NCBI RefSeq assembly: GCF_029960785.1
Contig: NZ_JASBQE010000022.1
Coordinates: forward strand, 62,001-126,000
Direction of reading: 5' to 3'
Length of the DNA stretch: 64,000 nucleotides
Source of the DNA: Polyangium sp. 15x6
GTDB taxonomy: Bacteria > Myxococcota_A > Polyangia > Polyangiales > Polyangiaceae
Shown piece after piece: positions 1 through 64,000 of this stretch. Each line of letters begins with the position of its first letter. Positions within the stretch are counted from its first letter, which is position 1. A program made the translations under genes and the position numbers. Below the pieces are notes generated by a model. That model searched no databases, was not told where the DNA came from, and saw only the letters and a list, made by a program, of their open reading frames with translations.

Positions 1-279
1 GGCCTCGACGCGGGCCTTCTCGACCTCGGCCTGACGGATCGCTTCGAGACGCGCGGCCTCTTCACGGGCCTTGCGCTCTTCGAGAGCCCTGCGCTCGTCC
101 TCGGCCCGGATGCGCGCTTCTTCTTCGTCGCGCTTCCGGCGTTCCTCGTCGAGCCGGGCTCGTTCTGCGGCGGCCGCAGCGGCGGCCTTCGCATCCTCCT
201 CCTGCTTGATACGGTCCTCCTCGAGGTTCATGAGCTCCTTGAGGGAGAACAGGACCGAGCTTTCCTTCTGTTCGGACAT
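1..279 (-). CDS. Coiled-coil, charge-rich protein (N-terminal part, cut by window edge)
   Basis: The first 93 residues of a minus-strand protein are visible, starting at an ATG at 279 (MSEQKESSVLFSLKELMNLE); the rest lies beyond base 1. After about 20 residues it becomes an almost uninterrupted Glu/Arg/Lys/Ala helix with patterns such as ERKAREEAARLEAIRQAE, predicting a long coiled coil. No signal peptide or membrane segment is visible. Proteins of this composition are common in myxobacteria, where some are cytoskeletal or signalling scaffolds, but no function can be assigned from this fragment. Confidence 0.7.
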   Translation of the reverse strand, partial: MSEQKESSVLFSLKELMNLEEDRIKQEEDAKAAAAAAAERARLDEERRKRDEEEARIRAEDERRALEERKAREEAARLEAIRQAEVEKARVEA

Positions 280-650
280 GCGTCGTGGCTCCTTCGAAAG
301 CAGCGCGCTCGCCGTTCGCCCCGGGGGAGGACCGCCGTGCTTCGACAGCACGACCGCACCTTTCCGAGGACACCCGCCAATGTGAGAGTACCGCGGCGCC
401 TGTCGGTATCAACTCCTCAAGATGCCTGTCAATTGGGTGGAGTCGATTCTTTTCCCGAGGGGTCGCCCCGCCTCGGATTTTCGTCCCGGAAGACGGGTGA
501 ACTCCGTGCCCGAGGGCCCCAATCTGCGTTTTCCCGCTTGACGACCGCGCCGTTTCCGGGATCAGCCGCGGCCGCGGACGCGGGGCGCACCCGAGGACCG
601 GTTCGTCCACGCTTCCCATCGCGACGGACCTCCGCTAGCGTCGCCGCCCC
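280..650. other. Intergenic region, nothing recognised
   Basis: This is a 371-base divergent gap between the coiled-coil gene (minus) and the biotin-carrier gene (plus). Open frames run through it on both strands but have no recognisable domain and no plausible start. Promoters for both neighbours should lie here, but no specific promoter or operator was identified. Confidence 0.4.
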
Positions 651-866
651 ATGGCAAAGGTCATCAAGGCGCACATCACGGGCAACGTGTGGAAGATCGA
701 GGTCAAGGTCGGCGACAGGATCGAGGAAGGGACGACCGTCGCGATCCTCGAGTCCATGAAGATGGAGATGCCCGTCGAGGCCGAGGACGAGGGCACGATC
801 ACGACGGTCCTCGTGAAAGAGGAGCAGGCCGTGAAGGAAGGCGAGCCCCTCTTCGAGTTCGAGTGA
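651..866 (+). CDS. Biotin/lipoyl attachment (BCCP-like) mini protein
   Basis: A 71-residue protein consisting of a single biotinyl domain. The biotinylation hairpin reads ESMKMEM with Lys37 as the expected acceptor, followed by the typical E-x-E-G-T turn and a C-terminal V-x-x-G-x-P-L strand. Such free-standing carriers shuttle a carboxyl group between a biotin carboxylase and a carboxyltransferase (acetyl-CoA, propionyl-CoA or related carboxylases). It lacks the long Pro/Ala-rich N-terminus of AccB, so it resembles the small auxiliary BCCPs. No carboxylase subunit lies nearby, so the partner enzyme is unknown. The ATG at 651 is the only sensible start. Confidence 0.85.
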   Translation: MAKVIKAHITGNVWKIEVKVGDRIEEGTTVAILESMKMEMPVEAEDEGTITTVLVKEEQAVKEGEPLFEFE

Positions 867-892
867 TTCGCGTGCGCTGACGGAGCGCGGAG

Positions 893-1918
893 CTACTCTT
901 TCCAGAAGAACTTCCAGGGGTTGTGCTTGAGGTCGCGCACGAGCTCCTGGAGATCGTCGTAGAGCTGCTCGTCCATCACGAGCGCGCCCACCGTGCCCTT
1001 GCCGCGCCGCACGCTCGAGGCGATCGCCTGCGCGTCCTGGGTGATGCCCTTCGTGGTCTTCGCGATCTCGGCGAGGTCGCCGATCGCCTGCCGGATCTTC
1101 GCCTGCTCGTTCTCGCCGCCGACGGTCTCGCTCACGCGCTTGACGTTGGCGAGCGTGGCCTTTGCGTCCGCGAGCAGGGGCGGCGCATCCTGCGCGAGCG
1201 CGCCCGTCGTCTTGTCCACGTTCGCGAGGATGCGATCGATCTGCGGGTTCTCGACGTACTTCTGCTTGGCCTCGCGCACGGTGTCCTGCGTGTCCACCGT
1301 GATTTGCTCGACGTTCGCCGCGATGCGATCGAGCCGGTCGCCGTTCTTCTCGAAGAAATCTCCAGTGCCCTTCAGCGTGCGCGAGAGGCCGTTCAGCGCG
1401 GTGCCGATCTCGTCCTTGTTGCCCGAGAGCGCGTTGACCGTCGTGTCGAGCAGGTCGTAGGCCTTCGCGATCAGCATGTCGAGGCGGGGCGGATCGAGGC
1501 CTCGAACGATCGCGTTCTCCGCGAGCACGGGCCGATCGCCCGAGCCCGGATCGAGCGCGAGGAACTGCTCGCCGAGCACGCTCGACGAGGTCACGTAAAA
1601 GACCGCGTTGTCACGCACGCTCGGCTGATACCGCTTCTCGAGCTCGACCTTCACCCGCACGAGCGGCTCGCGTTTGCCCACACCGCCCGGCGCCTCTCCA
1701 CCCCGAAATTGTATTTCGGTGATTTTTCCTACTTTGACTCCCGCGATCTTTACAGGGGCACCGCTTTGCAGGCCGCCGGGGTTGTCGAAGTCGACGAAGA
1801 GGCCATACGTGGGCTGGAAGTTGATGCCGCCCATGACGAGGATGAACACCGCGAGGAGCACGGTGGCCGTCAGGATCAGGATGCCGACCTTGACCTCGAT
1901 CGAACGCGGGCTCGCCAT
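893..1918 (-). CDS. MCE/MlaD-family lipid-binding protein
   Basis: The protein has 341 residues from an ATG at 1918 (MASPRSIEVKVG); a TTG at 1948 would add ten residues but is less likely. A single N-terminal membrane helix (about residues 11-31) is followed by an MCE/MlaD domain (about 37-115), then a long, probably helical region rich in D/N/T. MCE proteins bind lipids in the periplasm and work with an MlaE permease and an MlaF ATPase. The ATPase gene starts 71 bases away in the opposite direction, and two permeases lie further right, so this is the substrate-binding part of that transporter (inference from family and context). Confidence 0.88.
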   Translation of the reverse strand: MASPRSIEVKVGILILTATVLLAVFILVMGGINFQPTYGLFVDFDNPGGLQSGAPVKIAGVKVGKITEIQFRGGEAPGGVGKREPLVRVKVELEKRYQPSVRDNAVFYVTSSSVLGEQFLALDPGSGDRPVLAENAIVRGLDPPRLDMLIAKAYDLLDTTVNALSGNKDEIGTALNGLSRTLKGTGDFFEKNGDRLDRIAANVEQITVDTQDTVREAKQKYVENPQIDRILANVDKTTGALAQDAPPLLADAKATLANVKRVSETVGGENEQAKIRQAIGDLAEIAKTTKGITQDAQAIASSVRRGKGTVGALVMDEQLYDDLQELVRDLKHNPWKFFWKE

Positions 1919-1989
1919 GCGTCCACTATGCACGATGTTCAGGGGCAAACCCAGACCCGCGTAGCGCCGAGCACGCGGCTCACTGCGTC

Positions 1990-2730
1990 ATGATTTCCTT
2001 CCGCAACCTCGCCAAGTCCTTCGGGACGAAGAAGGTCATCGAGGACGTCAGCTTCGACGTTCAAGACGGGGAGGTTTTTTTCATCATCGGTCAATCGGGC
2101 GTCGGCAAGAGCGTGCTCATCAAGCACCTCGTGGGCCTGCTCTACCCGGACGCGGGCGAGATCTGGCTCGACGGCGAGGAGATCAGCCGCTTCGACGAGG
2201 AGCAGATGTACCCGGTGCGCATGAAGTGCGCGATGGTCTTCCAGCACTCGACGCTCTTCGACTCGATGACCTGCGTGGAGAACGTGGCGCTGCCGCTGCG
2301 CAAGCACAAAGGCCTGAAGCCGAAGGAGGCGCTCGCCGAGGCGCGCAAGCGCCTCGATCAGGTGCACATGCGCGAGTTCGCCGATCGCTTCCCGCCCGAG
2401 CTCGGTGACGGCATGCGCAAGCGCGTGGCCATCGCGCGCGCGCTCACGCTCGATCCGCGCTACGTGCTCTTCGACGAGCCTACGACGAGCCTCGATCCGG
2501 TGAGCGCGCGGCGCGTGGACAAACTCATCCGCGAGCTCAGCGACACGCTCGGCGTGACGAGCATCGTCGTGAGCCACGACCTCGTGAGCATCTTCTCGAT
2601 CGCCGATCGGATCGTGATGCTCTACAAGGGTTTTGTGCGTCTCATCGGGAGTCCGGACGACTTCAAGGCCTCGAACGACGCGATCATCCAGCAGTTCATC
2701 CACGGCCGCGCCGAGGGCCCGATCGAGTGA
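1990..2730 (+). CDS. MlaF-like ABC transporter ATPase
   Basis: A 246-residue ABC ATPase. Visible motifs: Walker A GQSGVGKS (34-41), Walker B with YVLFDEP (158-164), the D-loop TSLDP and the switch His196 in VVSHD. Overall similarity is to MlaF-type ATPases of MCE lipid transporters, which energise lipid movement between the outer and inner membranes. The signature motif is odd: ELGDGM (137-142) where LSGGM is expected. The gene is divergent from the MlaD-type gene, and its last 35 bases overlap the 3' end of mutM on the other strand. Partner permeases are at 3559-5234. Confidence 0.88.
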   Translation: MISFRNLAKSFGTKKVIEDVSFDVQDGEVFFIIGQSGVGKSVLIKHLVGLLYPDAGEIWLDGEEISRFDEEQMYPVRMKCAMVFQHSTLFDSMTCVENVALPLRKHKGLKPKEALAEARKRLDQVHMREFADRFPPELGDGMRKRVAIARALTLDPRYVLFDEPTTSLDPVSARRVDKLIRELSDTLGVTSIVVSHDLVSIFSIADRIVMLYKGFVRLIGSPDDFKASNDAIIQQFIHGRAEGPIE

Positions 2731-3541
2731 GGCGCTGGCAGCGCGGGCAGAACGGGCTCGTGCGGCCGGCGATCGTGAGGGCGCGGATCGGCGCGCCGCA
2801 ACGTGGGCAAGGCTCGCCGACGCGGCCGTAGACGAGGAACGGGTTCGGCGCGTCGGTTCGATCGGAGAGGTAAATGATCTCGTCGTCGCGTTCGTGCGCG
2901 GCGAGCGTGTGCATGATCGTCGCGAGGATCCCGTCGGCGAGCGCTTCGAGCTCGGCAGGCGTGAGCGAGTCGGCTGCGCGGGAAGGATGCACGCGGGCGC
3001 GGAAGAGGGCCTCGGTCGCCTGGATGTTGCCGAGTCCCGCGAGGACACTCTGATCGAGCAGGACGTTCTTGATCGGTCGTGAAGCGCCGGCGATCCGCGC
3101 GGCGAGGCGAGATGTGTCGAGGCCGTCGCGCAGCGGATCGGGGCCGAGGGACGCGACGATCTTCGCGAACGCGTCGTGAGGCACGATCGAAAGCCGTCCG
3201 AGCATCCGCATGTCGACGTAGTCGAGCACGCGGCCGTCCTGCAAAAAGAGGCGCGCGCGGCCGTGGCGGGGAGGTTCGTCGCCCACGCGGCAACGCCACT
3301 TGCCCGTCATGCCGAGGTGGCAGGCGACGCCCGTGCCCGCGTCGAACGAGAGCAGGAGCAGCTTACCCACGCGCTCGATGCGTTCGAGCGAGCGCCCCGC
3401 GAGGGCCTCCGCGAACGTGGCCGGCGTGGTTTTTCCTTTCAGAACGGGCGTCGCGTCGGCCTCGGCGCGCTCGATGCGCGCGGCTTCGAGGATCCGGCGG
3501 AGCGCGCGCGCCTGGTGCTCGACCTCGGGCAGCTCGGGCAT
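2696..3541 (-). CDS. mutM: Formamidopyrimidine-DNA glycosylase (Fpg/MutM)
   Basis: A 281-residue base-excision repair enzyme that removes oxidised purines such as 8-oxoguanine and nicks the abasic site. It begins MPELPEVE; after Met removal Pro2 is the catalytic nucleophile, with Glu3 beside it. The C-terminal zinc finger is complete, with Cys245, Cys248, Cys265 and Cys268 and the conserved Arg in GRTSPFC. It starts at 3541, 17 bases after the permease gene upstream, so it is probably co-transcribed with the two MlaE-like genes. Its 3' end overlaps that of the convergent ABC ATPase. Confidence 0.95.
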   Translation of the reverse strand: MPELPEVEHQARALRRILEAARIERAEADATPVLKGKTTPATFAEALAGRSLERIERVGKLLLLSFDAGTGVACHLGMTGKWRCRVGDEPPRHGRARLFLQDGRVLDYVDMRMLGRLSIVPHDAFAKIVASLGPDPLRDGLDTSRLAARIAGASRPIKNVLLDQSVLAGLGNIQATEALFRARVHPSRAADSLTPAELEALADGILATIMHTLAAHERDDEIIYLSDRTDAPNPFLVYGRVGEPCPRCGAPIRALTIAGRTSPFCPRCQRLTRSGPRRGRG

Positions 3542-3558
3542 GGTTCGTCGGAACGAAC

Positions 3559-4410
3559 TTAGGGACCGAGGAGCACGTAGCCAGCCGCGGAGAGGATCAG
3601 ATCCAGCACGATCACCGCGAGCGAGGCGTTCACGACGGCCCGCGTGGTCGCCCAGCCGACGCCCTCGCTGCCGCCGTGCGTGGTGAGCCCCGAGTGGCCC
3701 GCCACGACCGGGATCGCGGCGCCGTAGGCCAGGCACTTCGCCAGGCCCACGACGAGATCGCCCGTGTCGACGAGGTGCAGGTTGAAGAACGTCCGCGGGT
3801 TGACATCGAACATGACGTACGCGGTGAGCATGCCCGTCAGCATCGCGACGCCCGCCGCCCAGATGACGAGGCAGATGGTCATGACGAGGCTCGCGAGGAA
3901 CCGCGGCTTGATGAGGTAGTCGATCGGGTCGGCCGCGCACATGCGCAGCGCGTCGACCTGCTCGGTGACGACCATCGAGCCGATCTCGGCCGCGATGCCC
4001 GCCCCGACGCGCGTGGCGAGCATGAGCGCGCTGATCGTGGCCGCGAGATCCCGGACGAGCAGCTCCAGGTACGAGGCGCCGACCATGCTGAACTCGGGCA
4101 GGATGCGCTTCACCTGAAGGCCACCCTGGAGGACCAAGATCATCCCGATGAAGCCCATCACCACGGTCAAGAAGACGACCGAGCGGTTGCCGATCTCGAA
4201 CATCTGGCGGACGACGGCGCCGAAGTCCGGTCGGCCGCGGACGCAGTAGTAGAGCGTCCGGATGAACACGGAGGCGATCTCGAGGCCCATGCCCACGAGC
4301 TGGATCGCCTGCGCGCCGACCATCGCGGCGATCGACTCGTCCGGCGGTTCGGCGGCCTGGTCGATGCCACTCGGCGGCGCGGGTTCGTCGTGGGTCTTCG
4401 CCGCGCTCAC
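3559..4410 (-). CDS. MlaE-family lipid ABC permease (second copy)
   Basis: A 283-residue permease from a GTG at 4410 (VSAAKTHDEP), five bases after the stop of the upstream paralogue. After about 40 hydrophilic residues come several membrane segments and the MlaE/YrbE hallmark around MVVTEQVDALR, with the coupling region PRFLA. Together with the adjacent paralogue it could form a heterodimeric permease for the MCE system, unlike the homodimeric MlaE of E. coli (inference). A longer frame reading back into the upstream gene is not believed to be translated. Confidence 0.85.
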   Translation of the reverse strand: MSAAKTHDEPAPPSGIDQAAEPPDESIAAMVGAQAIQLVGMGLEIASVFIRTLYYCVRGRPDFGAVVRQMFEIGNRSVVFLTVVMGFIGMILVLQGGLQVKRILPEFSMVGASYLELLVRDLAATISALMLATRVGAGIAAEIGSMVVTEQVDALRMCAADPIDYLIKPRFLASLVMTICLVIWAAGVAMLTGMLTAYVMFDVNPRTFFNLHLVDTGDLVVGLAKCLAYGAAIPVVAGHSGLTTHGGSEGVGWATTRAVVNASLAVIVLDLILSAAGYVLLGP

Positions 4411-4415
4411 GTGCC

Positions 4416-5234
4416 TCAATCCAGCGTGAAGGAGACGAAGTAGTCGAGGACGAAGATGCCCGCGGCCGAGGCCACGACGGTCGCGTTCACGGCCCGCCCG
4501 ACGCCCGGCGCGCCGCCCTTCACGCCGAGCCCGTACTGGCAGCTCGACAGCGCGATCACGATGCCGAAGACGATGCTCTTGATGAGGCCACTCGTGACGT
4601 CGCTCAGGCCGAGCAGGCCGCTCGTCAGGCCGTTGTAAAACGTCTTCGGCTCGACGCCGAGCAGGCCGAGGCCGCCGTACGCGGCGCCGAGCAGCGCGAG
4701 CGTGTCGGCGAAGATCGTGGACAGGAAGAGCGTGGTCACCATCGCGACGAAGCGCGGGGCGATGAGGAACGCGATGGGATCGATCGCGAGCACGCGCAGC
4801 GCGTCGATCTGCTCGGTGACGACCATGGTGCCGAGCTCGGCGGTGTTGTTCGCGCCGACGCGGCCGTTGATCATGAGCGCGGTGAGCAGCGGCGCGATCT
4901 CGCGCAGGATGCCGAAGCCCGCGCCCCAGCCGAGCAGGCCCTGCGCGCCGAGGCGCACGACGAGCGGCGCGGCCTGGATGACCATGATCGCGCCCGTGAA
5001 GAGGGCCGTGACGATCACGATCGGGATCGACTTCACGCCCATCCGGTAGAGGTTCCGGAGCGTCTCGGCGCGATCGATGCGGAAGGTGACGAGCCTGCGG
5101 AGGATCTGGTAGCCGAGCAGGCCCATGCCTCCGACGGTGGCCGCCGCGCCGAGAAAACCGCCGCCGATCTCCTCGAGGAGCCCCACGTCGGAAGGCGGAG
5201 GCGAGGACGCGGACGGGGGTTTCTTCGGGGGCAT
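4416..5234 (-). CDS. MlaE-family lipid ABC permease (first copy)
   Basis: A 272-residue permease starting at an ATG at 5234 (MPPKKPPSASS). It has a short Pro/Ser-rich cytoplasmic head, then the MlaE fold with the conserved MVVTEQIDALR motif and PRFVA after it. It is the first gene of a run of three minus-strand genes (this, the second permease, mutM). It is clearly paralogous to its neighbour at 3559-4410 in the motif region. Role: inner-membrane channel for phospholipid transport with the MCE protein and MlaF-like ATPase encoded nearby. Confidence 0.87.
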   Translation of the reverse strand: MPPKKPPSASSPPPSDVGLLEEIGGGFLGAAATVGGMGLLGYQILRRLVTFRIDRAETLRNLYRMGVKSIPIVIVTALFTGAIMVIQAAPLVVRLGAQGLLGWGAGFGILREIAPLLTALMINGRVGANNTAELGTMVVTEQIDALRVLAIDPIAFLIAPRFVAMVTTLFLSTIFADTLALLGAAYGGLGLLGVEPKTFYNGLTSGLLGLSDVTSGLIKSIVFGIVIALSSCQYGLGVKGGAPGVGRAVNATVVASAAGIFVLDYFVSFTLD

Positions 5235-5273
5235 TCGCGAGGGCGAGCTTACCCGAGGACGCCCGTCCGCGGA

Positions 5274-7157
5274 TCACGAAGCACGGCGCCGCGCGCACCC
5301 GACGAGCCACCCGGCGAGCGCGGTGGCGGCGAGCGCGAGGGTGGCGAAGGCCACGCCGAGCCGGATTTTGCCGCGAAACAGAGGCTTGGGCGTCATTTGA
5401 CGCGCTGCGCGACCGGCGTCGAGGACGGCCGCGGTTTGGCGACGATCGAGGTGCGCGCCCTCGGAAATCAGCGCGCGGAGCGCCTCGCGCGCGGCCGTGT
5501 AGGCGGCGGCGTCCGTGGGAAAAGGCGTGGCTTCGTCGAGGTCGACTTCATCGAGCGAGCGGGGAAGGAGGCGCGTGGTGATCCCATCGGCCTCGGCCGG
5601 ATGCGCGCTCCGCGCGAGCGCGAGGTAGCCCGCGTCCTGGATGCCACGGCGCAAAAGCTTCAACCGGATCGAAGGGAAGACGCCGTCGAAGCCGGCCGAG
5701 TGGTGCGCGAAACGGCCCATCTGTTTGCCCGGGTAGACGAGGACGCCGTCGCCGAGCGCGCTGTCGCCGTCTTCGTTGTGGAAGGTCTCGGCGACGACGA
5801 AGGGATCGATCGGGCCGCGGCCGCCGCGGTTGCCGTCGTTCCAGAAGGTGCTCTCCCAGAGGAACCAGCGGCCCGTGGGCCGCGTGGCCGCGATCCAGGC
5901 GTCCGCGAGCAAGCTCGCAGCCGGCGCGTCGAGCACGAGCGGGCCCGACTGCGGGAGTCTTCCGTTGTAGACCCACACGTCGCGGCCTTGATCGCGCGTG
6001 CCGAGCGCCGCGTCTTGCTGGAAGGCCTGCGACGGCAAGAGCACGAGGTCGACCTTCTGCTGACGCGGATCCTCGGCGCAGGAGTGCGCCACGCGCACGC
6101 GCTTCTGCGCGGGCGAGCGCGCGAGCAGCGAGCGCCACGTGGGGCCACGCGGGCTCTTGCACTGCTCGTCGATCGCGTAGAGGAAGACGTCCTCGATCGC
6201 GTCCGGGATCTTGGGGAGGAGGGCTTCGATCGTGCGCAGCTTGTCGGGGTGCGGGTCGCCAAACGTGCCGTAGGCGCCGAGCGTGACGGCCGCCTTCGGG
6301 ATGCCTTCCCCCGGGCCCTCGTAGCCGTGTTCGTTCGTGTACAAAGCACCCGTGAGCGCGGGGCGGAGGCGCTCGAGGTCGGCCTCGCTGCGGATCGAGC
6401 CGAGCGCGTCGACGTGGTGCCGGTGCAGGAGCTGGAAGAGTTGTTTCTCGGCGGGTTCGAGGGCGCCGATGCGCTGGACGAGGTTTCGCGGCTCGTAGTA
6501 GGCGAGGAAGCTCGTGGCGCGGTAGGGGAGCTCGGCGCTCGCGACGTCGAGGACCACGGGCAAACGCGAGAGGGCGCCGCCTGCGTGGGTCACGACGATC
6601 TCGGTCGTGTAGTGGCCGGGCGGCGTGCGCGTGGGGACCTCGACGTCGATCCAGATCGCGCCGCGGGATCGAGGCTGGATCCGCAGAGGGTAGGGGAGCC
6701 ACGCGGGCGCGTGCTCCACGGGGACGAGCGCGTCGGGCACGGCGCCGAGCACGTCCTCGTCCGGAGGGCGTGACGAAGGGGTCCAGCCGAGCGACTCGCC
6801 CGCGTGCCGATCGTTGCGGGATCGCGCGGTGATCTCGACGTAGGATTCGATGAAACGATCGACGCGGATCGGCGTGCGCGGCGGCGCCAGCTCCACGGTG
6901 ACGGCGTCGAGCGGCGTGTCACCGGCCTCGACGATCACCTGGATCGCGACCACCTCGCCGCGGAGCGCTGCGATCTCGATCGCGCGGTCGGCTCCGCCGA
7001 GCGTTTGCCCCCGCGTGATCGCTCGATCGAGATCGGGCCCCTCGCGCCGCACGCGCACGCCGTCGTCCACCACGACGACGCGCGGCCCTCCGGCCGCTGC
7101 CGCGGTCGCGAGGAAGAGGAGCGCGAGAGCCGACGCGGCGCTCGTCCCGCGCTTCAT
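5274..7157 (-). CDS. DUF4091 domain-containing secreted protein
   Basis: A 627-residue exported protein starting with a signal peptide (MKRGTSAASALALLFLATAAAAGG). The N-terminal part is beta-rich; the large central and C-terminal part, with motifs such as FLYAIDEQ and GRWFLWESTFWNDGN, fits the DUF4091 family, distantly related to glycoside hydrolases. A C-terminal hydrophobic helix followed by CARRRAS looks like a membrane anchor. The start codon overlaps the stop of the upstream GT4 gene in ATGA form, so translation is coupled. The pairing suggests a role in surface polysaccharide, but the reaction is unknown. Confidence 0.75.
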   Translation of the reverse strand: MKRGTSAASALALLFLATAAAAGGPRVVVVDDGVRVRREGPDLDRAITRGQTLGGADRAIEIAALRGEVVAIQVIVEAGDTPLDAVTVELAPPRTPIRVDRFIESYVEITARSRNDRHAGESLGWTPSSRPPDEDVLGAVPDALVPVEHAPAWLPYPLRIQPRSRGAIWIDVEVPTRTPPGHYTTEIVVTHAGGALSRLPVVLDVASAELPYRATSFLAYYEPRNLVQRIGALEPAEKQLFQLLHRHHVDALGSIRSEADLERLRPALTGALYTNEHGYEGPGEGIPKAAVTLGAYGTFGDPHPDKLRTIEALLPKIPDAIEDVFLYAIDEQCKSPRGPTWRSLLARSPAQKRVRVAHSCAEDPRQQKVDLVLLPSQAFQQDAALGTRDQGRDVWVYNGRLPQSGPLVLDAPAASLLADAWIAATRPTGRWFLWESTFWNDGNRGGRGPIDPFVVAETFHNEDGDSALGDGVLVYPGKQMGRFAHHSAGFDGVFPSIRLKLLRRGIQDAGYLALARSAHPAEADGITTRLLPRSLDEVDLDEATPFPTDAAAYTAAREALRALISEGAHLDRRQTAAVLDAGRAARQMTPKPLFRGKIRLGVAFATLALAATALAGWLVGCARRRAS

Positions 7158-8383
7158 GCGTGCACCGACCTCGCGCGTAGGAGCGCTCCGAGCAGGGCCT
7201 CCGCGCTTCGATCCCAGCCGGGGGGAGCCGCACGCGTGAGCTCGTCCTCGTCCCACGCGCGGCTCGTCGCTTGCTCGATCGCCGCCGCGAGCGCGGCCGC
7301 ATCACGCGCGGGCACGAGCAGGCCCGTGCGCTCGTGCGCGACGACATCGGGGATCCCGCCCACGCGCGACGCGATGACGGGTCGGCCCGCGGCGAGCGCT
7401 TCGAGCACGACGTTCGGCGTGCCCTCGTTCCAGCTCGGGAGCACGAGCGCGTCGGAGGCCGCGAGGAAACGCGCGACCTCCTCGGCCGGACGCGCGCCGG
7501 CGACGAGCAGCGGCAAGCCCGCGTCGCGCTTCTCTTCGAGCGTTTTGCGCATCGAGCCATCGCCGACGAGCGCGACCGTGAACTGCTTCGGCGCGCGCGC
7601 TTCGATCGACGCGAGCGCATCGCAGAGCTCGTGCAGGCCCTTCGCTCGTTCGAGCCTTCCCACGTAGACGAGCACCTTCGAACGCGGATCGAGCCCGAGC
7701 GCCGCGCGCGCCTCGGCGCGGCTCCGCGGCTGGAAGAGCGCGCGATCGACGCCGTTCGGGACGAGCGTCACACGATCGCGCGGCGCGCCGAGCGCGGCGA
7801 GGGCGTCGAGCATCGGACGGCTCACGCCGATCACCGCGCCCGCGCGGCGCAGCGTCGCGTGCACGAGCGCGCGCACGGACGGCCAGCGCGCGATCACGTT
7901 CACGTCGGTGCCGTGCGCCTTCACGGCGTACGGCAGGCCGAGGGCGCGGGCGAGGTGCTGCGCGGCCCACGCGTCGGGGAAGAGGAACGCGCCGAGCACG
8001 ACGTCGAAGCGGCGGCGCAGCGCGGCGAGGTGCGGCACGAGGCCCGCGAGGTAGAGCGGCCCGTTCACGGCGGAGAGCCACGGACCCGCGAGCGGCAGGT
8101 ACGGCGCGCGTGGGTGCACGACGGGCAGGCCGTCGATCGTGTCCTCCGCGGGCACGCGGCATAACTTTCCGACCCGGGCGCGATCACCAATCAGCGAAGC
8201 GCCGGGCACCCAGGGCACGACGCCGAGCACATTCACGTCCGCGAGGCGCGAAAGCGCGGCGAGCTGCCGGCGCTGAAATGGGCACGCGAGCGGCTCCACC
8301 CGATTCGGGAAGATCCGCGTCACGGCGAGGACACGCAGCCGTCCGCCGTTACCAGGAGAAAAATGGGTTGTCCCGAGCAACAC
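7154..8383 (-). CDS. Glycosyltransferase family 4
   Basis: A 409-residue GT-B glycosyltransferase. The N-terminal domain begins RVLAVTRIFPN and includes KAHGTDVNV; the C-terminal nucleotide-sugar domain carries YVGRLERAKG and a signature EGTPNVVLEALAAGRPVIAS, typical of GT4 enzymes. It probably adds a hexose in exopolysaccharide or lipopolysaccharide synthesis. The start is uncertain: a GTG at 8383 followed at once by a TTG. The 3' end overlaps the DUF4091 gene by four bases. The 208 bases upstream form a divergent promoter region shared with the GT2 gene. Confidence 0.88.
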   Translation of the reverse strand: MLLGTTHFSPGNGGRLRVLAVTRIFPNRVEPLACPFQRRQLAALSRLADVNVLGVVPWVPGASLIGDRARVGKLCRVPAEDTIDGLPVVHPRAPYLPLAGPWLSAVNGPLYLAGLVPHLAALRRRFDVVLGAFLFPDAWAAQHLARALGLPYAVKAHGTDVNVIARWPSVRALVHATLRRAGAVIGVSRPMLDALAALGAPRDRVTLVPNGVDRALFQPRSRAEARAALGLDPRSKVLVYVGRLERAKGLHELCDALASIEARAPKQFTVALVGDGSMRKTLEEKRDAGLPLLVAGARPAEEVARFLAASDALVLPSWNEGTPNVVLEALAAGRPVIASRVGGIPDVVAHERTGLLVPARDAAALAAAIEQATSRAWDEDELTRAAPPGWDRSAEALLGALLRARSVHA

Positions 8384-8591
8384 CTACCAGCATTGCATGC
8401 GAATTCGCGTTCGCAACTCGCATGTGCGTGAACACGGATTCGCTGGATCCGCCCGCCCGGGGCACCCTGCAATCGGACTCGGATTTCGCCCGATTGAAAA
8501 GCAGTCACGTTGTGGGATGCTGCCCGCGTCGTGGTCTGGGGCCGGGCTCGGCAGGTTCGAGCTCTTTTCGTGGCTTTTCGGGGGGCTTTGG

Positions 8592-9668
8592 ATGGATGAT
8601 TGGGGACCCGAGTCGGGGCGCGGCGGCGTGATCCTTCGGACGCTGGCCGAACGTCCCTTCTGTTCGATCGTGATTCCTTGTTACAACGAAGAGGAACACA
8701 TCGAGCGGGTCGTGCGGGCGGCGGCCGGGCAACGATATCCGGCCGATCGAATGGAGATCTTCGTCGTCGACGGACGCTCCCTCGACCGGACGCGGGACAT
8801 CGTGCGCGCGCTCGCCGACGAGGATCCGCGGATCATCCTGCTCGATAATCCCCAGCGCCTCCAGGCCGCGGCGATGAACATGGCGATCAAGCGCTCCCGC
8901 GGGGACGTGATCGTGCGCATGGACGCCCACGCCGATTACGAGCCCGGCTACGTGGCCGCGTCCGTCGCGGCGCTCCGGCGGACGGGGGCTCTCAATGTGG
9001 GCGGCGCCATGCGGCCGCGGGCGAAGACCACGTTTCAGAAGGCGCTCTGCGCGGCGCTCGGGAGCCCGCTCGGCGTGGGCGGATCGGCGTCCCGCGACCC
9101 GGAGCGCGAGGGATACGTCGAGAGCGTGTGGTGCGGGGCATTCCGTCGCGAGGCCTTCGAGCTCGCGGGCCTCTTCGACCCGGACGCGCGGACGAACGAG
9201 GACGCGGAGCTGAACCAGCGGATCCTCGAGCGGGGCGGGCGCATTTACCAGTCGCGCGACATCGTGGGCCATTATTATCCGCGCTCGTCGTTTCGTACCT
9301 TGTTTCAGCAATATTTCAATTACGGATCGGGGCGCGCGCGGACGATCCTCCGGCGCGGGTTGCCGCCGTCGATCCGGCCCTTGATCCCGTTCACGACGCT
9401 GGTCACGTTCACCGTGCTCGCGTCGCTCGCGGCCTTTTATCCGCCGGCGAGGCCCGTCCTCGGCGCGGCCGTGTCCGTGTATGTGCTGGCGATTTTTGCG
9501 GCGGCGGCGTGGGCTTGCCGGCGGGTCGACGGGCGCCTGGTTTTCCACGTGGCGGCGATGTTTCCCGTGATGCACCTCGCGCACGGGCTCGGCTTCGCGG
9601 TCGGGCTCGCGCGGTATGCGCAGGAGCCATTGCGGGACGCGGAGCCGGAGCGGCTGACGGCTCGATAG
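8592..9668 (+). CDS. Glycosyltransferase family 2 (ExoA-like)
   Basis: A 358-residue GT-A enzyme from the ATG at 8592 (MDDWGPESGRGG); the open frame extends upstream to 8397, but that part does not resemble the family. Motifs: SIVIPCYNEEEHI at the start of the fold, VVDGRSLDRT as the first acidic motif, DAHADY as the metal-binding DxD region, and NEDAELNQRI as the ED motif. Two or three C-terminal membrane helices follow, as in ExoA-type succinoglycan glucosyltransferases. It probably acts at the inner membrane on a lipid-linked polysaccharide intermediate. Confidence 0.85.
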   Translation: MDDWGPESGRGGVILRTLAERPFCSIVIPCYNEEEHIERVVRAAAGQRYPADRMEIFVVDGRSLDRTRDIVRALADEDPRIILLDNPQRLQAAAMNMAIKRSRGDVIVRMDAHADYEPGYVAASVAALRRTGALNVGGAMRPRAKTTFQKALCAALGSPLGVGGSASRDPEREGYVESVWCGAFRREAFELAGLFDPDARTNEDAELNQRILERGGRIYQSRDIVGHYYPRSSFRTLFQQYFNYGSGRARTILRRGLPPSIRPLIPFTTLVTFTVLASLAAFYPPARPVLGAAVSVYVLAIFAAAAWACRRVDGRLVFHVAAMFPVMHLAHGLGFAVGLARYAQEPLRDAEPERLTAR

Positions 9669-9701
9669 AGCGCCGAACGGCTCGGAACGACAAGGAGGCG
9701 C

Positions 9702-11093
9702 ATGCTGGGTTTTTTCCCCGCAGGAGGGCTCGCCGTCACCGACGCGACGGCGGCGGTCACGGTCGAGCAAAGTGCGGTCACGGGCATCACGCCCACGGGC
9801 GGTTATGGCATCGCGCTGACGAGCGTGGACGGCGCGGCGAGGATCGTCTCGCGCGGGGCGCGCGCGGCGTTCTTGCTCGACATTTCCGGTCGTTACGGGC
9901 GTGCTCTCGCGGCGACGCGGGGCGCCCTGTCCCCGCAGGACATCGCGGGCACGGCGGTGACGCGGCTCGATGTCGTGACCTCGCCCCGCACGGCCGTTTC
10001 TTTCTCCGCGGACGGCCTCCTCGCGTCGCGGCTCGGGCTTCGGGCCACGAATGATCTGACGGCGCGGGATCCTTTTCTCCAGGGAAGGGTCATTTACGCG
10101 CTCGGGAGTCGTGTCGGATTCACCGCGACCACGACGCCGCGGTCGTATGCGCGTTTCGAGGCGGGATACACGCAGGCGGGCGCCGTCGCCGCGGATCACC
10201 CCGAGGCGGTGGGGCTCGATAGCCACGCGGTCCTCGGGAGCGCGTCGTTTTCGTGGCTCGCCGGCCGCCGATTCCGCCTCGGGCCCATCGTGCGGGCAGG
10301 CTACACCCATTTCGAGCACGCGCTGCTCGACGTGGACCTCACACGCGGGCCCGCGGACGTCACCACCGTCTCGGGCCTCGCATCCGCGACGTTCGAGATC
10401 TCCCGCCGGATCCGGGGCGCCGCGGCGCTCGGGATGACGGTGGCGAGCCCGCCGACGTTCCTGAAGGACGAGTCCTCGGGGGTGATCGCGCCGGACGCGC
10501 GGATCGACGCGCGATACGCGGGGCACGGATACGGGATTGTTGGAACCTACGGTTTTTCGTATTCGTCGCTCGGTCCGCGAATCGGGTTCGGGGCGCAGCA
10601 CGCGGCGGGGCTCGAGATGTGGAGCCGGCCGCGGGGAGGGCGGGAGTTCCGGAGCGTGATCGCGCGCGGAATCCTGCGCTTCCGTCACGGTGAGGCGCCG
10701 CTCGCGACGCAGCCGAGGCTCGGATCGCCAGCGGGGACGCCGCTTCCCGAGGGCAAATTCGTGACGACAGCGGTGGCCGCGGGGGGTTCGCTCGGAATCC
10801 CACTCGCGACGGGGCTCATCCTGACGGGTGGGGTGGATCTCGAGCTCATCAACATGCGTTTCGAGCCGGATCCGACGGGCGCGTCGGCGCCGACGTTCCG
10901 GACGATGGTGACAGTGGCGATCTCGGCGATCGGATCGACGGATCCGATGCGGCGGGTGCCACGGGACCCCGACCTGCAGGACCAGGACGCGCGGCCGGCG
11001 GTGCTTGACGAGGAGGAGGCGCGCGCAGCGGGCGGGGCAGCAGGGCGGAAGGGGACGACGGAGGAGGACGAGGACGCGTTCTACGAGGATTGA
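9702..11093 (+). CDS. Putative outer-membrane beta-barrel protein
   Basis: A 463-residue protein with a strong ribosome-binding site (AAGGAGG at 9692-9698) just before the ATG. It is made of alternating short strands with aromatic residues at strand ends (FEAGYTQAG, VRAGYTHFEHA, GIVGTYGFSYSS), as expected of a barrel, and ends in an acidic tail (TTEEDEDAFYED) with low-complexity Ala/Gly before it. No convincing signal peptide is visible, so the true start or the export route is unclear. It follows the GT2 gene by 33 bases and may belong to the same operon. No family was recognised. Confidence 0.6.
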   Translation: MLGFFPAGGLAVTDATAAVTVEQSAVTGITPTGGYGIALTSVDGAARIVSRGARAAFLLDISGRYGRALAATRGALSPQDIAGTAVTRLDVVTSPRTAVSFSADGLLASRLGLRATNDLTARDPFLQGRVIYALGSRVGFTATTTPRSYARFEAGYTQAGAVAADHPEAVGLDSHAVLGSASFSWLAGRRFRLGPIVRAGYTHFEHALLDVDLTRGPADVTTVSGLASATFEISRRIRGAAALGMTVASPPTFLKDESSGVIAPDARIDARYAGHGYGIVGTYGFSYSSLGPRIGFGAQHAAGLEMWSRPRGGREFRSVIARGILRFRHGEAPLATQPRLGSPAGTPLPEGKFVTTAVAAGGSLGIPLATGLILTGGVDLELINMRFEPDPTGASAPTFRTMVTVAISAIGSTDPMRRVPRDPDLQDQDARPAVLDEEEARAAGGAAGRKGTTEEDEDAFYED

Positions 11094-11095
11094 GG

Positions 11096-11575
11096 GAACC
11101 AGGCGGGGCCGCGGGAGGTCCGGGCGAGGCTGCGGAAGGTCCAGGCGGCTCCGCGGGAGATCCAGGCGAGCCTCACGCGACCGCACGCGCGCCGGAGCGC
11201 GGCTTCACGCGTTTCCGGGGGAAATCCAGGCGCCGATGGGCGAGGTCCACGTGGTCCCCGGTCAGCCGCAAGCGGGCCGGAGCGAAGGTCCAGGCGGCGC
11301 TGTGGGAGGTTCAGGCGCGCCATCGTCCGTTGCAAGCACGCCGGGGCTCAGGTCCACGCTGTCCTCGGTCAACCACACGCGCTGCTTGGTCAACCCCACG
11401 CGGTCCGGGGTCAGCCGCAGGTGATCCCCCGTACGCTGCACGCGTTCCTGCGTCAATCCCACGCGTTCCTTGGTTAACCGCACGCGGTCCGGGGTCAGCC
11501 ACAGGTGGTTCCGGGTCAGCCGCAGACCCTCGTGGTCAGCCGCAAACGTTGCTTGGTGATCTACGGTACGTTGTT
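11096..11575. repeat. Degenerate 21-bp tandem array (array A)
   Basis: About 22 imperfect units of 21 bp fill the space between the barrel gene and the AAA+ gene. Anchors GGTC or variants fall at 11117, 11138, 11159, 11223, 11244, 11287, 11308, 11351, then 11367, 11388, 11409, 11430, 11451, 11472, 11493, 11514, 11534 and 11555. The left part has cores like GGTCCAGGCGG, the right part GGTCAACCGCACGCG. The phase jumps by 16 near 11244 and again near 11351. Read on the minus strand, units encode heptads (T-x-[DE]-R-V-x-L on the right, R-L-D-L-P on the left), so the array may be a decayed heptad-repeat gene or a DNA-level element. Confidence 0.8.
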
Positions 11576-11597
11576 TGATGTTCCACGCGTTTCTCAT
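11262..11597 (-). CDS. Possible heptad-repeat protein encoded by array A (doubtful)
   Basis: On the minus strand an ATG at 11597 opens a frame of 111 codons (MRNAWNIKQRTVDHQ) running through the right part of the 21-bp array as successive heptads: TPDRVRL, TKERVGL, TQERVQR, TGDHLRL, TPDRVGL, TKQRVWL. Differences between units are often synonymous (ACC/ACG, GAC/GAT, TTA/TTG) or conservative (D/E, R/H, V/L), which hints that the protein was or is selected. The left part of the array has the heptads in other frames, so any longer gene is broken. No known family; it may not be expressed. Confidence 0.25.
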   Translation of the reverse strand: MRNAWNIKQRTVDHQATFAADHEGLRLTRNHLWLTPDRVRLTKERVGLTQERVQRTGDHLRLTPDRVGLTKQRVWLTEDSVDLSPGVLATDDGAPEPPTAPPGPSLRPACG

Positions 11598-11734
11598 GCA
11601 GGCCCAGGCTACTTGTACGGAAGCCGGCAACACTGGTACGTTCGAGTTCCCACATGCCTGTCTGCGAAACACGGGCGGACAACGCTCCGTGAAGTACATG
11701 CGGATAGGTGGACGCGCCCAGGAGCCTGGCCTCG

Positions 11735-13975
11735 ATGACCACCACGAACGGCACGACCGAGCCCGCAGCAGCAAAAGACGCCCCTTCGAGCACGGACGCG
11801 GATGATCCGATCCCGGCAGCGGCCGAGAGGCTTGCCAAGCGGCTGCGCCCGGTGATCCACCCTGGCATCAAAGCCCTCGAAAAGAAAACTTTGGCGAGCT
11901 TTGCTTGGGAGCGTCAGGGAAAGCGCCAATCTACCGCCGTCGTCCTCAAGGAGGTGAAGGACCAGCGTGCGGGAGCCTCGAACGTGATTTTCACCCTGGC
12001 TTGGCAGCCCAAGGGTGGCAAGGAAGTCGAGGTCCAGGTCAACGCTACGATTACCATCCAGATCCAGCGGGGCAGGACGGCGTTGCTGCTCCAGATCCGG
12101 ATCTATGATGGCACTCGCACGGTCAATTTAGGTCGAGGCGAGAGCATCCCGAAGTGGGAAGCCGGAGAGAAGAACGTCGTCGTATTCCCTTATCCGAGCT
12201 CCGCGATCGGCGTCGAGCGCGCAGGTCAAGTCTGGTTCCCGAAGGACCCGTCGAGTCCCGTCGTGACTCGTGAACTCGGTATCGAAGGCAAGGCAACCTA
12301 TGGGGATCTGGCGCCCTACTGGCCGCACTTCAGCGAGAAGGGCTGGCTCGTCGAGCTGCCTCCGTTGCCTGCTCCACTGGGGGAGGCAATGGCCAAGGAG
12401 GTTCCGGAGAGCTGGGGCAAGACGGTATTGGCGTTCGCCATTTGGGCCATGGTGGTGCAGCCATTCCAGCAATCCGAATCGGGGGACGCAGAGGCGACGG
12501 TCGATCCCACAACATATGGCCTACCACCGGTGGCGAGCTACTGGCCGCAGCGTGCGGTCAACCTCGATCCCAACCGAGTGTATGCGGAGCTGTCGAAGAC
12601 GTTGCTCTTGCCCTGGCATCTCGTGGCGGCTGCCTGCGCGTCGCTCAATGCGGGCAAACACGTGATTTTCACCGGACCACCGGGGTGCGGCAAATCGAAG
12701 CTGGCGATCGCGCTCGCGCAGATGGTTCGCAACGCCGAGCCGGTCATCGCCACCGCGTCGCCCGCCTGGACCGCCGGCGACCTCGTGGGCCGCTATCTGC
12801 CCCGCCGCGATGGCAAGGGGCTCGAGTTCAAGCCGGGCTTCTTCCTGCGCGCCGTGGAATCGAACCGGTGCCTCGTGATCGACGAGTTCAACCGGGCGAA
12901 CATCGATCAATGCTTTGGCGAGTTGTTTGCCGTGTTCGCCGGTGATCCCGTGGAGCTCCCGTTCGAGCAGGCGCTCGAGGATACCGTTGGGCCCATGGCA
13001 GCGGTCCCCGCTACGAAGACCGTCGATGGGATGGCCGCCGTGGACGGCGCAGGGGCCACGGGAGATTCGGATGGTAACGCCATTACGGTGCCTAAAGAGC
13101 CGCGCCACGCGACGGTACGTATCCTACCCACGACGTACACGCGGCGGCATGGCGCGCGCCCAGAGGAAGAGGGCGTCGCTTATCGCGATTACAAGGTAAG
13201 CCCGGAGTTCCGCCTGGTCGGCACGATGAACGATGCGGACCGCGCGCAGCTTCATCAGCTCTCGTTTGCGTTGCTCAGGCGGTTCGACATCCTGCGCGTC
13301 GAGGCGCCAGCTCCGGAGAAGGTCAAAGACTTCATCAGCGATCGGATCACGAAGATCTCCGATACGATGGACAAGGCGGCCTACCAGTTCGAGGGGCAGG
13401 GAACCAAGGACCTCCTGCAGCGTCTGCGGGCCGAATATCTCGAGCCGCTTTTCAGCAACGTTGCGCCGAAGAGCAGCAGCGCACAGCCCTTCGTCGACCT
13501 CGTCGCGGAGCGAGCGATCGGGCTCGCAACGGTGGAAGATATCTTGCGCTTCTTGTCAGAAGGGCTGCGGAGCCCGAGCGAGGGAGAGAGGGTGGCGTCG
13601 GGCGGGGTAAAAGAGCCGGGGCTCGCCGCGGGGGCGTCGTATCTCGCCATGGGGCTCGTGCTCAGCGTCTTCCCGCAACTCGACGCGCTCGATGCGGTTC
13701 GCCGCCGGGCAGCCATCGCGCACATCGTCGCGATATTCCACCGGGAAGGCAAAGGGGCGCCTTTCGTGCACATCGAGGGGAAACGGGACGACAAGACGGG
13801 CAAAGTGACCTACCAGCTCGTCAAGCCGTCGGCGCGCTCGTTCCGTCCGAAAGACATCAACAAGGACAACGAGATCTCCATCGCCGAATACCTGATCGGG
13901 GAGCTGTCGCTGCAATATCAGGATCTCGGGGACGACCAGTGGGAGAGCCTGGTCCGACACGCAGCAGGCGGGTGA
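11735..13975 (+). CDS. McrB-like AAA+ ATPase (AAA_5 type), putative defence component
   Basis: A 746-residue protein from the ATG at 11735 (AGGAG 10 bases upstream; a GTG at 11708 is an alternative). The first 280 or so residues are an unrecognised domain, partly beta-rich. The AAA+ core has Walker A GPPGCGKS (314-321), Walker B CLVIDEFNRA (379-388), sensor 1 VGTMNDADR (495-503) and an arginine pair in ALLRRFD (515-516), the layout of McrB/dynein-related ATPases. A Gly/Ala-rich insert lies between Walker B and sensor 1. The stop is three bases before a nuclease-like gene, so the two form an operon. In McrBC such a motor drives DNA translocation for its nuclease partner. Confidence 0.85.
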   Translation: MTTTNGTTEPAAAKDAPSSTDADDPIPAAAERLAKRLRPVIHPGIKALEKKTLASFAWERQGKRQSTAVVLKEVKDQRAGASNVIFTLAWQPKGGKEVEVQVNATITIQIQRGRTALLLQIRIYDGTRTVNLGRGESIPKWEAGEKNVVVFPYPSSAIGVERAGQVWFPKDPSSPVVTRELGIEGKATYGDLAPYWPHFSEKGWLVELPPLPAPLGEAMAKEVPESWGKTVLAFAIWAMVVQPFQQSESGDAEATVDPTTYGLPPVASYWPQRAVNLDPNRVYAELSKTLLLPWHLVAAACASLNAGKHVIFTGPPGCGKSKLAIALAQMVRNAEPVIATASPAWTAGDLVGRYLPRRDGKGLEFKPGFFLRAVESNRCLVIDEFNRANIDQCFGELFAVFAGDPVELPFEQALEDTVGPMAAVPATKTVDGMAAVDGAGATGDSDGNAITVPKEPRHATVRILPTTYTRRHGARPEEEGVAYRDYKVSPEFRLVGTMNDADRAQLHQLSFALLRRFDILRVEAPAPEKVKDFISDRITKISDTMDKAAYQFEGQGTKDLLQRLRAEYLEPLFSNVAPKSSSAQPFVDLVAERAIGLATVEDILRFLSEGLRSPSEGERVASGGVKEPGLAAGASYLAMGLVLSVFPQLDALDAVRRRAAIAHIVAIFHREGKGAPFVHIEGKRDDKTGKVTYQLVKPSARSFRPKDINKDNEISIAEYLIGELSLQYQDLGDDQWESLVRHAAGG

Positions 13976-13978
13976 CCC

Positions 13979-15547
13979 ATGAAGCGCACCGCTGTCACGT
14001 CGATCGCCCCGCCGGTGGTCTCGGCTCCTCTCGGGAATCGCGTTGCATCGCGGCGTGATATCGACCTCTTCGTCGATCAAGTGAGCTGGCTCGGCAAGCA
14101 CCTGCGCGATTCGAGCCGGCTCGGCGTGATGAGCTGGATCGGGCGAGCGTTGCGCCCCGAAGTTCGCGACGAATTGCGCGCGTTTTTTCGAGTGGATCAT
14201 CAGGTCCACATCCAGGCAGAACGCGAGCTGCTCGCGCTCCTCCGCCGGCCCTGGCAAAAGCAGTCCCCTCGATATTCGAGGCTCGACATGCCGGAGCGCA
14301 ACGTGGATTGGGCGCGGACGCACGTCGAGGAACTCACGTCGCCTCCGTCTCGCTTCTGGGCGCGGGACGTCGTCCCCATGCTCGATGCTGGGCTCCTCGG
14401 CGGGTTATGCTCGCTCGGGAGGACCATGCTCGACCTGGGCACGCTGGGGCCCCTCAGCGAGGAGCGGCGGGCCGTACGGGAGGCCTTGCGTGACGTGATG
14501 GCGCAAGTCGCCCGGACCATCGGGCGTCGCCATGGGGCCTATACGCATCTGCATGAACAGCGACTCCTGCGGATGGACAGGGAGACGCGTTCGAGCGCGC
14601 AGGCGATCCGAGCCTATCTCGCGTTCTGGCAAGATCGGTTCGGCGCGGAAGGCGACACGGAGCGGTTGCGTGCTTTCGCGAAGGAGATCGAGGAGGCAGA
14701 CTTGCGTTGCCAGAGGCGGACGCTGGATAGCCTCCTCGAAGTGTCGGTCTCGATCGCCGTTGCGCGTGCGGCCCAGGAGACGCAGGACACGGTGGACTTG
14801 CCTGATGGGGTGCGGTGGGAGATCGAGGATGTCGACGAGCGAGATGAGCGCAACGTCCCACGGATCCTGCTACGTGCTGGCGCGCTGTCTTGCACCATCT
14901 CCAAGAATGCCCCGAAAGGGGATGCTCTCGTGCCATTGCTCGTGGACATGGGTATCGAGGCGCGGGGGAATCAGCCTGATATCGTGCTCACGTTCGCGCA
15001 GAAACACGCGGACGGGCAGGAGGACCGGATCGTCGTGCTCGCGGATGCCAAGCGCAACGCCGAGCACGACGGGAGGGGATATCTGGCAACGTCCGTCGAG
15101 ACGGCAGCGGTGTACGCCGTATCGTTTGGCCACCTCATGGGAGTGCGGTTCCATCCGGACGGGCACGGGCGAATCGATGGCGACGTCCTTCCGGCCGTGT
15201 CGCTGTTCTGTCGCCAGGGCGTGAAGAGGGTCGCCGGCGCTGGGCCTCGACAAGAAGACATCGTCGCGCGGCTCCGGGCGCCCCAGCGGTTGCCTGCGGT
15301 CATGGCCCTCGATTTTCAGCATTTTTTCGGAGGCGAAGGGGGAACGCGGTGGACCCCAGCTATCGTCGGCGCCTGGTTCGGGCGGATTGCGCGGGAGGCG
15401 TCGGCGGCGCTCCGGCACAGGACCGCGGAACATCGTTCGCAAAGCGGCGGAGGACAGGAGCGCGGGAGTCAGGCACAGGCAGCCCGATCCGTGCCCTCCG
15501 GGCGCCGTGAGCGGGGACGGCGGGACGACGGAGGGGATGCCGCATAA
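13979..15547 (+). CDS. PD-(D/E)xK nuclease candidate, partner of the AAA+ ATPase (McrC-like role)
   Basis: A 522-residue protein of no family recognised by name. The N-terminal 330 residues are mostly helical and Arg-rich. The C-terminal half carries QPDIV (Asp334) and, about 20 residues on, VLADAKRN (Asp356, Lys358): the spacing and hydrophobic strands of a PD-(D/E)xK nuclease, as in McrC-type effectors. The last 50 residues are a low-complexity polar tail (SQSGGGQERGSQAQA). It starts three bases after the AAA+ stop. The combination suggests ATPase-driven cleavage of foreign or modified DNA; this is inferred from motifs and context only. Confidence 0.7.
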   Translation: MKRTAVTSIAPPVVSAPLGNRVASRRDIDLFVDQVSWLGKHLRDSSRLGVMSWIGRALRPEVRDELRAFFRVDHQVHIQAERELLALLRRPWQKQSPRYSRLDMPERNVDWARTHVEELTSPPSRFWARDVVPMLDAGLLGGLCSLGRTMLDLGTLGPLSEERRAVREALRDVMAQVARTIGRRHGAYTHLHEQRLLRMDRETRSSAQAIRAYLAFWQDRFGAEGDTERLRAFAKEIEEADLRCQRRTLDSLLEVSVSIAVARAAQETQDTVDLPDGVRWEIEDVDERDERNVPRILLRAGALSCTISKNAPKGDALVPLLVDMGIEARGNQPDIVLTFAQKHADGQEDRIVVLADAKRNAEHDGRGYLATSVETAAVYAVSFGHLMGVRFHPDGHGRIDGDVLPAVSLFCRQGVKRVAGAGPRQEDIVARLRAPQRLPAVMALDFQHFFGGEGGTRWTPAIVGAWFGRIAREASAALRHRTAEHRSQSGGGQERGSQAQAARSVPSGRRERGRRDDGGDAA

Positions 15548-15574
15548 CTGCCCGAACGCTCCCATGGCTCCCGC

Positions 15575-16945
15575 TCAACGCGCCCCAATCCGGAGCAGCA
15601 CCACCTTGACCGTATCGAGCAAAATCGACAGATCGAACCACACCGACAGCGTCTTGATGTAGAACAGGTCGTGCTGGAGCTTTTCGAGCTGGTCCTCGGT
15701 CGTGGCTCCGTAATGGTAGCGGACCTGCGCGTAGCCCGTCAGGCCTGGCTTGACGAAGAGACGCTGGCGGAAGAAGGGAATTGCCTTTTCGAGCTCCTCG
15801 GTGAAGTTCGGGCGCTCTGGCCGCGGGCCGACCAGGCTCATGTCGCCGGCGAGTACGTTCCAGAGTTGCGGCAGCTCGTCGAGACGCGTCTTGCGAATGA
15901 AACGGCCTACCCGCGTCACGCGCGGATCGTCCTCCGATGCCCAGCGCGCCTTTCCATCCGCCTCCGCGTCCGTGCGCATCGAGCGAAACTTGTAAATGGT
16001 GAAGGGGCGACCGTAGACCCCGGCCCGCACCTGCGAATACAGGACCGGTCCTGCCGAGTCGAGCTTGATCGCGAGGGCCGTGAGCAGCATCAGCGGCGAG
16101 GCGAGCACGAGGCCGACCGTGGCGCTGACGACGTCGAGAATACGCTTGCCGACCAGCGTCCGCTTCGCGACGCGGAAGCCGTGCGCGAATACGAGCTGGC
16201 TCGGGCGTAGCTCGCGGACGAAGATTTTGCCCGTGATGCGCTCGTAGAACTCCACGCCTTCCTCGACCTCGACGCCCCGGAATTTGAGCTCGAGGAGCGC
16301 GTCGATGGGCAATTTGCCCCGGCGATCCGCCGCGCAGACGATGATGTGCCGGACACCGTGCGCCGCCGCGATGCGCGGCAATTCGTCGTAGGTGCCCAGG
16401 ACGTCGGGGGCGGCGCGGCCCGGGTCGCCCTCCTGCACGAGCCGGCCGACGAAACGCATCCCGCCGGTGTCGTGGGTCCGCGCGCCCGTGATCACCGCGT
16501 CCGCGAGTGGCCCCGAGCCGAGGACCAGGGTCCGCTTGCACAGACGATCACTCGCCGCGGCCCGCGCGAGCCCCGTGCGAAAAAGGGGCAAGACGAGCGC
16601 GCCCGCCGCGAGCCCGAGCGCCACGGCGCCGAAGCGCTCGCCCGCGTCGTCCGAAAAACCCTGGAAGACGAGCCAGAGCAGGAACACCGAGACGCCGAGG
16701 GCGCGCGCGACTTTCCAGGCCAGGGTGCGGAGATCGCGAATGGGCGATGGTCCGTAAAGGCCATGGTAGTAAAGCGACGCCTGCGCCACGAGCGTGATCG
16801 CCGCGGCGTCGAACACGCGGGAAAGCGTGGCGACGTCACGGTACCCCTCGATCGCCGCCGCACCCGCGCAGACGAGCAATACGAGCAAGGCAGCCTCGAC
16901 GAACCATACGATGGCACGGCGTCGCGACCGAAATAGCTCGAGCAT
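15575..16945 (-). CDS. Undecaprenyl-phosphate sugar phosphotransferase (WcaJ/PssY-like)
   Basis: The protein has 456 residues from an ATG at 16945 ([10 protein letters not shown]); an ATG at 16978 would add eleven. Several N-terminal membrane helices precede a nucleotide-binding-like middle domain ([13 protein letters not shown]) and the C-terminal bacterial sugar transferase domain: [18 protein letters not shown], then [34 protein letters not shown]. Enzymes of this type load the first sugar-1-phosphate onto undecaprenyl phosphate, starting exopolysaccharide repeat units. The gene stands alone here but fits the glycosyltransferases at 7-10 kb. It is convergent with the nuclease-candidate gene. 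Confidence 0.92.
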
Positions 16946-17012
16946 GTTGCCCCCCAGCAATGGAGGGCCCACACGCATCCGATCCTGCGCGTCGCACCCC
17001 CCAAGCCCCTCG

Positions 17013-17112
17013 TCAACGCTTGGGGGCGTACGCTCGGACGAGCCGAGCTACGCCCCCAAATCTCGTCAACGCTTGGGGGCTTCGCTCGGTCAAGCCGAGC
17101 TACGCCCCCAAA
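17013..17112. repeat. Duplicated palindrome between the WcaJ-like gene and gyrA
   Basis: Two near-identical units starting CTCGTCAACGCTTGGGGGC, each able to fold into a long hairpin. The first, 17020-17059, pairs TTGGGGGCGTA with TACGCCCCCAA and GCTCGG with CCGAGC. The second, 17073-17111, pairs TTGGGGGC with GCCCCCAA and the same inner stem. They lie downstream of gyrA and upstream of the WcaJ-like gene, both on the minus strand. There is no U-tract, so a simple intrinsic terminator is unlikely; a REP-like element is more probable. Confidence 0.7.
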
Positions 17113-17211
17113 CCCCCGGGGTCCCCCGGGTGACCGGGTGAGCCCCGGCGATGCTGTGTGACAGTGCTTACGTTAGCTCCCGGTCACGCGAGGTGCCAGG
17201 GGGGCGGGGTG

Positions 17212-19830
<2,619 letters not shown>

Positions 19831-20019
19831 ACCGCCGCTCGGGCCTGGGCCTGGCGTACGAGGAGGCCCGGAAAAAGCCTCGTCCCACGCCGGCCGGAGG
19901 ACGCTCTCAGGTAGTATACGACCCGTGAACCTGCAATCAGGTTCGAGGGTTTTGTGCCCAGGAATCGGTGCGTCGCGGCGCTGGCTCGGTCGGTCCGTCT
20001 GGGCCGTCCGCGGAGAGGC

Positions 20020-21186
20020 TCAAGGCGTGAGCGTGCAAGTGGCCGTGCTGACCGCGCCGGGGGCGATCTCGGCGGTGCACGTGGCAGTCAAGGTCACAGC
20101 GCCCGCAGCGTCATGGCCGACGAGCTGGATGTCCGCGTAGGCACCGGGACCGAGCGGCGCGAAGCGGACGGACTTGTTGCAATCGACGGCGTCCGCCTCG
20201 AGATCGCCAGGCGCGCCGAGGATGGCGTCGTACGTCGTGACGTTCTCCTTCGCGCACGAGGTGCCCGCGGCCGCGAGGACGTCCGCGAGGGAGAGGTCGA
20301 GCGCGCCGTCCTTGCTCAAAGGATCGCAGAGCGCATGGACCACGAGGCCTTCCACGGTGAGCGCCGTGCAAGAGGCGCCCCACAGGACCGGTCCGCCAGT
20401 CACGGCGCGAGCCTCGACGCGGAAGCCGTAGCTCTGGCCAGGCTTGATGTTCTGCGTGTACGGCGCAGGCGCGGGGCTCGTGCAGGGGAGGTTCAAGAGC
20501 GGGGCCAGGGCCGGATCGGTCGGGCGCACGTCGAAGCTCGCGACGTCACCGATGATCACGGGGTTGCCCTGCGGATCGAGCGCGGCCTGCGTGCACGTGA
20601 GCTCGAGGCCAGGGATGGCGCTCGTGCCGGCGAGCGTGGCGCGGGGATTGATGAGCACGCCGGTCTTGGTGGAGAGCGGCGCGAGCTCCTCGCAGGTCTT
20701 CGGCGTGGAGCGGACGTTCTGCTGCGCGGTGAGGTCCTCGCAGTAGGTGGACCAGAGCGGCGCGACGGGGCCCGCGGCCGGCGCGGCGCGGCGGACCATG
20801 CTGCGGCTGCCGGAGGAGCTGCCGCCGACGGGCGTGAGCTCGGCAGCGGGGATGTCGTAGCCGTCGACCTGGACGCGGTAGGCGTGGCCGACGAGGATCT
20901 GCCGGAAGATGACGCTCGCCGTGCAGGTGACGGGCGGCGAGGAGGGGAGCGGGAAGGGCGCAGACGCGTCGGTGACGTCGAGGACGGTGACCACGTAGCT
21001 CTGCATGGCGCCGCTCGCGGCGGAGCAAGGCACGTCGCCCAGGAAGAGGCTCGGGTCGACGAGGATGCTGGTCGGCACGGTCGTCGTGGCATCGAGATCG
21101 ATGTCGGTATCGGACGTCTCGTCGCACGCCGTGCTCGCGAGGGCGAGGGCGACGAGCGTCACGAGCACGAGGGGCCGGCGGCGCAT
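20020..21186 (-). CDS. Lipoprotein of unknown function
   Basis: A 388-residue protein from the ATG at 21186; the open frame extends upstream, but the signal sequence fixes the start: MRRRPLVLVTLVALALASTAC, with a lipobox (LASTAC) and acidic residues after the Cys (DETSDTDIDLD), typical of an outer-membrane-sorted lipoprotein. The mature part has many Cys residues in similar spacings (CTASV, CTQAAL, CTALTV, CTAEI, CTLTP) and repeated beta-strand patterns, suggesting two or three related disulphide-bonded beta domains. No family recognised. It is divergent from the next lipoprotein gene. Confidence 0.7.
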   Translation of the reverse strand: MRRRPLVLVTLVALALASTACDETSDTDIDLDATTTVPTSILVDPSLFLGDVPCSAASGAMQSYVVTVLDVTDASAPFPLPSSPPVTCTASVIFRQILVGHAYRVQVDGYDIPAAELTPVGGSSSGSRSMVRRAAPAAGPVAPLWSTYCEDLTAQQNVRSTPKTCEELAPLSTKTGVLINPRATLAGTSAIPGLELTCTQAALDPQGNPVIIGDVASFDVRPTDPALAPLLNLPCTSPAPAPYTQNIKPGQSYGFRVEARAVTGGPVLWGASCTALTVEGLVVHALCDPLSKDGALDLSLADVLAAAGTSCAKENVTTYDAILGAPGDLEADAVDCNKSVRFAPLGPGAYADIQLVGHDAAGAVTLTATCTAEIAPGAVSTATCTLTP

Positions 21187-21369
21187 GGGGCCGGCGTAGC
21201 CGATGGCCCGGCTCGATGCCAGGCAAAACACACGCGCCCACCGCGCGCGCCCCGGGCGTCCGCCGCGGCGCTCGGGGTGCGGGTGGACGGGCCGCCCCAA
21301 TCGTGATCTGCTCGATCGCGGGCGCGCGCCGTGTTCTCCGCGCACGGTCCTGCCCTTTCAGGAGGAGCG

Positions 21370-22479
21370 ATGGCGGTTCGGAGGAGCGCTACGCGTGGGC
21401 TCTTCGTCGTACTTTCCGGGGCGGCCGGGTGTCAGGTCGTGGCGGGCATCCCGGACGAGCTCTCGCTCGGGGCAGGCGGCGGAGGCACGGGCGGCGCGGC
21501 GATGTGCGTGCGCGACGAGATCCCCGAGCCGCCGACGGCGGCGGGCGCGGGCGGCGAGGGGGAGTTCGTCGTCGCGCTGCGCACGATCGACATGGAAAAA
21601 GGCCTGAACGACGCGCTGCCCGGGCTGAACCTCGACGGGCTGTGCTCGTGCACCGAGGACAAGCGCGGGTGCGAGTCGGTCGATCCGTCGGACGACAAAG
21701 GGTACTGCGACGACGACAGCGGTCACGACGCGGCGAGCTACGCGCTCTTCGGCGCGCTCGCGTACCTCATGCAGGTGGACGACATGTCGAGCTTTCTGCG
21801 CGGGCTCGCCGAGTCCGGGCAGTGGAGCGTGCTCCTCCGCGTGCGAGGCTACAGCGGGGGGAGCGACGACGATCAGGTGGAGGTCGGCTGGTACGGGAGC
21901 CTGGGCCTGTCGACATCGCCGGAGTGGCAAGGCGCGGATACGTGGTCGATCCGGCAGGAGTTTCTCGCGCCGCTCCCGATGGATCCGTACGCGCCGCAGT
22001 TCGTCGACGGCGCGGCGTACGTGACGGGCGGCAAGCTCGTCGCACGGCTGCCCCAAGCTCCGCTGGTGATCACGGACGGCGCGCTCACGTCGATACGGGC
22101 GGCGCTGTCGAACCTGGTGCTCGTGGCGCGGATCGATCGGACCGCGGATGGACGGTACCAGCTGCGCGAGGGCAGGATCGGCGCGAAGCTGCCCGTGTCC
22201 GAGCTGTTCCCGACGCTCGCGAGCTTCCGCGACACGAAGGGAAACCCGCTCTGCACGGATGCGACGCTCTACCCGGCGACGCGGCAGATCACGTGCCGCG
22301 CAGCCGACGTGCTGCTGGCCGACGCGACCGACAAGGACACGCCCTGCGAGGCGCTCTCGTTCGGCATGAACTTCGAGGCGGACGCGGTCATGCTCGGGCC
22401 GGTGTTGCAGGCCCCGCCGAGCTCCGGGGGATGCCCGGTGGAGACCGATCCCATCACCGACGCATGCAGCAACCTGTGA
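21370..22479 (+). CDS. Lipoprotein of unknown function
   Basis: A 369-residue protein from the ATG at 21370, preceded by a good GGAGGAG site; upstream codons in frame lack a signal. The signal peptide ends in a lipobox SGAAGC (Cys21), and a Gly/Ala-rich linker (GAGGGGTGGAA) follows, as in many myxobacterial surface lipoproteins. The mature part begins with a Cys-containing segment (MCVRDEIPEP) and includes several acidic, Cys-rich stretches (CSCTEDKRGCESVD). No catalytic motif or named family is visible. It is convergent with the AlaX-like gene. Confidence 0.7.
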   Translation: MAVRRSATRGLFVVLSGAAGCQVVAGIPDELSLGAGGGGTGGAAMCVRDEIPEPPTAAGAGGEGEFVVALRTIDMEKGLNDALPGLNLDGLCSCTEDKRGCESVDPSDDKGYCDDDSGHDAASYALFGALAYLMQVDDMSSFLRGLAESGQWSVLLRVRGYSGGSDDDQVEVGWYGSLGLSTSPEWQGADTWSIRQEFLAPLPMDPYAPQFVDGAAYVTGGKLVARLPQAPLVITDGALTSIRAALSNLVLVARIDRTADGRYQLREGRIGAKLPVSELFPTLASFRDTKGNPLCTDATLYPATRQITCRAADVLLADATDKDTPCEALSFGMNFEADAVMLGPVLQAPPSSGGCPVETDPITDACSNL

Positions 22480-22491
22480 ACGGGCGTGTGG

Positions 22492-23700
22492 TCAGCGTCC
22501 GAGGCCGGCGAGCGTCGCGGCCGCGATCGTCTTCCAGTCGATCCCCGCGGGCAAGCGGCCCTCGGCGCGCTCGGGCCTGCCGCCGCCGCGCCCGCCCGCC
22601 GCGGTCGCCGCGCGCTTCAGGAAGGCGCCGCAGTCGAAGTCGCTCGAGGGGCCGCGCGCCGCGAGCACGATCGTGCCTCCGTCGGCCTCGCCCGCGAGCA
22701 GCGCGACGAGATCCCCCTCGGCCGTGATGCGCCCGGCCACCGCGCGCACGAGGTCGAGCGAAGCATCCTCGATGACGCCGATCACCGCCCGCTCGCCACG
22801 CGCCCGCGTTTCCTTCACGAGCGCCTCGGCGATCGCACCGGCCACGCGTCCCCGCACGCGCCCGAGCGCCTGACGCGCCTCGTCGAGCTCGCGGCGCAGC
22901 TTCTCGATGCCCGCGGGCACGTCCTCCGGGCCGCAGGTGAGCTCGCGGGCGAGCGCGCGCACGACGTCCGCCTCGCGGGAGAGCTTCGTCCGGGCCCGCA
23001 CGCCCGCGGAGAAGGTGACGCGCATCTTGCCCTTGTACCGCTCGAGCCCGTCGATGCGAACGAAGCCGACCTGCGCGGTGTTCGTGCAGTGCGTGCCGCC
23101 GCAGGGCGAGACGTCGAAGTCGCCGATCGCGACGACACGCACGTTCTCGTGCACCTTGGGCTGCCGTCGCAGCGGGAGCGCGCGGAGCTCGTCCTCGGAA
23201 GGGAAAAACGCGCGGATGGGCGCGTCGTCGTCGATGACGGCGTTGACGAGGGCCTCGGCCTCGGCGACGGCGCGCTCGTCGAGGGCGGCGACGTCGAGGT
23301 CGATCGTGCACGCGCTCTCGCCGAGGCGCGAGGAGACGGTCTCGGCGCGGGCCACGTCGGCGAGCGCGCGCGAGAGCATGTGCTGGCCGGTGTGCTGCGC
23401 CATGTGGACGAGGCGGCGCGGCTTGTCGATCGAGCCCGAGACTTCGGCGCCGATCGCGGGTAGTGGGCCTTCGAGCACGTGATGGATGCGTCCCTCGTCG
23501 TCGACCTGCACGTCGACGACGGCGGCTTCGTCGAGGCGGCCGCGATCGGCCATCTGCCCGCCGGACTCGGGGTAAAACGCGGTGCGATCGAGCAGCACGC
23601 TCGGGCGGCCAGCGTGGGTCTCGTGGGCGATGACGACGCCGCGGAACGAGAAGAGCTTCGAGTCGTCGTGGTAGAGCGGCGAAGAGCGAGGTGTGGCCAA
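22492..23700 (-). CDS. Alanyl-tRNA editing protein (AlaX-like, with DHHA1-type tail)
   Basis: About 402 residues from a TTG at 23700 (13 bases after the preceding stop, with GGAG upstream); an ATG at 23745 inside the neighbour gene is an alternative. It matches the editing half of alanyl-tRNA synthetase: FYPESGGQMADRG, then the zinc ligands in HTGQHMLS and CGGTHC. The C-terminal 120 residues resemble the DHHA1 region. There is no synthetase core. Such proteins deacylate Ser-tRNA(Ala) or Gly-tRNA(Ala) in trans. It is the last gene of a three-gene minus-strand run after the kinase and hydrolase genes. Confidence 0.88.
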   Translation of the reverse strand: MATPRSSPLYHDDSKLFSFRGVVIAHETHAGRPSVLLDRTAFYPESGGQMADRGRLDEAAVVDVQVDDEGRIHHVLEGPLPAIGAEVSGSIDKPRRLVHMAQHTGQHMLSRALADVARAETVSSRLGESACTIDLDVAALDERAVAEAEALVNAVIDDDAPIRAFFPSEDELRALPLRRQPKVHENVRVVAIGDFDVSPCGGTHCTNTAQVGFVRIDGLERYKGKMRVTFSAGVRARTKLSREADVVRALARELTCGPEDVPAGIEKLRRELDEARQALGRVRGRVAGAIAEALVKETRARGERAVIGVIEDASLDLVRAVAGRITAEGDLVALLAGEADGGTIVLAARGPSSDFDCGAFLKRAATAAGGRGGGRPERAEGRLPAGIDWKTIAAATLAGLGR

Positions 23701-23713
23701 GGCCGAGGAGCTC

Positions 23714-24748
23714 CTACGGGCGAGACGCGGGCAGGACGTGATCACGCAGGATGTCGGGCAGGAGCCGGAGCTGGCCGCAGTGCGCGTCGCCGTCCGAGCC
23801 CGCGTATCCGCGGAGGAAGAAGTGGTTCTGATCGTGGGCGCGCGAGAGGCCGAAGGGATCCTGCGCGGGCGGCGTGGCCGGGACGTCGGCGCCGATCTCG
23901 CGCAGGAGGAACGTGCCCGTCTCGAGCGTGGAGGCGTAGTCGGGCGTGGGGACGGCCGTGTGCGTGACGAAGAGGAGAGGGCCGCCGTTCGCCGCGGCGC
24001 GCGCGAAGGACGAGAAGGGCGCGAGCTCGGTGGGATCGGGCATCTTGGCGCCGGACGTGTAGCTCGCGTAGAGCGAGTCGAGCAGGATGACGGCGTCGAC
24101 GTCGTCGCGACCTCCCGCGAGGATCCGCGAGATCGCGCCGTAGCCCGCGCTCCACGACGAGAGGACGATGCTGCGCGGGCGCGCGGCAGGGTTTTTCGTG
24201 GCGAGCGCGACCTCGCGGCTGATCGCCGAGAGCATCGCGTCGAACGTGCCTTCGGATTCGAATGTGCTCTTGTAGCCGCTCGACAGCGTGCCCGTGTCGA
24301 GGCCGGCGATCACGAGGCCGAGGCCGAGGGGCGCGAGCTGCTTGCGGATGGGCTCGGTGCCGTGGAAGTGGACGAGCAGATCGAAGCCGCCGTCGGGCGG
24401 GACGGTGAGGCTCGAAGGGACGAGCATGCGGCCGAGCGGGAGCGGTCGCCAGCCGAGGTAGTCGCCGAAGCCGTTGTCCGGGAAATCGCAGCCGCTACGA
24501 GGCGCGGCCTCCGAGACGAGCGCCGCGGGCTTGCCAGGCGCGCCGCTCGGAAGCGGCGACATCGTGAGCGTGCCTTCGGCGCCCTCGGACGTCTCCGTGT
24601 TCTTCGCGGTCGCGCCTTCGTCCTCGCTGCGCGCGGCGGATCCGATCACGACGATGGCGGCGCAGAGGCCGACCACCGCGAGATCGCGGAGCCAGTGGGG
24701 CGTCGTGCCCTTGCTCAGAAGCCGGGATCCGTGACTTTGGGTACCCAC
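23714..24748 (-). CDS. Predicted exported or membrane-anchored alpha/beta-hydrolase-like protein
   Basis: A 344-residue protein with an N-terminal hydrophobic helix (DLAVVGLCAAIVVIGSAAR), then a Ser/Thr/Glu-rich linker and a hydrolase-like domain. LLVHFHG may supply the oxyanion region, SSWSAGYG has the G-x-S-x-G-like nucleophile elbow (S-W-S-A-G), and AHDQNHFF near the end may supply the His. The substrate is unknown. The GTG start at 24748 overlaps the end of the upstream kinase gene by 34 bases, suggesting coupling; a later start is possible. Confidence 0.65.
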   Translation of the reverse strand: MGTQSHGSRLLSKGTTPHWLRDLAVVGLCAAIVVIGSAARSEDEGATAKNTETSEGAEGTLTMSPLPSGAPGKPAALVSEAAPRSGCDFPDNGFGDYLGWRPLPLGRMLVPSSLTVPPDGGFDLLVHFHGTEPIRKQLAPLGLGLVIAGLDTGTLSSGYKSTFESEGTFDAMLSAISREVALATKNPAARPRSIVLSSWSAGYGAISRILAGGRDDVDAVILLDSLYASYTSGAKMPDPTELAPFSSFARAAANGGPLLFVTHTAVPTPDYASTLETGTFLLREIGADVPATPPAQDPFGLSRAHDQNHFFLRGYAGSDGDAHCGQLRLLPDILRDHVLPASRP

Positions 24749-26346
24749 GTCGTGCTCGCCGGTGCCCCGGTGGGCTTTGCGGTCGCCGTGGCTGCGGGCT
24801 TCGTCGCGCCCGTGCCTTTCGTCGTGCCCGCGGGTTTGTCGTCGCGTTTCGTCGTCGCTTGGGGGTCCGCGTCTGCGGACGGGAGATCGTTGATGTCGAG
24901 GACCGTGCCTCCGCCCGTGCTCGCCGAGGACTCTGGGGCCGCGCCGGTCTGCACGGCCACGGGCGTCGCGGCTTGCGTGGGGGCGGGCGGGCTCGGCGGC
25001 GTGGGCGCCACGTTTCCCGCGGCGTTTCCGGCCGCCGCGCGTGGCCCCATCGTGGTGCGCAGGAACATGAACGTGCCCGCGAGCGAGAGCGCGGCCACCG
25101 CGCCGACGGCCATGAAGAGCCCCGCGCGCGTGTTCTTTTGCGGCGGCGTCGACGGCACGAGCGAACCCGACATCGCTCCGCCCGCGTACGATTCGGGCGA
25201 CGGCGGGATGATCGAGGTCGAGGAGTTCCGCGGCATGCTCGTCGGGAAGCTCGTGAGCGCCGAGTTCATGCGCGTGATCGCGATGTCCGAGACCGCCTCG
25301 TGCACGTGCGGCTGCGCGGCGCCCGGCGACATCGCGATGCCCGCGGCGCGCTCGTCGGCGGCGCGCACGGCGTCACGCAGCTCGGCGCGTCGCTTCTGGC
25401 CCCGATCGCCCATCACCGAGCGCGTGAACGCGCCGATGTCGTCATCGACGACCGATGCGCCGGACAAGGCGAGGACACGCTCGAGGGCCGCGTCGAGCTC
25501 CAGCATCGTCTGGTAGCGCTCGTTCGGATCCTTCTTCAAGCAGGTGAGCAGCACGCGCTCGAGCTCGACGGGGAAGCTCGGGTTTTTCATGCGCGGCGGG
25601 AGCAGCGGGCGCGAGATGATGTTCTTCATCGTCGCGAGATCGTTCTCGCCGAGGAACGGGTGCAGGCCCGTCGTGAGCCGGTAGAGAACGATGCCCATCG
25701 CGAAGACGTCGGTGCGCCGATCGATCTTCTGCCCGAGGGCCTGCTCGGGCGACATGTACGGCACTTTGCCCTTGAGCTGCCCTGCCGTCGTCTCGCCGCC
25801 CGCGCGGCCGAGGGCTTTCGCGACGCCGAAATCGACGAGCTTCACGATGCCGTCGTACGAGACGAGGATGTTCTGCGGCGAGACGTCGCGGTGCACCAGG
25901 TTGAGGAGCTGATCGCTGTCGTCGCGCAGCTCGTGCGCGGCGTGCAGGCCCGCGCAGGCCTGGCGGACGATGCGGAGCGCGATGCGCTGCGGCACGGGGA
26001 CGTTGCTACGCTTGGCGGTCTTCGTGATGACGCTGAGCGCCTCGCCGTCCACCCACTCCATGACGATGTAGATCGTCTCGTCCTGCTCGCCGACGTCGAG
26101 GATCTCCGCGACGTTCGGGTGATGGATGCGCGCCGCGAGCGAGGCCTCGTCGAGGAACATCTGCTCGAACTGCGGGTCGTCCGAGAGCGACGGGAGCATC
26201 GTCTTGATGGCCACCGTCTTCTGAAACCCACGCGAGCCCTTCTGCCGCGCGGCCCAGACCGTGGCCATGCCTCCCTGTGCGATCGGCAGGAGCAGCTCGT
26301 AGCGGCCGAGCACCATCCCTGGGGAGAGCGTCTCTTGTTGGGTCAT
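24715..26346 (-). CDS. Serine/threonine protein kinase (Pkn type, membrane-anchored)
   Basis: A 543-residue kinase. The N-terminal catalytic domain (about 14-285) has the Gly-rich loop AQGGMATV, VAIK lysine, catalytic loop HRDVSPQN and DFG (VDFGVA), so it should be active. A Ser/Pro-rich linker leads to one membrane helix (LFMAVGAVAALSLAGTFMF) and a low-complexity Ala/Pro/Thr/Lys tail outside the membrane. Kinases of this type are abundant in myxobacteria and control development and metabolism; the target is unknown. The tail gene overlaps the hydrolase gene at 23714-24748. Confidence 0.92.
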   Translation of the reverse strand: MTQQETLSPGMVLGRYELLLPIAQGGMATVWAARQKGSRGFQKTVAIKTMLPSLSDDPQFEQMFLDEASLAARIHHPNVAEILDVGEQDETIYIVMEWVDGEALSVITKTAKRSNVPVPQRIALRIVRQACAGLHAAHELRDDSDQLLNLVHRDVSPQNILVSYDGIVKLVDFGVAKALGRAGGETTAGQLKGKVPYMSPEQALGQKIDRRTDVFAMGIVLYRLTTGLHPFLGENDLATMKNIISRPLLPPRMKNPSFPVELERVLLTCLKKDPNERYQTMLELDAALERVLALSGASVVDDDIGAFTRSVMGDRGQKRRAELRDAVRAADERAAGIAMSPGAAQPHVHEAVSDIAITRMNSALTSFPTSMPRNSSTSIIPPSPESYAGGAMSGSLVPSTPPQKNTRAGLFMAVGAVAALSLAGTFMFLRTTMGPRAAAGNAAGNVAPTPPSPPAPTQAATPVAVQTGAAPESSASTGGGTVLDINDLPSADADPQATTKRDDKPAGTTKGTGATKPAATATAKPTGAPASTTWVPKVTDPGF

Positions 26347-26523
26347 CGGAAGGCCCAGCGAACGCCGTGAACACGGCGCCGATGCGCCATCCTAGCATCC
26401 AGGCCGCTTTCCCCGCCACGAACGCGTGAAAGAGCCGTTCGAGGCGTTTCCGACGATCAGGGCGTGCCGAGGGGGCGTGTGCGGAGGGCCTCGCAGGATC
26501 GAGGCCCTCGGGGGGCGTGGAGA

Positions 26524-27177
26524 TCAGGAGCCGGGCGGAACGGCCATGCCGAAGAGAGCCTGGTAGATCTGGCTCAGCTTCTGGTGCGACTCGCCCGTGA
26601 GCATGTCCTTGCCGTAGGGGAGCGTGAAGGGCGTGACGCCGGCGGCCTTGGAGCAGGTGAAGAACACCACGAGGTCGACGTTCGGCTGGCCCGGGCGAAC
26701 GAACGAGACGCCCATGCCGGGCGCCGTCGTGCAATTGTTCGCGCCGGCCTGGAAGCTGTCCTCGTCGCCGAAGAGGTCGAGGAGGTCGTTCTTCATGTCC
26801 TCGTTCGTGACGGGCGTCTGGGCCACGATCGCGAGGCCGTTCCAGAGCGGGACCTGCTGCTGCGCGGGCGCCGGCTGCTGCGTCTGGCCGGGGATGAGGC
26901 CCGGCGGGATGAGGCCCGGAGCCGCCTGACTCAGGCCCTGGAGGAGCTGCTGTCCCGCAGCCTGCATCTCGGGCGGGATGGGCAGCCCCGGGATGCCCGG
27001 GAGCGCGCCCGGCGTCGCCGGCGTCGCGGCGACGGGCGGCGGCGGCGCGGTCAGGCGCAGCACAGTGATTTGCGCCTGGTCCATCTGATCGAAGGGCGCC
27101 GTGCGAGAGGCACAGCCCGCCGAGAGGGGGGCGACGAAGAGGGCAAGACCGAGAAAGGTGCGGAGACTCGAGTTCAT
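26524..27177 (-). CDS. Lipoprotein, Pro/Gln-rich, unknown function
   Basis: A 217-residue protein from the ATG at 27177 (MNSSLRTFLGLALFVAPLSAGC), with a lipobox ending at Cys22. After the Cys comes a Pro/Ala/Gly/Gln-rich segment (PPPPVAATPATPGALPG), then a compact C-terminal domain with DMKNDLLDLFGDEDSF and VDLVVFFTCSKAAG. No known family was recognised. It is divergent from the Pro-rich duplicated-domain gene at 27323. Confidence 0.65.
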   Translation of the reverse strand: MNSSLRTFLGLALFVAPLSAGCASRTAPFDQMDQAQITVLRLTAPPPPVAATPATPGALPGIPGLPIPPEMQAAGQQLLQGLSQAAPGLIPPGLIPGQTQQPAPAQQQVPLWNGLAIVAQTPVTNEDMKNDLLDLFGDEDSFQAGANNCTTAPGMGVSFVRPGQPNVDLVVFFTCSKAAGVTPFTLPYGKDMLTGESHQKLSQIYQALFGMAVPPGS

Positions 27178-27322
27178 CGTTTCTACCTCGCTTAGTACCA
27201 CGGTTTGACGGACGAAGGGCAAGCCCAGTCGTCGGCAACGTGCTGAAACGTCGCGCGGCGCTCTCGACCTCCGACCGCGGCCGGCGTATGGTCTGCCGAG
27301 CGCTCACGGGCGCCCCGACGTG

Positions 27323-28453
27323 ATGGAACCGGAAATCGAGCTCGAACGATTCGCCGCGTTATGTGCGGAGGTCGAGGCTGGGACGCCCCTCGAGGAGGTT
27401 TTGCGCATCGAGGCGCTCTCCGCCGAGGCATGGGGCGTGAGCCGCAACGCCTGGATGGAGCGCATGTCGCGCGAGCCAGAGGCGACACGCAACGCGCTCG
27501 AGGCGCGCTACAAGGCAGCCTTCGAAGCGCGGTCGCGGGCCATCGAGGCCCGAAAGGCGCGCGCCGCAGCCGGTGGCGGCGAGGACGAGCCGACGCCGCA
27601 GCGCCCGCACTCGGTGCCGCTCGGGCTCATGGACACCGTGCCCATGTTGCCGACGGCCGATCCGGAGCAGCTTCTCGCGAGGCTCCGCGCGCGGAGGGCC
27701 GCCGCAGCCGCAGCAGCAGGCGAGGGGGCGACGCCGCTGGCGCCTGCCGTGAAGGGGCCGCCGCCGCCGCCGCGAGAGAGCGCGCCAGGCGCGAAGGCGC
27801 CGCCGGACGAGCACACGCCGCCGATGCGACCGCGCGTCGCCACGATTCCCGATCCGCTTCCGGCGCGGCAGACGCAGCCCGTGCCGGCGACGCCCAGCAG
27901 GCCCGCGCTGCCGTTCCAGGCCGCCCCGCTTCCGCCGCCCGCGCCTCCTCCCAAGCCGTCGTCGCCTGGCATGATGGCCGCGGCCCTTCCGCCGCCCGCG
28001 CCGCCTCCCAAGCCGATCGGCGCGGCCCCGCCGCAGCCGCAGCCCCCGCCGCAGCCCGCGGGGTACGGATATCCGCCGGCGCCCGGAGCGCCGGCCGCGG
28101 CTGGACCTGCGAGCACGGGGGCGCCGGTGTCGAGCTCGTCGTACTCGCAGCGCCCGACGCCCGTTCCCATGCCGCCGACGGTGCCGCAGCCGATGACGCT
28201 CGCGGGCTTCCCGGCGGTCGCCTCGGGCCCGCAGCTCAGCCTCGAACGGTATGCGGCGTTCGCCGCGGAGATCGCGGTGAATCCCGCGGCGCTCGGCGAG
28301 ATCCGCGCGAAGTACGGGCTCACGGACACGGCGCACACGACCGAGACCGAGGCCTGGCAGCGGCGGTTCGCGGCGGATCGCGACACGTACGTGCGGTACG
28401 CGACGCTGTACCAGCACTACCGCGACTGGTTCGCGTCGCGCGGGCCGCGTTGA
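27323..28453 (+). CDS. Protein with a duplicated helical domain joined by a Pro-rich linker
   Basis: A 376-residue protein; the ATG at 27323 is used, with a GTG directly before it. Residues 5-70 (LERFAALCAEVEAG through ALEARYKAAFEA) and the last 65 or so (LERYAAFAAEIAVN through YATLYQHYRDW) are recognisably the same helical domain: both have LER[FY]AA, a Glu-rich second helix and a Trp-containing third helix. Between them lies about 200 residues of Pro/Ala-rich linker with PPAPPPKP repeats. No signal or membrane segment; probably a cytoplasmic scaffold or adaptor (inference). It is convergent with the histidine kinase gene, one base apart. Confidence 0.7.
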   Translation: MEPEIELERFAALCAEVEAGTPLEEVLRIEALSAEAWGVSRNAWMERMSREPEATRNALEARYKAAFEARSRAIEARKARAAAGGGEDEPTPQRPHSVPLGLMDTVPMLPTADPEQLLARLRARRAAAAAAAGEGATPLAPAVKGPPPPPRESAPGAKAPPDEHTPPMRPRVATIPDPLPARQTQPVPATPSRPALPFQAAPLPPPAPPPKPSSPGMMAAALPPPAPPPKPIGAAPPQPQPPPQPAGYGYPPAPGAPAAAGPASTGAPVSSSSYSQRPTPVPMPPTVPQPMTLAGFPAVASGPQLSLERYAAFAAEIAVNPAALGEIRAKYGLTDTAHTTETEAWQRRFAADRDTYVRYATLYQHYRDWFASRGPR

Positions 28454-28454
28454 G

Positions 28455-30818
28455 CTAGCGCGCCGAGACCAGTTGACGTAGCAGGGCGCGTAGCTTCGGG
28501 AGGTCGAACGGCTTCTCGAGCTGCGGGTTTCGAACCTCTTCGAGGAACGCGCGCATGCGCGGCGTGAACGCGCCGCCCGTCACGAAAACGAGGCGCGCGG
28601 CGACGTCCGGCGCGCGCTGGCGTAGCGCCTCGTGCACGTCCACGCCCGTGACGTCGGGCATCATCAGGTCGCAGAGGATCGCGTCGAACGACGGGTCCTT
28701 TTCGAGCAGCGCGAGCGCATCACGGCCGCTCGTCGAGACCACGACGTCGTGCTCGTCGGCGAGGAACATCTTGAGCGCGTTCGCGAGCGGCGCCTCGTCG
28801 TCGATCACGAGCACGCGGCCGCGGCGGGGCTTGGCCTCGGGGGGCTTCGGCTTCATGGGTGGCTTCTGGGCGAGGTTCGGCTCGTCGGCGCGGATCGCGC
28901 GCGCGCCGTCGACGGGTTTTCCGGCCGCGGCGCCGGGCGGAAGTACGACACGAAAGATCGTCTCGCCGGGCCTCGATGCTAGCTCGATCGTGCCACCGAG
29001 GCGCGTGACGATTCCCTGGCAGATCCACAGCCCGAGGCCCGTGCCCACCCCCGCGGGCTTCGTCGTGAAGAAGGGATCGAAAATCTTCGCTTTGACGTCG
29101 TCGGGGATGCCAGGCCCCGAGTCCATCACCTCGACGACCACGCGTCCCGCGTCGCCGACGTAGGTGCGCAGGCGGATCAGGTTGGCCGCCGCGTTTCCTT
29201 CGGGCAGCGCCTGCGCCGCGTTGACGAGCAAGTTCACGAAGACCTGGCCGAGCCGCGCTTCGTTGGCGTCGACGAGCGGCACGTCGTCGTACTCCTTCAC
29301 GAGGCGCGCGCGGTGGCGGATCTCGCCGAAGACCATGTTGAGCGACGCGTCGAGCACGCGGCGCACGTCGGTCGGCGCGATCTCGCCGTCGTCCGCGCGG
29401 GAGAACGTTCGCAAGTCGCGCACGATGCTGCGCATGCGCTCGGCCGCCTCGCGCGCGCCGTCGATTGTCGCTTCGATCTCGACGGCGAGCTGCGTGATGT
29501 CGCCCGGCATGAGATCCGCGGCGCGCTCGAGGGCTTCGACGCGTTGCTTCAGCGCGGGCAGCGCCTCCGCGGTCGCCACCGTGAGCTGCGTGAGCACGTA
29601 GGCGAGGGGGCTGTTGATCTCGTGCGCCACCCCGGCCGCGAGCGTGCCGACCGCGGCCATGCGCTCGGCTTGCACGAGGCGCGCTTGCATCTGCTTGCGC
29701 TCGGTCAGATCACGCGCGATGCCGACGATCGCCGGCGCGCCGTCGTAGTCGACGTCCAGGCTCACGACCTCCGCGTGCACGACGGATCCATCACGACGGA
29801 GCAGCCGGTACTCCTGCGGCGAGACCGACGTGCCGCGCTCGAGCTCGGTGTGGTGTTGGTCCTGCGTGGGGCGATCGTCGGGGTGCACCGAGTCCCGCGC
29901 GAGGCGCCCGATGAACTCGCCCGCGCGCTCGTAGCCGAGGTACGTGACGAGCGCCGGGTTCGCGTAGATCCACCGGCCTTGACGCACCACGCCGATGGCG
30001 TCGGGCGCGCGCTCGATCAGCGCGCGGAACCTCGCCTCCGATCGCTTCAGCGCTTCCTCGGCGGCTTGCTTCTCGGTCACGTCCTCGACGAGGGCCGCGA
30101 CGCCGATCACCACGCCCTGCGCGTCGACGAGCGCCGCGGCGGACCACTCGCAGCAGATGATCCGTCCGTCCTTCCGTCGGTTTTCGTTGCGGCTCCGCTC
30201 GACACCCGTCTGCTGGAGGAGCCCGTCCCACAGCGCGCTGACGAACGGCCAGGCGCTGTCGGGCACGATGAAGCCCGGCTCGCGCTTGCCGATGGCCTCC
30301 TCCTCGGTGTAGCCGAAGATCCGCGTCGCCGACGGGTTCCACTCGAGCACCTCGAAGCGCGTGTTCCACACGATCACGCCAAGGGGGCTGCGCTTGACGT
30401 AGAGCGCGTGGCGCTGCTCGCTCTCGCGCAGCGCGGCGAGGGCTTGGTTTCGACCCGTGAGGTCCTCGACCACGCCCATGCCGCCGATGACGACGCCGCT
30501 CGCGTTCCGGAGCGGGCAAAGGCGCATCGAGACCCACACGACGGCGTCGCTCGTGGTCGCCTGGTAGCGGCCCTCGTACGTGCTCGACTCGCCTTCGAGG
30601 GCACGCTCGATCGAGGGCAGCACGGTGCGGTCGCGCAGCCCGTGCATGTCGAAGGACGTGAGCCGCTCGTTCGTCGTCTGGAGGAGCTGTACGAAGCGCG
30701 CGTTCCACGTGGTGAGCCGGAGATCCCGGTCGTACAGGAACACGCCGACGGGCGCCTGTTCGAAGAGCGTGCGGTAACGCTCCTCGGATTCACGCAGGGC
30801 CTCGCTGGTATCGTTCAT
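28455..30818 (-). CDS. Hybrid sensor histidine kinase (three PAS, HisKA, HATPase, receiver)
   Basis: A 787-residue cytoplasmic hybrid kinase with no membrane segment. Three PAS/PAC modules occupy about residues 10-125, 135-255 and 262-380; HisKA follows with phospho-acceptor His399 in VAHEINSPL; HATPase_c has the N box [10 protein letters not shown] and the G box DSGPGIPDD; a C-terminal receiver domain has phospho-acceptor Asp717 in CDLMMPD. It probably senses an intracellular signal and passes phosphate to a partner protein. No dedicated response regulator is adjacent. Confidence 0.93.
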
Positions 30819-30883
30819 CTAGAACCCCGACGCGGGTGCGTCGTGCTGCGCCAGCATGCCAAAAGGCGAAGCCTTACGGACGG

Positions 30884-30929
30884 AAAAAGGCGTCGACCCC
30901 TCCCGTTGTGGGCGAGGTTGACGCCTTTT
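30884..30929. terminator. Intrinsic terminator downstream of the small basic-protein gene
   Basis: AAAAGGCGTC at 30885-30894 pairs with GACGCCTTTT at 30920-30929, giving a 10-bp stem that ends in a T-run on the minus strand. It lies 60 bases after the small basic-protein gene and before the histidine kinase, both on the minus strand, so it should separate their transcripts. The A-tract on the other arm could let it work both ways. Confidence 0.6.
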
Positions 30930-30988
30930 CGTCTCGGATCAGCGTACGCGCCTTTCGGCGCGTGCCGGCGAGGGGGCCGAACGTCCGG

Positions 30989-31159
30989 TCAGGACGCCTG
31001 TTCGGTCTTCGGGGCCTTCTCGGCCTTGGTCTTCTTCCGCGCCTCGGCGTCCAGCAGGCCAATACGCGCCTTCTGGCCGCGCTTGATCCGCTTCTTCTTC
31101 AGCGGCGTGGAGAGCCACTCGTGCCGCAACCGGATGTTCCACTTCGGGGTATTCGCCAT
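30989..31159 (-). CDS. Small basic protein
   Basis: A 56-residue protein from the ATG at 31159 (MANTPKWNIRLRHEW). It is strongly basic, with LKKKRIKRGQKARIG in the middle and a Lys/Ala-rich tail (KKTKAEKAPKTEQA). The composition suggests binding to RNA, ribosome or DNA, but no family was recognised. It is preceded by 75 bases of gap and followed by a likely terminator, so it is probably a single-gene unit that may be well expressed (inference). Confidence 0.55.
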   Translation of the reverse strand: MANTPKWNIRLRHEWLSTPLKKKRIKRGQKARIGLLDAEARKKTKAEKAPKTEQAS

Positions 31160-31234
31160 GTCTGTCCTCGGGGAGCGCGGGACGGTAGCGAAACATCCCG
31201 CAGAGTCAAGTCCTTCTTGCCCGGACAAGCCGGA

Positions 31235-31555
31235 TCAGTCGGGGATTTTCACGAGGTCCACCTCGAGGCGGATCGGCGGATCCCCCTCGCGGGCCTCGAC
31301 GAGCTTGTCCCAGGGGAAAAAGCCCGGCTTCTCCACGGTGATCCGGTGCTTGCCCGGGGGCAGGGCGACGCCGCGCTTCGCCACGAACGCGAGCGCCCCG
31401 ATGTACATGTCGTCGATCGTGACCGACGCGTCCGGGGCGTTGCCCTTCACCCGCAAGGAGACCGTGGCCGGCGCGCTCGGCGCGCACGCGGCTGCGAGGA
31501 GGGACCACCCGACGAGGGCCGCGAGGGCCCCGCGTTTCGCGCTCGTTTGCATCAT
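31235..31555 (-). CDS. PEGA-domain lipoprotein
   Basis: A 106-residue protein starting at the ATG at 31555, which overlaps the guaA stop codon (ATGA). The signal peptide ends in a lipobox (SLLAAAC). The mature part is one PEGA-like beta domain: [18 protein letters not shown], then [15 protein letters not shown], the P-P-G-x-H turn being typical. PEGA domains are common extracytoplasmic modules in myxobacteria. The function is unknown; the overlap shows that it is translated from the guaA message. Confidence 0.75.
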
Positions 31556-33108
31556 TCCCATTCGATCGTGGCCGGAGGCTTCGACGAGACATCGTACACG
31601 ACGCGGTTGACGCCGCGGACCTCGTTGATGATCCGCGCGCTCGTTCGTCCGAGCACCTCGTGCGGGATCCGCGCCCAGTCGGCCGTCATGCCGTCCTTCG
31701 ACTCCACGGCGCGGAGCGCGATCACCTCGTCGTACGTGCGCTCGTCGCCCATCACGCCGACGGTGCGCACGGGCAAGAGCACGCAGAAGCTCTGCCAGAT
31801 CTTGTCGTAGAGCCCCGCCTCGCGGATCTCCTCCTCGAAGATCGCGTCGGCCTCGCGCAGGACTTGCAAGCGCTCCTCCGTGAGCGGGCCGAGGCAACGC
31901 ACCGCGAGGCCCGGGCCGGGGAAGGGATGCCGCCAGAGCAGGTGGTGCGGGATGCCCATCGTCGCGCCGACCGCGCGTACCTCGTCCTTGAAGAGCTCAC
32001 GCAGAGGCTCGACGAGGCCGAGCTTCATGCGCTCGGGCAAGCCGCCGACGTTGTGGTGGCTCTTGATCACCGCGCTCGGGCCCTTCGCCGAGACGCTCTC
32101 GATCACGTCCGGGTAGAGCGTGCCCTGCACGAGGAAGCGGCAATCCTCGATTTTCTTCGCCTCCTCCTCGAAGACCTCGATGAAGACACGGCCGATCGTC
32201 TTGCGCTTCTGCTCGGGATCCGTGACGCCGGAGAGCGCGTCGAGGAAGCGCGCGCGCGCGTCGACGTGCACGAGCCGGAGGTGGTAGTGGTCGCCGAACA
32301 TCTTCACGACCTGCTCGGCCTCGCCTTTTCGGAGCAGGCCGTTGTCGACGAAGATGCAGACGAGCCGATCGCCGAGCGCGCGGTGACAGAGGATCGCGGC
32401 GACCGAGGAGTCGACGCCGCCCGAGAGGCCACACACGGCGCTCGCGTCGGGGCCGACCTTCTGGCGGATCACCTCGACGGACTCCTCGACGAACGAGGCC
32501 GGGGTCCATGTGGGCTCGAGGCCGCAGACGTCGAAGAGGAACGCTTCGAGCAGGTCCTTGCCGCGGCGCGTGTGCGCGACCTCGGGGTGGAACTGCAGGC
32601 CGTAGATGTGGCGCTCGTCGTCGGCGATCGCGGCGAACGGGGTCGTGTCCGTGGTGCCGAGCGTGGAGAAGCCCGGCGGGAGCTCGACGACCTTGTCGCC
32701 GTGGCTCATCCAGACGTCGAGGACGTCGCCGTCGTTGAAGCGTCCGAAGACGCCGGCGGCGCGGGTCGTGCGGACCAGCGCCGGCCCGTACTCGCCCTCG
32801 GTGCCGCGCTCGACCTTGCCGCCGAGCAGGTGCGAGAGGAGCTGCATGCCGTAGCAGATGCCGAGGATCGGGATGCCGACGGAGAAGAGCTCGGCAGAGA
32901 TGTGCGGGGCGCCTTCGCCGTAGACGCTCGACGGTCCGCCCGAGAGGATGATGCCGCGGGGGGCGAGCTCGCGGATGCGCTCGATCGGCAGGTCGTAGCG
33001 GTAGACCTCGCAGTACACGGAGGCCTCGCGGATCCGGCGGGCGATGAGCTGGGTGTATTGCGAACCGAAATCCAGGATCAGGACGAGGTCCCGTCGGCCA
33101 GTGAGCAT
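31552..33108 (-). CDS. guaA: GMP synthase (glutamine-hydrolysing)
   Basis: A 518-residue enzyme converting XMP to GMP with ATP and glutamine. The N-terminal class I glutamine amidotransferase has nucleophile Cys85 in GICYGMQ and the catalytic His/Glu region in [10 protein letters not shown]. The ATP pyrophosphatase has the P-loop [10 protein letters not shown] near residue 230. The C-terminal dimerisation domain ends PPATIEWE, the near-universal GuaA ending. It is the upstream gene of a two-gene unit with the PEGA lipoprotein. No guaB is nearby. Confidence 0.98.
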
Positions 33109-33165
33109 GGTCGCCGCGCTAGCACTTTTCGCGGGAGGGGGCGAGCCGGAGAGGGTGAGAAGCGG

Positions 33166-33642
33166 CTAGATGGGAATGGGCGTCGGGACGAACGAAGTCA
33201 TCCCCGGCGGAACGGGGACGTCGGGGTGTTTCTCCAGGACGGCCGCGAGGGCCTTGGCGAGCCGCTCGCCGTCCGCCGGATCGCTGCCGCGCGCCGAATA
33301 GAAAACCGCGTACTTTCCGGCGAACGCAGGCGGCGCGGGGCCGCCGTCCGCGGCGAGCGCGACGGAGAGGCGCACGACGGCGCGATCCTTTGCGCAAACG
33401 AGGGTGAGGACGCCGTCCTGAACGGCGAGGATTTCGCGCACGGTAAAACCGTCGAGTGTGCTGCCGGGCGCGAGGGGGGCGACGAGGGCGAGCTCGGCAG
33501 GGCTGGCGGGGCGGGGTGGGGACGCGGGTCGGGAGGAGATGACGGGGGTCGGCGAGGGATCGGCCGGGGCGTCGCCGCCGCGGGAGCAGGCGGGGAGGGC
33601 GAGGAGCAGGGCAGGGAGGACGAGCGAGCCAGGCCGGATCAC
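33166..33642 (-). CDS. Small lipoprotein, unknown function
   Basis: A 158-residue protein from a GTG at 33642 (VIRPGSLVLPALLLALPAC), with a lipobox ending LPAC. A Pro/Ser/Ala-rich linker (ASPPRPASPAE) leads to a domain with FTVREILAVQDGVLTLV and a C-terminal part with GERLAKALAAVLEKHPDV. No family recognised. It is divergent from the hydrolase gene at 33682, with 39 bases between the starts. Confidence 0.6.
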   Translation of the reverse strand: MIRPGSLVLPALLLALPACSRGGDAPADPSPTPVISSRPASPPRPASPAELALVAPLAPGSTLDGFTVREILAVQDGVLTLVCAKDRAVVRLSVALAADGGPAPPAFAGKYAVFYSARGSDPADGERLAKALAAVLEKHPDVPVPPGMTSFVPTPIPI

Positions 33643-33681
33643 GAGGGCGAGGGTATCATCCCGGTGTAGGCTGGGGCTCGC

Positions 33682-34572
33682 ATGGATCGCGCGGGCTTCG
33701 TGGCGTTGCTCTTCTGTGTGCCGACGGTCTCGGCTTGCGAAAGCCCACCCGCGTCCGCGCCCGCTGCCGCGTCCGCGCCCGTACCCGTTTCCGCTTCCGC
33801 CGCGGTGTCTGCGCTCGCGTCCTCGTCCTCGTCCGCGCCCGCGCCCGCGCCCGCGCTCACGTCCGCCTCCGCCATCGTCGATCTGCCCATTCCCGGCCAT
33901 TCCGCTGCCGTCGTCTCGCTTCCCCTCGGCACCACATCCAAGAGGCCCGTGATCATCGCGGCGCATGGCAATTACGACCGCCCCGAATGGCAATGCGACG
34001 TCTGGCGCTCGCTCCTCGGCGCTCGCGCGAATCACGTCTTCGTCCTCTGCCCGCGCGGCGTGCGCAGGCCGGATTCTCCTTCCCCCGACGACGTGCGTTT
34101 CACGTACGAAAACAATGCCGCGCTGGAGCGCGAGATCGACGCCGGCCTCGCGGCGCTTTCTGCTGCATACTCCGATTTCGTCGATCCGGGACCGGTCGTC
34201 CATGCGGGGTTTTCGCTGGGCGCGATCCAGGGCGTGGCCATCGCGGGACGACGCCCCGAGCGTTCGCCGCGGCTCGTCCTGATCGAGGGCGGACACGCGG
34301 CCTGGAAGCCCGAGGTCGTGAGCGCATTCGCGAAGATCGAGGGCGCGCGCGTGCTGTTCGTGTGCTCGCAGAGCGGGTGCGCCGCGGATGCGCGGTGGGC
34401 GGCATCGCGATTGGAGAAGGCTGGGGTCGAGACGAAGATTGCGAAAAGCGCGAACGTCGGGCACCGATACGATGGACCGGTCGCGGAGACGACACGCTCC
34501 GCGCTGGAATGGGTGTTCGAGGGGGATGCGCGGTTCGAGGTCGAAGCAAAAGCCCCAGCTCCTCGGCCGTGA
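33682..34572 (+). CDS. Exported alpha/beta hydrolase
   Basis: A 296-residue protein. A short signal peptide ends in VSAC, so it may be a lipoprotein; a low-complexity Ala/Pro/Ser/Val linker of about 45 residues follows. The hydrolase domain has PVIIAAHGN at the oxyanion strand, the nucleophile elbow GFSLG, and a C-terminal His in VGHRYDG. The substrate is unknown (esterase or peptidase activity possible). The gene is plus-strand, followed 74 bases later by an SDR gene. Confidence 0.75.
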   Translation: MDRAGFVALLFCVPTVSACESPPASAPAAASAPVPVSASAAVSALASSSSSAPAPAPALTSASAIVDLPIPGHSAAVVSLPLGTTSKRPVIIAAHGNYDRPEWQCDVWRSLLGARANHVFVLCPRGVRRPDSPSPDDVRFTYENNAALEREIDAGLAALSAAYSDFVDPGPVVHAGFSLGAIQGVAIAGRRPERSPRLVLIEGGHAAWKPEVVSAFAKIEGARVLFVCSQSGCAADARWAASRLEKAGVETKIAKSANVGHRYDGPVAETTRSALEWVFEGDARFEVEAKAPAPRP

Positions 34573-34646
34573 TGTCCTCCACAAGCGATGGTTTGCCGCT
34601 CATCGCGCTGGTAAAACCGGGAGGGAATTGGTAGCGTGCCGCGGCC

Positions 34647-35414
34647 ATGGGGAAGCTGACAGACAAGGTTGCTATCATCACGGGAGCTTCGGGGGGCATC
34701 GGGACGGCGACGGCCGCGCTTTTTTCGCGCGAGGGAGCCAAGCTCGTCCTGGTCGGTCGCGACGAGGAGCGGCTGCGGCAGGCCGCGGAAGGGTGTGATC
34801 CCGCGCGGACGCGCGCTGTCGTGGCCGACGTCCGAAAGATCGAAGATACGGACCGGTACGTCGACGCGGCGATTCAGGCGTTCGGCGGGGTCGACGTCCT
34901 CTTCGCGAATGCGGGGGCCGAGGGGAAGGTCGCGCCGATCGTGGATCTCGACGTATCGGTGCTCGACGATCTTCATGCGATTCACGTGCGGGGGACGTTC
35001 CTCGGCATGCAAAAGGTCATTCCTCGCATGCTGGAGCGGGGCGGGGGGAGCATCGTGGTGATGTCGTCGACGGCGGCCATCACCTCGTTCCCGGGGTGCG
35101 CCGCGTATGCGGCGAGCAAGGCCGCGGTGCTCGGGCTCGTGCGCACGGCGGCGGCGGAGCTCGCGCCCCAGAACATCCGCGTCAATGCGATGGTCCCGGG
35201 CGGCGTCGACAACCGCATGATGATGTCGTTCACCGAGCAAATGGCCCCAGGCCACGCCGAGGAGTTGCGGGCGGGCTATCGGCAGATGATCCCGGCGAGG
35301 CGCGTCGCTACGAATGAAGAAATGGCGAAGCTCGCGCTGTTCCTCGCGTCGGACGATTCGAGTTATTGCCACGGAGCGAGCTTCGTGGCGGATGGGGCGA
35401 TGACGATCGTTTGA
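34647..35414 (+). CDS. SDR-family oxidoreductase
   Basis: A 255-residue classical short-chain dehydrogenase/reductase. The NAD(P)-binding motif TGASGGIG is at 12-19, NAG occurs after the fourth strand (LFANAGAEG), the catalytic Ser is in VMSSTAAI and Tyr154/Lys158 in YAASK. The C-terminal part (ASDDSSYCHGASFVADGAMTIV) is the usual SDR ending. It acts on an unknown alcohol or ketone. It may share a transcript with the hydrolase upstream. It is convergent with the Uma2 gene, seven bases away. Confidence 0.92.
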   Translation: MGKLTDKVAIITGASGGIGTATAALFSREGAKLVLVGRDEERLRQAAEGCDPARTRAVVADVRKIEDTDRYVDAAIQAFGGVDVLFANAGAEGKVAPIVDLDVSVLDDLHAIHVRGTFLGMQKVIPRMLERGGGSIVVMSSTAAITSFPGCAAYAASKAAVLGLVRTAAAELAPQNIRVNAMVPGGVDNRMMMSFTEQMAPGHAEELRAGYRQMIPARRVATNEEMAKLALFLASDDSSYCHGASFVADGAMTIV

Positions 35415-35421
35415 GGCTCGG

Positions 35422-36009
35422 TCAGGTCGCTTCGCTGCTCGGCGGGCGCGGCAAGAAGATTCGCGCCATCGGCAGCTCGACGGCCTCGAAGGGCGGGACG
35501 CGCGCCGTCGCGTGCTCGTCGTACGACGCGACGTTCACCCATAGACCATCGCGCAGCTCGAAGACCTCCAGAATGCGCGCCGCGGGATCCACGATCCAGT
35601 ACCAGCGCACGCCGTAGCGTGCATAAAGGTTTTTCTTGGTCACCCGATCGTGCGGCTCGTTCGAGGGCGACAGCACCTCGCAAATCCAGTCGGGGACGAC
35701 CGGAATCGGGAGGACATCCGGATCGGGCAGCCGCTCGCGACGGACGCCGACGAGGTCCGGGCGCACGATGTCGTGCCGGCCCAGCGCGACATCTACGTCG
35801 AGGAAGATCCACCAGCCGCCGGGGCCGCCGAAGCCGTCGTCGTCGTGGAACGGTTTCCCAATGAACACGCGCAGGGTCCCCTGCACATTCGAGTGCCTCG
35901 GGCGCGGCGACGGCAGCGTCACCAAGCTGCCCCCGATGATCTCGGCCTTCTGGTCCTCGGGCAGAGCCAGCAGATCCTCGTACGTCGCGAACTTCCGAGC
36001 AGCGTCCAT
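35422..36009 (-). CDS. Uma2-family (DUF820) putative endonuclease
   Basis: A 195-residue protein from the ATG at 36009; the frame extends upstream, but MDAARKFATYEDLLALPEDQKAE matches the normal Uma2 N-terminus. It shows the family layout of a PD-(D/E)xK fold: VRPDLVGVRRERL with the acidic Asp, then WICEVLSPSN, and later YGVRWYWIVDP. Uma2 genes are multiplied in cyanobacteria, myxobacteria and planctomycetes; their biological role is unknown. A second, diverged member lies at 43009-43902. Confidence 0.9.
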   Translation of the reverse strand: MDAARKFATYEDLLALPEDQKAEIIGGSLVTLPSPRPRHSNVQGTLRVFIGKPFHDDDGFGGPGGWWIFLDVDVALGRHDIVRPDLVGVRRERLPDPDVLPIPVVPDWICEVLSPSNEPHDRVTKKNLYARYGVRWYWIVDPAARILEVFELRDGLWVNVASYDEHATARVPPFEAVELPMARIFLPRPPSSEAT

Positions 36010-36120
36010 GGTGCCGCAGCGGATCCTAGCAGATCCCGCTCCACCCGCGCGCGCCTGTCCGTACCTGTTTCTCCCGTGCGAGTTGGCCCGTCCTCGCACC
36101 CTCGGCTATAACCTGCCCCG

Positions 36121-36987
36121 ATGTGTCGCCTCTTCGGCGTCGTTTCGAGGCACGTCGAACCTCACCCCGAGCCCCTCGCCACGGCCCCCAGAAGCCTCGC
36201 GGCGCTCTCGCCCGAGCACCCGCATGGATGGGGGATCGCAGCCCATGACGGGAAATCCTGGGCGATCCACAAGAGCCCCACCTGCGCCCAAGCGGACCCG
36301 GCTTTTCGCGCCGTGGCCTCGAACGCCCGCGGGCGTGTCGTCCTCGCCCACGTCCGCAAAGCCACGGTCGGAAAAACCGGCCTCGACAATACCCATCCGT
36401 TCCGCAGGGACGCCTGGGTCTTCGCGCACAACGGCACCATTTCCGACGTCGCGTGGCTCGAACGGCGCACTTCGCAATCGCGCAGGCGGGAAATCGCGGG
36501 GGACACGGACAGCGAGCGGTTCTTCGCATTCCTGATGACCACGCTCGACGAGGTCGGCGCCACGCACGGAAGCAGGCGCGCGCCGAGCGGCCTGACCCAC
36601 CGCGCGATCGCCCAAGCCATCGAGGCCGCGACGGACAGGCCCCGGTTCGGCGCCGTCAATTTCCTTTTGAGTGATGGGGACGTGCTTTATGCCCATCGCT
36701 TCGGCCGGAGCTTGTACCTCTCCTCCGAGGCGGACGTCGTCCGCATTGCGTCGGAGGTCCCGCACGAGGGCGCCTGGCAAGAGCTCCCCGAGCGCTCCCT
36801 CCTCTGCATCGACCGCATCGCGGCCTTTGCACCCGAGGTCCAGGGCTGTGCGCTGCGAAGGGGGGCGGATAGCTACAAACTCATTTCCCCGCATCGACTG
36901 CGCTTCGCGCAGTCGATGCCCAGAGGTCCAGGGCTGTGCCCTGGTCCGGGTCGAGGGGCGGACAGCCCCTCGTCGGGTCCGGGGTGA
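36121..36987 (+). CDS. Class II glutamine amidotransferase (YafJ/EgtC-like)
   Basis: The protein has 288 residues. It begins MCRLFGVVS, so the catalytic Cys2 is exposed after Met removal; HPHGWGIA, LAHVRKATVG, NTHPF and FAHNGTI are the other family motifs. The acceptor is unknown; relatives include EgtC, which hydrolyses gamma-glutamyl groups. The C-terminus is odd: from about residue 240 the sequence (RGPGLCPGPGRGADSPSSGPG at the end) is encoded by a composite-hairpin repeat, so the original end of the gene seems to have been replaced. It is convergent with the lipoprotein pair at 37019-37560. Confidence 0.87.
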   Translation: MCRLFGVVSRHVEPHPEPLATAPRSLAALSPEHPHGWGIAAHDGKSWAIHKSPTCAQADPAFRAVASNARGRVVLAHVRKATVGKTGLDNTHPFRRDAWVFAHNGTISDVAWLERRTSQSRRREIAGDTDSERFFAFLMTTLDEVGATHGSRRAPSGLTHRAIAQAIEAATDRPRFGAVNFLLSDGDVLYAHRFGRSLYLSSEADVVRIASEVPHEGAWQELPERSLLCIDRIAAFAPEVQGCALRRGADSYKLISPHRLRFAQSMPRGPGLCPGPGRGADSPSSGPG

Positions 36988-36995
36988 AACCCCGG
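36838..36995. repeat. Composite four-hairpin element, copy 1
   Basis: Four hairpins in series: GCATCGACTGCGC/GCGCAGTCGATGC (36891-36919, 3-nt loop), CCAGGGC/GCCCTGG (36928-36944), CGAGGGGC/GCCCCTCG (36952-36972) and CCGGGGT/ACCCCGG (36979-36995). It lies between convergent genes and forms the 3' end of the amidotransferase gene. The same order, inverted or direct, recurs near 40.2, 49.1, 49.3 and 57.5 kb. Confidence 0.8.
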
Positions 36996-37018
36996 CGCTA
37001 CGCTGTGACAGCCCCCTC

Positions 37019-37213
37019 TCAAGGCGGCGGCGGATCGGCCGGGGCAGGCGCTTCGGCTGGCGGCGCCTGCGTGCCGGGGAGCTCGAAGCTTCGCGGCGCC
37101 TCGTACTCGGGCGGCGGGCCTCCGGGCAGCGGCTTCGGCTTCGGCGGGCTGCAGCACGCGCCCGCGGCGAACACGACGAGCGAGGCGAGCGCGGGGACGA
37201 ACCAGGTCCTCAT
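37019..37213 (-). CDS. Small Pro-rich lipoprotein
   Basis: A 64-residue protein from the ATG at 37213 (MRTWFVPALASLVVFAAGAC), a signal peptide with lipobox AAGAC. The mature part is only about 45 residues and largely Pro/Ala/Glu (PPKPKPLPGGPPPEYEAP). The start overlaps the stop of the upstream lipoprotein gene (ATGA), so the two are translated together. Function unknown. Confidence 0.55.
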   Translation of the reverse strand: MRTWFVPALASLVVFAAGACCSPPKPKPLPGGPPPEYEAPRSFELPGTQAPPAEAPAPADPPPP

Positions 37214-37560
37214 ATCTTGGTCCCCTTCTTCTTGATGTTCGGCGGCGGCGGAGGCGTCGGGGTCGCGGGGCCCTCGAGCTCGTTCTGGGGCGGCTGGCCG
37301 AACGGGCTCGGGGGCGCGAGCGTATCGGGCGACGAGCCGTCGATCTTCTGGCGCAGATCGGAGGGTTTGGCAGGAGGCGCCTCCGGGGCCGGGTCGTACT
37401 TGGCGCCCTCGGCGCCGGGCGCGCCCATCGGGATCATCGTCGCTGCGGGCGCGGCGCTCGCCGGCCCCTCGTCGTCGTGAGAGCCGCAACCGAGCCCCAT
37501 GGGCAGCGCCAAGGGCAGGACGAGGAACCAGGCGGGGATGCCGCGCGGGCGAGCCGACAC
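37210..37560 (-). CDS. Pro-rich lipoprotein
   Basis: A 116-residue protein from a GTG at 37560. The signal peptide contains PAWFLVLPLALPMGLGC (lipobox GLGC). The mature part is Pro/Ala-rich with no recognisable domain and ends in a basic patch (NIKKKGTKI). It overlaps the next lipoprotein gene by four bases; the pair lies divergent from proA. Both may be periplasmic linkers or just secreted small lipoproteins. Confidence 0.55.
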   Translation of the reverse strand: MSARPRGIPAWFLVLPLALPMGLGCGSHDDEGPASAAPAATMIPMGAPGAEGAKYDPAPEAPPAKPSDLRQKIDGSSPDTLAPPSPFGQPPQNELEGPATPTPPPPPNIKKKGTKI

Positions 37561-37618
37561 GAGCCCACGCTAGCACGCCCTTGGCCTTGTGAGGCCAGCC
37601 GCGTTAGGTTTCGACGCC

Positions 37619-38890
37619 GTGGAGAGCACCGCAATCCAGACCGAAGAGCTCGTCGAGCTCGCAAAGCGCGCCCGAAAGGCCGCGCGTACGCTTTCGACCG
37701 CGTCGCGCGAGGCCAAGGATCGCGCGCTCGCCGCGATCGCGGAGGCGCTGCGCGCCCAGGCCGCCGAAGGCTCGCCTCTGCGCCTCGCGAACGCCAAGGA
37801 CATCGAGGCCGCGCGCGTCGCGGGTCTCGCCACTGCGCTCGTCGATCGGTTGATCCTCGACGAACAGCGCATCCTCGGCATCGCCGCGGCCGTCATGCAG
37901 GTCGCCTCGTTCGAGGATCCCGTGGGCGAGGTGCTCGGCATGAAGCAGCGCCCGAACGGCCTCAGCGTGGGCCAGGTGCGCATCCCGCTCGGCGTCATCG
38001 CGATGATCTACGAGGCGCGTCCGAACGTCACGGTCGACGCGGCCGCGCTCTGCTTGAAGAGCGGCAACGCCGTGCTCCTGCGCGGCGGCAAGGAAGCGTC
38101 GCGATCGAACGCGGCGCTCGGCGAGCTCGTGCGGACCGCGGTCGCGTCCGCCGGTCTGCCTGCGGATGCCGTGCAGATCGTGCCGCCTGGCGATCGCGAG
38201 GGGATTCGCGAGCTCGTGCGGCTCACGGGGATGATCGATCTCGTGATCCCGCGCGGCGGCGAGGGGCTCATCCGCTTCGTGACCGAGCACGCCCGCGTGC
38301 CGGTCATCCAGCACTACAAGGGGGTTTGTCACCTCTACGTCGACGAGGGCGCCGATCTCAACATGGCGCTCCGGCTCGTGGAGAACGGCAAGCTCAGCCG
38401 GCCCGGCGTCTGCAACGCGCTCGAGGGCTTGCTCGTGCACGAGAGCGTGGCGCTCGCTTTCTTGCCGCGGGTCGGAAAGCTCGCGGCGCAGGGGCTCGAG
38501 ATCCGCGGCGATCAGGCCACGCGCGCGGTGCTCCCGTCGGCCAAACCCGCGTCCGCCGAGGATTATGGGCAGGAGTTCCTCGCCCCGATCCTCGCCGTCC
38601 GGATCGTCGGCTCGCTCGACGAGGCGCTCGATCACATCGCGCAGTACGGCTCGAACCACACCGAGGCGATCTGCACGCGGAGCTACGAGCGGGCGCAGCG
38701 CTTCTCCCGGAGCGTCGACGCGAGCTGCGTGATCGTCAACGCGTCCACGCGCTTCAACGACGGCGGCGAGCTCGGCCTCGGCGCGGAGATCGGCATCTCG
38801 ACGACGAAGCTCCATGCCTATGGAGCGATGGGGCTCGAGAGCCTCACCGCGAAGAAGTGGATCGTCTTCGGCGAGGGGCAAATTCGGTAA
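37619..38890 (+). CDS. proA: Gamma-glutamyl phosphate reductase (glutamate-5-semialdehyde dehydrogenase)
   Basis: A 423-residue enzyme of proline synthesis that reduces gamma-glutamyl phosphate to glutamate 5-semialdehyde with NADPH. The GTG at 37619 is chosen because the helix ELVELAKRARKAAR aligns with the usual start of ProA; a GTG at 37589 is in frame too. The catalytic Cys265 lies in GRPGVCNALEG, and PNVTVDAAALCLKSGNAVLLRGGKEA-type cofactor strands are clear. The C-terminus (GLESLTAKKWIVFGEGQIR) is complete. No proB is adjacent; rsfS and rlmH follow and may be in the same operon. Confidence 0.96.
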   Translation: MESTAIQTEELVELAKRARKAARTLSTASREAKDRALAAIAEALRAQAAEGSPLRLANAKDIEAARVAGLATALVDRLILDEQRILGIAAAVMQVASFEDPVGEVLGMKQRPNGLSVGQVRIPLGVIAMIYEARPNVTVDAAALCLKSGNAVLLRGGKEASRSNAALGELVRTAVASAGLPADAVQIVPPGDREGIRELVRLTGMIDLVIPRGGEGLIRFVTEHARVPVIQHYKGVCHLYVDEGADLNMALRLVENGKLSRPGVCNALEGLLVHESVALAFLPRVGKLAAQGLEIRGDQATRAVLPSAKPASAEDYGQEFLAPILAVRIVGSLDEALDHIAQYGSNHTEAICTRSYERAQRFSRSVDASCVIVNASTRFNDGGELGLGAEIGISTTKLHAYGAMGLESLTAKKWIVFGEGQIR

Positions 38891-38909
38891 TCCCGGAGTG
38901 AGGTAAAAC

Positions 38910-39773
38910 TTGGCAACGAAGAAGCGATCGGACGGCGGGGGCGAGTCGCCCAAGCCGGCTCGCAGCAAGACAGCGGCGACGAAGACGACGAAGACGACGA
39001 AGACGGGCGCGGCGCGTCCGGCGCGCGACGTGGACCCGGGCGAGGCTTCGGGCGAGCGGGACACGCACGTGGCGCCTTCCACGGTGAAGGCGGCGGTGAA
39101 GGCGGCGAAGAAGTCGGCCCGGCCGAAGCTCCGCGCCTCGCACGCGAGCGGGCAGGCCGTGCGCGCGTCCGGAGCTGCAAAGACCACCACGAAGCGGCCG
39201 GGGCTGCCGCGGCGCAAGTCGGAAGGCGAGCTCCGCGGCAAGCCCGCGCCCGGCGTGAAGAAGGCGCCGCTCGCGGCGCCCAAGCGAGCGGCCGGACGCA
39301 AGGCGCCCGTTCCGGAGACGGCCTCGCCGGCGCGCGAGCTCGCGGTCGCGGTGGCGACCGCCGGCCTCGACAAGAAGGCGCTCGGCGTGGAGATCCTCGA
39401 CGTGCGCGGGCGCGTCGATTACGCGGATTTCCTGGTGCTCATGACGGGCCGGAGTGATCGGCACGTCGGCTCGATCGCCCAGGGGATCGAGGAGGAGCTC
39501 GGCAAGAAGAAGATCGCGCCGATCTCGGTCGAGGGCATGTCCGCGGCCACGTGGGTGCTGCTCGACTACGGCGACGTCGTCGTGCACGTCTTCCAGGAGG
39601 ACGCGCGGCAGCTCTACGACATCGAGGGCCTGTGGATGGACGCGAGCCGGGTGGCCGTGCCCGAAGGCGAGCCGGGCGCGCGGCCTGCCTCGACGCCGGT
39701 GAACCGCGCGCAGGCGGACGCGGGCGAGGGGTTCGGTGACGACGAAGCGGAAGATCGGAGCGAGGAAGAGTAG
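38910..39773 (+). CDS. rsfS: Ribosome silencing factor RsfS (Iojap) with long basic N-terminal extension
   Basis: The protein has 287 residues. Only about 105 (roughly 140-245) form the RsfS domain: ARELAVAVATAGLDKKA, VEILDVRG, ADFLVLMTGRSDRHV, WVLLDYGDVVVHVF, YDIEGLW, all canonical. RsfS binds uL14 and blocks subunit joining. In front is a 130-residue Lys/Ala/Arg/Thr-rich extension (SKTAATKTTKTTKTGAA) like histone H1 tails, and behind an acidic tail (DDEAEDRSEEE). The start is a TTG at 38910 with a GGAGTGAGG site upstream; an internal start cannot be excluded. It is followed 11 bases later by rlmH, a common pairing. Confidence 0.9.
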   Translation: MATKKRSDGGGESPKPARSKTAATKTTKTTKTGAARPARDVDPGEASGERDTHVAPSTVKAAVKAAKKSARPKLRASHASGQAVRASGAAKTTTKRPGLPRRKSEGELRGKPAPGVKKAPLAAPKRAAGRKAPVPETASPARELAVAVATAGLDKKALGVEILDVRGRVDYADFLVLMTGRSDRHVGSIAQGIEEELGKKKIAPISVEGMSAATWVLLDYGDVVVHVFQEDARQLYDIEGLWMDASRVAVPEGEPGARPASTPVNRAQADAGEGFGDDEAEDRSEEE

Positions 39774-39784
39774 AGCCGGATCGT

Positions 39785-40222
39785 ATGCGTATCGTCGTCG
39801 TCGCCGTGGGCCGCGTGAAGGACAAACCGCTCCGCGCGGCGCTCGACGACTATCTCGGTCGCGTGCGTCGGTACATGCCTTGTGACGAGATCGAGCTCGA
39901 AGATGCGCCGCCCGCGCGCCTCGTCGAGCTCTTCGCGAAGAAGACCGAGGGCTCGACGACGATCGCGCTCGAGGTCATGGGACGCGCGCTCGACAGCCCC
40001 TCGTTCGCCCGGACGATCGAGCGCGCCGGCTCCCGCGGCAAGGGCGTGGTCTCGTTCCTGATCGGCGGCGCCGACGGCATCCCCCCGGAGACGTCGCGCG
40101 CCGCGCACGATCGGCTGAGCCTCTCGACGCTCACGTTCCCGCACAGGCTCGCGCGGCTCGTGCTCGTGGAGCAGATCTACCGCGCGATGACGATCCTGCG
40201 CGGCGAGCCGTACGCCCATTAG
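39785..40222 (+). CDS. rlmH: 23S rRNA pseudouridine-1915 N3-methyltransferase RlmH
   Basis: A 145-residue SPOUT methyltransferase. It starts MRIVVVAVGRVKD; the SAM-binding trefoil knot contains FLIGGADGI, LSLSTLTFPHRLARLVLVEQIYRA and the C-terminal RGEPYAH, corresponding to the G-x-P-Y-H ending of the family. It modifies helix 69 of 23S rRNA. It lies directly after rsfS. A composite-hairpin element follows its stop codon. Confidence 0.97.
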   Translation: MRIVVVAVGRVKDKPLRAALDDYLGRVRRYMPCDEIELEDAPPARLVELFAKKTEGSTTIALEVMGRALDSPSFARTIERAGSRGKGVVSFLIGGADGIPPETSRAAHDRLSLSTLTFPHRLARLVLVEQIYRAMTILRGEPYAH

Positions 40223-40235
40223 GAGAAGCCGTCTC

Positions 40236-40338
40236 GCCGGGGTTTCACCCCGGACCCGACCAGGGGCTCTTCGCCCCTGGACCCGAACCAGGGCACAGCC
40301 CTGGACCTCGGGTGCAACGGCCGCGATGCGGCCGATGC
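40236..40338. repeat. Composite four-hairpin element, copy 2 (inverted relative to copy 1)
   Basis: Hairpins in order: CCGGGGT/ACCCCGG (40237-40253), CCAGGGGC/GCCCCTGG (40260-40280), CCAGGGC/GCCCTGG (40288-40304), and TGCAaCGGCCGC/GCGGCCGaTGCA (40313-40338, one mismatch). It lies between the convergent 3' ends of rlmH and tatC. Confidence 0.8.
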
Positions 40339-40388
40339 AAAGCCGCGTCGCGAGGGGCGCGCACTAGAGTATCGACCGGATCGATGTT

Positions 40389-41249
40389 CTACGCCGTCTT
40401 CTGTTTGCTCTTCCGGTACGCCTCGCGCTGGGCCTCCGTCGGCTTCTTGCCGAAGACGAAGGCGAGGCCGATCGAGAGCACGTAGAGGATCAGCATCGGC
40501 ACGGCCATCACGATCTGGCTCGTGATGTCGGGCGGCGTGACGACCGCGGCGATCACGAACGAGAGCAGGACGAACCAGCGGCCGAATTTTATGAGCTGCA
40601 AGTAATTGACGATGCCCGCGAGCGACAGGAACAGGATGAGCAGCGGGATCTCGAAGACGATCCCGAACGCGAGGAGCATCCGCGTCACGAAGTCGATGTA
40701 CTCGCCCATCATGATGGTCGGCGTGATCGTCACGCCCTGGCCGCCGCCGACGGTGCCGGAGAGGCCGAGGAAGTAGTTGAACGTGATGGGGAAGGCGACG
40801 CGCCAGCCGAAATAACAGCCGCCCACGAAGAGCCCCGACGCCGAGAGCACGAAGGGGATCACGAAGCGTTTTTCGCGCGCGTAGAGCCCGGGCGCGACGA
40901 AGGCCCAGAGCTGGTAGAAGATGACCGGCGCGCTGAGCACGATCGAGCCGAGCAGCGAGAGCTGGAAGTACGCGATGAACGCGGCCTGGGGCGACTCGAA
41001 GTGCAAGGTCGCCTGGTTCGGCAGGCCCTGCGCCGTCCACGCGCCCTTGAACGGCCGCGAGATGATGTCGAGCAGCGGATCGCGGTACTCCCAGGTGAGC
41101 ACGCAGCAGATCAGGAACGCGACGAAGCAGTAGACCAGGCGCTTGCGGAGCTCGTCGAGGTGCTCCCAGAACGTCATGGGAGTGCCCTCTTCGTCCTCGA
41201 TCGGAGCGGGCGCCGCGTCCTTGACCGCCTTCGCCTTGGAATCACTCAT
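40389..41249 (-). CDS. tatC: Sec-independent protein translocase TatC
   Basis: A 286-residue six-helix inner-membrane protein, the receptor for twin-arginine signal peptides. Visible: MTFWEHLDELRKRLVY near the N-terminus (the conserved H-L-x-E-L-R-x-R), ESPQAAF-type loop, WAFVAPGLYAREKRF, and TPPDITSQ. The ATG at 41249 overlaps the stop of tatB (ATGA). An N-terminal 25-residue acidic/Ala-rich head is longer than usual. A separate tatA is not seen here. Confidence 0.97.
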   Translation of the reverse strand: MSDSKAKAVKDAAPAPIEDEEGTPMTFWEHLDELRKRLVYCFVAFLICCVLTWEYRDPLLDIISRPFKGAWTAQGLPNQATLHFESPQAAFIAYFQLSLLGSIVLSAPVIFYQLWAFVAPGLYAREKRFVIPFVLSASGLFVGGCYFGWRVAFPITFNYFLGLSGTVGGGQGVTITPTIMMGEYIDFVTRMLLAFGIVFEIPLLILFLSLAGIVNYLQLIKFGRWFVLLSFVIAAVVTPPDITSQIVMAVPMLILYVLSIGLAFVFGKKPTEAQREAYRKSKQKTA

Positions 41250-41776
41250 GACGCCGCGCTCGGCTCCTTCGTGACGACCCGGCTCGTCGGATCGTCGGTC
41301 GCCACGACACCCAGCGGATGGTGGGCGAGGGGATCGGGCTGTCCATCCACGTACGGGGCCGCGTCGTCGGGCATCGCGTCGTACGCGTCGCAGCCGACCA
41401 GCGGATACTCGCGCTCGCGCAGGATCTCGACCCTCTCCTCGTTCGGCAGAGGCGCGCTCGCCGCGGCGGCCGTCACGGTCGCGGCCGCGGGGGAGGTCGT
41501 GGCGGCCTTGGCGGCGGTCGGGACGGCGAGCCTCTCCAGGCCGTCGAGCACGTTCACGTTCGAGAGCGCGCGGATCTCCTGGATGCTGCGGTCGATGCCC
41601 TCCTCGCGGAGGAGCTGGTCGATGCCGCTCTGCGCGCGGAGGTCCGTGCTCATGCGGCGGATGCGCGTGACCCACTGACCGGCCGTCCGCATCATGCTCG
41701 GCAAGTGCCGCGGGCCCACCACCACGATGGCCACGAGCACGACCATGACCATCTCGCCGAAGCTCAATCCGAACAC
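41246..41776 (-). CDS. tatB: Sec-independent protein translocase TatB
   Basis: A 176-residue protein: an N-terminal membrane helix (MFGLSFGEMVMVVLVAIVVVGP) with the Glu characteristic of TatB (Glu8), the hinge GPRHLP, an amphipathic helix with MRTAGQWVTRIRRMSTDLR and a long Ala/Thr-rich tail. It works with TatC in recognising folded export substrates. It overlaps tatC by four bases. TatB is favoured over TatA by length and the position of the acidic residue. Confidence 0.9.
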   Translation of the reverse strand: MFGLSFGEMVMVVLVAIVVVGPRHLPSMMRTAGQWVTRIRRMSTDLRAQSGIDQLLREEGIDRSIQEIRALSNVNVLDGLERLAVPTAAKAATTSPAAATVTAAAASAPLPNEERVEILREREYPLVGCDAYDAMPDDAAPYVDGQPDPLAHHPLGVVATDDPTSRVVTKEPSAAS

Positions 41777-41785
41777 GCGAGCAAG

Positions 41786-42922
41786 CTAGCGCGCCGTGGG
41801 TTCGGAATCCACCGGGAGACGCCTCCCTCCTCCCTTCCGCACGAGCGGCCGCGCGAGCTGACCACACGCCGCTCCCACGTCGCCCCCGCCCGAATACCGC
41901 ACGATCGTGCCCACCCCGCGCCCGAGCAGGACCGCGCGGAAGGCCTCGAGGCGGGTCGAAGGCTGGAACGGATCCGGCTCGGTGCCGTCCGTGATCGCGT
42001 TGTAAGGGATCAGGCTGAGCCGCGGCCTCTGCCCATGCGCCGCGGCGAAGGAGAGGCACAGATCCGCGAGCGCGGCGGCATCCTCGTCCGCGTCGTTTCG
42101 ACCGGCGAGCAGCGTGTACGCGAACATCGGCGAGCGGCCCGTCGCCCGCGCATGCTCCCCCGCGGCCGCGAGCACCTCTTCGAGCGGATGCGCGCCTTCG
42201 ATGGGCATGAGCGCGCGCCTCTGCCCCGGCCGCGCCGAGCCGAGCGAGACGCCGAGCCGTACCGCGGGCACCTCGCGGAGCAGCGTGCGGATCCCGGTCG
42301 GCAAGCCCGAGGTGCACACCGTGATGTTGCGCATGTCGATGGCGAGCGCGCTCGGCTCGCTCATCACGCGGATCGCGTGGATCACGCGCTCGATGTTCGC
42401 CATGGGCTCGCCCATGCCCTGGAAGAGCACGCCGTGCACGCGAGGGCGGATCCCGGCGGCGACGAGGTTTGCCGGCGGATCCTCTGTGAGCTCCACGCGC
42501 ACGCGCCGCACCTGCTCGACGATCTCCCACGGCTCGAGGTTGCGGCCGAGGCCCATGCGGCCCGTCGCGCAGAACGCGCACGCGAGCGCGCAGCCGACCT
42601 GCGAGGACACGCAGACGGAGAAGCGACCCGGGTGCTCGAGGGGGATGCGCACGGTCTCGATGACGGCCCCGTCGTGCAGGCGAAAGGCGTACTTGACGAA
42701 CGGATCGATCGCGCTCGCGGCGCGGCTCTCGATGTGGATCGTCGGCACGTGCCCGGCTTCGCGGGCGGCATCGAGCGCGGCGCGCCGGATCGTCGCGGGC
42801 GAGCGCTCGGGCAAACCACCCGTTCGATGCACGATCGAGACGATCCGCCGCGCGTCCGTCACGTCGATGTTGCAAGCGCGGGCGAGCTCGTCGGGGAGAA
42901 TGGCCTGGAGGGCGAGGGGCAC
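41786..42922 (-). CDS. RlmN/Cfr-family radical SAM methyltransferase
   Basis: A 378-residue radical SAM enzyme from a GTG at 42922. The cluster ligands are Cys111, Cys115 and Cys118 in CALACAFC, with CVSSQVG just before (Cys104 matches the conserved extra Cys of RlmN) and DVGAACGQLA near the C-terminus (the methyl-carrying Cys). It also has VLFQGMGEPMAN and RLGVSLGS. RlmN methylates C2 of A2503 in 23S rRNA and A37 of some tRNAs. It may be the organism's RlmN or a paralogue. It sits ten bases after tatB in the reverse direction, probably co-transcribed with tatB and tatC. Confidence 0.9.
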   Translation of the reverse strand: MPLALQAILPDELARACNIDVTDARRIVSIVHRTGGLPERSPATIRRAALDAAREAGHVPTIHIESRAASAIDPFVKYAFRLHDGAVIETVRIPLEHPGRFSVCVSSQVGCALACAFCATGRMGLGRNLEPWEIVEQVRRVRVELTEDPPANLVAAGIRPRVHGVLFQGMGEPMANIERVIHAIRVMSEPSALAIDMRNITVCTSGLPTGIRTLLREVPAVRLGVSLGSARPGQRRALMPIEGAHPLEEVLAAAGEHARATGRSPMFAYTLLAGRNDADEDAAALADLCLSFAAAHGQRPRLSLIPYNAITDGTEPDPFQPSTRLEAFRAVLLGRGVGTIVRYSGGGDVGAACGQLARPLVRKGGGRRLPVDSEPTAR

Positions 42923-43008
42923 GGCGGCATCGTTCTAGTCGAGCGGGACCCTGGACGCACCCGTCTCGTTCTCCCCATCCTCCGCGGATCCTGCTACCTT
43001 GCTTGGCG

Positions 43009-43902
43009 ATGATGGATCCGAAGCGCGATGGCCCGTCGATGATGCTCGCGCCGTCCGCCCGGGGGGGAGCCGCGCTCTCGTTCCCTCCCTCGGATCCGCC
43101 TCGCAGGTTCCCGCCGGTCGATCAGCACCTCGTCGTCCCCGAGAAGACGCGCGACGAGATGATACGCGGCCGGAAGATCATCGCCCAGCCCGCGCTCGAG
43201 CCTCACGGTGACGTGCACGCGAACCTCGGCGCCGTGATCCGCTTGCACGTCCGCGAGGGGTATCGTGCCTCGATCGACCTGCTCACGCGGGTCTCGGAGG
43301 GCTCGAACTTCGCCACGGACCTTTCGATCCGTCGCGACGGCACGGATCCCTCGACGGGCAGGCGTCACCTCGAAGAGGTCTCGTTCGAGATCGTGAACGA
43401 GCAGGCGCCGGGCGTGGTGCGCGAGAAGGCCGAGGACCTCGCTCTGCGAGGCGTCCGCCGCGTGTTCGCGATCCACGTGAAGCGCGGCGAGGTCTGCGAG
43501 TGGTCACGCGAGAAGGCCGCGTTCGTGCCGCTCGACCTCGACGGAATGATCGAGGACCCCTGTTTCATACGGCCGATCCAGGTGCGCGCGCTGCTCGACG
43601 GCGCGGCCGCGGAGCGCGAAGCCGCGCGGGCGCTCGAGCGCAAGGGGAACCCGGAGATCCTGGCGATCAAGCAAAGCGCGGAGGAAAAGGGCCGCGAGGA
43701 GGGCCGCGAGGAGGGCCGCCGCGAGATGCTCCTCGAAGTCCTGCGCGAGCGCTTCGGCGAGCTCCCGGAGGCCGTGCAGGCGCGCGTGGCGACCGCGACC
43801 GGCGCGACCTTGTCCCGGTGGGCGAAACGCTCCTACGCCGCGAGCTCGCTCGACGACGTGTTCGTCGAGGTCGAGGAGGACAGCGGACCGGTTCGTCGCT
43901 GA
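43009..43902 (+). CDS. Uma2-like nuclease domain with DUF4351-like C-terminal tail
   Basis: A 297-residue protein from the ATG at 43009. The N-terminal 190 residues resemble Uma2: VVPEKTRDEMIRG, FATDLSIRR, LEEVSFEIVNEQAPG (the acidic and E-x-x positions of a PD-(D/E)xK fold) and VRRVFAIHVKRGEVCEW. A charged hinge (EEKGREEGREEGRREML) leads to a tail like DUF4351 (LRERFGELPEAVQARVATA, then WAKRSYAASSLDDVF), a combination seen in Rpn/Uma2-type proteins of large bacterial genomes. No function is proven for the family. Confidence 0.75.
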   Translation: MMDPKRDGPSMMLAPSARGGAALSFPPSDPPRRFPPVDQHLVVPEKTRDEMIRGRKIIAQPALEPHGDVHANLGAVIRLHVREGYRASIDLLTRVSEGSNFATDLSIRRDGTDPSTGRRHLEEVSFEIVNEQAPGVVREKAEDLALRGVRRVFAIHVKRGEVCEWSREKAAFVPLDLDGMIEDPCFIRPIQVRALLDGAAAEREAARALERKGNPEILAIKQSAEEKGREEGREEGRREMLLEVLRERFGELPEAVQARVATATGATLSRWAKRSYAASSLDDVFVEVEEDSGPVRR

Positions 43903-43954
43903 GCATCCGCGCCCTCTTCCTTCCCGCCGTGCATGGGTCTACCGTCGCGCCCGC

Positions 43955-45256
43955 ATGGCCCGCTGCCGCGCCCTCTTCTTCGCCGTCGCCTCGGCTGCCC
44001 TCACGGCGCTGCCAGCCGGCGATGCGTGGAGCTCCCCCGAGGACGTGTACGGCTTCGGCCCGCGCTCGATGGCGATGGGCGGCACCGGCGCCGCGCTCGG
44101 CCGCGGCTTCGAGTCCGTCTGGGGGAACCCCGCGCTCCTCAGCCTCGAGCATCGACGCGAGCTCACGATCGGCCTGCTCGGCTCGGTCTACGATCTCCGC
44201 GCGCCCGAGCGCCTGAACTACGACAAACTCGCGGGCGGCTTCATCGGCGCGGTCTTGCCCGTGCCGTTCGCCGGGGTTTTGAAGGACCGCATCACCATCG
44301 GCCTCGGCTTCTTCACGCCCTTCGACCTCATCGTCCGCGGCCGCATCCTCTACCCCGAGACCAAGCAGTTCCCGCTCGCGGATCGCACGGCCTCCGTCGC
44401 GGTCCAGGTCGGGCTCGGCGTCGACGTCGGCTACGGCGTCCGGATCGGCGGCGGCTTCGCGGCGCTCGCGGCGCTCACCGGCTCCGTCCTCGTGGCCACC
44501 GACGCCTCCGGCCGCATCGGCACCGTCGTCGAGGACACGCTCGTCGCGAGCTACGGCCCCATCCTCGGCGCGAGCTACGAGCGCGGCGCCTACCGCGTCG
44601 GGCTCACCTACCGCGGCGAGCTCGTCGGGCGCTTCAACGTCGTCATCGAGGTGAAGGATCTCGGCCAGATCGTCGTGCCTCCGCTCAACATCGCGGGCCT
44701 CGCGCAGTACGATCCCGCGCAGATCGCGCTCGAAGTCGCGCGCGTCCGCGGCCCGTGGCGCGTCACCGTTGGCGCGACGTACAAGCGCTGGTCGGCGTAT
44801 CCAGGCCCCGCCGAGGCCACCGTGCGTTGCCCCGAGATCGACCCGTCCACGGGCGCGCCGGCCGAGGAGCCTTGTGGCGCCCTCACGCCCGCGCCGCTCG
44901 GGTACACGGACACGATCGTCCCGCGCCTCGGCGTCGAGCGTGTCCTCTCGCCGAGGAAGTCCGTCTCGATGATGCTCCGCGCCGGCTACTTCCTCGAGCT
45001 CTCGCCCTCGCCGGCGCAGACGACCGTCGCGAACATCTACGACAACACCCGCAGCGTCTTCGGCCTCGGCTACGGGCTCGAGCTCGCCGCGCCCTTTCCG
45101 AACCTGCGCTTCGATCTCGCCGGGCAGGTGCAGGTCCTCCATCCTCGCGCGCACGACAAGGCCGCGGACGTGCCCGCCACGAATCCCGGCGCGCCGTCCG
45201 TGCGCACGAGCGGCGTCGTCGTCGCCGGCGCGGCCACCGTGGGGGTCGGGTTCTGA
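43955..45256 (+). CDS. FadL/OmpP1-like outer-membrane barrel (first)
   Basis: A 433-residue exported protein. The signal peptide ends at GDAWSSPEDV; the mature N-terminus reads YGFGPRSMAMGGTGAALGRG followed by ESVWGNPALLSL, the S-M-A-M-G-G-x-G-x-A and N-P-A hallmark of the FadL hatch region. The rest is alternating strands ending in GVGF (aromatic C-terminus). FadL-type proteins pass hydrophobic molecules across the outer membrane. It is followed by a paralogue overlapping by one base (TGATG) and by a lipoprotein gene, so the three form an operon. Confidence 0.82.
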   Translation: MARCRALFFAVASAALTALPAGDAWSSPEDVYGFGPRSMAMGGTGAALGRGFESVWGNPALLSLEHRRELTIGLLGSVYDLRAPERLNYDKLAGGFIGAVLPVPFAGVLKDRITIGLGFFTPFDLIVRGRILYPETKQFPLADRTASVAVQVGLGVDVGYGVRIGGGFAALAALTGSVLVATDASGRIGTVVEDTLVASYGPILGASYERGAYRVGLTYRGELVGRFNVVIEVKDLGQIVVPPLNIAGLAQYDPAQIALEVARVRGPWRVTVGATYKRWSAYPGPAEATVRCPEIDPSTGAPAEEPCGALTPAPLGYTDTIVPRLGVERVLSPRKSVSMMLRAGYFLELSPSPAQTTVANIYDNTRSVFGLGYGLELAAPFPNLRFDLAGQVQVLHPRAHDKAADVPATNPGAPSVRTSGVVVAGAATVGVGF

Positions 45257-46635
45257 TGACGAAACACGCGCGCTCGCTCCTGCCCACGCTCGCCGCGGCG
45301 TGGCTCCTCGTGGCTCCCGAGGCGCATGCGAGCGCGCCCGGCACCTACGGCATGGGCTCGCGCGCCGGCGCGCTCTCCGGCGCTGTCACCGCCGACGCCC
45401 CGGACTTCTCGGGCTGCTTCTACAACCCCGCCGGCCTCGTCTCCGCGCCTGGGCTCGAGCTCTCGCTCGGCTACGTCTACGCGGACAACCGCCTCCGCAT
45501 CAACGGCAAGGACAACGACGTCGCCGACGTCCACGGCCTCATGGCGGGCATCGTCGCGCCCGGCAAGATCCTCTCGCTCCCGTTCGCCTTCGGCATCGCC
45601 ACGTACATCCCCGACAACGGCCTCTCCCGCATCCGCGCCCTCCGCCAGGAGACGCCGCGCTGGGAGCTCTACAACGACCGGCCCACCATCCTGTTCCTCT
45701 CGGTCCACCTCGCCGTCCGCCCGCTCCCGTGGCTCGAGCTCGGCGGCGGACTCGCCTTCCTCGCCGCCACGCGCGGCCGCTTCGGCATCCGCGGCGAGGC
45801 CAATGTTTTGAGCCCCTACGACTCGCAGCTCTCCCACGAGGTCGACGCCGATCTCACCTCCATCCGTTACCCCATCGCCGGCGCGCGCGTAAAACTCGGC
45901 CGCTTCGGCTACCTCGGCGTCGCCTACCGTGGACAAACCAAGCTCGATCTCGCGCTCCAGGCGAACCTCGAAGGCGTCGTCGACTTCGCCGGCGTCGACG
46001 TCCCGCTCCGCTACACCCTCGAGACGCGCACGCTCGACGCCTTCCAGCCGCAGCAGGTCGTCCTCGGTTTGTCCTTCCAGGCCGTGCCCCGCCTCCGCGC
46101 GAACTTCGATCTCGGCTGGGTGAACTGGTCGGCCTACGAGAGCCCGACCCCCCGGACCTCCGCCCACCTCGAAGCCGAGCCCCCGCCCGGCGTCGGCGTC
46201 GAGCTGCCCGAGGATCCCAAGCCCGTCGTGATCGTCCCGCCCGCGTTCCAGGACCGCTTCGTCCCGCGCCTCGGCGTCGAGTACGTCCTCGCCTTCGGCG
46301 CCGAGCGGCGTGTGTCGGGGCGCGACGCCCCTGCCAAGGCCGTCGAGATCCCCTTGCGCGCCGGCTACGCCTACGAGCGCTCGCCCGTGCCGCCGCAGGA
46401 AGGGCCGACGAACTTCGTCGACGCCGATCGGCACACGATCTCCCTCGGCGCGGGCCTCGTCCTCAACGCGCCGTTCTCCGTCCTCCGCGGCGCGCTCCGC
46501 CTCGACACGCACGTGGCCCTCTCCGTGCTGCCCGAGCGCGTCACGCAGAAGGCGAACCCCGCGGATTTCGTCGGAGACTACCGAGCCGATGGCACCATGA
46601 TCGCGGGCGGAGCCACGCTCACCGCTTCGTTCTGA
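45256..46635 (+). CDS. FadL/OmpP1-like outer-membrane barrel (second)
   Basis: A 459-residue protein from the ATG at 45256, which overlaps the stop of the previous gene. The signal peptide ends at AHASAPG. The mature N-terminus, TYGMGSRAGALSGAVTADA, with SGCFYNPAGLVSA, is a FadL-type hatch, and the C-terminus ends in TASF, as barrel proteins do. It is paralogous to its upstream neighbour in overall plan but diverged. It carries a Pro/Glu-rich loop (PPPGVGVELPEDPKP). Probable role: uptake or export of hydrophobic molecules. Confidence 0.82.
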   Translation: MTKHARSLLPTLAAAWLLVAPEAHASAPGTYGMGSRAGALSGAVTADAPDFSGCFYNPAGLVSAPGLELSLGYVYADNRLRINGKDNDVADVHGLMAGIVAPGKILSLPFAFGIATYIPDNGLSRIRALRQETPRWELYNDRPTILFLSVHLAVRPLPWLELGGGLAFLAATRGRFGIRGEANVLSPYDSQLSHEVDADLTSIRYPIAGARVKLGRFGYLGVAYRGQTKLDLALQANLEGVVDFAGVDVPLRYTLETRTLDAFQPQQVVLGLSFQAVPRLRANFDLGWVNWSAYESPTPRTSAHLEAEPPPGVGVELPEDPKPVVIVPPAFQDRFVPRLGVEYVLAFGAERRVSGRDAPAKAVEIPLRAGYAYERSPVPPQEGPTNFVDADRHTISLGAGLVLNAPFSVLRGALRLDTHVALSVLPERVTQKANPADFVGDYRADGTMIAGGATLTASF

Positions 46636-46639
46636 GGGC

Positions 46640-47737
46640 ATGACGATGCGCACGGGACACCCGGGTTCGTTCCTCCTCGCCCTCGCGCTCCTGTCCGGCT
46701 GCGCCACGCTCGCCGACACCGAGACGGGCGGAGAGAATTTGCCGAACGCCGCCGCCGGCCCGTTCCGCGCCCTTCGCGCGGGCGAACTCGGCAACCTCCG
46801 CTCCGCGCCGAATGCCCTCGAAGACGACGAGACCTTTCCCCGCGATCCCGCCCTCCTCGACGCCGACGGTGATCCCGCGACGCCCGCCGTCTTCGGCTAC
46901 TTCTCGATGACCCCCGAGGTGCCGGGCGAGGACCCCGATCCCACCGCGCCGCCGGGCGCCATCGTCCGTTACGGCGCCGAGGACGGCCGCTCCTTCGATC
47001 GCGCGCCGCTCGTGGTGCTCACGCCCGAAGCGCCGTGGGAAGGTGGGACCGTCGGCGCGCCGTCGGTCGTCCGCGTGGGCGACGAGATCTACCTGTACTA
47101 CGCCGCGGCCGGCGGCATCGGGCTCGCGCGGAGCCTCGACGGCGGCGTCTTCGCGCGGGTCCCCGGCGCCGTCCTCGGGCCCGACGCGTCCGGCTGGGAA
47201 GCCGGCGCCGTGCCACGCAGCCCGGGCGTGGTCGTGCTCGACGACGGCTCGCTCCGGCTTTTTTACGAGGTCCCGGGGCCCGGCGACACGGCGCGCATCG
47301 GCGAGGCGCGCTCCGACGACGGCGTCACCTGGACCCGCATCGGCGACGGCCCCGCGCTCGCGCCCGCTCTGGCCGGGGAGGGGGCCGAGCCGCCCTACGA
47401 CGGCGCCTGGGTCGGCGCGCCCGCGCCTGTTCTCGTCCGATCGGCCGAGGGGCGCTCCATTCTGCGCGTGTATTACGCCGCCCGGGACACGCTCGGCCGG
47501 GCCGTCATCGGTCTCGCCGCGCGATTCGACCCGGGTAGCGAAAAGCCCCTGGAGCGCGCCGTGAGCCCCGTGTTCGGCAGCGGCAGCTCGCTTGGACCCC
47601 ACGAGCCCTGCGCCCTCGTGCACCCTGGCCATACATTGCTTTTCTCAACGCAACGCGCGGGCCGTACGAAGGGCGCCAATTATCCGGCGGTGGCTGCCGG
47701 CGTGGCACCTGCCGACGTGTCCTTGCCCGCCCCTTGA
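46640..47737 (+). CDS. Lipoprotein with beta-propeller (GH43/GH32-like) domain
   Basis: A 365-residue protein with signal peptide and lipobox (LLSGC). The mature region contains repeated propeller-type blades: VGAPSVVRVGDEIYLYYAA, GVVVLDDGSLRLFYEV, WVGAPAPVLVRS and ILRVYYAARD, resembling the five-bladed fold of GH43/GH32/DUF377 proteins. A catalytic triad was not identified, so an enzymatic role is unproven. It follows the second barrel gene by four bases, so all three genes are probably one operon. Confidence 0.75.
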   Translation: MTMRTGHPGSFLLALALLSGCATLADTETGGENLPNAAAGPFRALRAGELGNLRSAPNALEDDETFPRDPALLDADGDPATPAVFGYFSMTPEVPGEDPDPTAPPGAIVRYGAEDGRSFDRAPLVVLTPEAPWEGGTVGAPSVVRVGDEIYLYYAAAGGIGLARSLDGGVFARVPGAVLGPDASGWEAGAVPRSPGVVVLDDGSLRLFYEVPGPGDTARIGEARSDDGVTWTRIGDGPALAPALAGEGAEPPYDGAWVGAPAPVLVRSAEGRSILRVYYAARDTLGRAVIGLAARFDPGSEKPLERAVSPVFGSGSSLGPHEPCALVHPGHTLLFSTQRAGRTKGANYPAVAAGVAPADVSLPAP

Positions 47738-47865
47738 AACCGAGGGGGCCTGGGCGCGCTTCTTTACTTTGGGCTCGCTGCGTGATGTAACGTCGAGGCG
47801 AGTGAGAGAGCCCTCTCCACGTGTCGGCTTGGCCCGACGCCTGGGGACCGCGCCACGGAAGCGAG

Positions 47866-49065
47866 ATGTTGGAAGGAGACCAGATCACTCCCAAGATGCG
47901 GCTCTCGAGGCACCTCGGGCAGGAGGGCAAATCCCAGGTTTGGGTCGCCGAGCACGTGGGCTTCGGCAAGGACGTCGCCGTCAAGCTCATGGGGCGCGCC
48001 TTGTCCCGCAACTCCTCGCCCCTCCACCGCTTCCAGCGCGAGGCGGACGTCGCGGCGCGGCAGATCAAGAGCCCGCACGTCGCGCAGATCCTCGAGCACG
48101 GCCTCACGCGCACGGGCATGCCCTACCTCGTGATGGAGCTGCTCGAAGGGGAAGACCTCGGCACCCGCATCGCGCGGACCGGCCCGATGTCCCCCAGGGA
48201 CGCCGTGCGCCTCGTCTCGCAGCTCGCCAAGGGCCTCGGCAAGGCGCACCTCCTCGGCCTCGTCCACCGGAACCTGAAGCCCGGCAACATCTTCCTCACC
48301 GAAGGCGAGAACGGCGATTTCGAGGCCAAGGTCCTGGACCTCGGCCTCTCGGTCCGCGCAGGCATCTCCTCGATGGGCCGGACCACGAGCGACGCGACGC
48401 ACATGATCTCGCCCGAGTTCATGAGCCCGGAGCAGATCTTCGGCCAGAAGGACGTCGATTTCCGCGCCGACCTCTGGGCCCTCGCAGTCCTCGCGTATTT
48501 CGCGCTCTCCGGCCGCGTCCCCTTCAGCGGCGCGAACCTCGAGGGCTTCGGCAACGCCATCGAGGAGGGCCGATTCGAGCCGGTCACCACGCTCGTGCCC
48601 GGCCTCCCGAGCTCGGTCGACTCCTTCTTCGCCAAGGCCCTCCAGCGCGACCCCACGGCGCGCTTCTCGGCGACCAAGGAGCTCGCCGACGAGTTCGATC
48701 GCGCGCTCGGCGTCGAGGGCGAGGAGCGCACGAGCCGCACCTCGTTCCCGCTCGTCACGAACCGCAGCTCGTCGCCGGGATCACGGTCGTTCGGCGCGAC
48801 CACGTCCACGGGCTCGATGCGCCGGCCCAAGCTCTCCTCCCTCAAGGAGATCTCCGATCGCATCCCGGCCGAGGTCCGGGACGCGGCGTTGCGCCCGCCC
48901 GAGGTCTTGCCGGTGACGGTCACGCCGGACGAATCCCGCAAGAGCTCGGCGTTCCTGATCGTCCTGCTCGCCCTGCTCGGCATCGGGACCATCGTGGCTG
49001 GGCTGTCGCTCCTCTCGGGCGACAGTACGCCCCCCCAGCGCACGGCGCCGACCGCGCATCCTTGA
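47866..49065 (+). CDS. Ser/Thr kinase-like protein, probable pseudokinase
   Basis: A 399-residue protein from the ATG at 47866 (GGAAG upstream; a GTG at 47821 is an alternative). The kinase fold is complete, with VAVK lysine, MEYLL-like hinge (LVMELLEGEDLG) and SPEFMSPEQ, but key residues differ: the catalytic loop is HRNLKPGN (Asn for the catalytic Asp), DFG is DLG and the Gly-rich loop GQEGKSQV is degenerate. A Ser/Thr-rich linker, one membrane helix (SAFLIVLLALLGIGTIVAGL) and a short tail follow. It probably signals by binding, not catalysis (inference). Confidence 0.85.
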   Translation: MLEGDQITPKMRLSRHLGQEGKSQVWVAEHVGFGKDVAVKLMGRALSRNSSPLHRFQREADVAARQIKSPHVAQILEHGLTRTGMPYLVMELLEGEDLGTRIARTGPMSPRDAVRLVSQLAKGLGKAHLLGLVHRNLKPGNIFLTEGENGDFEAKVLDLGLSVRAGISSMGRTTSDATHMISPEFMSPEQIFGQKDVDFRADLWALAVLAYFALSGRVPFSGANLEGFGNAIEEGRFEPVTTLVPGLPSSVDSFFAKALQRDPTARFSATKELADEFDRALGVEGEERTSRTSFPLVTNRSSSPGSRSFGATTSTGSMRRPKLSSLKEISDRIPAEVRDAALRPPEVLPVTVTPDESRKSSAFLIVLLALLGIGTIVAGLSLLSGDSTPPQRTAPTAHP

Positions 49066-49077
49066 GAGGATGCGCGT

Positions 49078-49190
49078 GCGCGGGGCGTTGCCCCGCACCC
49101 CAGCAGGGGGCTGTCCGCCCCCTGCACCCCGGACCAGCGCAAGCGCTGGACTCGGGGTCGATGAACTGCGCGATGCGCAGTTCATCGAAC
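49078..49190. repeat. Composite four-hairpin element, copy 3a
   Basis: Four perfect hairpins: GCGGGGC/GCCCCGC (49080-49096), GCAGGGGGC/GCCCCCTGC (49103-49125), CCAGCGC/GCGCTGG (49134-49149) and CGATGAACTGCGC/GCGCAGTTCATCG (49159-49187). It is the left half of an inverted pair with copy 3b, starting 12 bases after the pseudokinase gene. Confidence 0.8.
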
Positions 49191-49267
49191 AGGCCGTGGC
49201 AAGACCATGAGCGGCGTTGCCAGTTGAAACAGCAGCGCTGCCGTACGTGCTGGCGACGTCTTCCCTG

Positions 49268-49373
49268 TCGACAGCGCGCATCGCGCGCTGTCGCCCCGGG
49301 TCCAGCGCTTGCGCTGGTCCGGGTGCAGGGGCGGATAGCCCCTGCTGGGGTCCGGGGTGAAACCCCGGCGCTA
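49268..49373. repeat. Composite four-hairpin element, copy 3b (inverted partner of 3a)
   Basis: The same modules in reverse order: CGACAGCGCGC/GCGCGCTGTCG (49269-49293), CCAGCGC/GCGCTGG (49302-49317), GCAGGGGC/GCCCCTGC (49325-49345), CCGGGGT/ACCCCGG (49352-49368). The 80 bases between 3a and 3b (from AACAGGCCGTGGCAAGACC onward) resemble the sequence after copy 4. The pair fills the gap between convergent genes. Confidence 0.8.
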
Positions 49374-49381
49374 CGCTGCGC

Positions 49382-50881
49382 CTACCGGATCTCGTACCGC
49401 GACGAACCGCGTTTTCCCACGGGGAGCGCGTTCACGAGCCGGATCATCGTCCAGACCGTGCCGGCGATCTTCCGGAGCTTCGATTGCCCCACGCGCTCCT
49501 GGTAGTCGATGGGCATCTCCACCACCCGGTAGCCGCATTTCGCGGGGAAGAGCAGCGTGTCGATGGGCAGCGCGTCGCCTTCGCCGTCGAAATCGAACGC
49601 GCGCACCATGCTCGATCGATACGCCCGCATGCCGCTGTGCACGTCACAGGTCGGGATGCCGTGCATCACGTGCGCGAGGGCCGCGAACGACCGGTTCGCC
49701 ACGTAGTTCGGCAGCGGCATGGCCGCGGGCCGCGTGCGCGTGCGGGCGCAGTTCACCACGTCCACGCCCTCTTCCTCGACGAGCTTGCGCAGCACCGGGA
49801 TGTAATCGGCTGGATACGTGAAGTCGCAGTCGAGGTAGATCAGGAGATCGCTCTCGGCCGCGGCGCTGTACATGAGCAGCTCCATCGCCGGCCCGTGCCC
49901 GCGCGGCGGGATCTGCCTGAGCACGCGCGCGCCGAGCCTCGCTGCGATCTCGGGCGTCCGGTCCGTCGAGCTGTCCACGCAGAGGATCTTGGCGTCGGGC
50001 GCGACCCTGCGGATCTCGCCCATCATCGCCTCGATGCTGTCTTCCTCGTTCATCGTCAACATGCCGACGGTCAAGCTGAGCTTGCGTGCCTTCGGCGGCT
50101 TGCGGGCGACGTACACGTTCTGAAAGGACAAAAGCTCCGGCGCGCGCGCCGCCACCACGTCCTCCACTGGGCGCACGAGCCCCTGGTAGAGCTTGTACGG
50201 CAGCGACTTGCGCAGGCTCTCCGGATCGGGATTCCCGCCCGGCGCGATCGCCCGCTGCGTCGAGAGCACCACGTCCTTCGCGGCGCGCACGAGCATCGGG
50301 TTCTGCTCCATCCGCAGCACCTCGAGCCCCGCGTGCTCCAGCATCTGCCGGCCCGTCTCGCGCGTGAAGAAGCGCAGGTGCGAGTCGTCGAGGATCCCGC
50401 TCTGCGTGTACTCGAACTTCCCGGCGAGCAGCCCGAGCCGCACCGTCCACGCCGCCACGTTCGGCAAGGACACGATCATGTGCCCGCCGTCCTCCAGGTA
50501 CGGGAGCAGCCGCCGGATCACCGCGATCGGATCGGCCACGTGCTCCAGCATGTCGGCGAACAAGAGGAGGTCGAAACTCCGACCGGCGAGGCCCTTCGTC
50601 ACGGCCTCGTCGCTGGTCACGTCGATGGCGAGCACCTCGTCGAGCCGCGACTTGGCCCGCTCGATCGAGGCCGGGACGATCTCGATCCCGGTCACGTGCG
50701 CCCCGCGCTTCTTCGCGGCCTCGCCGTTCAGGCCCACCCCGCAGCCCACGTCGAGCACCCGGCGCGGCCGGCCGATGGCGCCTACGAGCGCCATGTTCTG
50801 CTCCTCGACGACGTACTTCGTGTTCGTCTCGCCCTCGGCCTTCGATGTGCCGTTTGCCGTCACGGCGGGGCTACTTAGCAC
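49382..50881 (-). CDS. Fused class I SAM methyltransferase and GT2 glycosyltransferase
   Basis: The protein has 499 residues. The N-terminal half (about 30-210) is a methyltransferase: VLDVGCGVGLNG is the SAM motif, LLLFADMLEHV the post-I region. The C-terminal half (about 268-490) is a GT2 domain with LTVGMLTMNEEDSI, CVDSSTDRTPE and DCDFTYP (DxD-like), similar to dolichyl-phosphate mannosyltransferase-type enzymes. The GTG at 50881 overlaps the transaldolase gene; a GTG at 50863 avoids overlap. It is the last gene of the heptose operon, so it may modify and transfer a sugar in lipopolysaccharide or glycolipid synthesis. Confidence 0.87.
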   Translation of the reverse strand: MLSSPAVTANGTSKAEGETNTKYVVEEQNMALVGAIGRPRRVLDVGCGVGLNGEAAKKRGAHVTGIEIVPASIERAKSRLDEVLAIDVTSDEAVTKGLAGRSFDLLLFADMLEHVADPIAVIRRLLPYLEDGGHMIVSLPNVAAWTVRLGLLAGKFEYTQSGILDDSHLRFFTRETGRQMLEHAGLEVLRMEQNPMLVRAAKDVVLSTQRAIAPGGNPDPESLRKSLPYKLYQGLVRPVEDVVAARAPELLSFQNVYVARKPPKARKLSLTVGMLTMNEEDSIEAMMGEIRRVAPDAKILCVDSSTDRTPEIAARLGARVLRQIPPRGHGPAMELLMYSAAAESDLLIYLDCDFTYPADYIPVLRKLVEEEGVDVVNCARTRTRPAAMPLPNYVANRSFAALAHVMHGIPTCDVHSGMRAYRSSMVRAFDFDGEGDALPIDTLLFPAKCGYRVVEMPIDYQERVGQSKLRKIAGTVWTMIRLVNALPVGKRGSSRYEIR

Positions 50882-51521
50882 GGCTCGCCCAGGCTGCGTT
50901 GAACTCGCGGATCGTCTCGTCGGTCTTCGGGTTGTGCAGCATCTTCCGCAGGATGGCCGGCGGCACCGTCACCACGTGCGCCCCGTGCGCGAGCGACTCG
51001 TTCACGTCGAGGATGTGCCGGATCGACCCCACGATGATCTTCGCCCCGAGTTTTTCCCTGTCGAGCTGCGCCCGCGTTTCCGCGATGACGGGCCGCACGT
51101 CGTAGCCCATGTCCCGCACCCGGCCGCTGAAGATCGACACGTACGTCCCGCCTGCGAGCGCCGCTAGGTAGGCCTGGTTGAAGCTCATGATGCACGTCAC
51201 GTTCGTCTCGATGCCCTGCGACGCGAGCGCGTGCGTCACGCGCAGGCCCGCCTCGCCGAACGGCACTTTGATGACGATCCGGCCCGGCGCCCACGTGTGG
51301 TAGCGGTGGGCCTCTTCCATCATCGCGCCCTCGGACTCGCTCACGAGCTCCACGGAGACCGGGCCCTTCGAGGCGGCGACCACCTCGCGGATGCGCTCTT
51401 CGAGGTCCACCGCCCCGGCTTCCCGCGCGAGGATGAGCGGGTTCGTCGTGACCCCGGCGATCACCCCCCAGGCGAAGATGTCCTTGATCTCCTTGGGATC
51501 CGAGCTGTCGAGAAAGAGCAT
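50871..51521 (-). CDS. Transaldolase / fructose-6-phosphate aldolase family (TalC/FSA-like)
   Basis: A 216-residue TIM-barrel aldolase from the ATG at 51521 (MLFLDSSDPKEI); upstream codons in frame are not conserved. It has GVTTNPLILAREA at the substrate-loop strand, IVIKVPF with the Schiff-base Lys, and IVGSIRHILDVNES. Members either transfer dihydroxyacetone units (transaldolase) or split fructose 6-phosphate. Placed between gmhB and the methyltransferase-glycosyltransferase gene, it may supply sedoheptulose 7-phosphate for GmhA (inference). Confidence 0.92.
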   Translation of the reverse strand: MLFLDSSDPKEIKDIFAWGVIAGVTTNPLILAREAGAVDLEERIREVVAASKGPVSVELVSESEGAMMEEAHRYHTWAPGRIVIKVPFGEAGLRVTHALASQGIETNVTCIMSFNQAYLAALAGGTYVSIFSGRVRDMGYDVRPVIAETRAQLDREKLGAKIIVGSIRHILDVNESLAHGAHVVTVPPAILRKMLHNPKTDETIREFNAAWASRAK

Positions 51522-51572
51522 GTACACTCCGAGCTGCGCGCCCGGCGGGCGCCGGGGGCCGCGGAGCATAGA

Positions 51573-52211
51573 TCAGCCCGGCGCCGTGGCGAGCGAATCT
51601 CGGAGGCGCCGGGCGAGCTCGTCGAAGCGGCTCGCCGACGCGTCCGGCCGGAGGAGCGGGATGTCGTCGAAGCCCCCGCGCACCGGGCACATCTCGCAGC
51701 GCCCCCACTCGAAGAGGAGCCCCGCGCGAAGGCCCGCCCCGCGCGCCGCCAGCACGTCCACCGCCGCGTCGCCGACCATCCACGAGCGCGCCGGATCGAG
51801 CCCGAGCGCCTCCACGAGCGACAGCAGCATCCCCGGCTTCGGCTTGCGGCATGCGCAGTCCGTGGCGAGCGTCGGGTCGCCGCCCGGCCCGCCTTCGGGG
51901 TGATGCAGGCATGCGCGCACCGCCTCGATGCGGATGCCCTCGCGGGCGAGCGCGTCGACGAGCGCATCGTTCGTCCGGGTGATGGCGCTCTCGGGGATCT
52001 GGCCCTTCGCCGCGCCGGGCTGGTTCGTGGCGATCGCCAGGACGAACCCGGCGTTTTGCAGGAGCGCGAGCCCTTGCACGACGCCGGGCAGGAGGCGGAC
52101 GTGATCGGGATGGAAGGCGCTCACCACGGCGCCGAGCTCGGGGTCGCGGACGAAGTCGATGAGCGTCCCGTCGCGGTCGAGGATCACGCCGGGGCGCGCG
52201 GGCCCGTTCAT
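51573..52211 (-). CDS. gmhB: D-glycero-beta-D-manno-heptose 1,7-bisphosphate 7-phosphatase (GmhB-like)
   Basis: A 212-residue HAD phosphatase from the ATG at 52211. It has ILDRDGTLID (nucleophile Asp in the first motif), IATNQPGAAKG, and ACLHHPEGG with CACRKPKPG, the loop that holds zinc in GmhB; VGDAAVD is the third HAD motif. It acts in ADP-heptose synthesis for lipopolysaccharide. The start overlaps the stop of gmhA by four bases. Histidinol-phosphate phosphatases are related, but the context favours GmhB. Confidence 0.92.
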   Translation of the reverse strand: MNGPARPGVILDRDGTLIDFVRDPELGAVVSAFHPDHVRLLPGVVQGLALLQNAGFVLAIATNQPGAAKGQIPESAITRTNDALVDALAREGIRIEAVRACLHHPEGGPGGDPTLATDCACRKPKPGMLLSLVEALGLDPARSWMVGDAAVDVLAARGAGLRAGLLFEWGRCEMCPVRGGFDDIPLLRPDASASRFDELARRLRDSLATAPG

Positions 52212-52825
52212 GCCTCGGCCACCATCTGCCGCAGCCGCTCGCAGATCAGGTGGTGGTAGACCTCGTGGAAGCCCTCGACGTGCGGCGTCGACGTGTGCCC
52301 GCCGGAGGTCCGCGGCACGATGATCGACGCGTCGGCCATCTGCCTGAGCGCGCCGCCGTCGTAGCCGACGAGCGCGACCACCTTGCCGCCGTGCTTCTTC
52401 ACGAAGTCGGCCGCGGCGACCAGGTTCTGCGACCAGGGCCCGGCCTTGTCCGCGCCCGAGCCGCCGTGGACGCTCAGGCAAACGAGCACGTCGCCCGGGC
52501 CCATCGAGCCATCGAGCTGCTCGAGGAAAATCCGGTTGAAGCCCACGTCGTTCGTGAGCGCGCTGATGAGGGCCGCGTTGTCGCAGAGCGAGCGGCACTT
52601 GAAGCGCTTTTTCCCTTCCGCCCAGGTGAACTTCGCGATGTCGCAGGCGAGGTGGCTCGCGTTCGCGGCGCTGCCGCCGTTGCCGCAGGTGTAGATGGTG
52701 CGGTCGTTTTTCCAGGCGTCGAAGAGGATGTCGATGACGGCCGTGAGGTCTTCCCGGCTCGTGCCGAGGGCGATCTCGGCCGTCTCGCGCAGGTAGGTGT
52801 CGACGAAATCGTGGGTGGACGGCAT
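52208..52825 (-). CDS. gmhA: Sedoheptulose 7-phosphate isomerase (GmhA-like, SIS domain)
   Basis: A 205-residue SIS-domain protein. The signature CGNGGSAANASHLACDI and VCLSVHGGSGADKAGPWSQN match the sugar-phosphate binding loops of GmhA, which converts sedoheptulose 7-phosphate to heptose 7-phosphate, the first step of ADP-heptose synthesis. The C-terminal HEVYHHLICERL is also typical. It is coupled to gmhB (ATGA overlap). The heptokinase/adenylyltransferase (HldE or HddA/HddC) is not in the window. Confidence 0.93.
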   Translation of the reverse strand: MPSTHDFVDTYLRETAEIALGTSREDLTAVIDILFDAWKNDRTIYTCGNGGSAANASHLACDIAKFTWAEGKKRFKCRSLCDNAALISALTNDVGFNRIFLEQLDGSMGPGDVLVCLSVHGGSGADKAGPWSQNLVAAADFVKKHGGKVVALVGYDGGALRQMADASIIVPRTSGGHTSTPHVEGFHEVYHHLICERLRQMVAEA

Positions 52826-52883
52826 GGGGGCGTCGTTCTAGCGCAGAGCTCGGACCCTGGGGAGGGGGCGCGCCTTCCTGGCT

Positions 52884-54788
52884 TCACAGGTTGATCTGCA
52901 TCCCGAACTCCACCACGCGCCCCGGCGGCAGCCCGAAGTACATGGTCGCGGGCCGCGCGTTCCGGGAAATGAAGGCGAAGAGGCCTTTTCGCCATCGCAT
53001 CATCTTCGACCGGCCCGTGGGCAGGAGCGTCTCGCGGCCGAGGTAATAACTCGTGCGTTTCAGGTCGATGACGAGCCCGTGCGCCTTGCAGGCGAGCAGC
53101 ACGCTCGGCACGTGGGGCGTCTGCATGAAGCCGTAACGCGCCCGCACCCGATAAAAACCGTTCCCTTTGTCGATGATGCTGATGCGCTCCTCGGGCGGGA
53201 TCTCGGGGACGCGCTCGTTCGTCACCGAGAGCAAGACGACCTGCTCGTGCAGGACCTGGTTGTGCTTGAAATGGTGGAGCAGGACGGGCGGCGTCCCGTG
53301 CGGGTTCGAGGCCATGAAGACGGCGGTCCCGTGCACGCGGAACGGCTTGATCCGGCCCACGTCGTCCAGGAATTGATCGAGCGGCAGGAGATCGGCCTTG
53401 AAGGCCTCGCCGAGGATGCGCCGGCCTGTCTTCCAGGTCGTCATCACCGTGAAGATGCCGAGGGCCATGACGACGGGGAACCAGCCGCCATGGAGGAACT
53501 TGGCCGCATTTGCTGCGAAAAACGCGATGTCGATGGCCAGGAAGACCAGGACGGGCGGCAGGGCTTTCCAGAGCGGCCAGCTCCAGCGCTGCCGCACCAC
53601 GAAGAAATACACGATCGTGGTGATGGCCATCGTGCCGGTGACCGCGATTCCGTAGGCCGCCGCGAGCGCGCTCGAGGTGCGGAACGTGAGGACCAGGGCC
53701 ACGCAGAGGACGAGCAGGGCGCGGTTGATCTCCGGGATGTAGATCTGCCCCTCGGTGTGCTTCGAGGTGTGGACGATGCTGACGCGCGGAAAATACCCGA
53801 GCTGCACGGCCTGCTGGGTGAGCGAGTACGCCCCGGAGATGAGCGCCTGCGAGGCGACGATCGTGGCCGCCGTGGCGATCGCGACGGTCGGCAAGAGGGC
53901 CCAGGACGGGACGAGCTCATAAAAAGGATTCGTGGCGGCGCCGGGCTTCGCGAGCAGGAGCGCCCCCTGGCCGAAATAATTGAGCAGCAGCGCGGGCCAG
54001 ACCACGAAATACCACGCGGCGCGGATCGGGCCGCGTCCGAAATGGCCCATGTCCGCATAAAGCGCCTCGGCGCCCGTGATGCAGAGGACCACGGAGCCGA
54101 GCACCATGAATCCGTGACTGCCGTGCAGGACGAAGAACTGCACCGCGTACCGGGGATCCACGGCGGCGAGGACCGACGGGTTCGCCGCGACGTATCTACC
54201 GCCGAGCAGGGCGATCGTGATGAACCAGACGAGCGTGATGGGTCCGAAGACCTTGCCGATTCCCCCGGTGCCGTGTTTCTGCGCCAGAAACAGGGCGACC
54301 AGAATGGCGACCGTGAGCGGCACGACGAGCGGGCGGAGCTTGTGGGTCGCGACTTCGAGGCCCTCCATGGCCGAGAGGACCGAGATCGCGGGGGTGATGA
54401 CGCCGTCCCCATAAAGCAGGGCCGCGCCGAAGAGCACGAGGAGGACGAGCGGCCCGGTGGGATTGCCTTTGCGCGGCGGGACCAGGGCGAGCAGCGCCAT
54501 GATGCCGCCGGAGCCTTGGTTGTCCGCTTTCATGATGAACGTGAGATACTTGATCGTCACGACCATCAGGAGGGTCCAGAAAACCAGCGAAAGGACCCCG
54601 AGGACGTTCTGCGGCGTGGGCTCGACCCGGTGCGGCGCGGACGGGCTGAAGCACTCTTTGATGGCGTAAAGCGGGCTCGTACCGATATCACCGAAGACGA
54701 CGCCGAGCGCGCCGAGGACCAGAGCCGCGCGGGGGGCATGGGCCACGTGCGCGCCGGGCTGAGCAGCCCTCGAGAGTTCGTCTGTCAT
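52884..54788 (-). CDS. kup: Low-affinity potassium transporter Kup
   Basis: A 634-residue membrane protein with about 12 helices. The N-terminus has LGALGVVFGDIGTSPLYA, the signature of the KUP/HAK/KT family; KADNQGSGGIMALLAL and GDGVITPAISVLSAMEGL are further conserved segments, and the C-terminal cytoplasmic part ends VVEFGMQINL. It takes up K+ with protons. It lies 58 bases upstream of gmhA in the same direction, and is divergent from the histidine kinase gene at 55000. Confidence 0.96.
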   Translation of the reverse strand: MTDELSRAAQPGAHVAHAPRAALVLGALGVVFGDIGTSPLYAIKECFSPSAPHRVEPTPQNVLGVLSLVFWTLLMVVTIKYLTFIMKADNQGSGGIMALLALVPPRKGNPTGPLVLLVLFGAALLYGDGVITPAISVLSAMEGLEVATHKLRPLVVPLTVAILVALFLAQKHGTGGIGKVFGPITLVWFITIALLGGRYVAANPSVLAAVDPRYAVQFFVLHGSHGFMVLGSVVLCITGAEALYADMGHFGRGPIRAAWYFVVWPALLLNYFGQGALLLAKPGAATNPFYELVPSWALLPTVAIATAATIVASQALISGAYSLTQQAVQLGYFPRVSIVHTSKHTEGQIYIPEINRALLVLCVALVLTFRTSSALAAAYGIAVTGTMAITTIVYFFVVRQRWSWPLWKALPPVLVFLAIDIAFFAANAAKFLHGGWFPVVMALGIFTVMTTWKTGRRILGEAFKADLLPLDQFLDDVGRIKPFRVHGTAVFMASNPHGTPPVLLHHFKHNQVLHEQVVLLSVTNERVPEIPPEERISIIDKGNGFYRVRARYGFMQTPHVPSVLLACKAHGLVIDLKRTSYYLGRETLLPTGRSKMMRWRKGLFAFISRNARPATMYFGLPPGRVVEFGMQINL

Positions 54789-54999
54789 CTTGGCCAGTAG
54801 GTAAGGCCAACCGAGCGGAGAGGCGAGCGAGCGATGGGCGGAAACGACGCGGGCGTATGCCCGTCACGGATTGGCTGTGTCCTCGACGGGCCGGTCGTTA
54901 TCGCTGGACCATGCGGCAGCGCGCCCCGACGCCCGCTCCCGCCTCCGCTCCCGCTGCACCAAATACCTCGAATGCGGCCCCGTGTGGCCAGAGGGAACG

Positions 55000-57423
55000 A
55001 TGGCGGACGAAGCACAGCTCGATCGGTCCCCCGATGGGCCTCCGCGGCTCGGGGCCTTTCTCCGATCGAGCGGCGAGCGGATCCTCCGTGAATGGGTCGA
55101 CCGCGCCCGCGCCTTGCCGGACGCGCAGACATTGCCACACGGCGTCTTGCGGGATCACATGCCGCACATCCTCGAAGCGCTCGCCTGCGCCCTCGAGCCG
55201 GGCGAGCACGCGGGTTGCGCCAAGAAAAAACGCGCCCCGGACATCCACGCCCTCGCGCGCCTCGAAGTGGGGTTCGATTTGCGGGAGGTGATGGCCGAGT
55301 ATGCCATGCTCCGCCGCTGCGTCCTCGAGCTCTGGGCCGAGGAGATCGGGGATCTCGCGCCCATTCGCGACGTTCTGGCCTTCGATCGGGCCATCGACGA
55401 GGCGGCCCTTGCGGCCGTCGCGAAATACACCGCCGCGCGCGAGCGGACCCTGCGCGCGCTCGACGCCATGTCCAATGCGGCGCTGAGCAGCCAGGGCATC
55501 CAGAACTTCCTCCATAGCTTTTTCGTCGCTTTGCGCGAAACCTCGCCGATCGTCGATTCCGCGGCGATTTACGTGGTCGAGGGCGAAGACCTCGTCGTCC
55601 GCGCGGCGTTGGGCCCTGCGCAGGAGGCGTCGCTGGGGACGCGGGTCTCTCGCGGCCAATGCCTGGCGGGACGCGCCGTGCTCGCGGCCGCGCCGATCGA
55701 CAGCGTCGATACCCGCGTCGATTCTCGCGTGAGCGCGGCGATCGACAAGGGAAAAGTCCGCTCGGCGTACGCGGTCCCGCTCGAGATCGGGGGCCGCGTC
55801 GCGGCCGTGATCGTGATCGGCGCCGCGACGGCGCGGGCTCTCTCCGACGAGGATCGGCTCATCGTGCGCGCGCTCGCGGCGCGCGCGGCTGCGATCCTGG
55901 CGCTCAAGCAGAGCCACGACGAGACCCGCGCCGCCCTCGCCGTGCTCTCGACGTTCATGGAATCCTCGCCCCTCGGCCTCGCCTTTCTCGATTGCGATCT
56001 GCGCGTCGTGCGGGTCAACACGGCGATGGCCGAGATCCAACGGAGGCGAATCGAGGAGTATCCGGGGCAGCCTTTCCGCGAGTTCGTGCCCCCGCCGATC
56101 GCCCCGGAGACCGAAAAGATCCTGAGGCAGGTGCTCGCGACGGGCAAGCCCCTCCTCGGGCGAGAGGTCTTCGTGGAATGGCCGCCCGGCAGCAGCCAGC
56201 GCGCTGGATTCAGCAGTTATTTTCCGGTCCGCGGCCCCGACGACACGATCCTCGGCCTCGGCATCGTCGTGCAGGACATCACCGACAAGAAGGCCGCCGA
56301 ACAGGCGCTCCGCCAGAGCCAGGCCGCGCTCCTGGAGAGCGAGCAGCGGCTCCGGATCGTCGTCGACAGCTTGCCGTACCTCATCAACTTCGTCGGCGCG
56401 GACGAGCGGTATCGGCTGAACAACAAGGCCTACGAGGTCTGGTTCGGCGTGCCGCCGGCGGAGCTCCGGGGAAAACGTGTCGTCGAGGTGATCGGCGAAG
56501 AGAATTACCGATGGGTCAAGCCGCTCATCGATCGCGCGCTCCGCGGCGAGACGGTCGAGCGCGAATTACCTTTCGTGTTCCGAGGCGGGCGCCGAGGATT
56601 CGTTCATCTCGTGTTCGTCCCGCAGCTCTCGGCCGATGGGCGGGTCCTCGGCTACGTATCGCTCGCCACGGACATCTCGGAGCGAAAGCGGCGCGAATCG
56701 GAGGATCGGAGCCGGCTGGAGTTCGAGCAGCAGCTCATCGGGATCGTATCGCACGATCTCCGCAATCCGCTCACCGCGATCACGCTCGCGGCCACGGTGC
56801 TCCTGCGCCGGGAAGACCTCGACGCGCGCGCCACGAAGACGGCGGCGCGGATCCTCGCCTCGGCGGAGCGCGCCGTTCGATTGATCCACGATCTGCTCGA
56901 TTTCACGGCCGCGCGCCTCGGCCGAGGTATCCCGATCGCGCCCCGCGAGGCCGATTTTCATGCGGTCGTGGCGGGTGTGCTCGACGAGGTGCATGTCGCC
57001 TTCCCAGAGCGAGCGTTTCGCGCGGAGCACGTGGGCGACGGTCGAGGGGTTTTCGATACGGACAGGGTCGCGCAGGTGGTCACGAACATCACGAGCAATG
57101 CCGTGCAATACGGAACGGCCGGGACGCCGGTGACGGTGCGGACCGAGGGCACGGCGACGGAGCTCGCGCTTTCCGTGCACAACCGCGGTCCTGCGATTCC
57201 CGACGCGATCCGGCCGAATCTATTCGCGCCGATGCAACGTGGCGACGTGCCGGGAGATCCGCGGAGCCGGAGCGTGGGCCTCGGGCTTTACATCGTGAAA
57301 GCGATCGTCGAGGCCCACGGCGGCCGGATCGAGGTGCGCTCGACGGAGGAAGAGGGAACGACGTTCGTCGTGTGGATCCCGAGGCAAGCGAAGGTCACGA
57401 AGGAGCCGGGTCTCCCCGGGTAA
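55000..57423 (+). CDS. Cytoplasmic sensor histidine kinase (N-terminal helical, GAF, two PAS, HisKA, HATPase)
   Basis: An 807-residue kinase from the ATG at 55000 (AGGGAACG upstream); the open frame begins at 54871, but that part does not look coding. An N-terminal all-helical sensor (about 15-160, e.g. EVMAEYAMLRRCVLELW) resembles the RsbRD-type domain; GAF covers about 170-315; two PAS follow (325-445, 455-575); HisKA has His585 in SHDLRNPL, and HATPase the N box NITSNAVQYG and VGLGLYIVKAI. No membrane segment and no receiver. A nearby ECF sigma factor could be linked but this is unproven. Confidence 0.93.
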   Translation: MADEAQLDRSPDGPPRLGAFLRSSGERILREWVDRARALPDAQTLPHGVLRDHMPHILEALACALEPGEHAGCAKKKRAPDIHALARLEVGFDLREVMAEYAMLRRCVLELWAEEIGDLAPIRDVLAFDRAIDEAALAAVAKYTAARERTLRALDAMSNAALSSQGIQNFLHSFFVALRETSPIVDSAAIYVVEGEDLVVRAALGPAQEASLGTRVSRGQCLAGRAVLAAAPIDSVDTRVDSRVSAAIDKGKVRSAYAVPLEIGGRVAAVIVIGAATARALSDEDRLIVRALAARAAAILALKQSHDETRAALAVLSTFMESSPLGLAFLDCDLRVVRVNTAMAEIQRRRIEEYPGQPFREFVPPPIAPETEKILRQVLATGKPLLGREVFVEWPPGSSQRAGFSSYFPVRGPDDTILGLGIVVQDITDKKAAEQALRQSQAALLESEQRLRIVVDSLPYLINFVGADERYRLNNKAYEVWFGVPPAELRGKRVVEVIGEENYRWVKPLIDRALRGETVERELPFVFRGGRRGFVHLVFVPQLSADGRVLGYVSLATDISERKRRESEDRSRLEFEQQLIGIVSHDLRNPLTAITLAATVLLRREDLDARATKTAARILASAERAVRLIHDLLDFTAARLGRGIPIAPREADFHAVVAGVLDEVHVAFPERAFRAEHVGDGRGVFDTDRVAQVVTNITSNAVQYGTAGTPVTVRTEGTATELALSVHNRGPAIPDAIRPNLFAPMQRGDVPGDPRSRSVGLGLYIVKAIVEAHGGRIEVRSTEEEGTTFVVWIPRQAKVTKEPGLPG

Positions 57424-57464
57424 AACGTGATCGGGCGGGGGAGGGGTCTCATCGGGGACCGTGG

Positions 57465-57580
57465 AGCCGGGGCGCTGCCCCGGGCCCCGCGGGGGCTGTT
57501 CGCCCCTCGACCCGAACCAGGGCAAGCCCTGGACCTCAGGTGGAAAAACTGCGCTGCGCGCAGTTTTTCCAGCAGGCCGG
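57465..57580. repeat. Composite four-hairpin element, copy 4
   Basis: Modules: CCGGGGC/GCCCCGG (57467-57483), a G/C-rich imperfect hairpin (57488-57509), CCAGGGC/GCCCTGG (57517-57532) and TGGAAAAACTGCGC/GCGCAGTTTTTCCA (57541-57571, 3-nt loop). The next bases, GCAGGCCGGTGGCAAGACC, match those after copy 3a. This copy lies between genes in tandem (kinase, then sigma factor). Confidence 0.75.
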
Positions 57581-57749
57581 TGGCAAGACCGTGGAGGAGC
57601 GTTTCAAGCTGAACCGTCAGCGCCGCCGGTTGGGTTGGCAGGGGGTGAGGGAATTTCAGCGAGGGCGTGGGTTCTCCCGCGACTCCCGCGACGAACCAAT
57701 CCGCTCTTTTGCCATTGCCTCCGACCTCAATTCATGAGACAAAGCAAGC
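57581..57749. other. Intergenic remainder before the sigma-factor gene
   Basis: These bases, between the hairpin element and the 14-bp palindrome, start with sequence shared with the 3a-3b linker (GGCAAGACC, then AGCGTTTCAAGCTGAACCG). No gene, further repeat or promoter was recognised. The sigma-factor promoter probably lies at the right end. Confidence 0.4.
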
Positions 57750-57784
57750 GACGCCAGCCGGTGCTGGTAACACCGGCTGGCGTC
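57750..57784. promoter_or_regulatory. Perfect 14-bp inverted repeat upstream of the ECF sigma gene
   Basis: GACGCCAGCCGGTG (57750-57763) is followed by a 7-base loop (CTGGTAA) and its exact complement CACCGGCTGGCGTC (57771-57784), ending 37 bases before the sigma-factor start. No T-run follows, so it is more likely an operator or 5'-UTR hairpin than a terminator; a regulator is unknown. Confidence 0.55.
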
Positions 57785-57821
57785 TGACCCACGACACCGC
57801 GATACCCGGAGCCATGAGCTA

Positions 57822-58361
57822 ATGGTCACGATACCCGTCCATCATCCGCCGGCAAACTTTTCTGCGTCGCACGCCTTGCTCGGCCGCCTTTACCTCGAAC
57901 ACCGCGCTTTCCTGCGCCGTCTCCTTCTCGTCCAGGCGGTCCCTCTCCGCGACGTGGAGGATGTCCTGCAGGAGGTTTTCATCACGGTATGGCGTCGCCT
58001 CTCGTGCCTGGTCACGCCGGAGCAGGCGCGCCCGTGGTTGGTATTGATCGGGCTCAACCATGCGCGCAATCATCGCCGGCTCGTGCGATGCGAGCGTGAG
58101 GTCCTCGCCGGCTGCGCGGAAGACCTTCCCGAGCAGGAAGACCGGACCACGCCGGAGACATATCTGCATGCGATGTACGGCATGTTTCGGCTCAAGCGAT
58201 TCCTGGAGAAGATCGGCCCGCGCCTCCGGGCCGCGGTGATACCGTTCCTGGAGGGGAAATCGATCACGGAGATTGCAGCGTCGCTCGGCATCAAAACGAA
58301 GGCCGTCGATGGTCGCCTGCGTCTCGCGCGAAAGCGTTTGGAGATGCTCGCGCTCGCGTGA
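57822..58361 (+). CDS. ECF-type RNA polymerase sigma factor
   Basis: A 179-residue sigma-70 family protein with only regions 2 and 4. Region 2 includes RDVEDVLQEVFITVWRRL (the D-x-x-Q-E-V-F motif binding core polymerase) and region 4 has FLEGKSITEIAASLGIKTKAVDGRLRLARKRL, a helix-turn-helix for the -35 element. No anti-sigma gene is adjacent; the next gene is a DUF6891 protein 218 bases away. A palindrome precedes the start. The ATG at 57822 gives a plausible N-terminus (MVTIPVHHPPAN). Confidence 0.88.
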   Translation: MVTIPVHHPPANFSASHALLGRLYLEHRAFLRRLLLVQAVPLRDVEDVLQEVFITVWRRLSCLVTPEQARPWLVLIGLNHARNHRRLVRCEREVLAGCAEDLPEQEDRTTPETYLHAMYGMFRLKRFLEKIGPRLRAAVIPFLEGKSITEIAASLGIKTKAVDGRLRLARKRLEMLALA

Positions 58362-58433
58362 CTTCCGTTTGCGCAAGCGCACGCGCCTCCGCCTCCGCCC
58401 CTGCCTCCGCCGCCGCCCCCGCTCCCGCCCCCG

Positions 58434-58530
58434 CGCACCGTGACGCCCGCGTGCACGTTGAAGCCCGACACCTCCGCGGCCCACGGGCCCTTGCCCGCAG
58501 CGCGGAAGCGAGCGTCATCGAGCGCTAGCA
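58434..58530 (-). pseudogene. Possible remnant of an IS91-like transposase
   Basis: A minus-strand stretch of about 30 codons reads GKGPWAAEVSGFNVHAGVTV, resembling the segment of IS91-family (putative transposase, PF04986-type) proteins that precedes the R-L-C-R-Y-x-x-R-P-P motif. It then runs into a Gly/Pro-rich simple sequence and stops, so the gene is truncated at both ends. The match is by eye only; no terminal repeats are visible. Confidence 0.35.
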
Positions 58531-58579
58531 AGATGCCGCTTGTCCCCGACAGCATCAATTCGGTACATTCCGCGGCCTG

Positions 58580-59440
58580 ATGGACACGGCAGCGACGATC
58601 GCCACAGAATATGCTCACCAGCTCGACGCGGCCGCCCTCCGCCGCGCGCGCATCTTGGTGAGAGGCACCGCGGAGCGCTTCAAGACGCTGGACGGCAGCA
58701 CCAACTACATCCTTGCGTGCGCGAGCGAGGCCGCGCCGGAAGTCGTGGCGGCGTCGGCCACGAACACGTTTCGCGCCTACTGCAGGGCGCTCTGGAGCGA
58801 AGACTTTGCGCTCGAACAGCGGTGGGCCGACCGCACCACCAACGACGCCATCGACGAGGCATTCACGAGGCTCGATCGCAGCGGTATCGTGGCGATGCAG
58901 AACGTCGGCGGCACCCAGGCGATGGGATGGGCCGAGGTCAACGCGCGTATTGCCTCGCTCGGGTCGAAGAAGAAGAAGGTGCTCGGCGCGGTCTTCTACC
59001 ACTCCCAGGATGTCGAGCGCGGCGTCGAAGGCGAGGGCCTCCTTCTGACGTTCGGCGCGCTGGACGGGACGGACGAGAGCGCCTCCGCCGTCGCGAACGC
59101 CGTCCTCGACGCCCTGCGCGCCGAGGGGGTGGCCTGCGAGTGGAGCGGTGAAATCGACGCGCGCATTCGCATCGCGCCGTTCGCGTGGAAGAAGCGGAGA
59201 TGGACGAAGCCTCCGGAGAGGCAGGCTCCCGTGCCGTGGCGGACATTCGTGCATCCCGACGGGCGCGTGTGGTCGGTCGCGGGATTGAACAACCGCGTCT
59301 GCGTCCGGATGAGAGACATAGACGGCGACATCCTCGAGCGTCAGACGGCGTCGAAGGACATCGCGACCGACGTGGCTGCGCTGACCAACGAGCAGCTGGC
59401 GGAGGGCTTCACGCCAAGTGGGTCGTCGATGAGGATTTGA
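58580..59440 (+). CDS. DUF6891-type protein of unknown function
   Basis: A 286-residue protein. The first part is helical (ATEYAHQLDAAALRRARILV). The middle resembles the DUF6891 family: TNDAIDEAFTRLDRSGIVAMQNV, MGWAEVNARI, AVFYHSQDVERGVEGEGLLL and ALRAEGVACEWSGEIDARIRI. The C-terminal 70 residues (RTFVHPDGRVWSVAGLNNRV) look like a small WGR-like beta domain. No catalytic function known. It follows the sigma factor in the same direction but may be independent. Confidence 0.65.
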   Translation: MDTAATIATEYAHQLDAAALRRARILVRGTAERFKTLDGSTNYILACASEAAPEVVAASATNTFRAYCRALWSEDFALEQRWADRTTNDAIDEAFTRLDRSGIVAMQNVGGTQAMGWAEVNARIASLGSKKKKVLGAVFYHSQDVERGVEGEGLLLTFGALDGTDESASAVANAVLDALRAEGVACEWSGEIDARIRIAPFAWKKRRWTKPPERQAPVPWRTFVHPDGRVWSVAGLNNRVCVRMRDIDGDILERQTASKDIATDVAALTNEQLAEGFTPSGSSMRI

Positions 59441-59526
59441 CGACGCGCGCCGGAGCCAGAAGTGGCGGGAGAGCATGCCGCTCTTGCGCAGCACCGCTTC
59501 CGCCTCCGCCTCTCCGTTGGCGTCGC

Positions 59527-59985
59527 TCAGCCCCCGTCGGGCGATGAGCAGACACAGGCGCTGGCGGCGGGAAAGAGCACCCAGCAGGCCCATTCGCCGC
59601 TTTCACAGCTACACAGCCATTGATCGAGCGGCGACGACAGACCTCCGGGGGCCGGCGGCATCCCGCAACAATCGCGCGTGTGTCCCGCTACGCAGACCTC
59701 GTCACCGATGCACGCGCCGCACGGAAGTGCCTCCCATGTCTGCACCCCGCATGAGGGCGCTGACTGTGCTCCCGACGTGTAGGCGTCGAACTTCGCCGGC
59801 GCCGGTTCCCAGGCATGGCTGCAAGTACCGGCCTCGCCGCCTTGGGCGCCGGTGCCCCCATCGGCTCCTCCGCCCCCGTCTGCGGCACCCCCTATCGACG
59901 AACCCGAGCAGCTCGACGCTATGAGCAGCAGCCAAGGGCACAGGATGACGAGCGTTCGTTGGTGAGTCCTGGGCTGAAACTGCAT
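59527..59985 (-). CDS. Cys-rich lipoprotein, unknown function
   Basis: A 152-residue protein from an ATG at 59985. The signal peptide ends in a lipobox (LIASSC), followed by a Gly-rich linker (GGAADGGGGADGGTGAQGG), as in other surface lipoproteins of myxobacteria. The mature domain has ten or more Cys (CSHAW, CGVQTW, CGACIGDEVC, DCCGM, CSCESGEWAC), suggesting several disulphides. No family recognised. The tail of DUF6891 at 59440 is convergent with it. Confidence 0.6.
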   Translation of the reverse strand: MQFQPRTHQRTLVILCPWLLLIASSCSGSSIGGAADGGGGADGGTGAQGGEAGTCSHAWEPAPAKFDAYTSGAQSAPSCGVQTWEALPCGACIGDEVCVAGHTRDCCGMPPAPGGLSSPLDQWLCSCESGEWACWVLFPAASACVCSSPDGG

Positions 59986-60060
59986 GGAACACCTCGCACA
60001 GCGAGAGCGGAGGCGGAAGCGGCAAGCGCCTCCGCCCGCTCCTTCTTCAACCTGGCCTTT

Positions 60061-60528
60061 TCAGGTTGCAGACGCCTTCTTCCGCGGCCCGATGGCCATG
60101 AAGTCCACCACCGTCTGCAGCTCGGCGGCCAGGTCGGGCATTCGTTCCCCCATGGCCGACAGCACGCCGTAATAGGCGAGGAACGCCTCCCACGCCTCCG
60201 ACCCTGCTTGCATCCCGGTATCCTCGGCGAGCTGCAGGGCCACGCGAAGCTCCTCCTCGATCGGCTGGAGTTGCTTCGTGAGGCCGGCATCGTTCTCCAG
60301 GCCTGCGAGCGGGATGTTCTTCAGCGCGACGTTGTACTTCTTCGCCAGATCGATCACCCGCTGAATGTGCGGCTCCGCGCCCCTGCGCTGGCGCAGCGTG
60401 CGCCTGCGCTCGTCCGCGGTGAGCGTGATCCCGTGCGCCCTGAGCTTCTCGACGATCGCCTTCAGTTGCGCGAGCAACTGGATGTGGTCCTCGGGCGTCA
60501 AGAGCGTGTCACCAACTTTGTTCTCCAT
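60061..60528 (-). CDS. Small helical protein, unknown function
   Basis: A 155-residue protein from the ATG at 60528 (MENKVGDTLLTPEDHIQLLAQ). It is almost entirely helical with several amphipathic segments (LLAQLKAIVEKLRAHGI, LQPIEEELRVALQLAEDTG) and a basic C-terminus (GPRKKASAT). No membrane segment or signal peptide. The gene is divergent from the CHAT locus; the 22-bp iteron array lies between them. A link to that locus is possible but unproven. Confidence 0.6.
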   Translation of the reverse strand: MENKVGDTLLTPEDHIQLLAQLKAIVEKLRAHGITLTADERRRTLRQRRGAEPHIQRVIDLAKKYNVALKNIPLAGLENDAGLTKQLQPIEEELRVALQLAEDTGMQAGSEAWEAFLAYYGVLSAMGERMPDLAAELQTVVDFMAIGPRKKASAT

Positions 60529-60612
60529 ACGTGAACGTTCCTCGCTTTCGGGGGTAGGTTACCCAACCTTGCTTGCCGTTGCGAGTTCGTTGTGATGGGC
60601 ATCGCTCTCCCC

Positions 60613-60949
60613 GGGGTGGCGAAGGATCGGCCAGCGCGGGGCGAAAGCTTCGCCAGCGCGGGGCGAAAGCTTCGCCAGCGCGGGGCGAAAGCTTCGCCAG
60701 CGCGGGGCGAAAGCTTCGCCAGCGCGGGGCGAAAGCTTCGCCATCGGGTGGCGAAAGATCGGCCAGCGGATGGCGAAAGATCGGCCAGCGGGTGGCGAAA
60801 CATTCGCCGCCGTATGGTGAAACATTCGTCACCGTGTGGCGAAAGATCCGCCACCACCTGGCGAAGGATCTGCCATCGGGTGGCGAAAGATCGGCCAGCG
60901 GATGGCGAAAGATCGGCCATCGGGTGGCGAAGGATCCGCCAACGCATGG
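60613..60949. repeat. 22-bp iteron array (array B), 15 units
   Basis: Fifteen contiguous units of exactly 22 bp: the GCGA core starts at 60619, 60641, 60663, 60685, 60707, 60729, 60751, 60773, 60795, 60817 (as GTGA), 60839, 60861, 60883, 60905 and 60927. Typical cores are GGCGAAAGCTTCGCC and GGCGAAAGATCGGCC; many contain GGCGAA and TTCGCC or TCGGCC as inverted half-sites about 3 bases apart. The first five to six units are nearly identical; later ones vary. There are no spacers, so it is not a CRISPR. The period is not a multiple of three, so frames through it are not coding. It fills the divergent gap upstream of the CHAT gene. Confidence 0.9.
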
Positions 60950-60980
60950 TCGAACCTCTCCTCTCGACAGGGGGACTCTC

Positions 60981-61169
60981 ATGCGACACGCCTTTCTCGT
61001 TTTCGGGCTCATCGCTTTCGGGTCGCTCGGGGTCGTGGTACGGTCTCCGCGAGATGGAGGTCGTCGAACGATGGACACCCGAGCCGCCGACCGCGGAGTG
61101 ATGCTCGCATTCTCGTCCGCGGGCGCGTATCCGTACTCCAACGTCCTCGCTGCGTGCAATGTGGCTTGA
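60981..61169 (+). CDS. Possible small membrane protein upstream of the CHAT gene (doubtful)
   Basis: An ATG at 60981 with AGGGGGA a few bases upstream opens a 62-codon frame (MRHAFLVFGLIAFGSLGVVV). Residues 3-20 form one hydrophobic helix; the rest is unremarkable. Its stop overlaps the CHAT start by 11 bases, so if translated it would be coupled to it. It may be a chance frame; nothing else supports it. Confidence 0.3.
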   Translation: MRHAFLVFGLIAFGSLGVVVRSPRDGGRRTMDTRAADRGVMLAFSSAGAYPYSNVLAACNVA

Positions 61170-61545
61170 GCTCGAGCTTGCCCCGGATGACCAGGGGATC
61201 CGCCTGTCTGCGCGTGGGAGCCGCGGAGAGCGCCCTTCGCCACACAGGCTCTCGCCCGAGAAGGGCGCCTTCACATTGCAGACCTTCACGACCAAAGTAG
61301 GGCGCGCCTCCCGCGCTGCGAAAGCGCTCGATCCCGATGTCGTGAGCTATGCCCAGGCGCTCCACCAGGAGCTCTTCCAGGGCGAGGTGCGCGACACGCT
61401 CACGCGCCTCGGCGAAGCCGCCAAAGACGGCCGCGTGCTCGTGCGGCTCTTCATGAGCGATCGCGAACTTCAGGCCACCCCATGGAGGCCCTGTGCAGGC
61501 CGGGCACCACCGAAGGCTTCCTCGGCACCGATGCAAAGCTCTTGA
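61159..61545 (+). CDS. N-terminal part of a CHAT-domain protein (frame 1 of a frameshifted gene)
   Basis: This frame starts at an ATG at 61159 (MWLELELAPDDQ) and encodes the usual N-terminal region of CHAT proteins: LDPDVVSYAQALHQELFQGEV and VRLFMSDRELQATPW. It should continue W-E-A-L-C, but at 61480-61487 the reading slips: CCA TGG AGG in this frame against ATG GAG GCC in the next. One missing G at that point would explain it. The last 20 or so codons (RPCAGRAPPKASS) are therefore out of frame and not homologous. The rest of the protein is in the entry at 61482. Confidence 0.7.
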   Translation: MWLELELAPDDQGIRLSARGSRGERPSPHRLSPEKGAFTLQTFTTKVGRASRAAKALDPDVVSYAQALHQELFQGEVRDTLTRLGEAAKDGRVLVRLFMSDRELQATPWRPCAGRAPPKASSAPMQSS

Positions 61546-63125
61546 TCGCGCGGGGCGTGATGTCACAGGATCCCTGGGAGCCGCGCGCGGTCCGCGGCGC
61601 CGTGCGCGTACTCGCCATTGCCCCTGGAACCGATGAGCGCGCCCTCGCGGTGTTATCCGAGGCGCTCGCCCCTTCCGTCGAGGCCGGCGAGGTGGAGTGG
61701 CTGGATCCGATCGCTGGAGACACGATCAGCGCCCAGGTCCTCTTCAACCGCCTGCGGAGCGGAAAGAGCCCCCATGTCGTGCACTACCTCGGGCATGGCG
61801 GGGTGGATCTGCAGGGGCGACCGGTGCTGCGCCTGGCCGACGACCATGACGGCGAGGAGCGGTGGATCACGGTCGAGGCGCTCGCGCGCGAGCTCCAGTC
61901 GAGCTTTGCCGAGGATCTGCGCCTCATCGTCCTGGAGTCGTGCGAGGGCGGAAAGCCCGGCGTGTTCGGTAGCGCCGCGGAGATCCTGGTCAAAGCGGGC
62001 GCCGACGCTGTCATCGCGCATCTGTGGCCTGTGAGGGCCGACGTGGCGCGGCTTTGTTCCGTCGAGGTTTACCGGACCCTGACCGGCTCGGATCGCGCCT
62101 CTGGCGATATCGGCGCCAGCGTTGCGGCGGCGCGGCGCACGCTTCTGACAGAGAGCGCAGCGGCCTTCTCACCCGTTCTTTACCTTCGCGCCTCCGACCC
62201 TGTGATCTTCAATTTCAAGAACCGCAGGGTCGCGCGGCCCGGGAACGAGTCCAGATCCAAGAGGCTCGCGCCAGCCCTCCAGCAGATCATCGAAAAGCCG
62301 TTCACGCTCGTCCTCGGAGACAACGAGGGAGATCGCGCCGTACTCAAGAACGAAGTCGTGCAGTTTCTGGTGGCGCAGGGCGAGACGAGCGACCCGGGCC
62401 TACCGCTCAGCGCCCTCATGCAGCAATGCGCGATGCGTTATGGCATCGATGTTTGCCACTCGATTTTCCAGACCTCCATCCTGGAGCAAATGCAGGGTTC
62501 TGCGCCGCCCTTCTTCGAGGCCATGGGCAGGCTCCTGCCCCCCGGCGTCCACTTCACTCTTCTGTGGCAGCCGTACCTCGAGCGCGCGATCGCGGCGGCG
62601 CAGCCTCAAAGGACCATTTATGCCATCCAGCCGTCGTTGCGCAGCTCCGGCAAGCCACGCGTGATCAAGCGCCCGGCAGGCGCGGCTGCGTGGAAGATGG
62701 AGGCCGCCGTGCCCGGTCGGCTCGATCTCGACAATGAAATCGTCGTGCTCCGCATCTACGGCGGCTACTCGGCCGAGGCGAGGCCCATCTTCTCGCAGCC
62801 GCTGCTGACCGAGGACGACCATCTCTTGAGCTTGCGGAGCCTCAGCTGGATCGAGGAATTGCTCTCGCAGCCGCGGACGCGGCCGAGCCTCTTCGCCGGG
62901 CTCCTTCTGCGGAAGTGGCGCCATCGCATGCTCCTTCGCTGGCTCCATGACGAGCGCCCTCCCCCGAAGGACAGCCTGGCCATCGTACCGTCGAGCGCAA
63001 GCCTGACCGAGCCCGCGATATGGGACAGCGGCGGCTGGCTGGAAGGGGCAGGGCGGGTCGCCGTGATCGCGGAGGAGCTGGAGCAGCTCTCCGCGCTCCT
63101 GCTCGACGCGGCGCAAGGCGCCTGA
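61482..63125 (+). CDS. CHAT-domain (caspase-like) protein with possible SIR2-like C-terminal region, frame 2
   Basis: A 547-residue frame following the slip at 61485. The CHAT protease fold has His105 (HYLGHGGVDL) and Cys154 (LESCEGG), the catalytic dyad, then ADAVIAHLWPV and GASVAAARRTL. From about residue 270 comes a region beginning FTLVLGDNEGD with VLRIYGGYSAEARPI and LLTEDDHLLSL; this suggests a SIR2-like (NAD-handling) domain, by weak likeness only. It ends with GWLEGAGR. CHAT proteins are proteases in conflict and cell-death systems. The gene may be a pseudogene, a sequencing error, or translated by frameshift or re-initiation at 61482. Confidence 0.75.
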   Translation: MEALCRPGTTEGFLGTDAKLLIARGVMSQDPWEPRAVRGAVRVLAIAPGTDERALAVLSEALAPSVEAGEVEWLDPIAGDTISAQVLFNRLRSGKSPHVVHYLGHGGVDLQGRPVLRLADDHDGEERWITVEALARELQSSFAEDLRLIVLESCEGGKPGVFGSAAEILVKAGADAVIAHLWPVRADVARLCSVEVYRTLTGSDRASGDIGASVAAARRTLLTESAAAFSPVLYLRASDPVIFNFKNRRVARPGNESRSKRLAPALQQIIEKPFTLVLGDNEGDRAVLKNEVVQFLVAQGETSDPGLPLSALMQQCAMRYGIDVCHSIFQTSILEQMQGSAPPFFEAMGRLLPPGVHFTLLWQPYLERAIAAAQPQRTIYAIQPSLRSSGKPRVIKRPAGAAAWKMEAAVPGRLDLDNEIVVLRIYGGYSAEARPIFSQPLLTEDDHLLSLRSLSWIEELLSQPRTRPSLFAGLLLRKWRHRMLLRWLHDERPPPKDSLAIVPSSASLTEPAIWDSGGWLEGAGRVAVIAEELEQLSALLLDAAQGA

Positions 63126-63131
63126 GGCGGG

Positions 63132-63623
63132 TCAGAAGGAAAAGCGGGTCGAGAGGCCTGCCGTATCGTGCGACGCCACCGGGACGCCGTTCGTCGAGTT
63201 CTGCTGGCCCTTGCATTCCGGTTGGGGACTTTGAACGTCTCCCGCGCCGCAATCACACGCCTCACCGGCCGCGATGTCGACGACTCCGTTTCCGCACGTC
63301 TCGTTGGACTTGCAGTCGGCGCTGCACCCGTCGCCCCCCACGTCGTTCCCGTCATCGCAGACTTCATCGGCCCACGTTTCCGACAGGCCCTTGCCGCAGG
63401 TCGGGTTGCTATACCGGCACATATTCTGAACACATTCATAACCGAGCGAGCAGTACCCATCGCCGCACGGTATTTCCAGCCCAACGCACGCTCCGCCGAG
63501 CGCGATCAGCGCGAGCACGAAGAGCAACACGGCCGCGCCAATCATCACGCCGCCTGGTCGGCGACCCCCTGTCCTGCTTGCCGCGAGACCCATGGCCATT
63601 CTCCGTGTGGATAGCGTCTTCAT
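63132..63623 (-). CDS. Membrane-anchored cysteine-rich-repeat protein
   Basis: The protein has 163 residues from an ATG at 63623 (63599 is an alternative). One N-terminal membrane helix ([21 protein letters not shown]) anchors it or acts as a signal. The extracellular part has [17 protein letters not shown], then [39 protein letters not shown], matching the Myxococcus cysteine-rich repeat (DUF4215-type) found in many myxobacterial surface proteins. Function unknown. It is convergent with the CHAT gene. Confidence 0.75.
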
Positions 63624-63645
63624 CCGATGGTCATGCATACGAATT

Positions 63646-63933
63646 TCAGCGTAGGATCCGCCATGCCCAAGAAGCTGCAAGCGCCATCGCCGACGCCGTC
63701 GGATACAGCCGGAGCGACGCGAGCATCTCGGCGAGCGCCGGCCCCCACGCCTCCTGCTTGAACAGCGCCGCGCGGCCTCGCTGGAGCCGCTCCCTGGCGA
63801 GCTCCTTGTTCGCGTCCGGCGTCGGCGCGGACGCGGGCGCATCCTGCGCCAGGGCGGGACCTCCGCACAGCAGCACGCCGTCGTAGGGGCCACCATTGCC
63901 GAGATGCAGATCACTGATGAACAGGGTGCGCAT
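63646..63933 (-). pseudogene. Chimeric gene remnant: phosphoesterase start joined to a TPR-type protein piece
   Basis: A 95-codon frame from the ATG at 63933. It begins MRTLFISDLHLGNGGPYD, the N-terminus of a calcineurin-like metallophosphoesterase (D-x-H motif), but then switches to LLCGGPALAQDAPASAP, which looks like the end of a signal peptide, followed by ERLQRGRAALFKQEAWGPALA, typical of the first repeat of secreted TPR-type proteins, and stops soon after. The joint near 63880 suggests a deletion between two genes. It is probably non-functional. Confidence 0.5.
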
Positions 63934-64000
63934 GTTCCTTCTCCTCGGCCGGCGACGCCCAATCACGAAGCGCAGGAGAGAGTCGATGTCGCCCCGACGT

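What the first reader, a model, noticed from the sequence alone, without database searches (positions are those of the whole stretch)
61159..63125. CHAT-domain gene interrupted by an apparent one-base loss in the conserved P-W-E-A-L-C motif
Seen: the first frame reads VRLFMSDRELQATPW and the second frame begins MEALCRPGTTEGFLG; the joined sequence gives LQATPWEALC, a motif typical of CHAT proteins. At 61480-61487 (CCATGGAG) one G is missing between TGG and GAG. Three readings: true inactivation, sequencing error, or programmed frameshift. The remaining 547 codons are intact with both catalytic residues, which argues against old decay.
Basis: seen in the sequence. Interest (0 to 1): 0.6.

Follow-up and report, generated by a model that had tools for sequence, protein, structure and literature searches.

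The report
Recently broken caspase-like (CHAT) gene
A myxobacterium carries a copy of a caspase-like protease gene that is split by a one-base frame break not seen in the relatives examined, so it is most likely a recently inactivated gene, which is ordinary decay in a gene family with fast turnover.

Summary
Bases 61159-61485 and 61485-63122 encode the two halves of one CHAT protein of about 660 residues; the frames differ by one base exactly between W and E of PWEALC. In 28 of 30 other family places this point is read in one frame; the other two are fragments that do not reach it. Intact relatives (Sorangium and others) are CHAT proteases with a weakly SIR2-like C-terminus, usually followed by an nSTAND1 gene (19 of 24 intact places); the window copy has no such neighbour.

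Against the nearest relative the gene has five in-phase indels and this one out-of-phase, and both catalytic residues are kept, so the break is recent. Sequencing error is unlikely but not excluded: no true frame break was found in 118,138 comparable coding bases of this assembly (split rows checked). No slippery heptamer and no conserved shift, so programmed frameshifting is improbable. Best reading: recent inactivation, about 0.78. The second copy in this genome is also disrupted, and truncated copies exist in finished Sorangium chromosomes. Ordinary.

The parts
61159..61545 (+). ORF1: N-terminal 109 residues of the CHAT protein, then 19 residues outside the family to the stop
61482..63125 (+). 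ORF2: rest of the CHAT protein (family residue 110 to the end), with a possible ATG of its own at 61482
61483..61485 (+). Frame break, between W109 (last family residue in ORF1's frame) and E110 (first in ORF2's frame)
61692..62159 (+). Part of the CHAT domain found by Pfam in ORF2 (profile positions 122-271 of 289); three intact relatives match from position 3, 30 and 3
61794..61796 (+). Catalytic His codon (GHGG)
   Evidence: aligned with the GHG of the solved CHAT protein 8tl0
61941..61943 (+). Catalytic Cys codon (ESCEGG)
   Evidence: aligned with the Cys of 8tl0
62727..63023 (+). Weak SIR2-like (PF13289) region
   Evidence: E 0.016, below the cut-off; 6 of 20 alignment rows at E <= 0.1, best 2.1e-4

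Best explanation
The locus is a lineage-specific copy of a myxobacterial CHAT-protease gene (CHAT plus a SIR2-like C-terminal region) that recently suffered a real one-base frame-breaking mutation inside the CHAT domain. Translation from the normal start ends after 128 codons; the catalytic part can only be made, if at all, from an internal start, and would lack about 109 residues, some of them part of the CHAT domain. In intact relatives the protein is probably the effector of an NTP-dependent conflict (defence or cell-death) system switched by an nSTAND1 partner; here no such partner is near. Shown: the frame break, its absence in relatives, the catalytic residues, the missing partner. Inferred: mutation rather than sequencing error, loss of activity, and the effector role.
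For: 28 of 30 other family places read the PW|E point in one frame; the other two are fragments that do not include it. Only one out-of-phase indel against L029 at 68% DNA identity. Pairwise dN/dS of ORF2 with L033 is about 0.33, near the 0.31 between intact L029 and L033, so most of its history was constrained. Assembly control: no true frame break in 118,138 coding bases of this genome covered by relatives' ORFs, which hold 35 G/C runs of six or more bases (split rows settled). Family turnover: 6 of the 24 places, window included, are broken or truncated, three of them on the So ce26 chromosome and one on that of So0157-2. The other copy in this genome has +2 and -2 indels with a TGA between, and its partner lacks the NTPase core. 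None of 5 same-genus genomes has the gene, and synteny with them ends at 54.8-57.4 kb.
Against: No reads were available, so a sequencing or assembly error cannot be excluded. The control covers conserved genes on contigs 144, 133, 225 and 77, not contig 99; the two small indels of the contig 99 copy lie at or beside G runs, where sequencers err. Five of 18 intact relatives, the nearest (L029) among them, also show no nSTAND1 gene downstream, so its absence here is no sign of decay. The dN/dS estimate has little power for a short recent period.
Confidence: 0.78

Rival explanations
1. Sequencing or assembly error: the living gene is intact and the missing base is an artefact of this draft of 275 contigs.
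For: One base only; every other indel against L029 in phase; catalytic residues and 547 codons intact. The second copy in the assembly also shows small indels at or beside G runs, and the related assembly G005 does have frame breaks in conserved genes.
Against: No true frame break in 118,138 covered coding bases of this genome, which hold 35 G/C runs of six or more and 15,293 runs of two or three. The 95% bound (3 per 118,138 bases) gives about 5% at most for a gene of 1,967 bases.
Confidence: 0.13
2. Functional split: ORF2 is made on its own from ATG 61482, or both pieces are made and associate, giving a working truncated or two-chain protease.
For: ORF2 has its own ATG, both catalytic residues, no stop, and overall constraint. 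The frames overlap, which would allow coupling.
Against: No relative examined is arranged so (28 of 28 places that cover the point are one frame). No Shine-Dalgarno-like word of four bases or more in the 80 bases before 61482, only AGG. The break cuts the CHAT domain: Pfam matches three intact relatives from profile positions 3, 30 and 3, but ORF2 only from 122.
Confidence: 0.06
3. Programmed -1 frameshifting joins the two frames.
For: The frames overlap over 61191-61545 and the shift needed is -1.
Against: No X XXY YYZ heptamer in the overlap; no relative examined has the shift; the GGAGG-like bases lie at the junction and after it, not before it.
Confidence: 0.03

Closest known systems
CHAT domain proteases (Pfam PF12770), e.g. 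the solved CHAT protein 8tl0 and PADLOC's SAVED_CHAT model
   Same: The His-Cys region aligns with 8tl0 (E 0.00035); PADLOC SAVED_CHAT matches ORF2 at E 3.5e-9 over residues 89-238
   Different: No SAVED domain reported by the Pfam scans; the C-terminal region is weakly SIR2-like; here the domain is cut by a frame break
Intact Sorangium cellulosum copies (L022 So0157-2, L023 So ce26)
   Same: Same protein of 663 residues end to end; ORF2 63% and ORF1 56% identical to L022
   Different: One reading frame; followed by an nSTAND1 gene, with WD40 repeats in L022; none at the window locus
NTP-dependent conflict systems with STAND NTPases (eLife 2020 e52696; PNAS 2024 e2316469121)
   Same: A protease effector next to an nSTAND1 NTPase with a repeat sensor, as in the intact relatives
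   Different: The passages seen (not the whole papers) do not describe a CHAT plus SIR2-like protein paired with nSTAND1-WD40; the word CHAT does not occur in the main text of the first

Membership tests
CHAT protease (PF12770) | Profile match above the curated cut-off | tested here: met
   ORF2 50.1 bits against cut-off 24
CHAT protease (PF12770) | Catalytic His and Cys | tested here: met
   H at 61794-61796, C at 61941-61943; columns nearly invariant in A1 and aligned with 8tl0. Their catalytic role is recalled, not tested
CHAT protease (PF12770) | Whole domain in one open frame | tested here: not met
   Frame break inside the domain
SIR2-like (PF13289) | Profile match above the cut-off | tested here: inconclusive
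   Window 15.7 bits against 24.5; 6 of 20 rows at E <= 0.1
CHAT + nSTAND1-WD40 conflict operon | nSTAND1 gene directly downstream | tested here: not met
   None between window 54001 and the contig end; present in 13 of 18 intact copies and 6 of 6
CHAT + nSTAND1-WD40 conflict operon | Phage defence or cell-death activity | not testable with these tools
   No assay
Programmed -1 frameshift gene | Slippery heptamer X XXY YYZ in the overlap | tested here: not met
   None in the overlap 61191-61545
Programmed -1 frameshift gene | Shift conserved in relatives | tested here: not met
   0 of 28 places that cover the point
Pseudogene | Frame disrupted where relatives are intact | tested here: met
Pseudogene | Disruption present in the living genome | not testable with these tools
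   No reads; error rate only bounded

The most novel reading that the evidence does not exclude
The split is functional: the cell makes the catalytic half alone from ATG 61482, or joins the halves by an unconventional frameshift, so that a CHAT effector without an nSTAND1 switch is kept at a low or differently controlled dose.
Probability: 0.06. Interest if true: 0.5.

Novelty: new member of a known kind. Interest (0 to 1): 0.13.

Why it matters
On its own little: a recent pseudogene of an accessory effector. It does show that a CHAT plus SIR2-like effector, mostly paired with an nSTAND1 gene, is multiplied in Sorangium (at least 12 places in So ce26, fragments included) and turns over quickly in related myxobacteria, which makes these loci candidates for tests of defence or cell-death function.

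Tried and rejected
Structure prediction of the intact relative L022 with only four alignment rows gave mean pLDDT 36.6, so the model was not used and no fold search was run. Rfam search of 54500-64000 gave nothing at gathering scores. Promoter and terminator scans found no more than shuffles (0 against 0.3; 2 against 1.9). Plasmid records gave only two distant cyanobacterial matches.

Assembly control, rows against the reading. Relatives' ORFs on this genome gave nine distinct split rows: seven, one more (G004, window 21216-22476), and one (G002). Two rows of G005 were genes that are whole here and broken in G005: the ORFs at own contig 144:25699-27270 and 20067-25067 run in one frame in G002 and G001. 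The other rows lie at gene starts and were taken as spurious 5' extensions of the relatives' ORFs (GMP synthase and potassium transporter genes, named for the window copies; a prolyl-tRNA synthetase-like gene, name recalled; the kinase-like gene of contig 144; the gene at window 21331; and one beside a neighbouring gene's end). In the other direction, own ORFs on relatives gave four rows and two: three from the kinase-like and large ORFs above, one (contig 133) where G005 is damaged by a long run of glycine codons and this genome is whole, and two from one own ORF whose first 118 residues are leader sequence in all three relatives aligned. In one search the G005 frames printed were of the wrong stretch, because ORF coordinates were on the reverse strand; one search repeated the comparison for one of the two cases, and for the potassium transporter the judgement rests on this genome's own frames.

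Old decay was rejected because of in-phase indels and constraint. Signs of relaxation: faster amino-acid change than L029 (chi-square 5.7 to 15.6 with six outgroups) and an end branch of 0.42 (the place beside L029 has only moderate support, 88/91). The window copy departs at 33 of 239 positions that are otherwise invariant in a set of 12, against 21 of 227 for L036 and 38 of 246 for L038, so it is not exceptional.

Literature: search listings only; passages by term for PMC7159879, PMC8195603, PMC10907252 and PMC10952713. 'CHAT domain' with 'Sorangium' gave 0 papers. These searches cover open-licence papers only, so they do not show that the CHAT-nSTAND1 pairing is undescribed.

Full report
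What is there. The window lies at bases 62001-126000 of contig 144 (150,782 bases) of a 13.4-Mb draft genome of 275 contigs. Relatives with this gene include Sorangium cellulosum So0157-2 and So ce26, of the same family. ORF1 runs from ATG 61159 to the TGA at 61543-61545; its first 109 residues end in ATPW. ORF2 runs from ATG 61482 to 63125 and starts MEALC. The two are halves of one protein: residues 1-109 of intact relatives match ORF1 and residue 110 onward matches ORF2.

Relatives. A search of 108 genomes of the family gave 24 places in 8 genomes at E <= 1e-40, the window's own included (at most 13 candidates were scored per genome, so a lower bound). Of the 23 others, 22 read ...PW|E... 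in one frame; the other, L045, is a fragment that does not reach the point; L046 covers it but has a stop six codons upstream. A class-wide search (317 genomes, 11 with a match at E <= 1e-30; at most four candidates scored per genome) added 7 places, of which 6 read the point in one frame and one (L092) is a fragment that does not cover it. In total 28 of 30, and none of the 28 begins at the equivalent of 61482.

Family anatomy. Intact members are about 650-670 residues: a CHAT domain (19 of 20 rows of alignment A1 match PF12770, the twentieth being the short ORF1 piece) with the His-Cys pair, and a C-terminal region that matches SIR2-like PF13289 weakly (6 of 20 rows at E <= 0.1, best 2.1e-4). 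The His-Cys region aligns with the solved CHAT protein 8tl0 (E 0.00035). A1 held the 18 intact relatives and the two window pieces; five broken or truncated places (L002, L039, L043, L045, L046) were left out. An nSTAND1 gene follows directly or within about 150 bases in 13 of the 18 and in 6 of 6 intact copies of the class-wide set, two of these by weaker matches. Its WD40 repeats were confirmed for L022 only, the one partner scanned over its length. No nSTAND1 match follows L014, L026, L027, L029 and L032 in the DNA held, about 1.5 kb downstream for four of them, nor the window gene as far as the contig end.

The break. Aligned with L029 over the whole gene (68% DNA identity), the window gene has indels of +6, -3, -3, -15 and -6 bases and one single-base difference, at 61484. 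Three intact relatives match the CHAT profile from positions 3, 30 and 3, while ORF2 matches from 122, so the break lies inside the domain. ORF2's pairwise dN and dS with L033 are 0.286 and 0.868, against 0.221 and 0.702 for L029 with L033 (Nei-Gojobori counts by my script). The gene therefore spent most of its separate history under constraint, and the break is recent. Signs of relaxation are mild: faster amino-acid change than L029 and an end branch of 0.42. Third-position G+C is lower (0.835 in ORF2, 0.798 in the N-terminal piece) than in the 11 closest relatives (0.87-0.95), but two more distant intact copies are as low or near it (L031 0.79, L030 0.85).

Error or mutation. I compared this genome with syntenic stretches of G001-G005. 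Relatives' ORFs covered 118,138 bases of its coding DNA on contigs 144, 133, 225 and 77; the split rows that appeared are told one by one in Tried and rejected, and none proved to be a frame break in this genome. The covered DNA holds 35 G/C runs of six or more bases and 15,293 runs of two or three. With no event, the 95% bound for a gene of this length is about 5%. The contig 99 paralogue has +2 and -2 indels at or beside G runs with a TGA between, and its partner gene keeps WD40 repeats but not the NTPase core. Contig 99 was not covered by the control, so those small indels could be errors; a missing NTPase core is not a base-calling error. Truncated copies L043, L045 and L046 lie on the So ce26 chromosome and L039 on that of So0157-2. 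Decay is thus usual in this family.

Programmed frameshift or split. The overlap in which both frames are open, 61191-61545, holds no X XXY YYZ heptamer; no word of four or more Shine-Dalgarno bases precedes ATG 61482 in the 80 bases scanned; no relative examined shares the shift. Neither reading is excluded, but neither has support beyond the overlap itself and the intact second frame.

Setting. Synteny with the five same-genus genomes ends between 54.8 and 57.4 kb. The gene lies in a variable stretch, and none of those five has it: their best matches are other CHAT genes at E 5.5e-10 or weaker. It was gained by this lineage or lost by the others.

Verdict. A correct observation of an ordinary event: a recently broken, lineage-specific CHAT effector gene.

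Noticed in passing
window 60614-60954: Tandem array of about 14 units of 22 bases, many with TGGC...GCCA arms, about 200 bases upstream of the CHAT gene; the 18-base core GGCGAAAGATCNGCCANC occurs 5 times in the genome without mismatch, all in this array.
   Followed up: partly
L025:9735-14839 (own contig 99): Second copy of the family, 73% identical to L036, with +2 and -2 indels and a TGA between; its nSTAND1 core is gone but WD40 repeats remain.
   Followed up: yes
L025:8230-9735 (own contig 99): ORF just upstream of the contig 99 copy, ending at its start codon; no Pfam match at E <= 0.01.
   Followed up: partly
G005:C1 7501503-7509272 and 5444187-5445040: Three conserved ORFs that are whole in the window's genome appear frame-broken or damaged in the near-closed relative G005; two of them are whole in G001 and G002 as well.
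   Followed up: partly
G122 and G123 places (L022, L023 among them): The CHAT plus SIR2-like family is multiplied in Sorangium: at least 12 places in So ce26 (fragments included) and 5 in So0157-2.
   Followed up: partly
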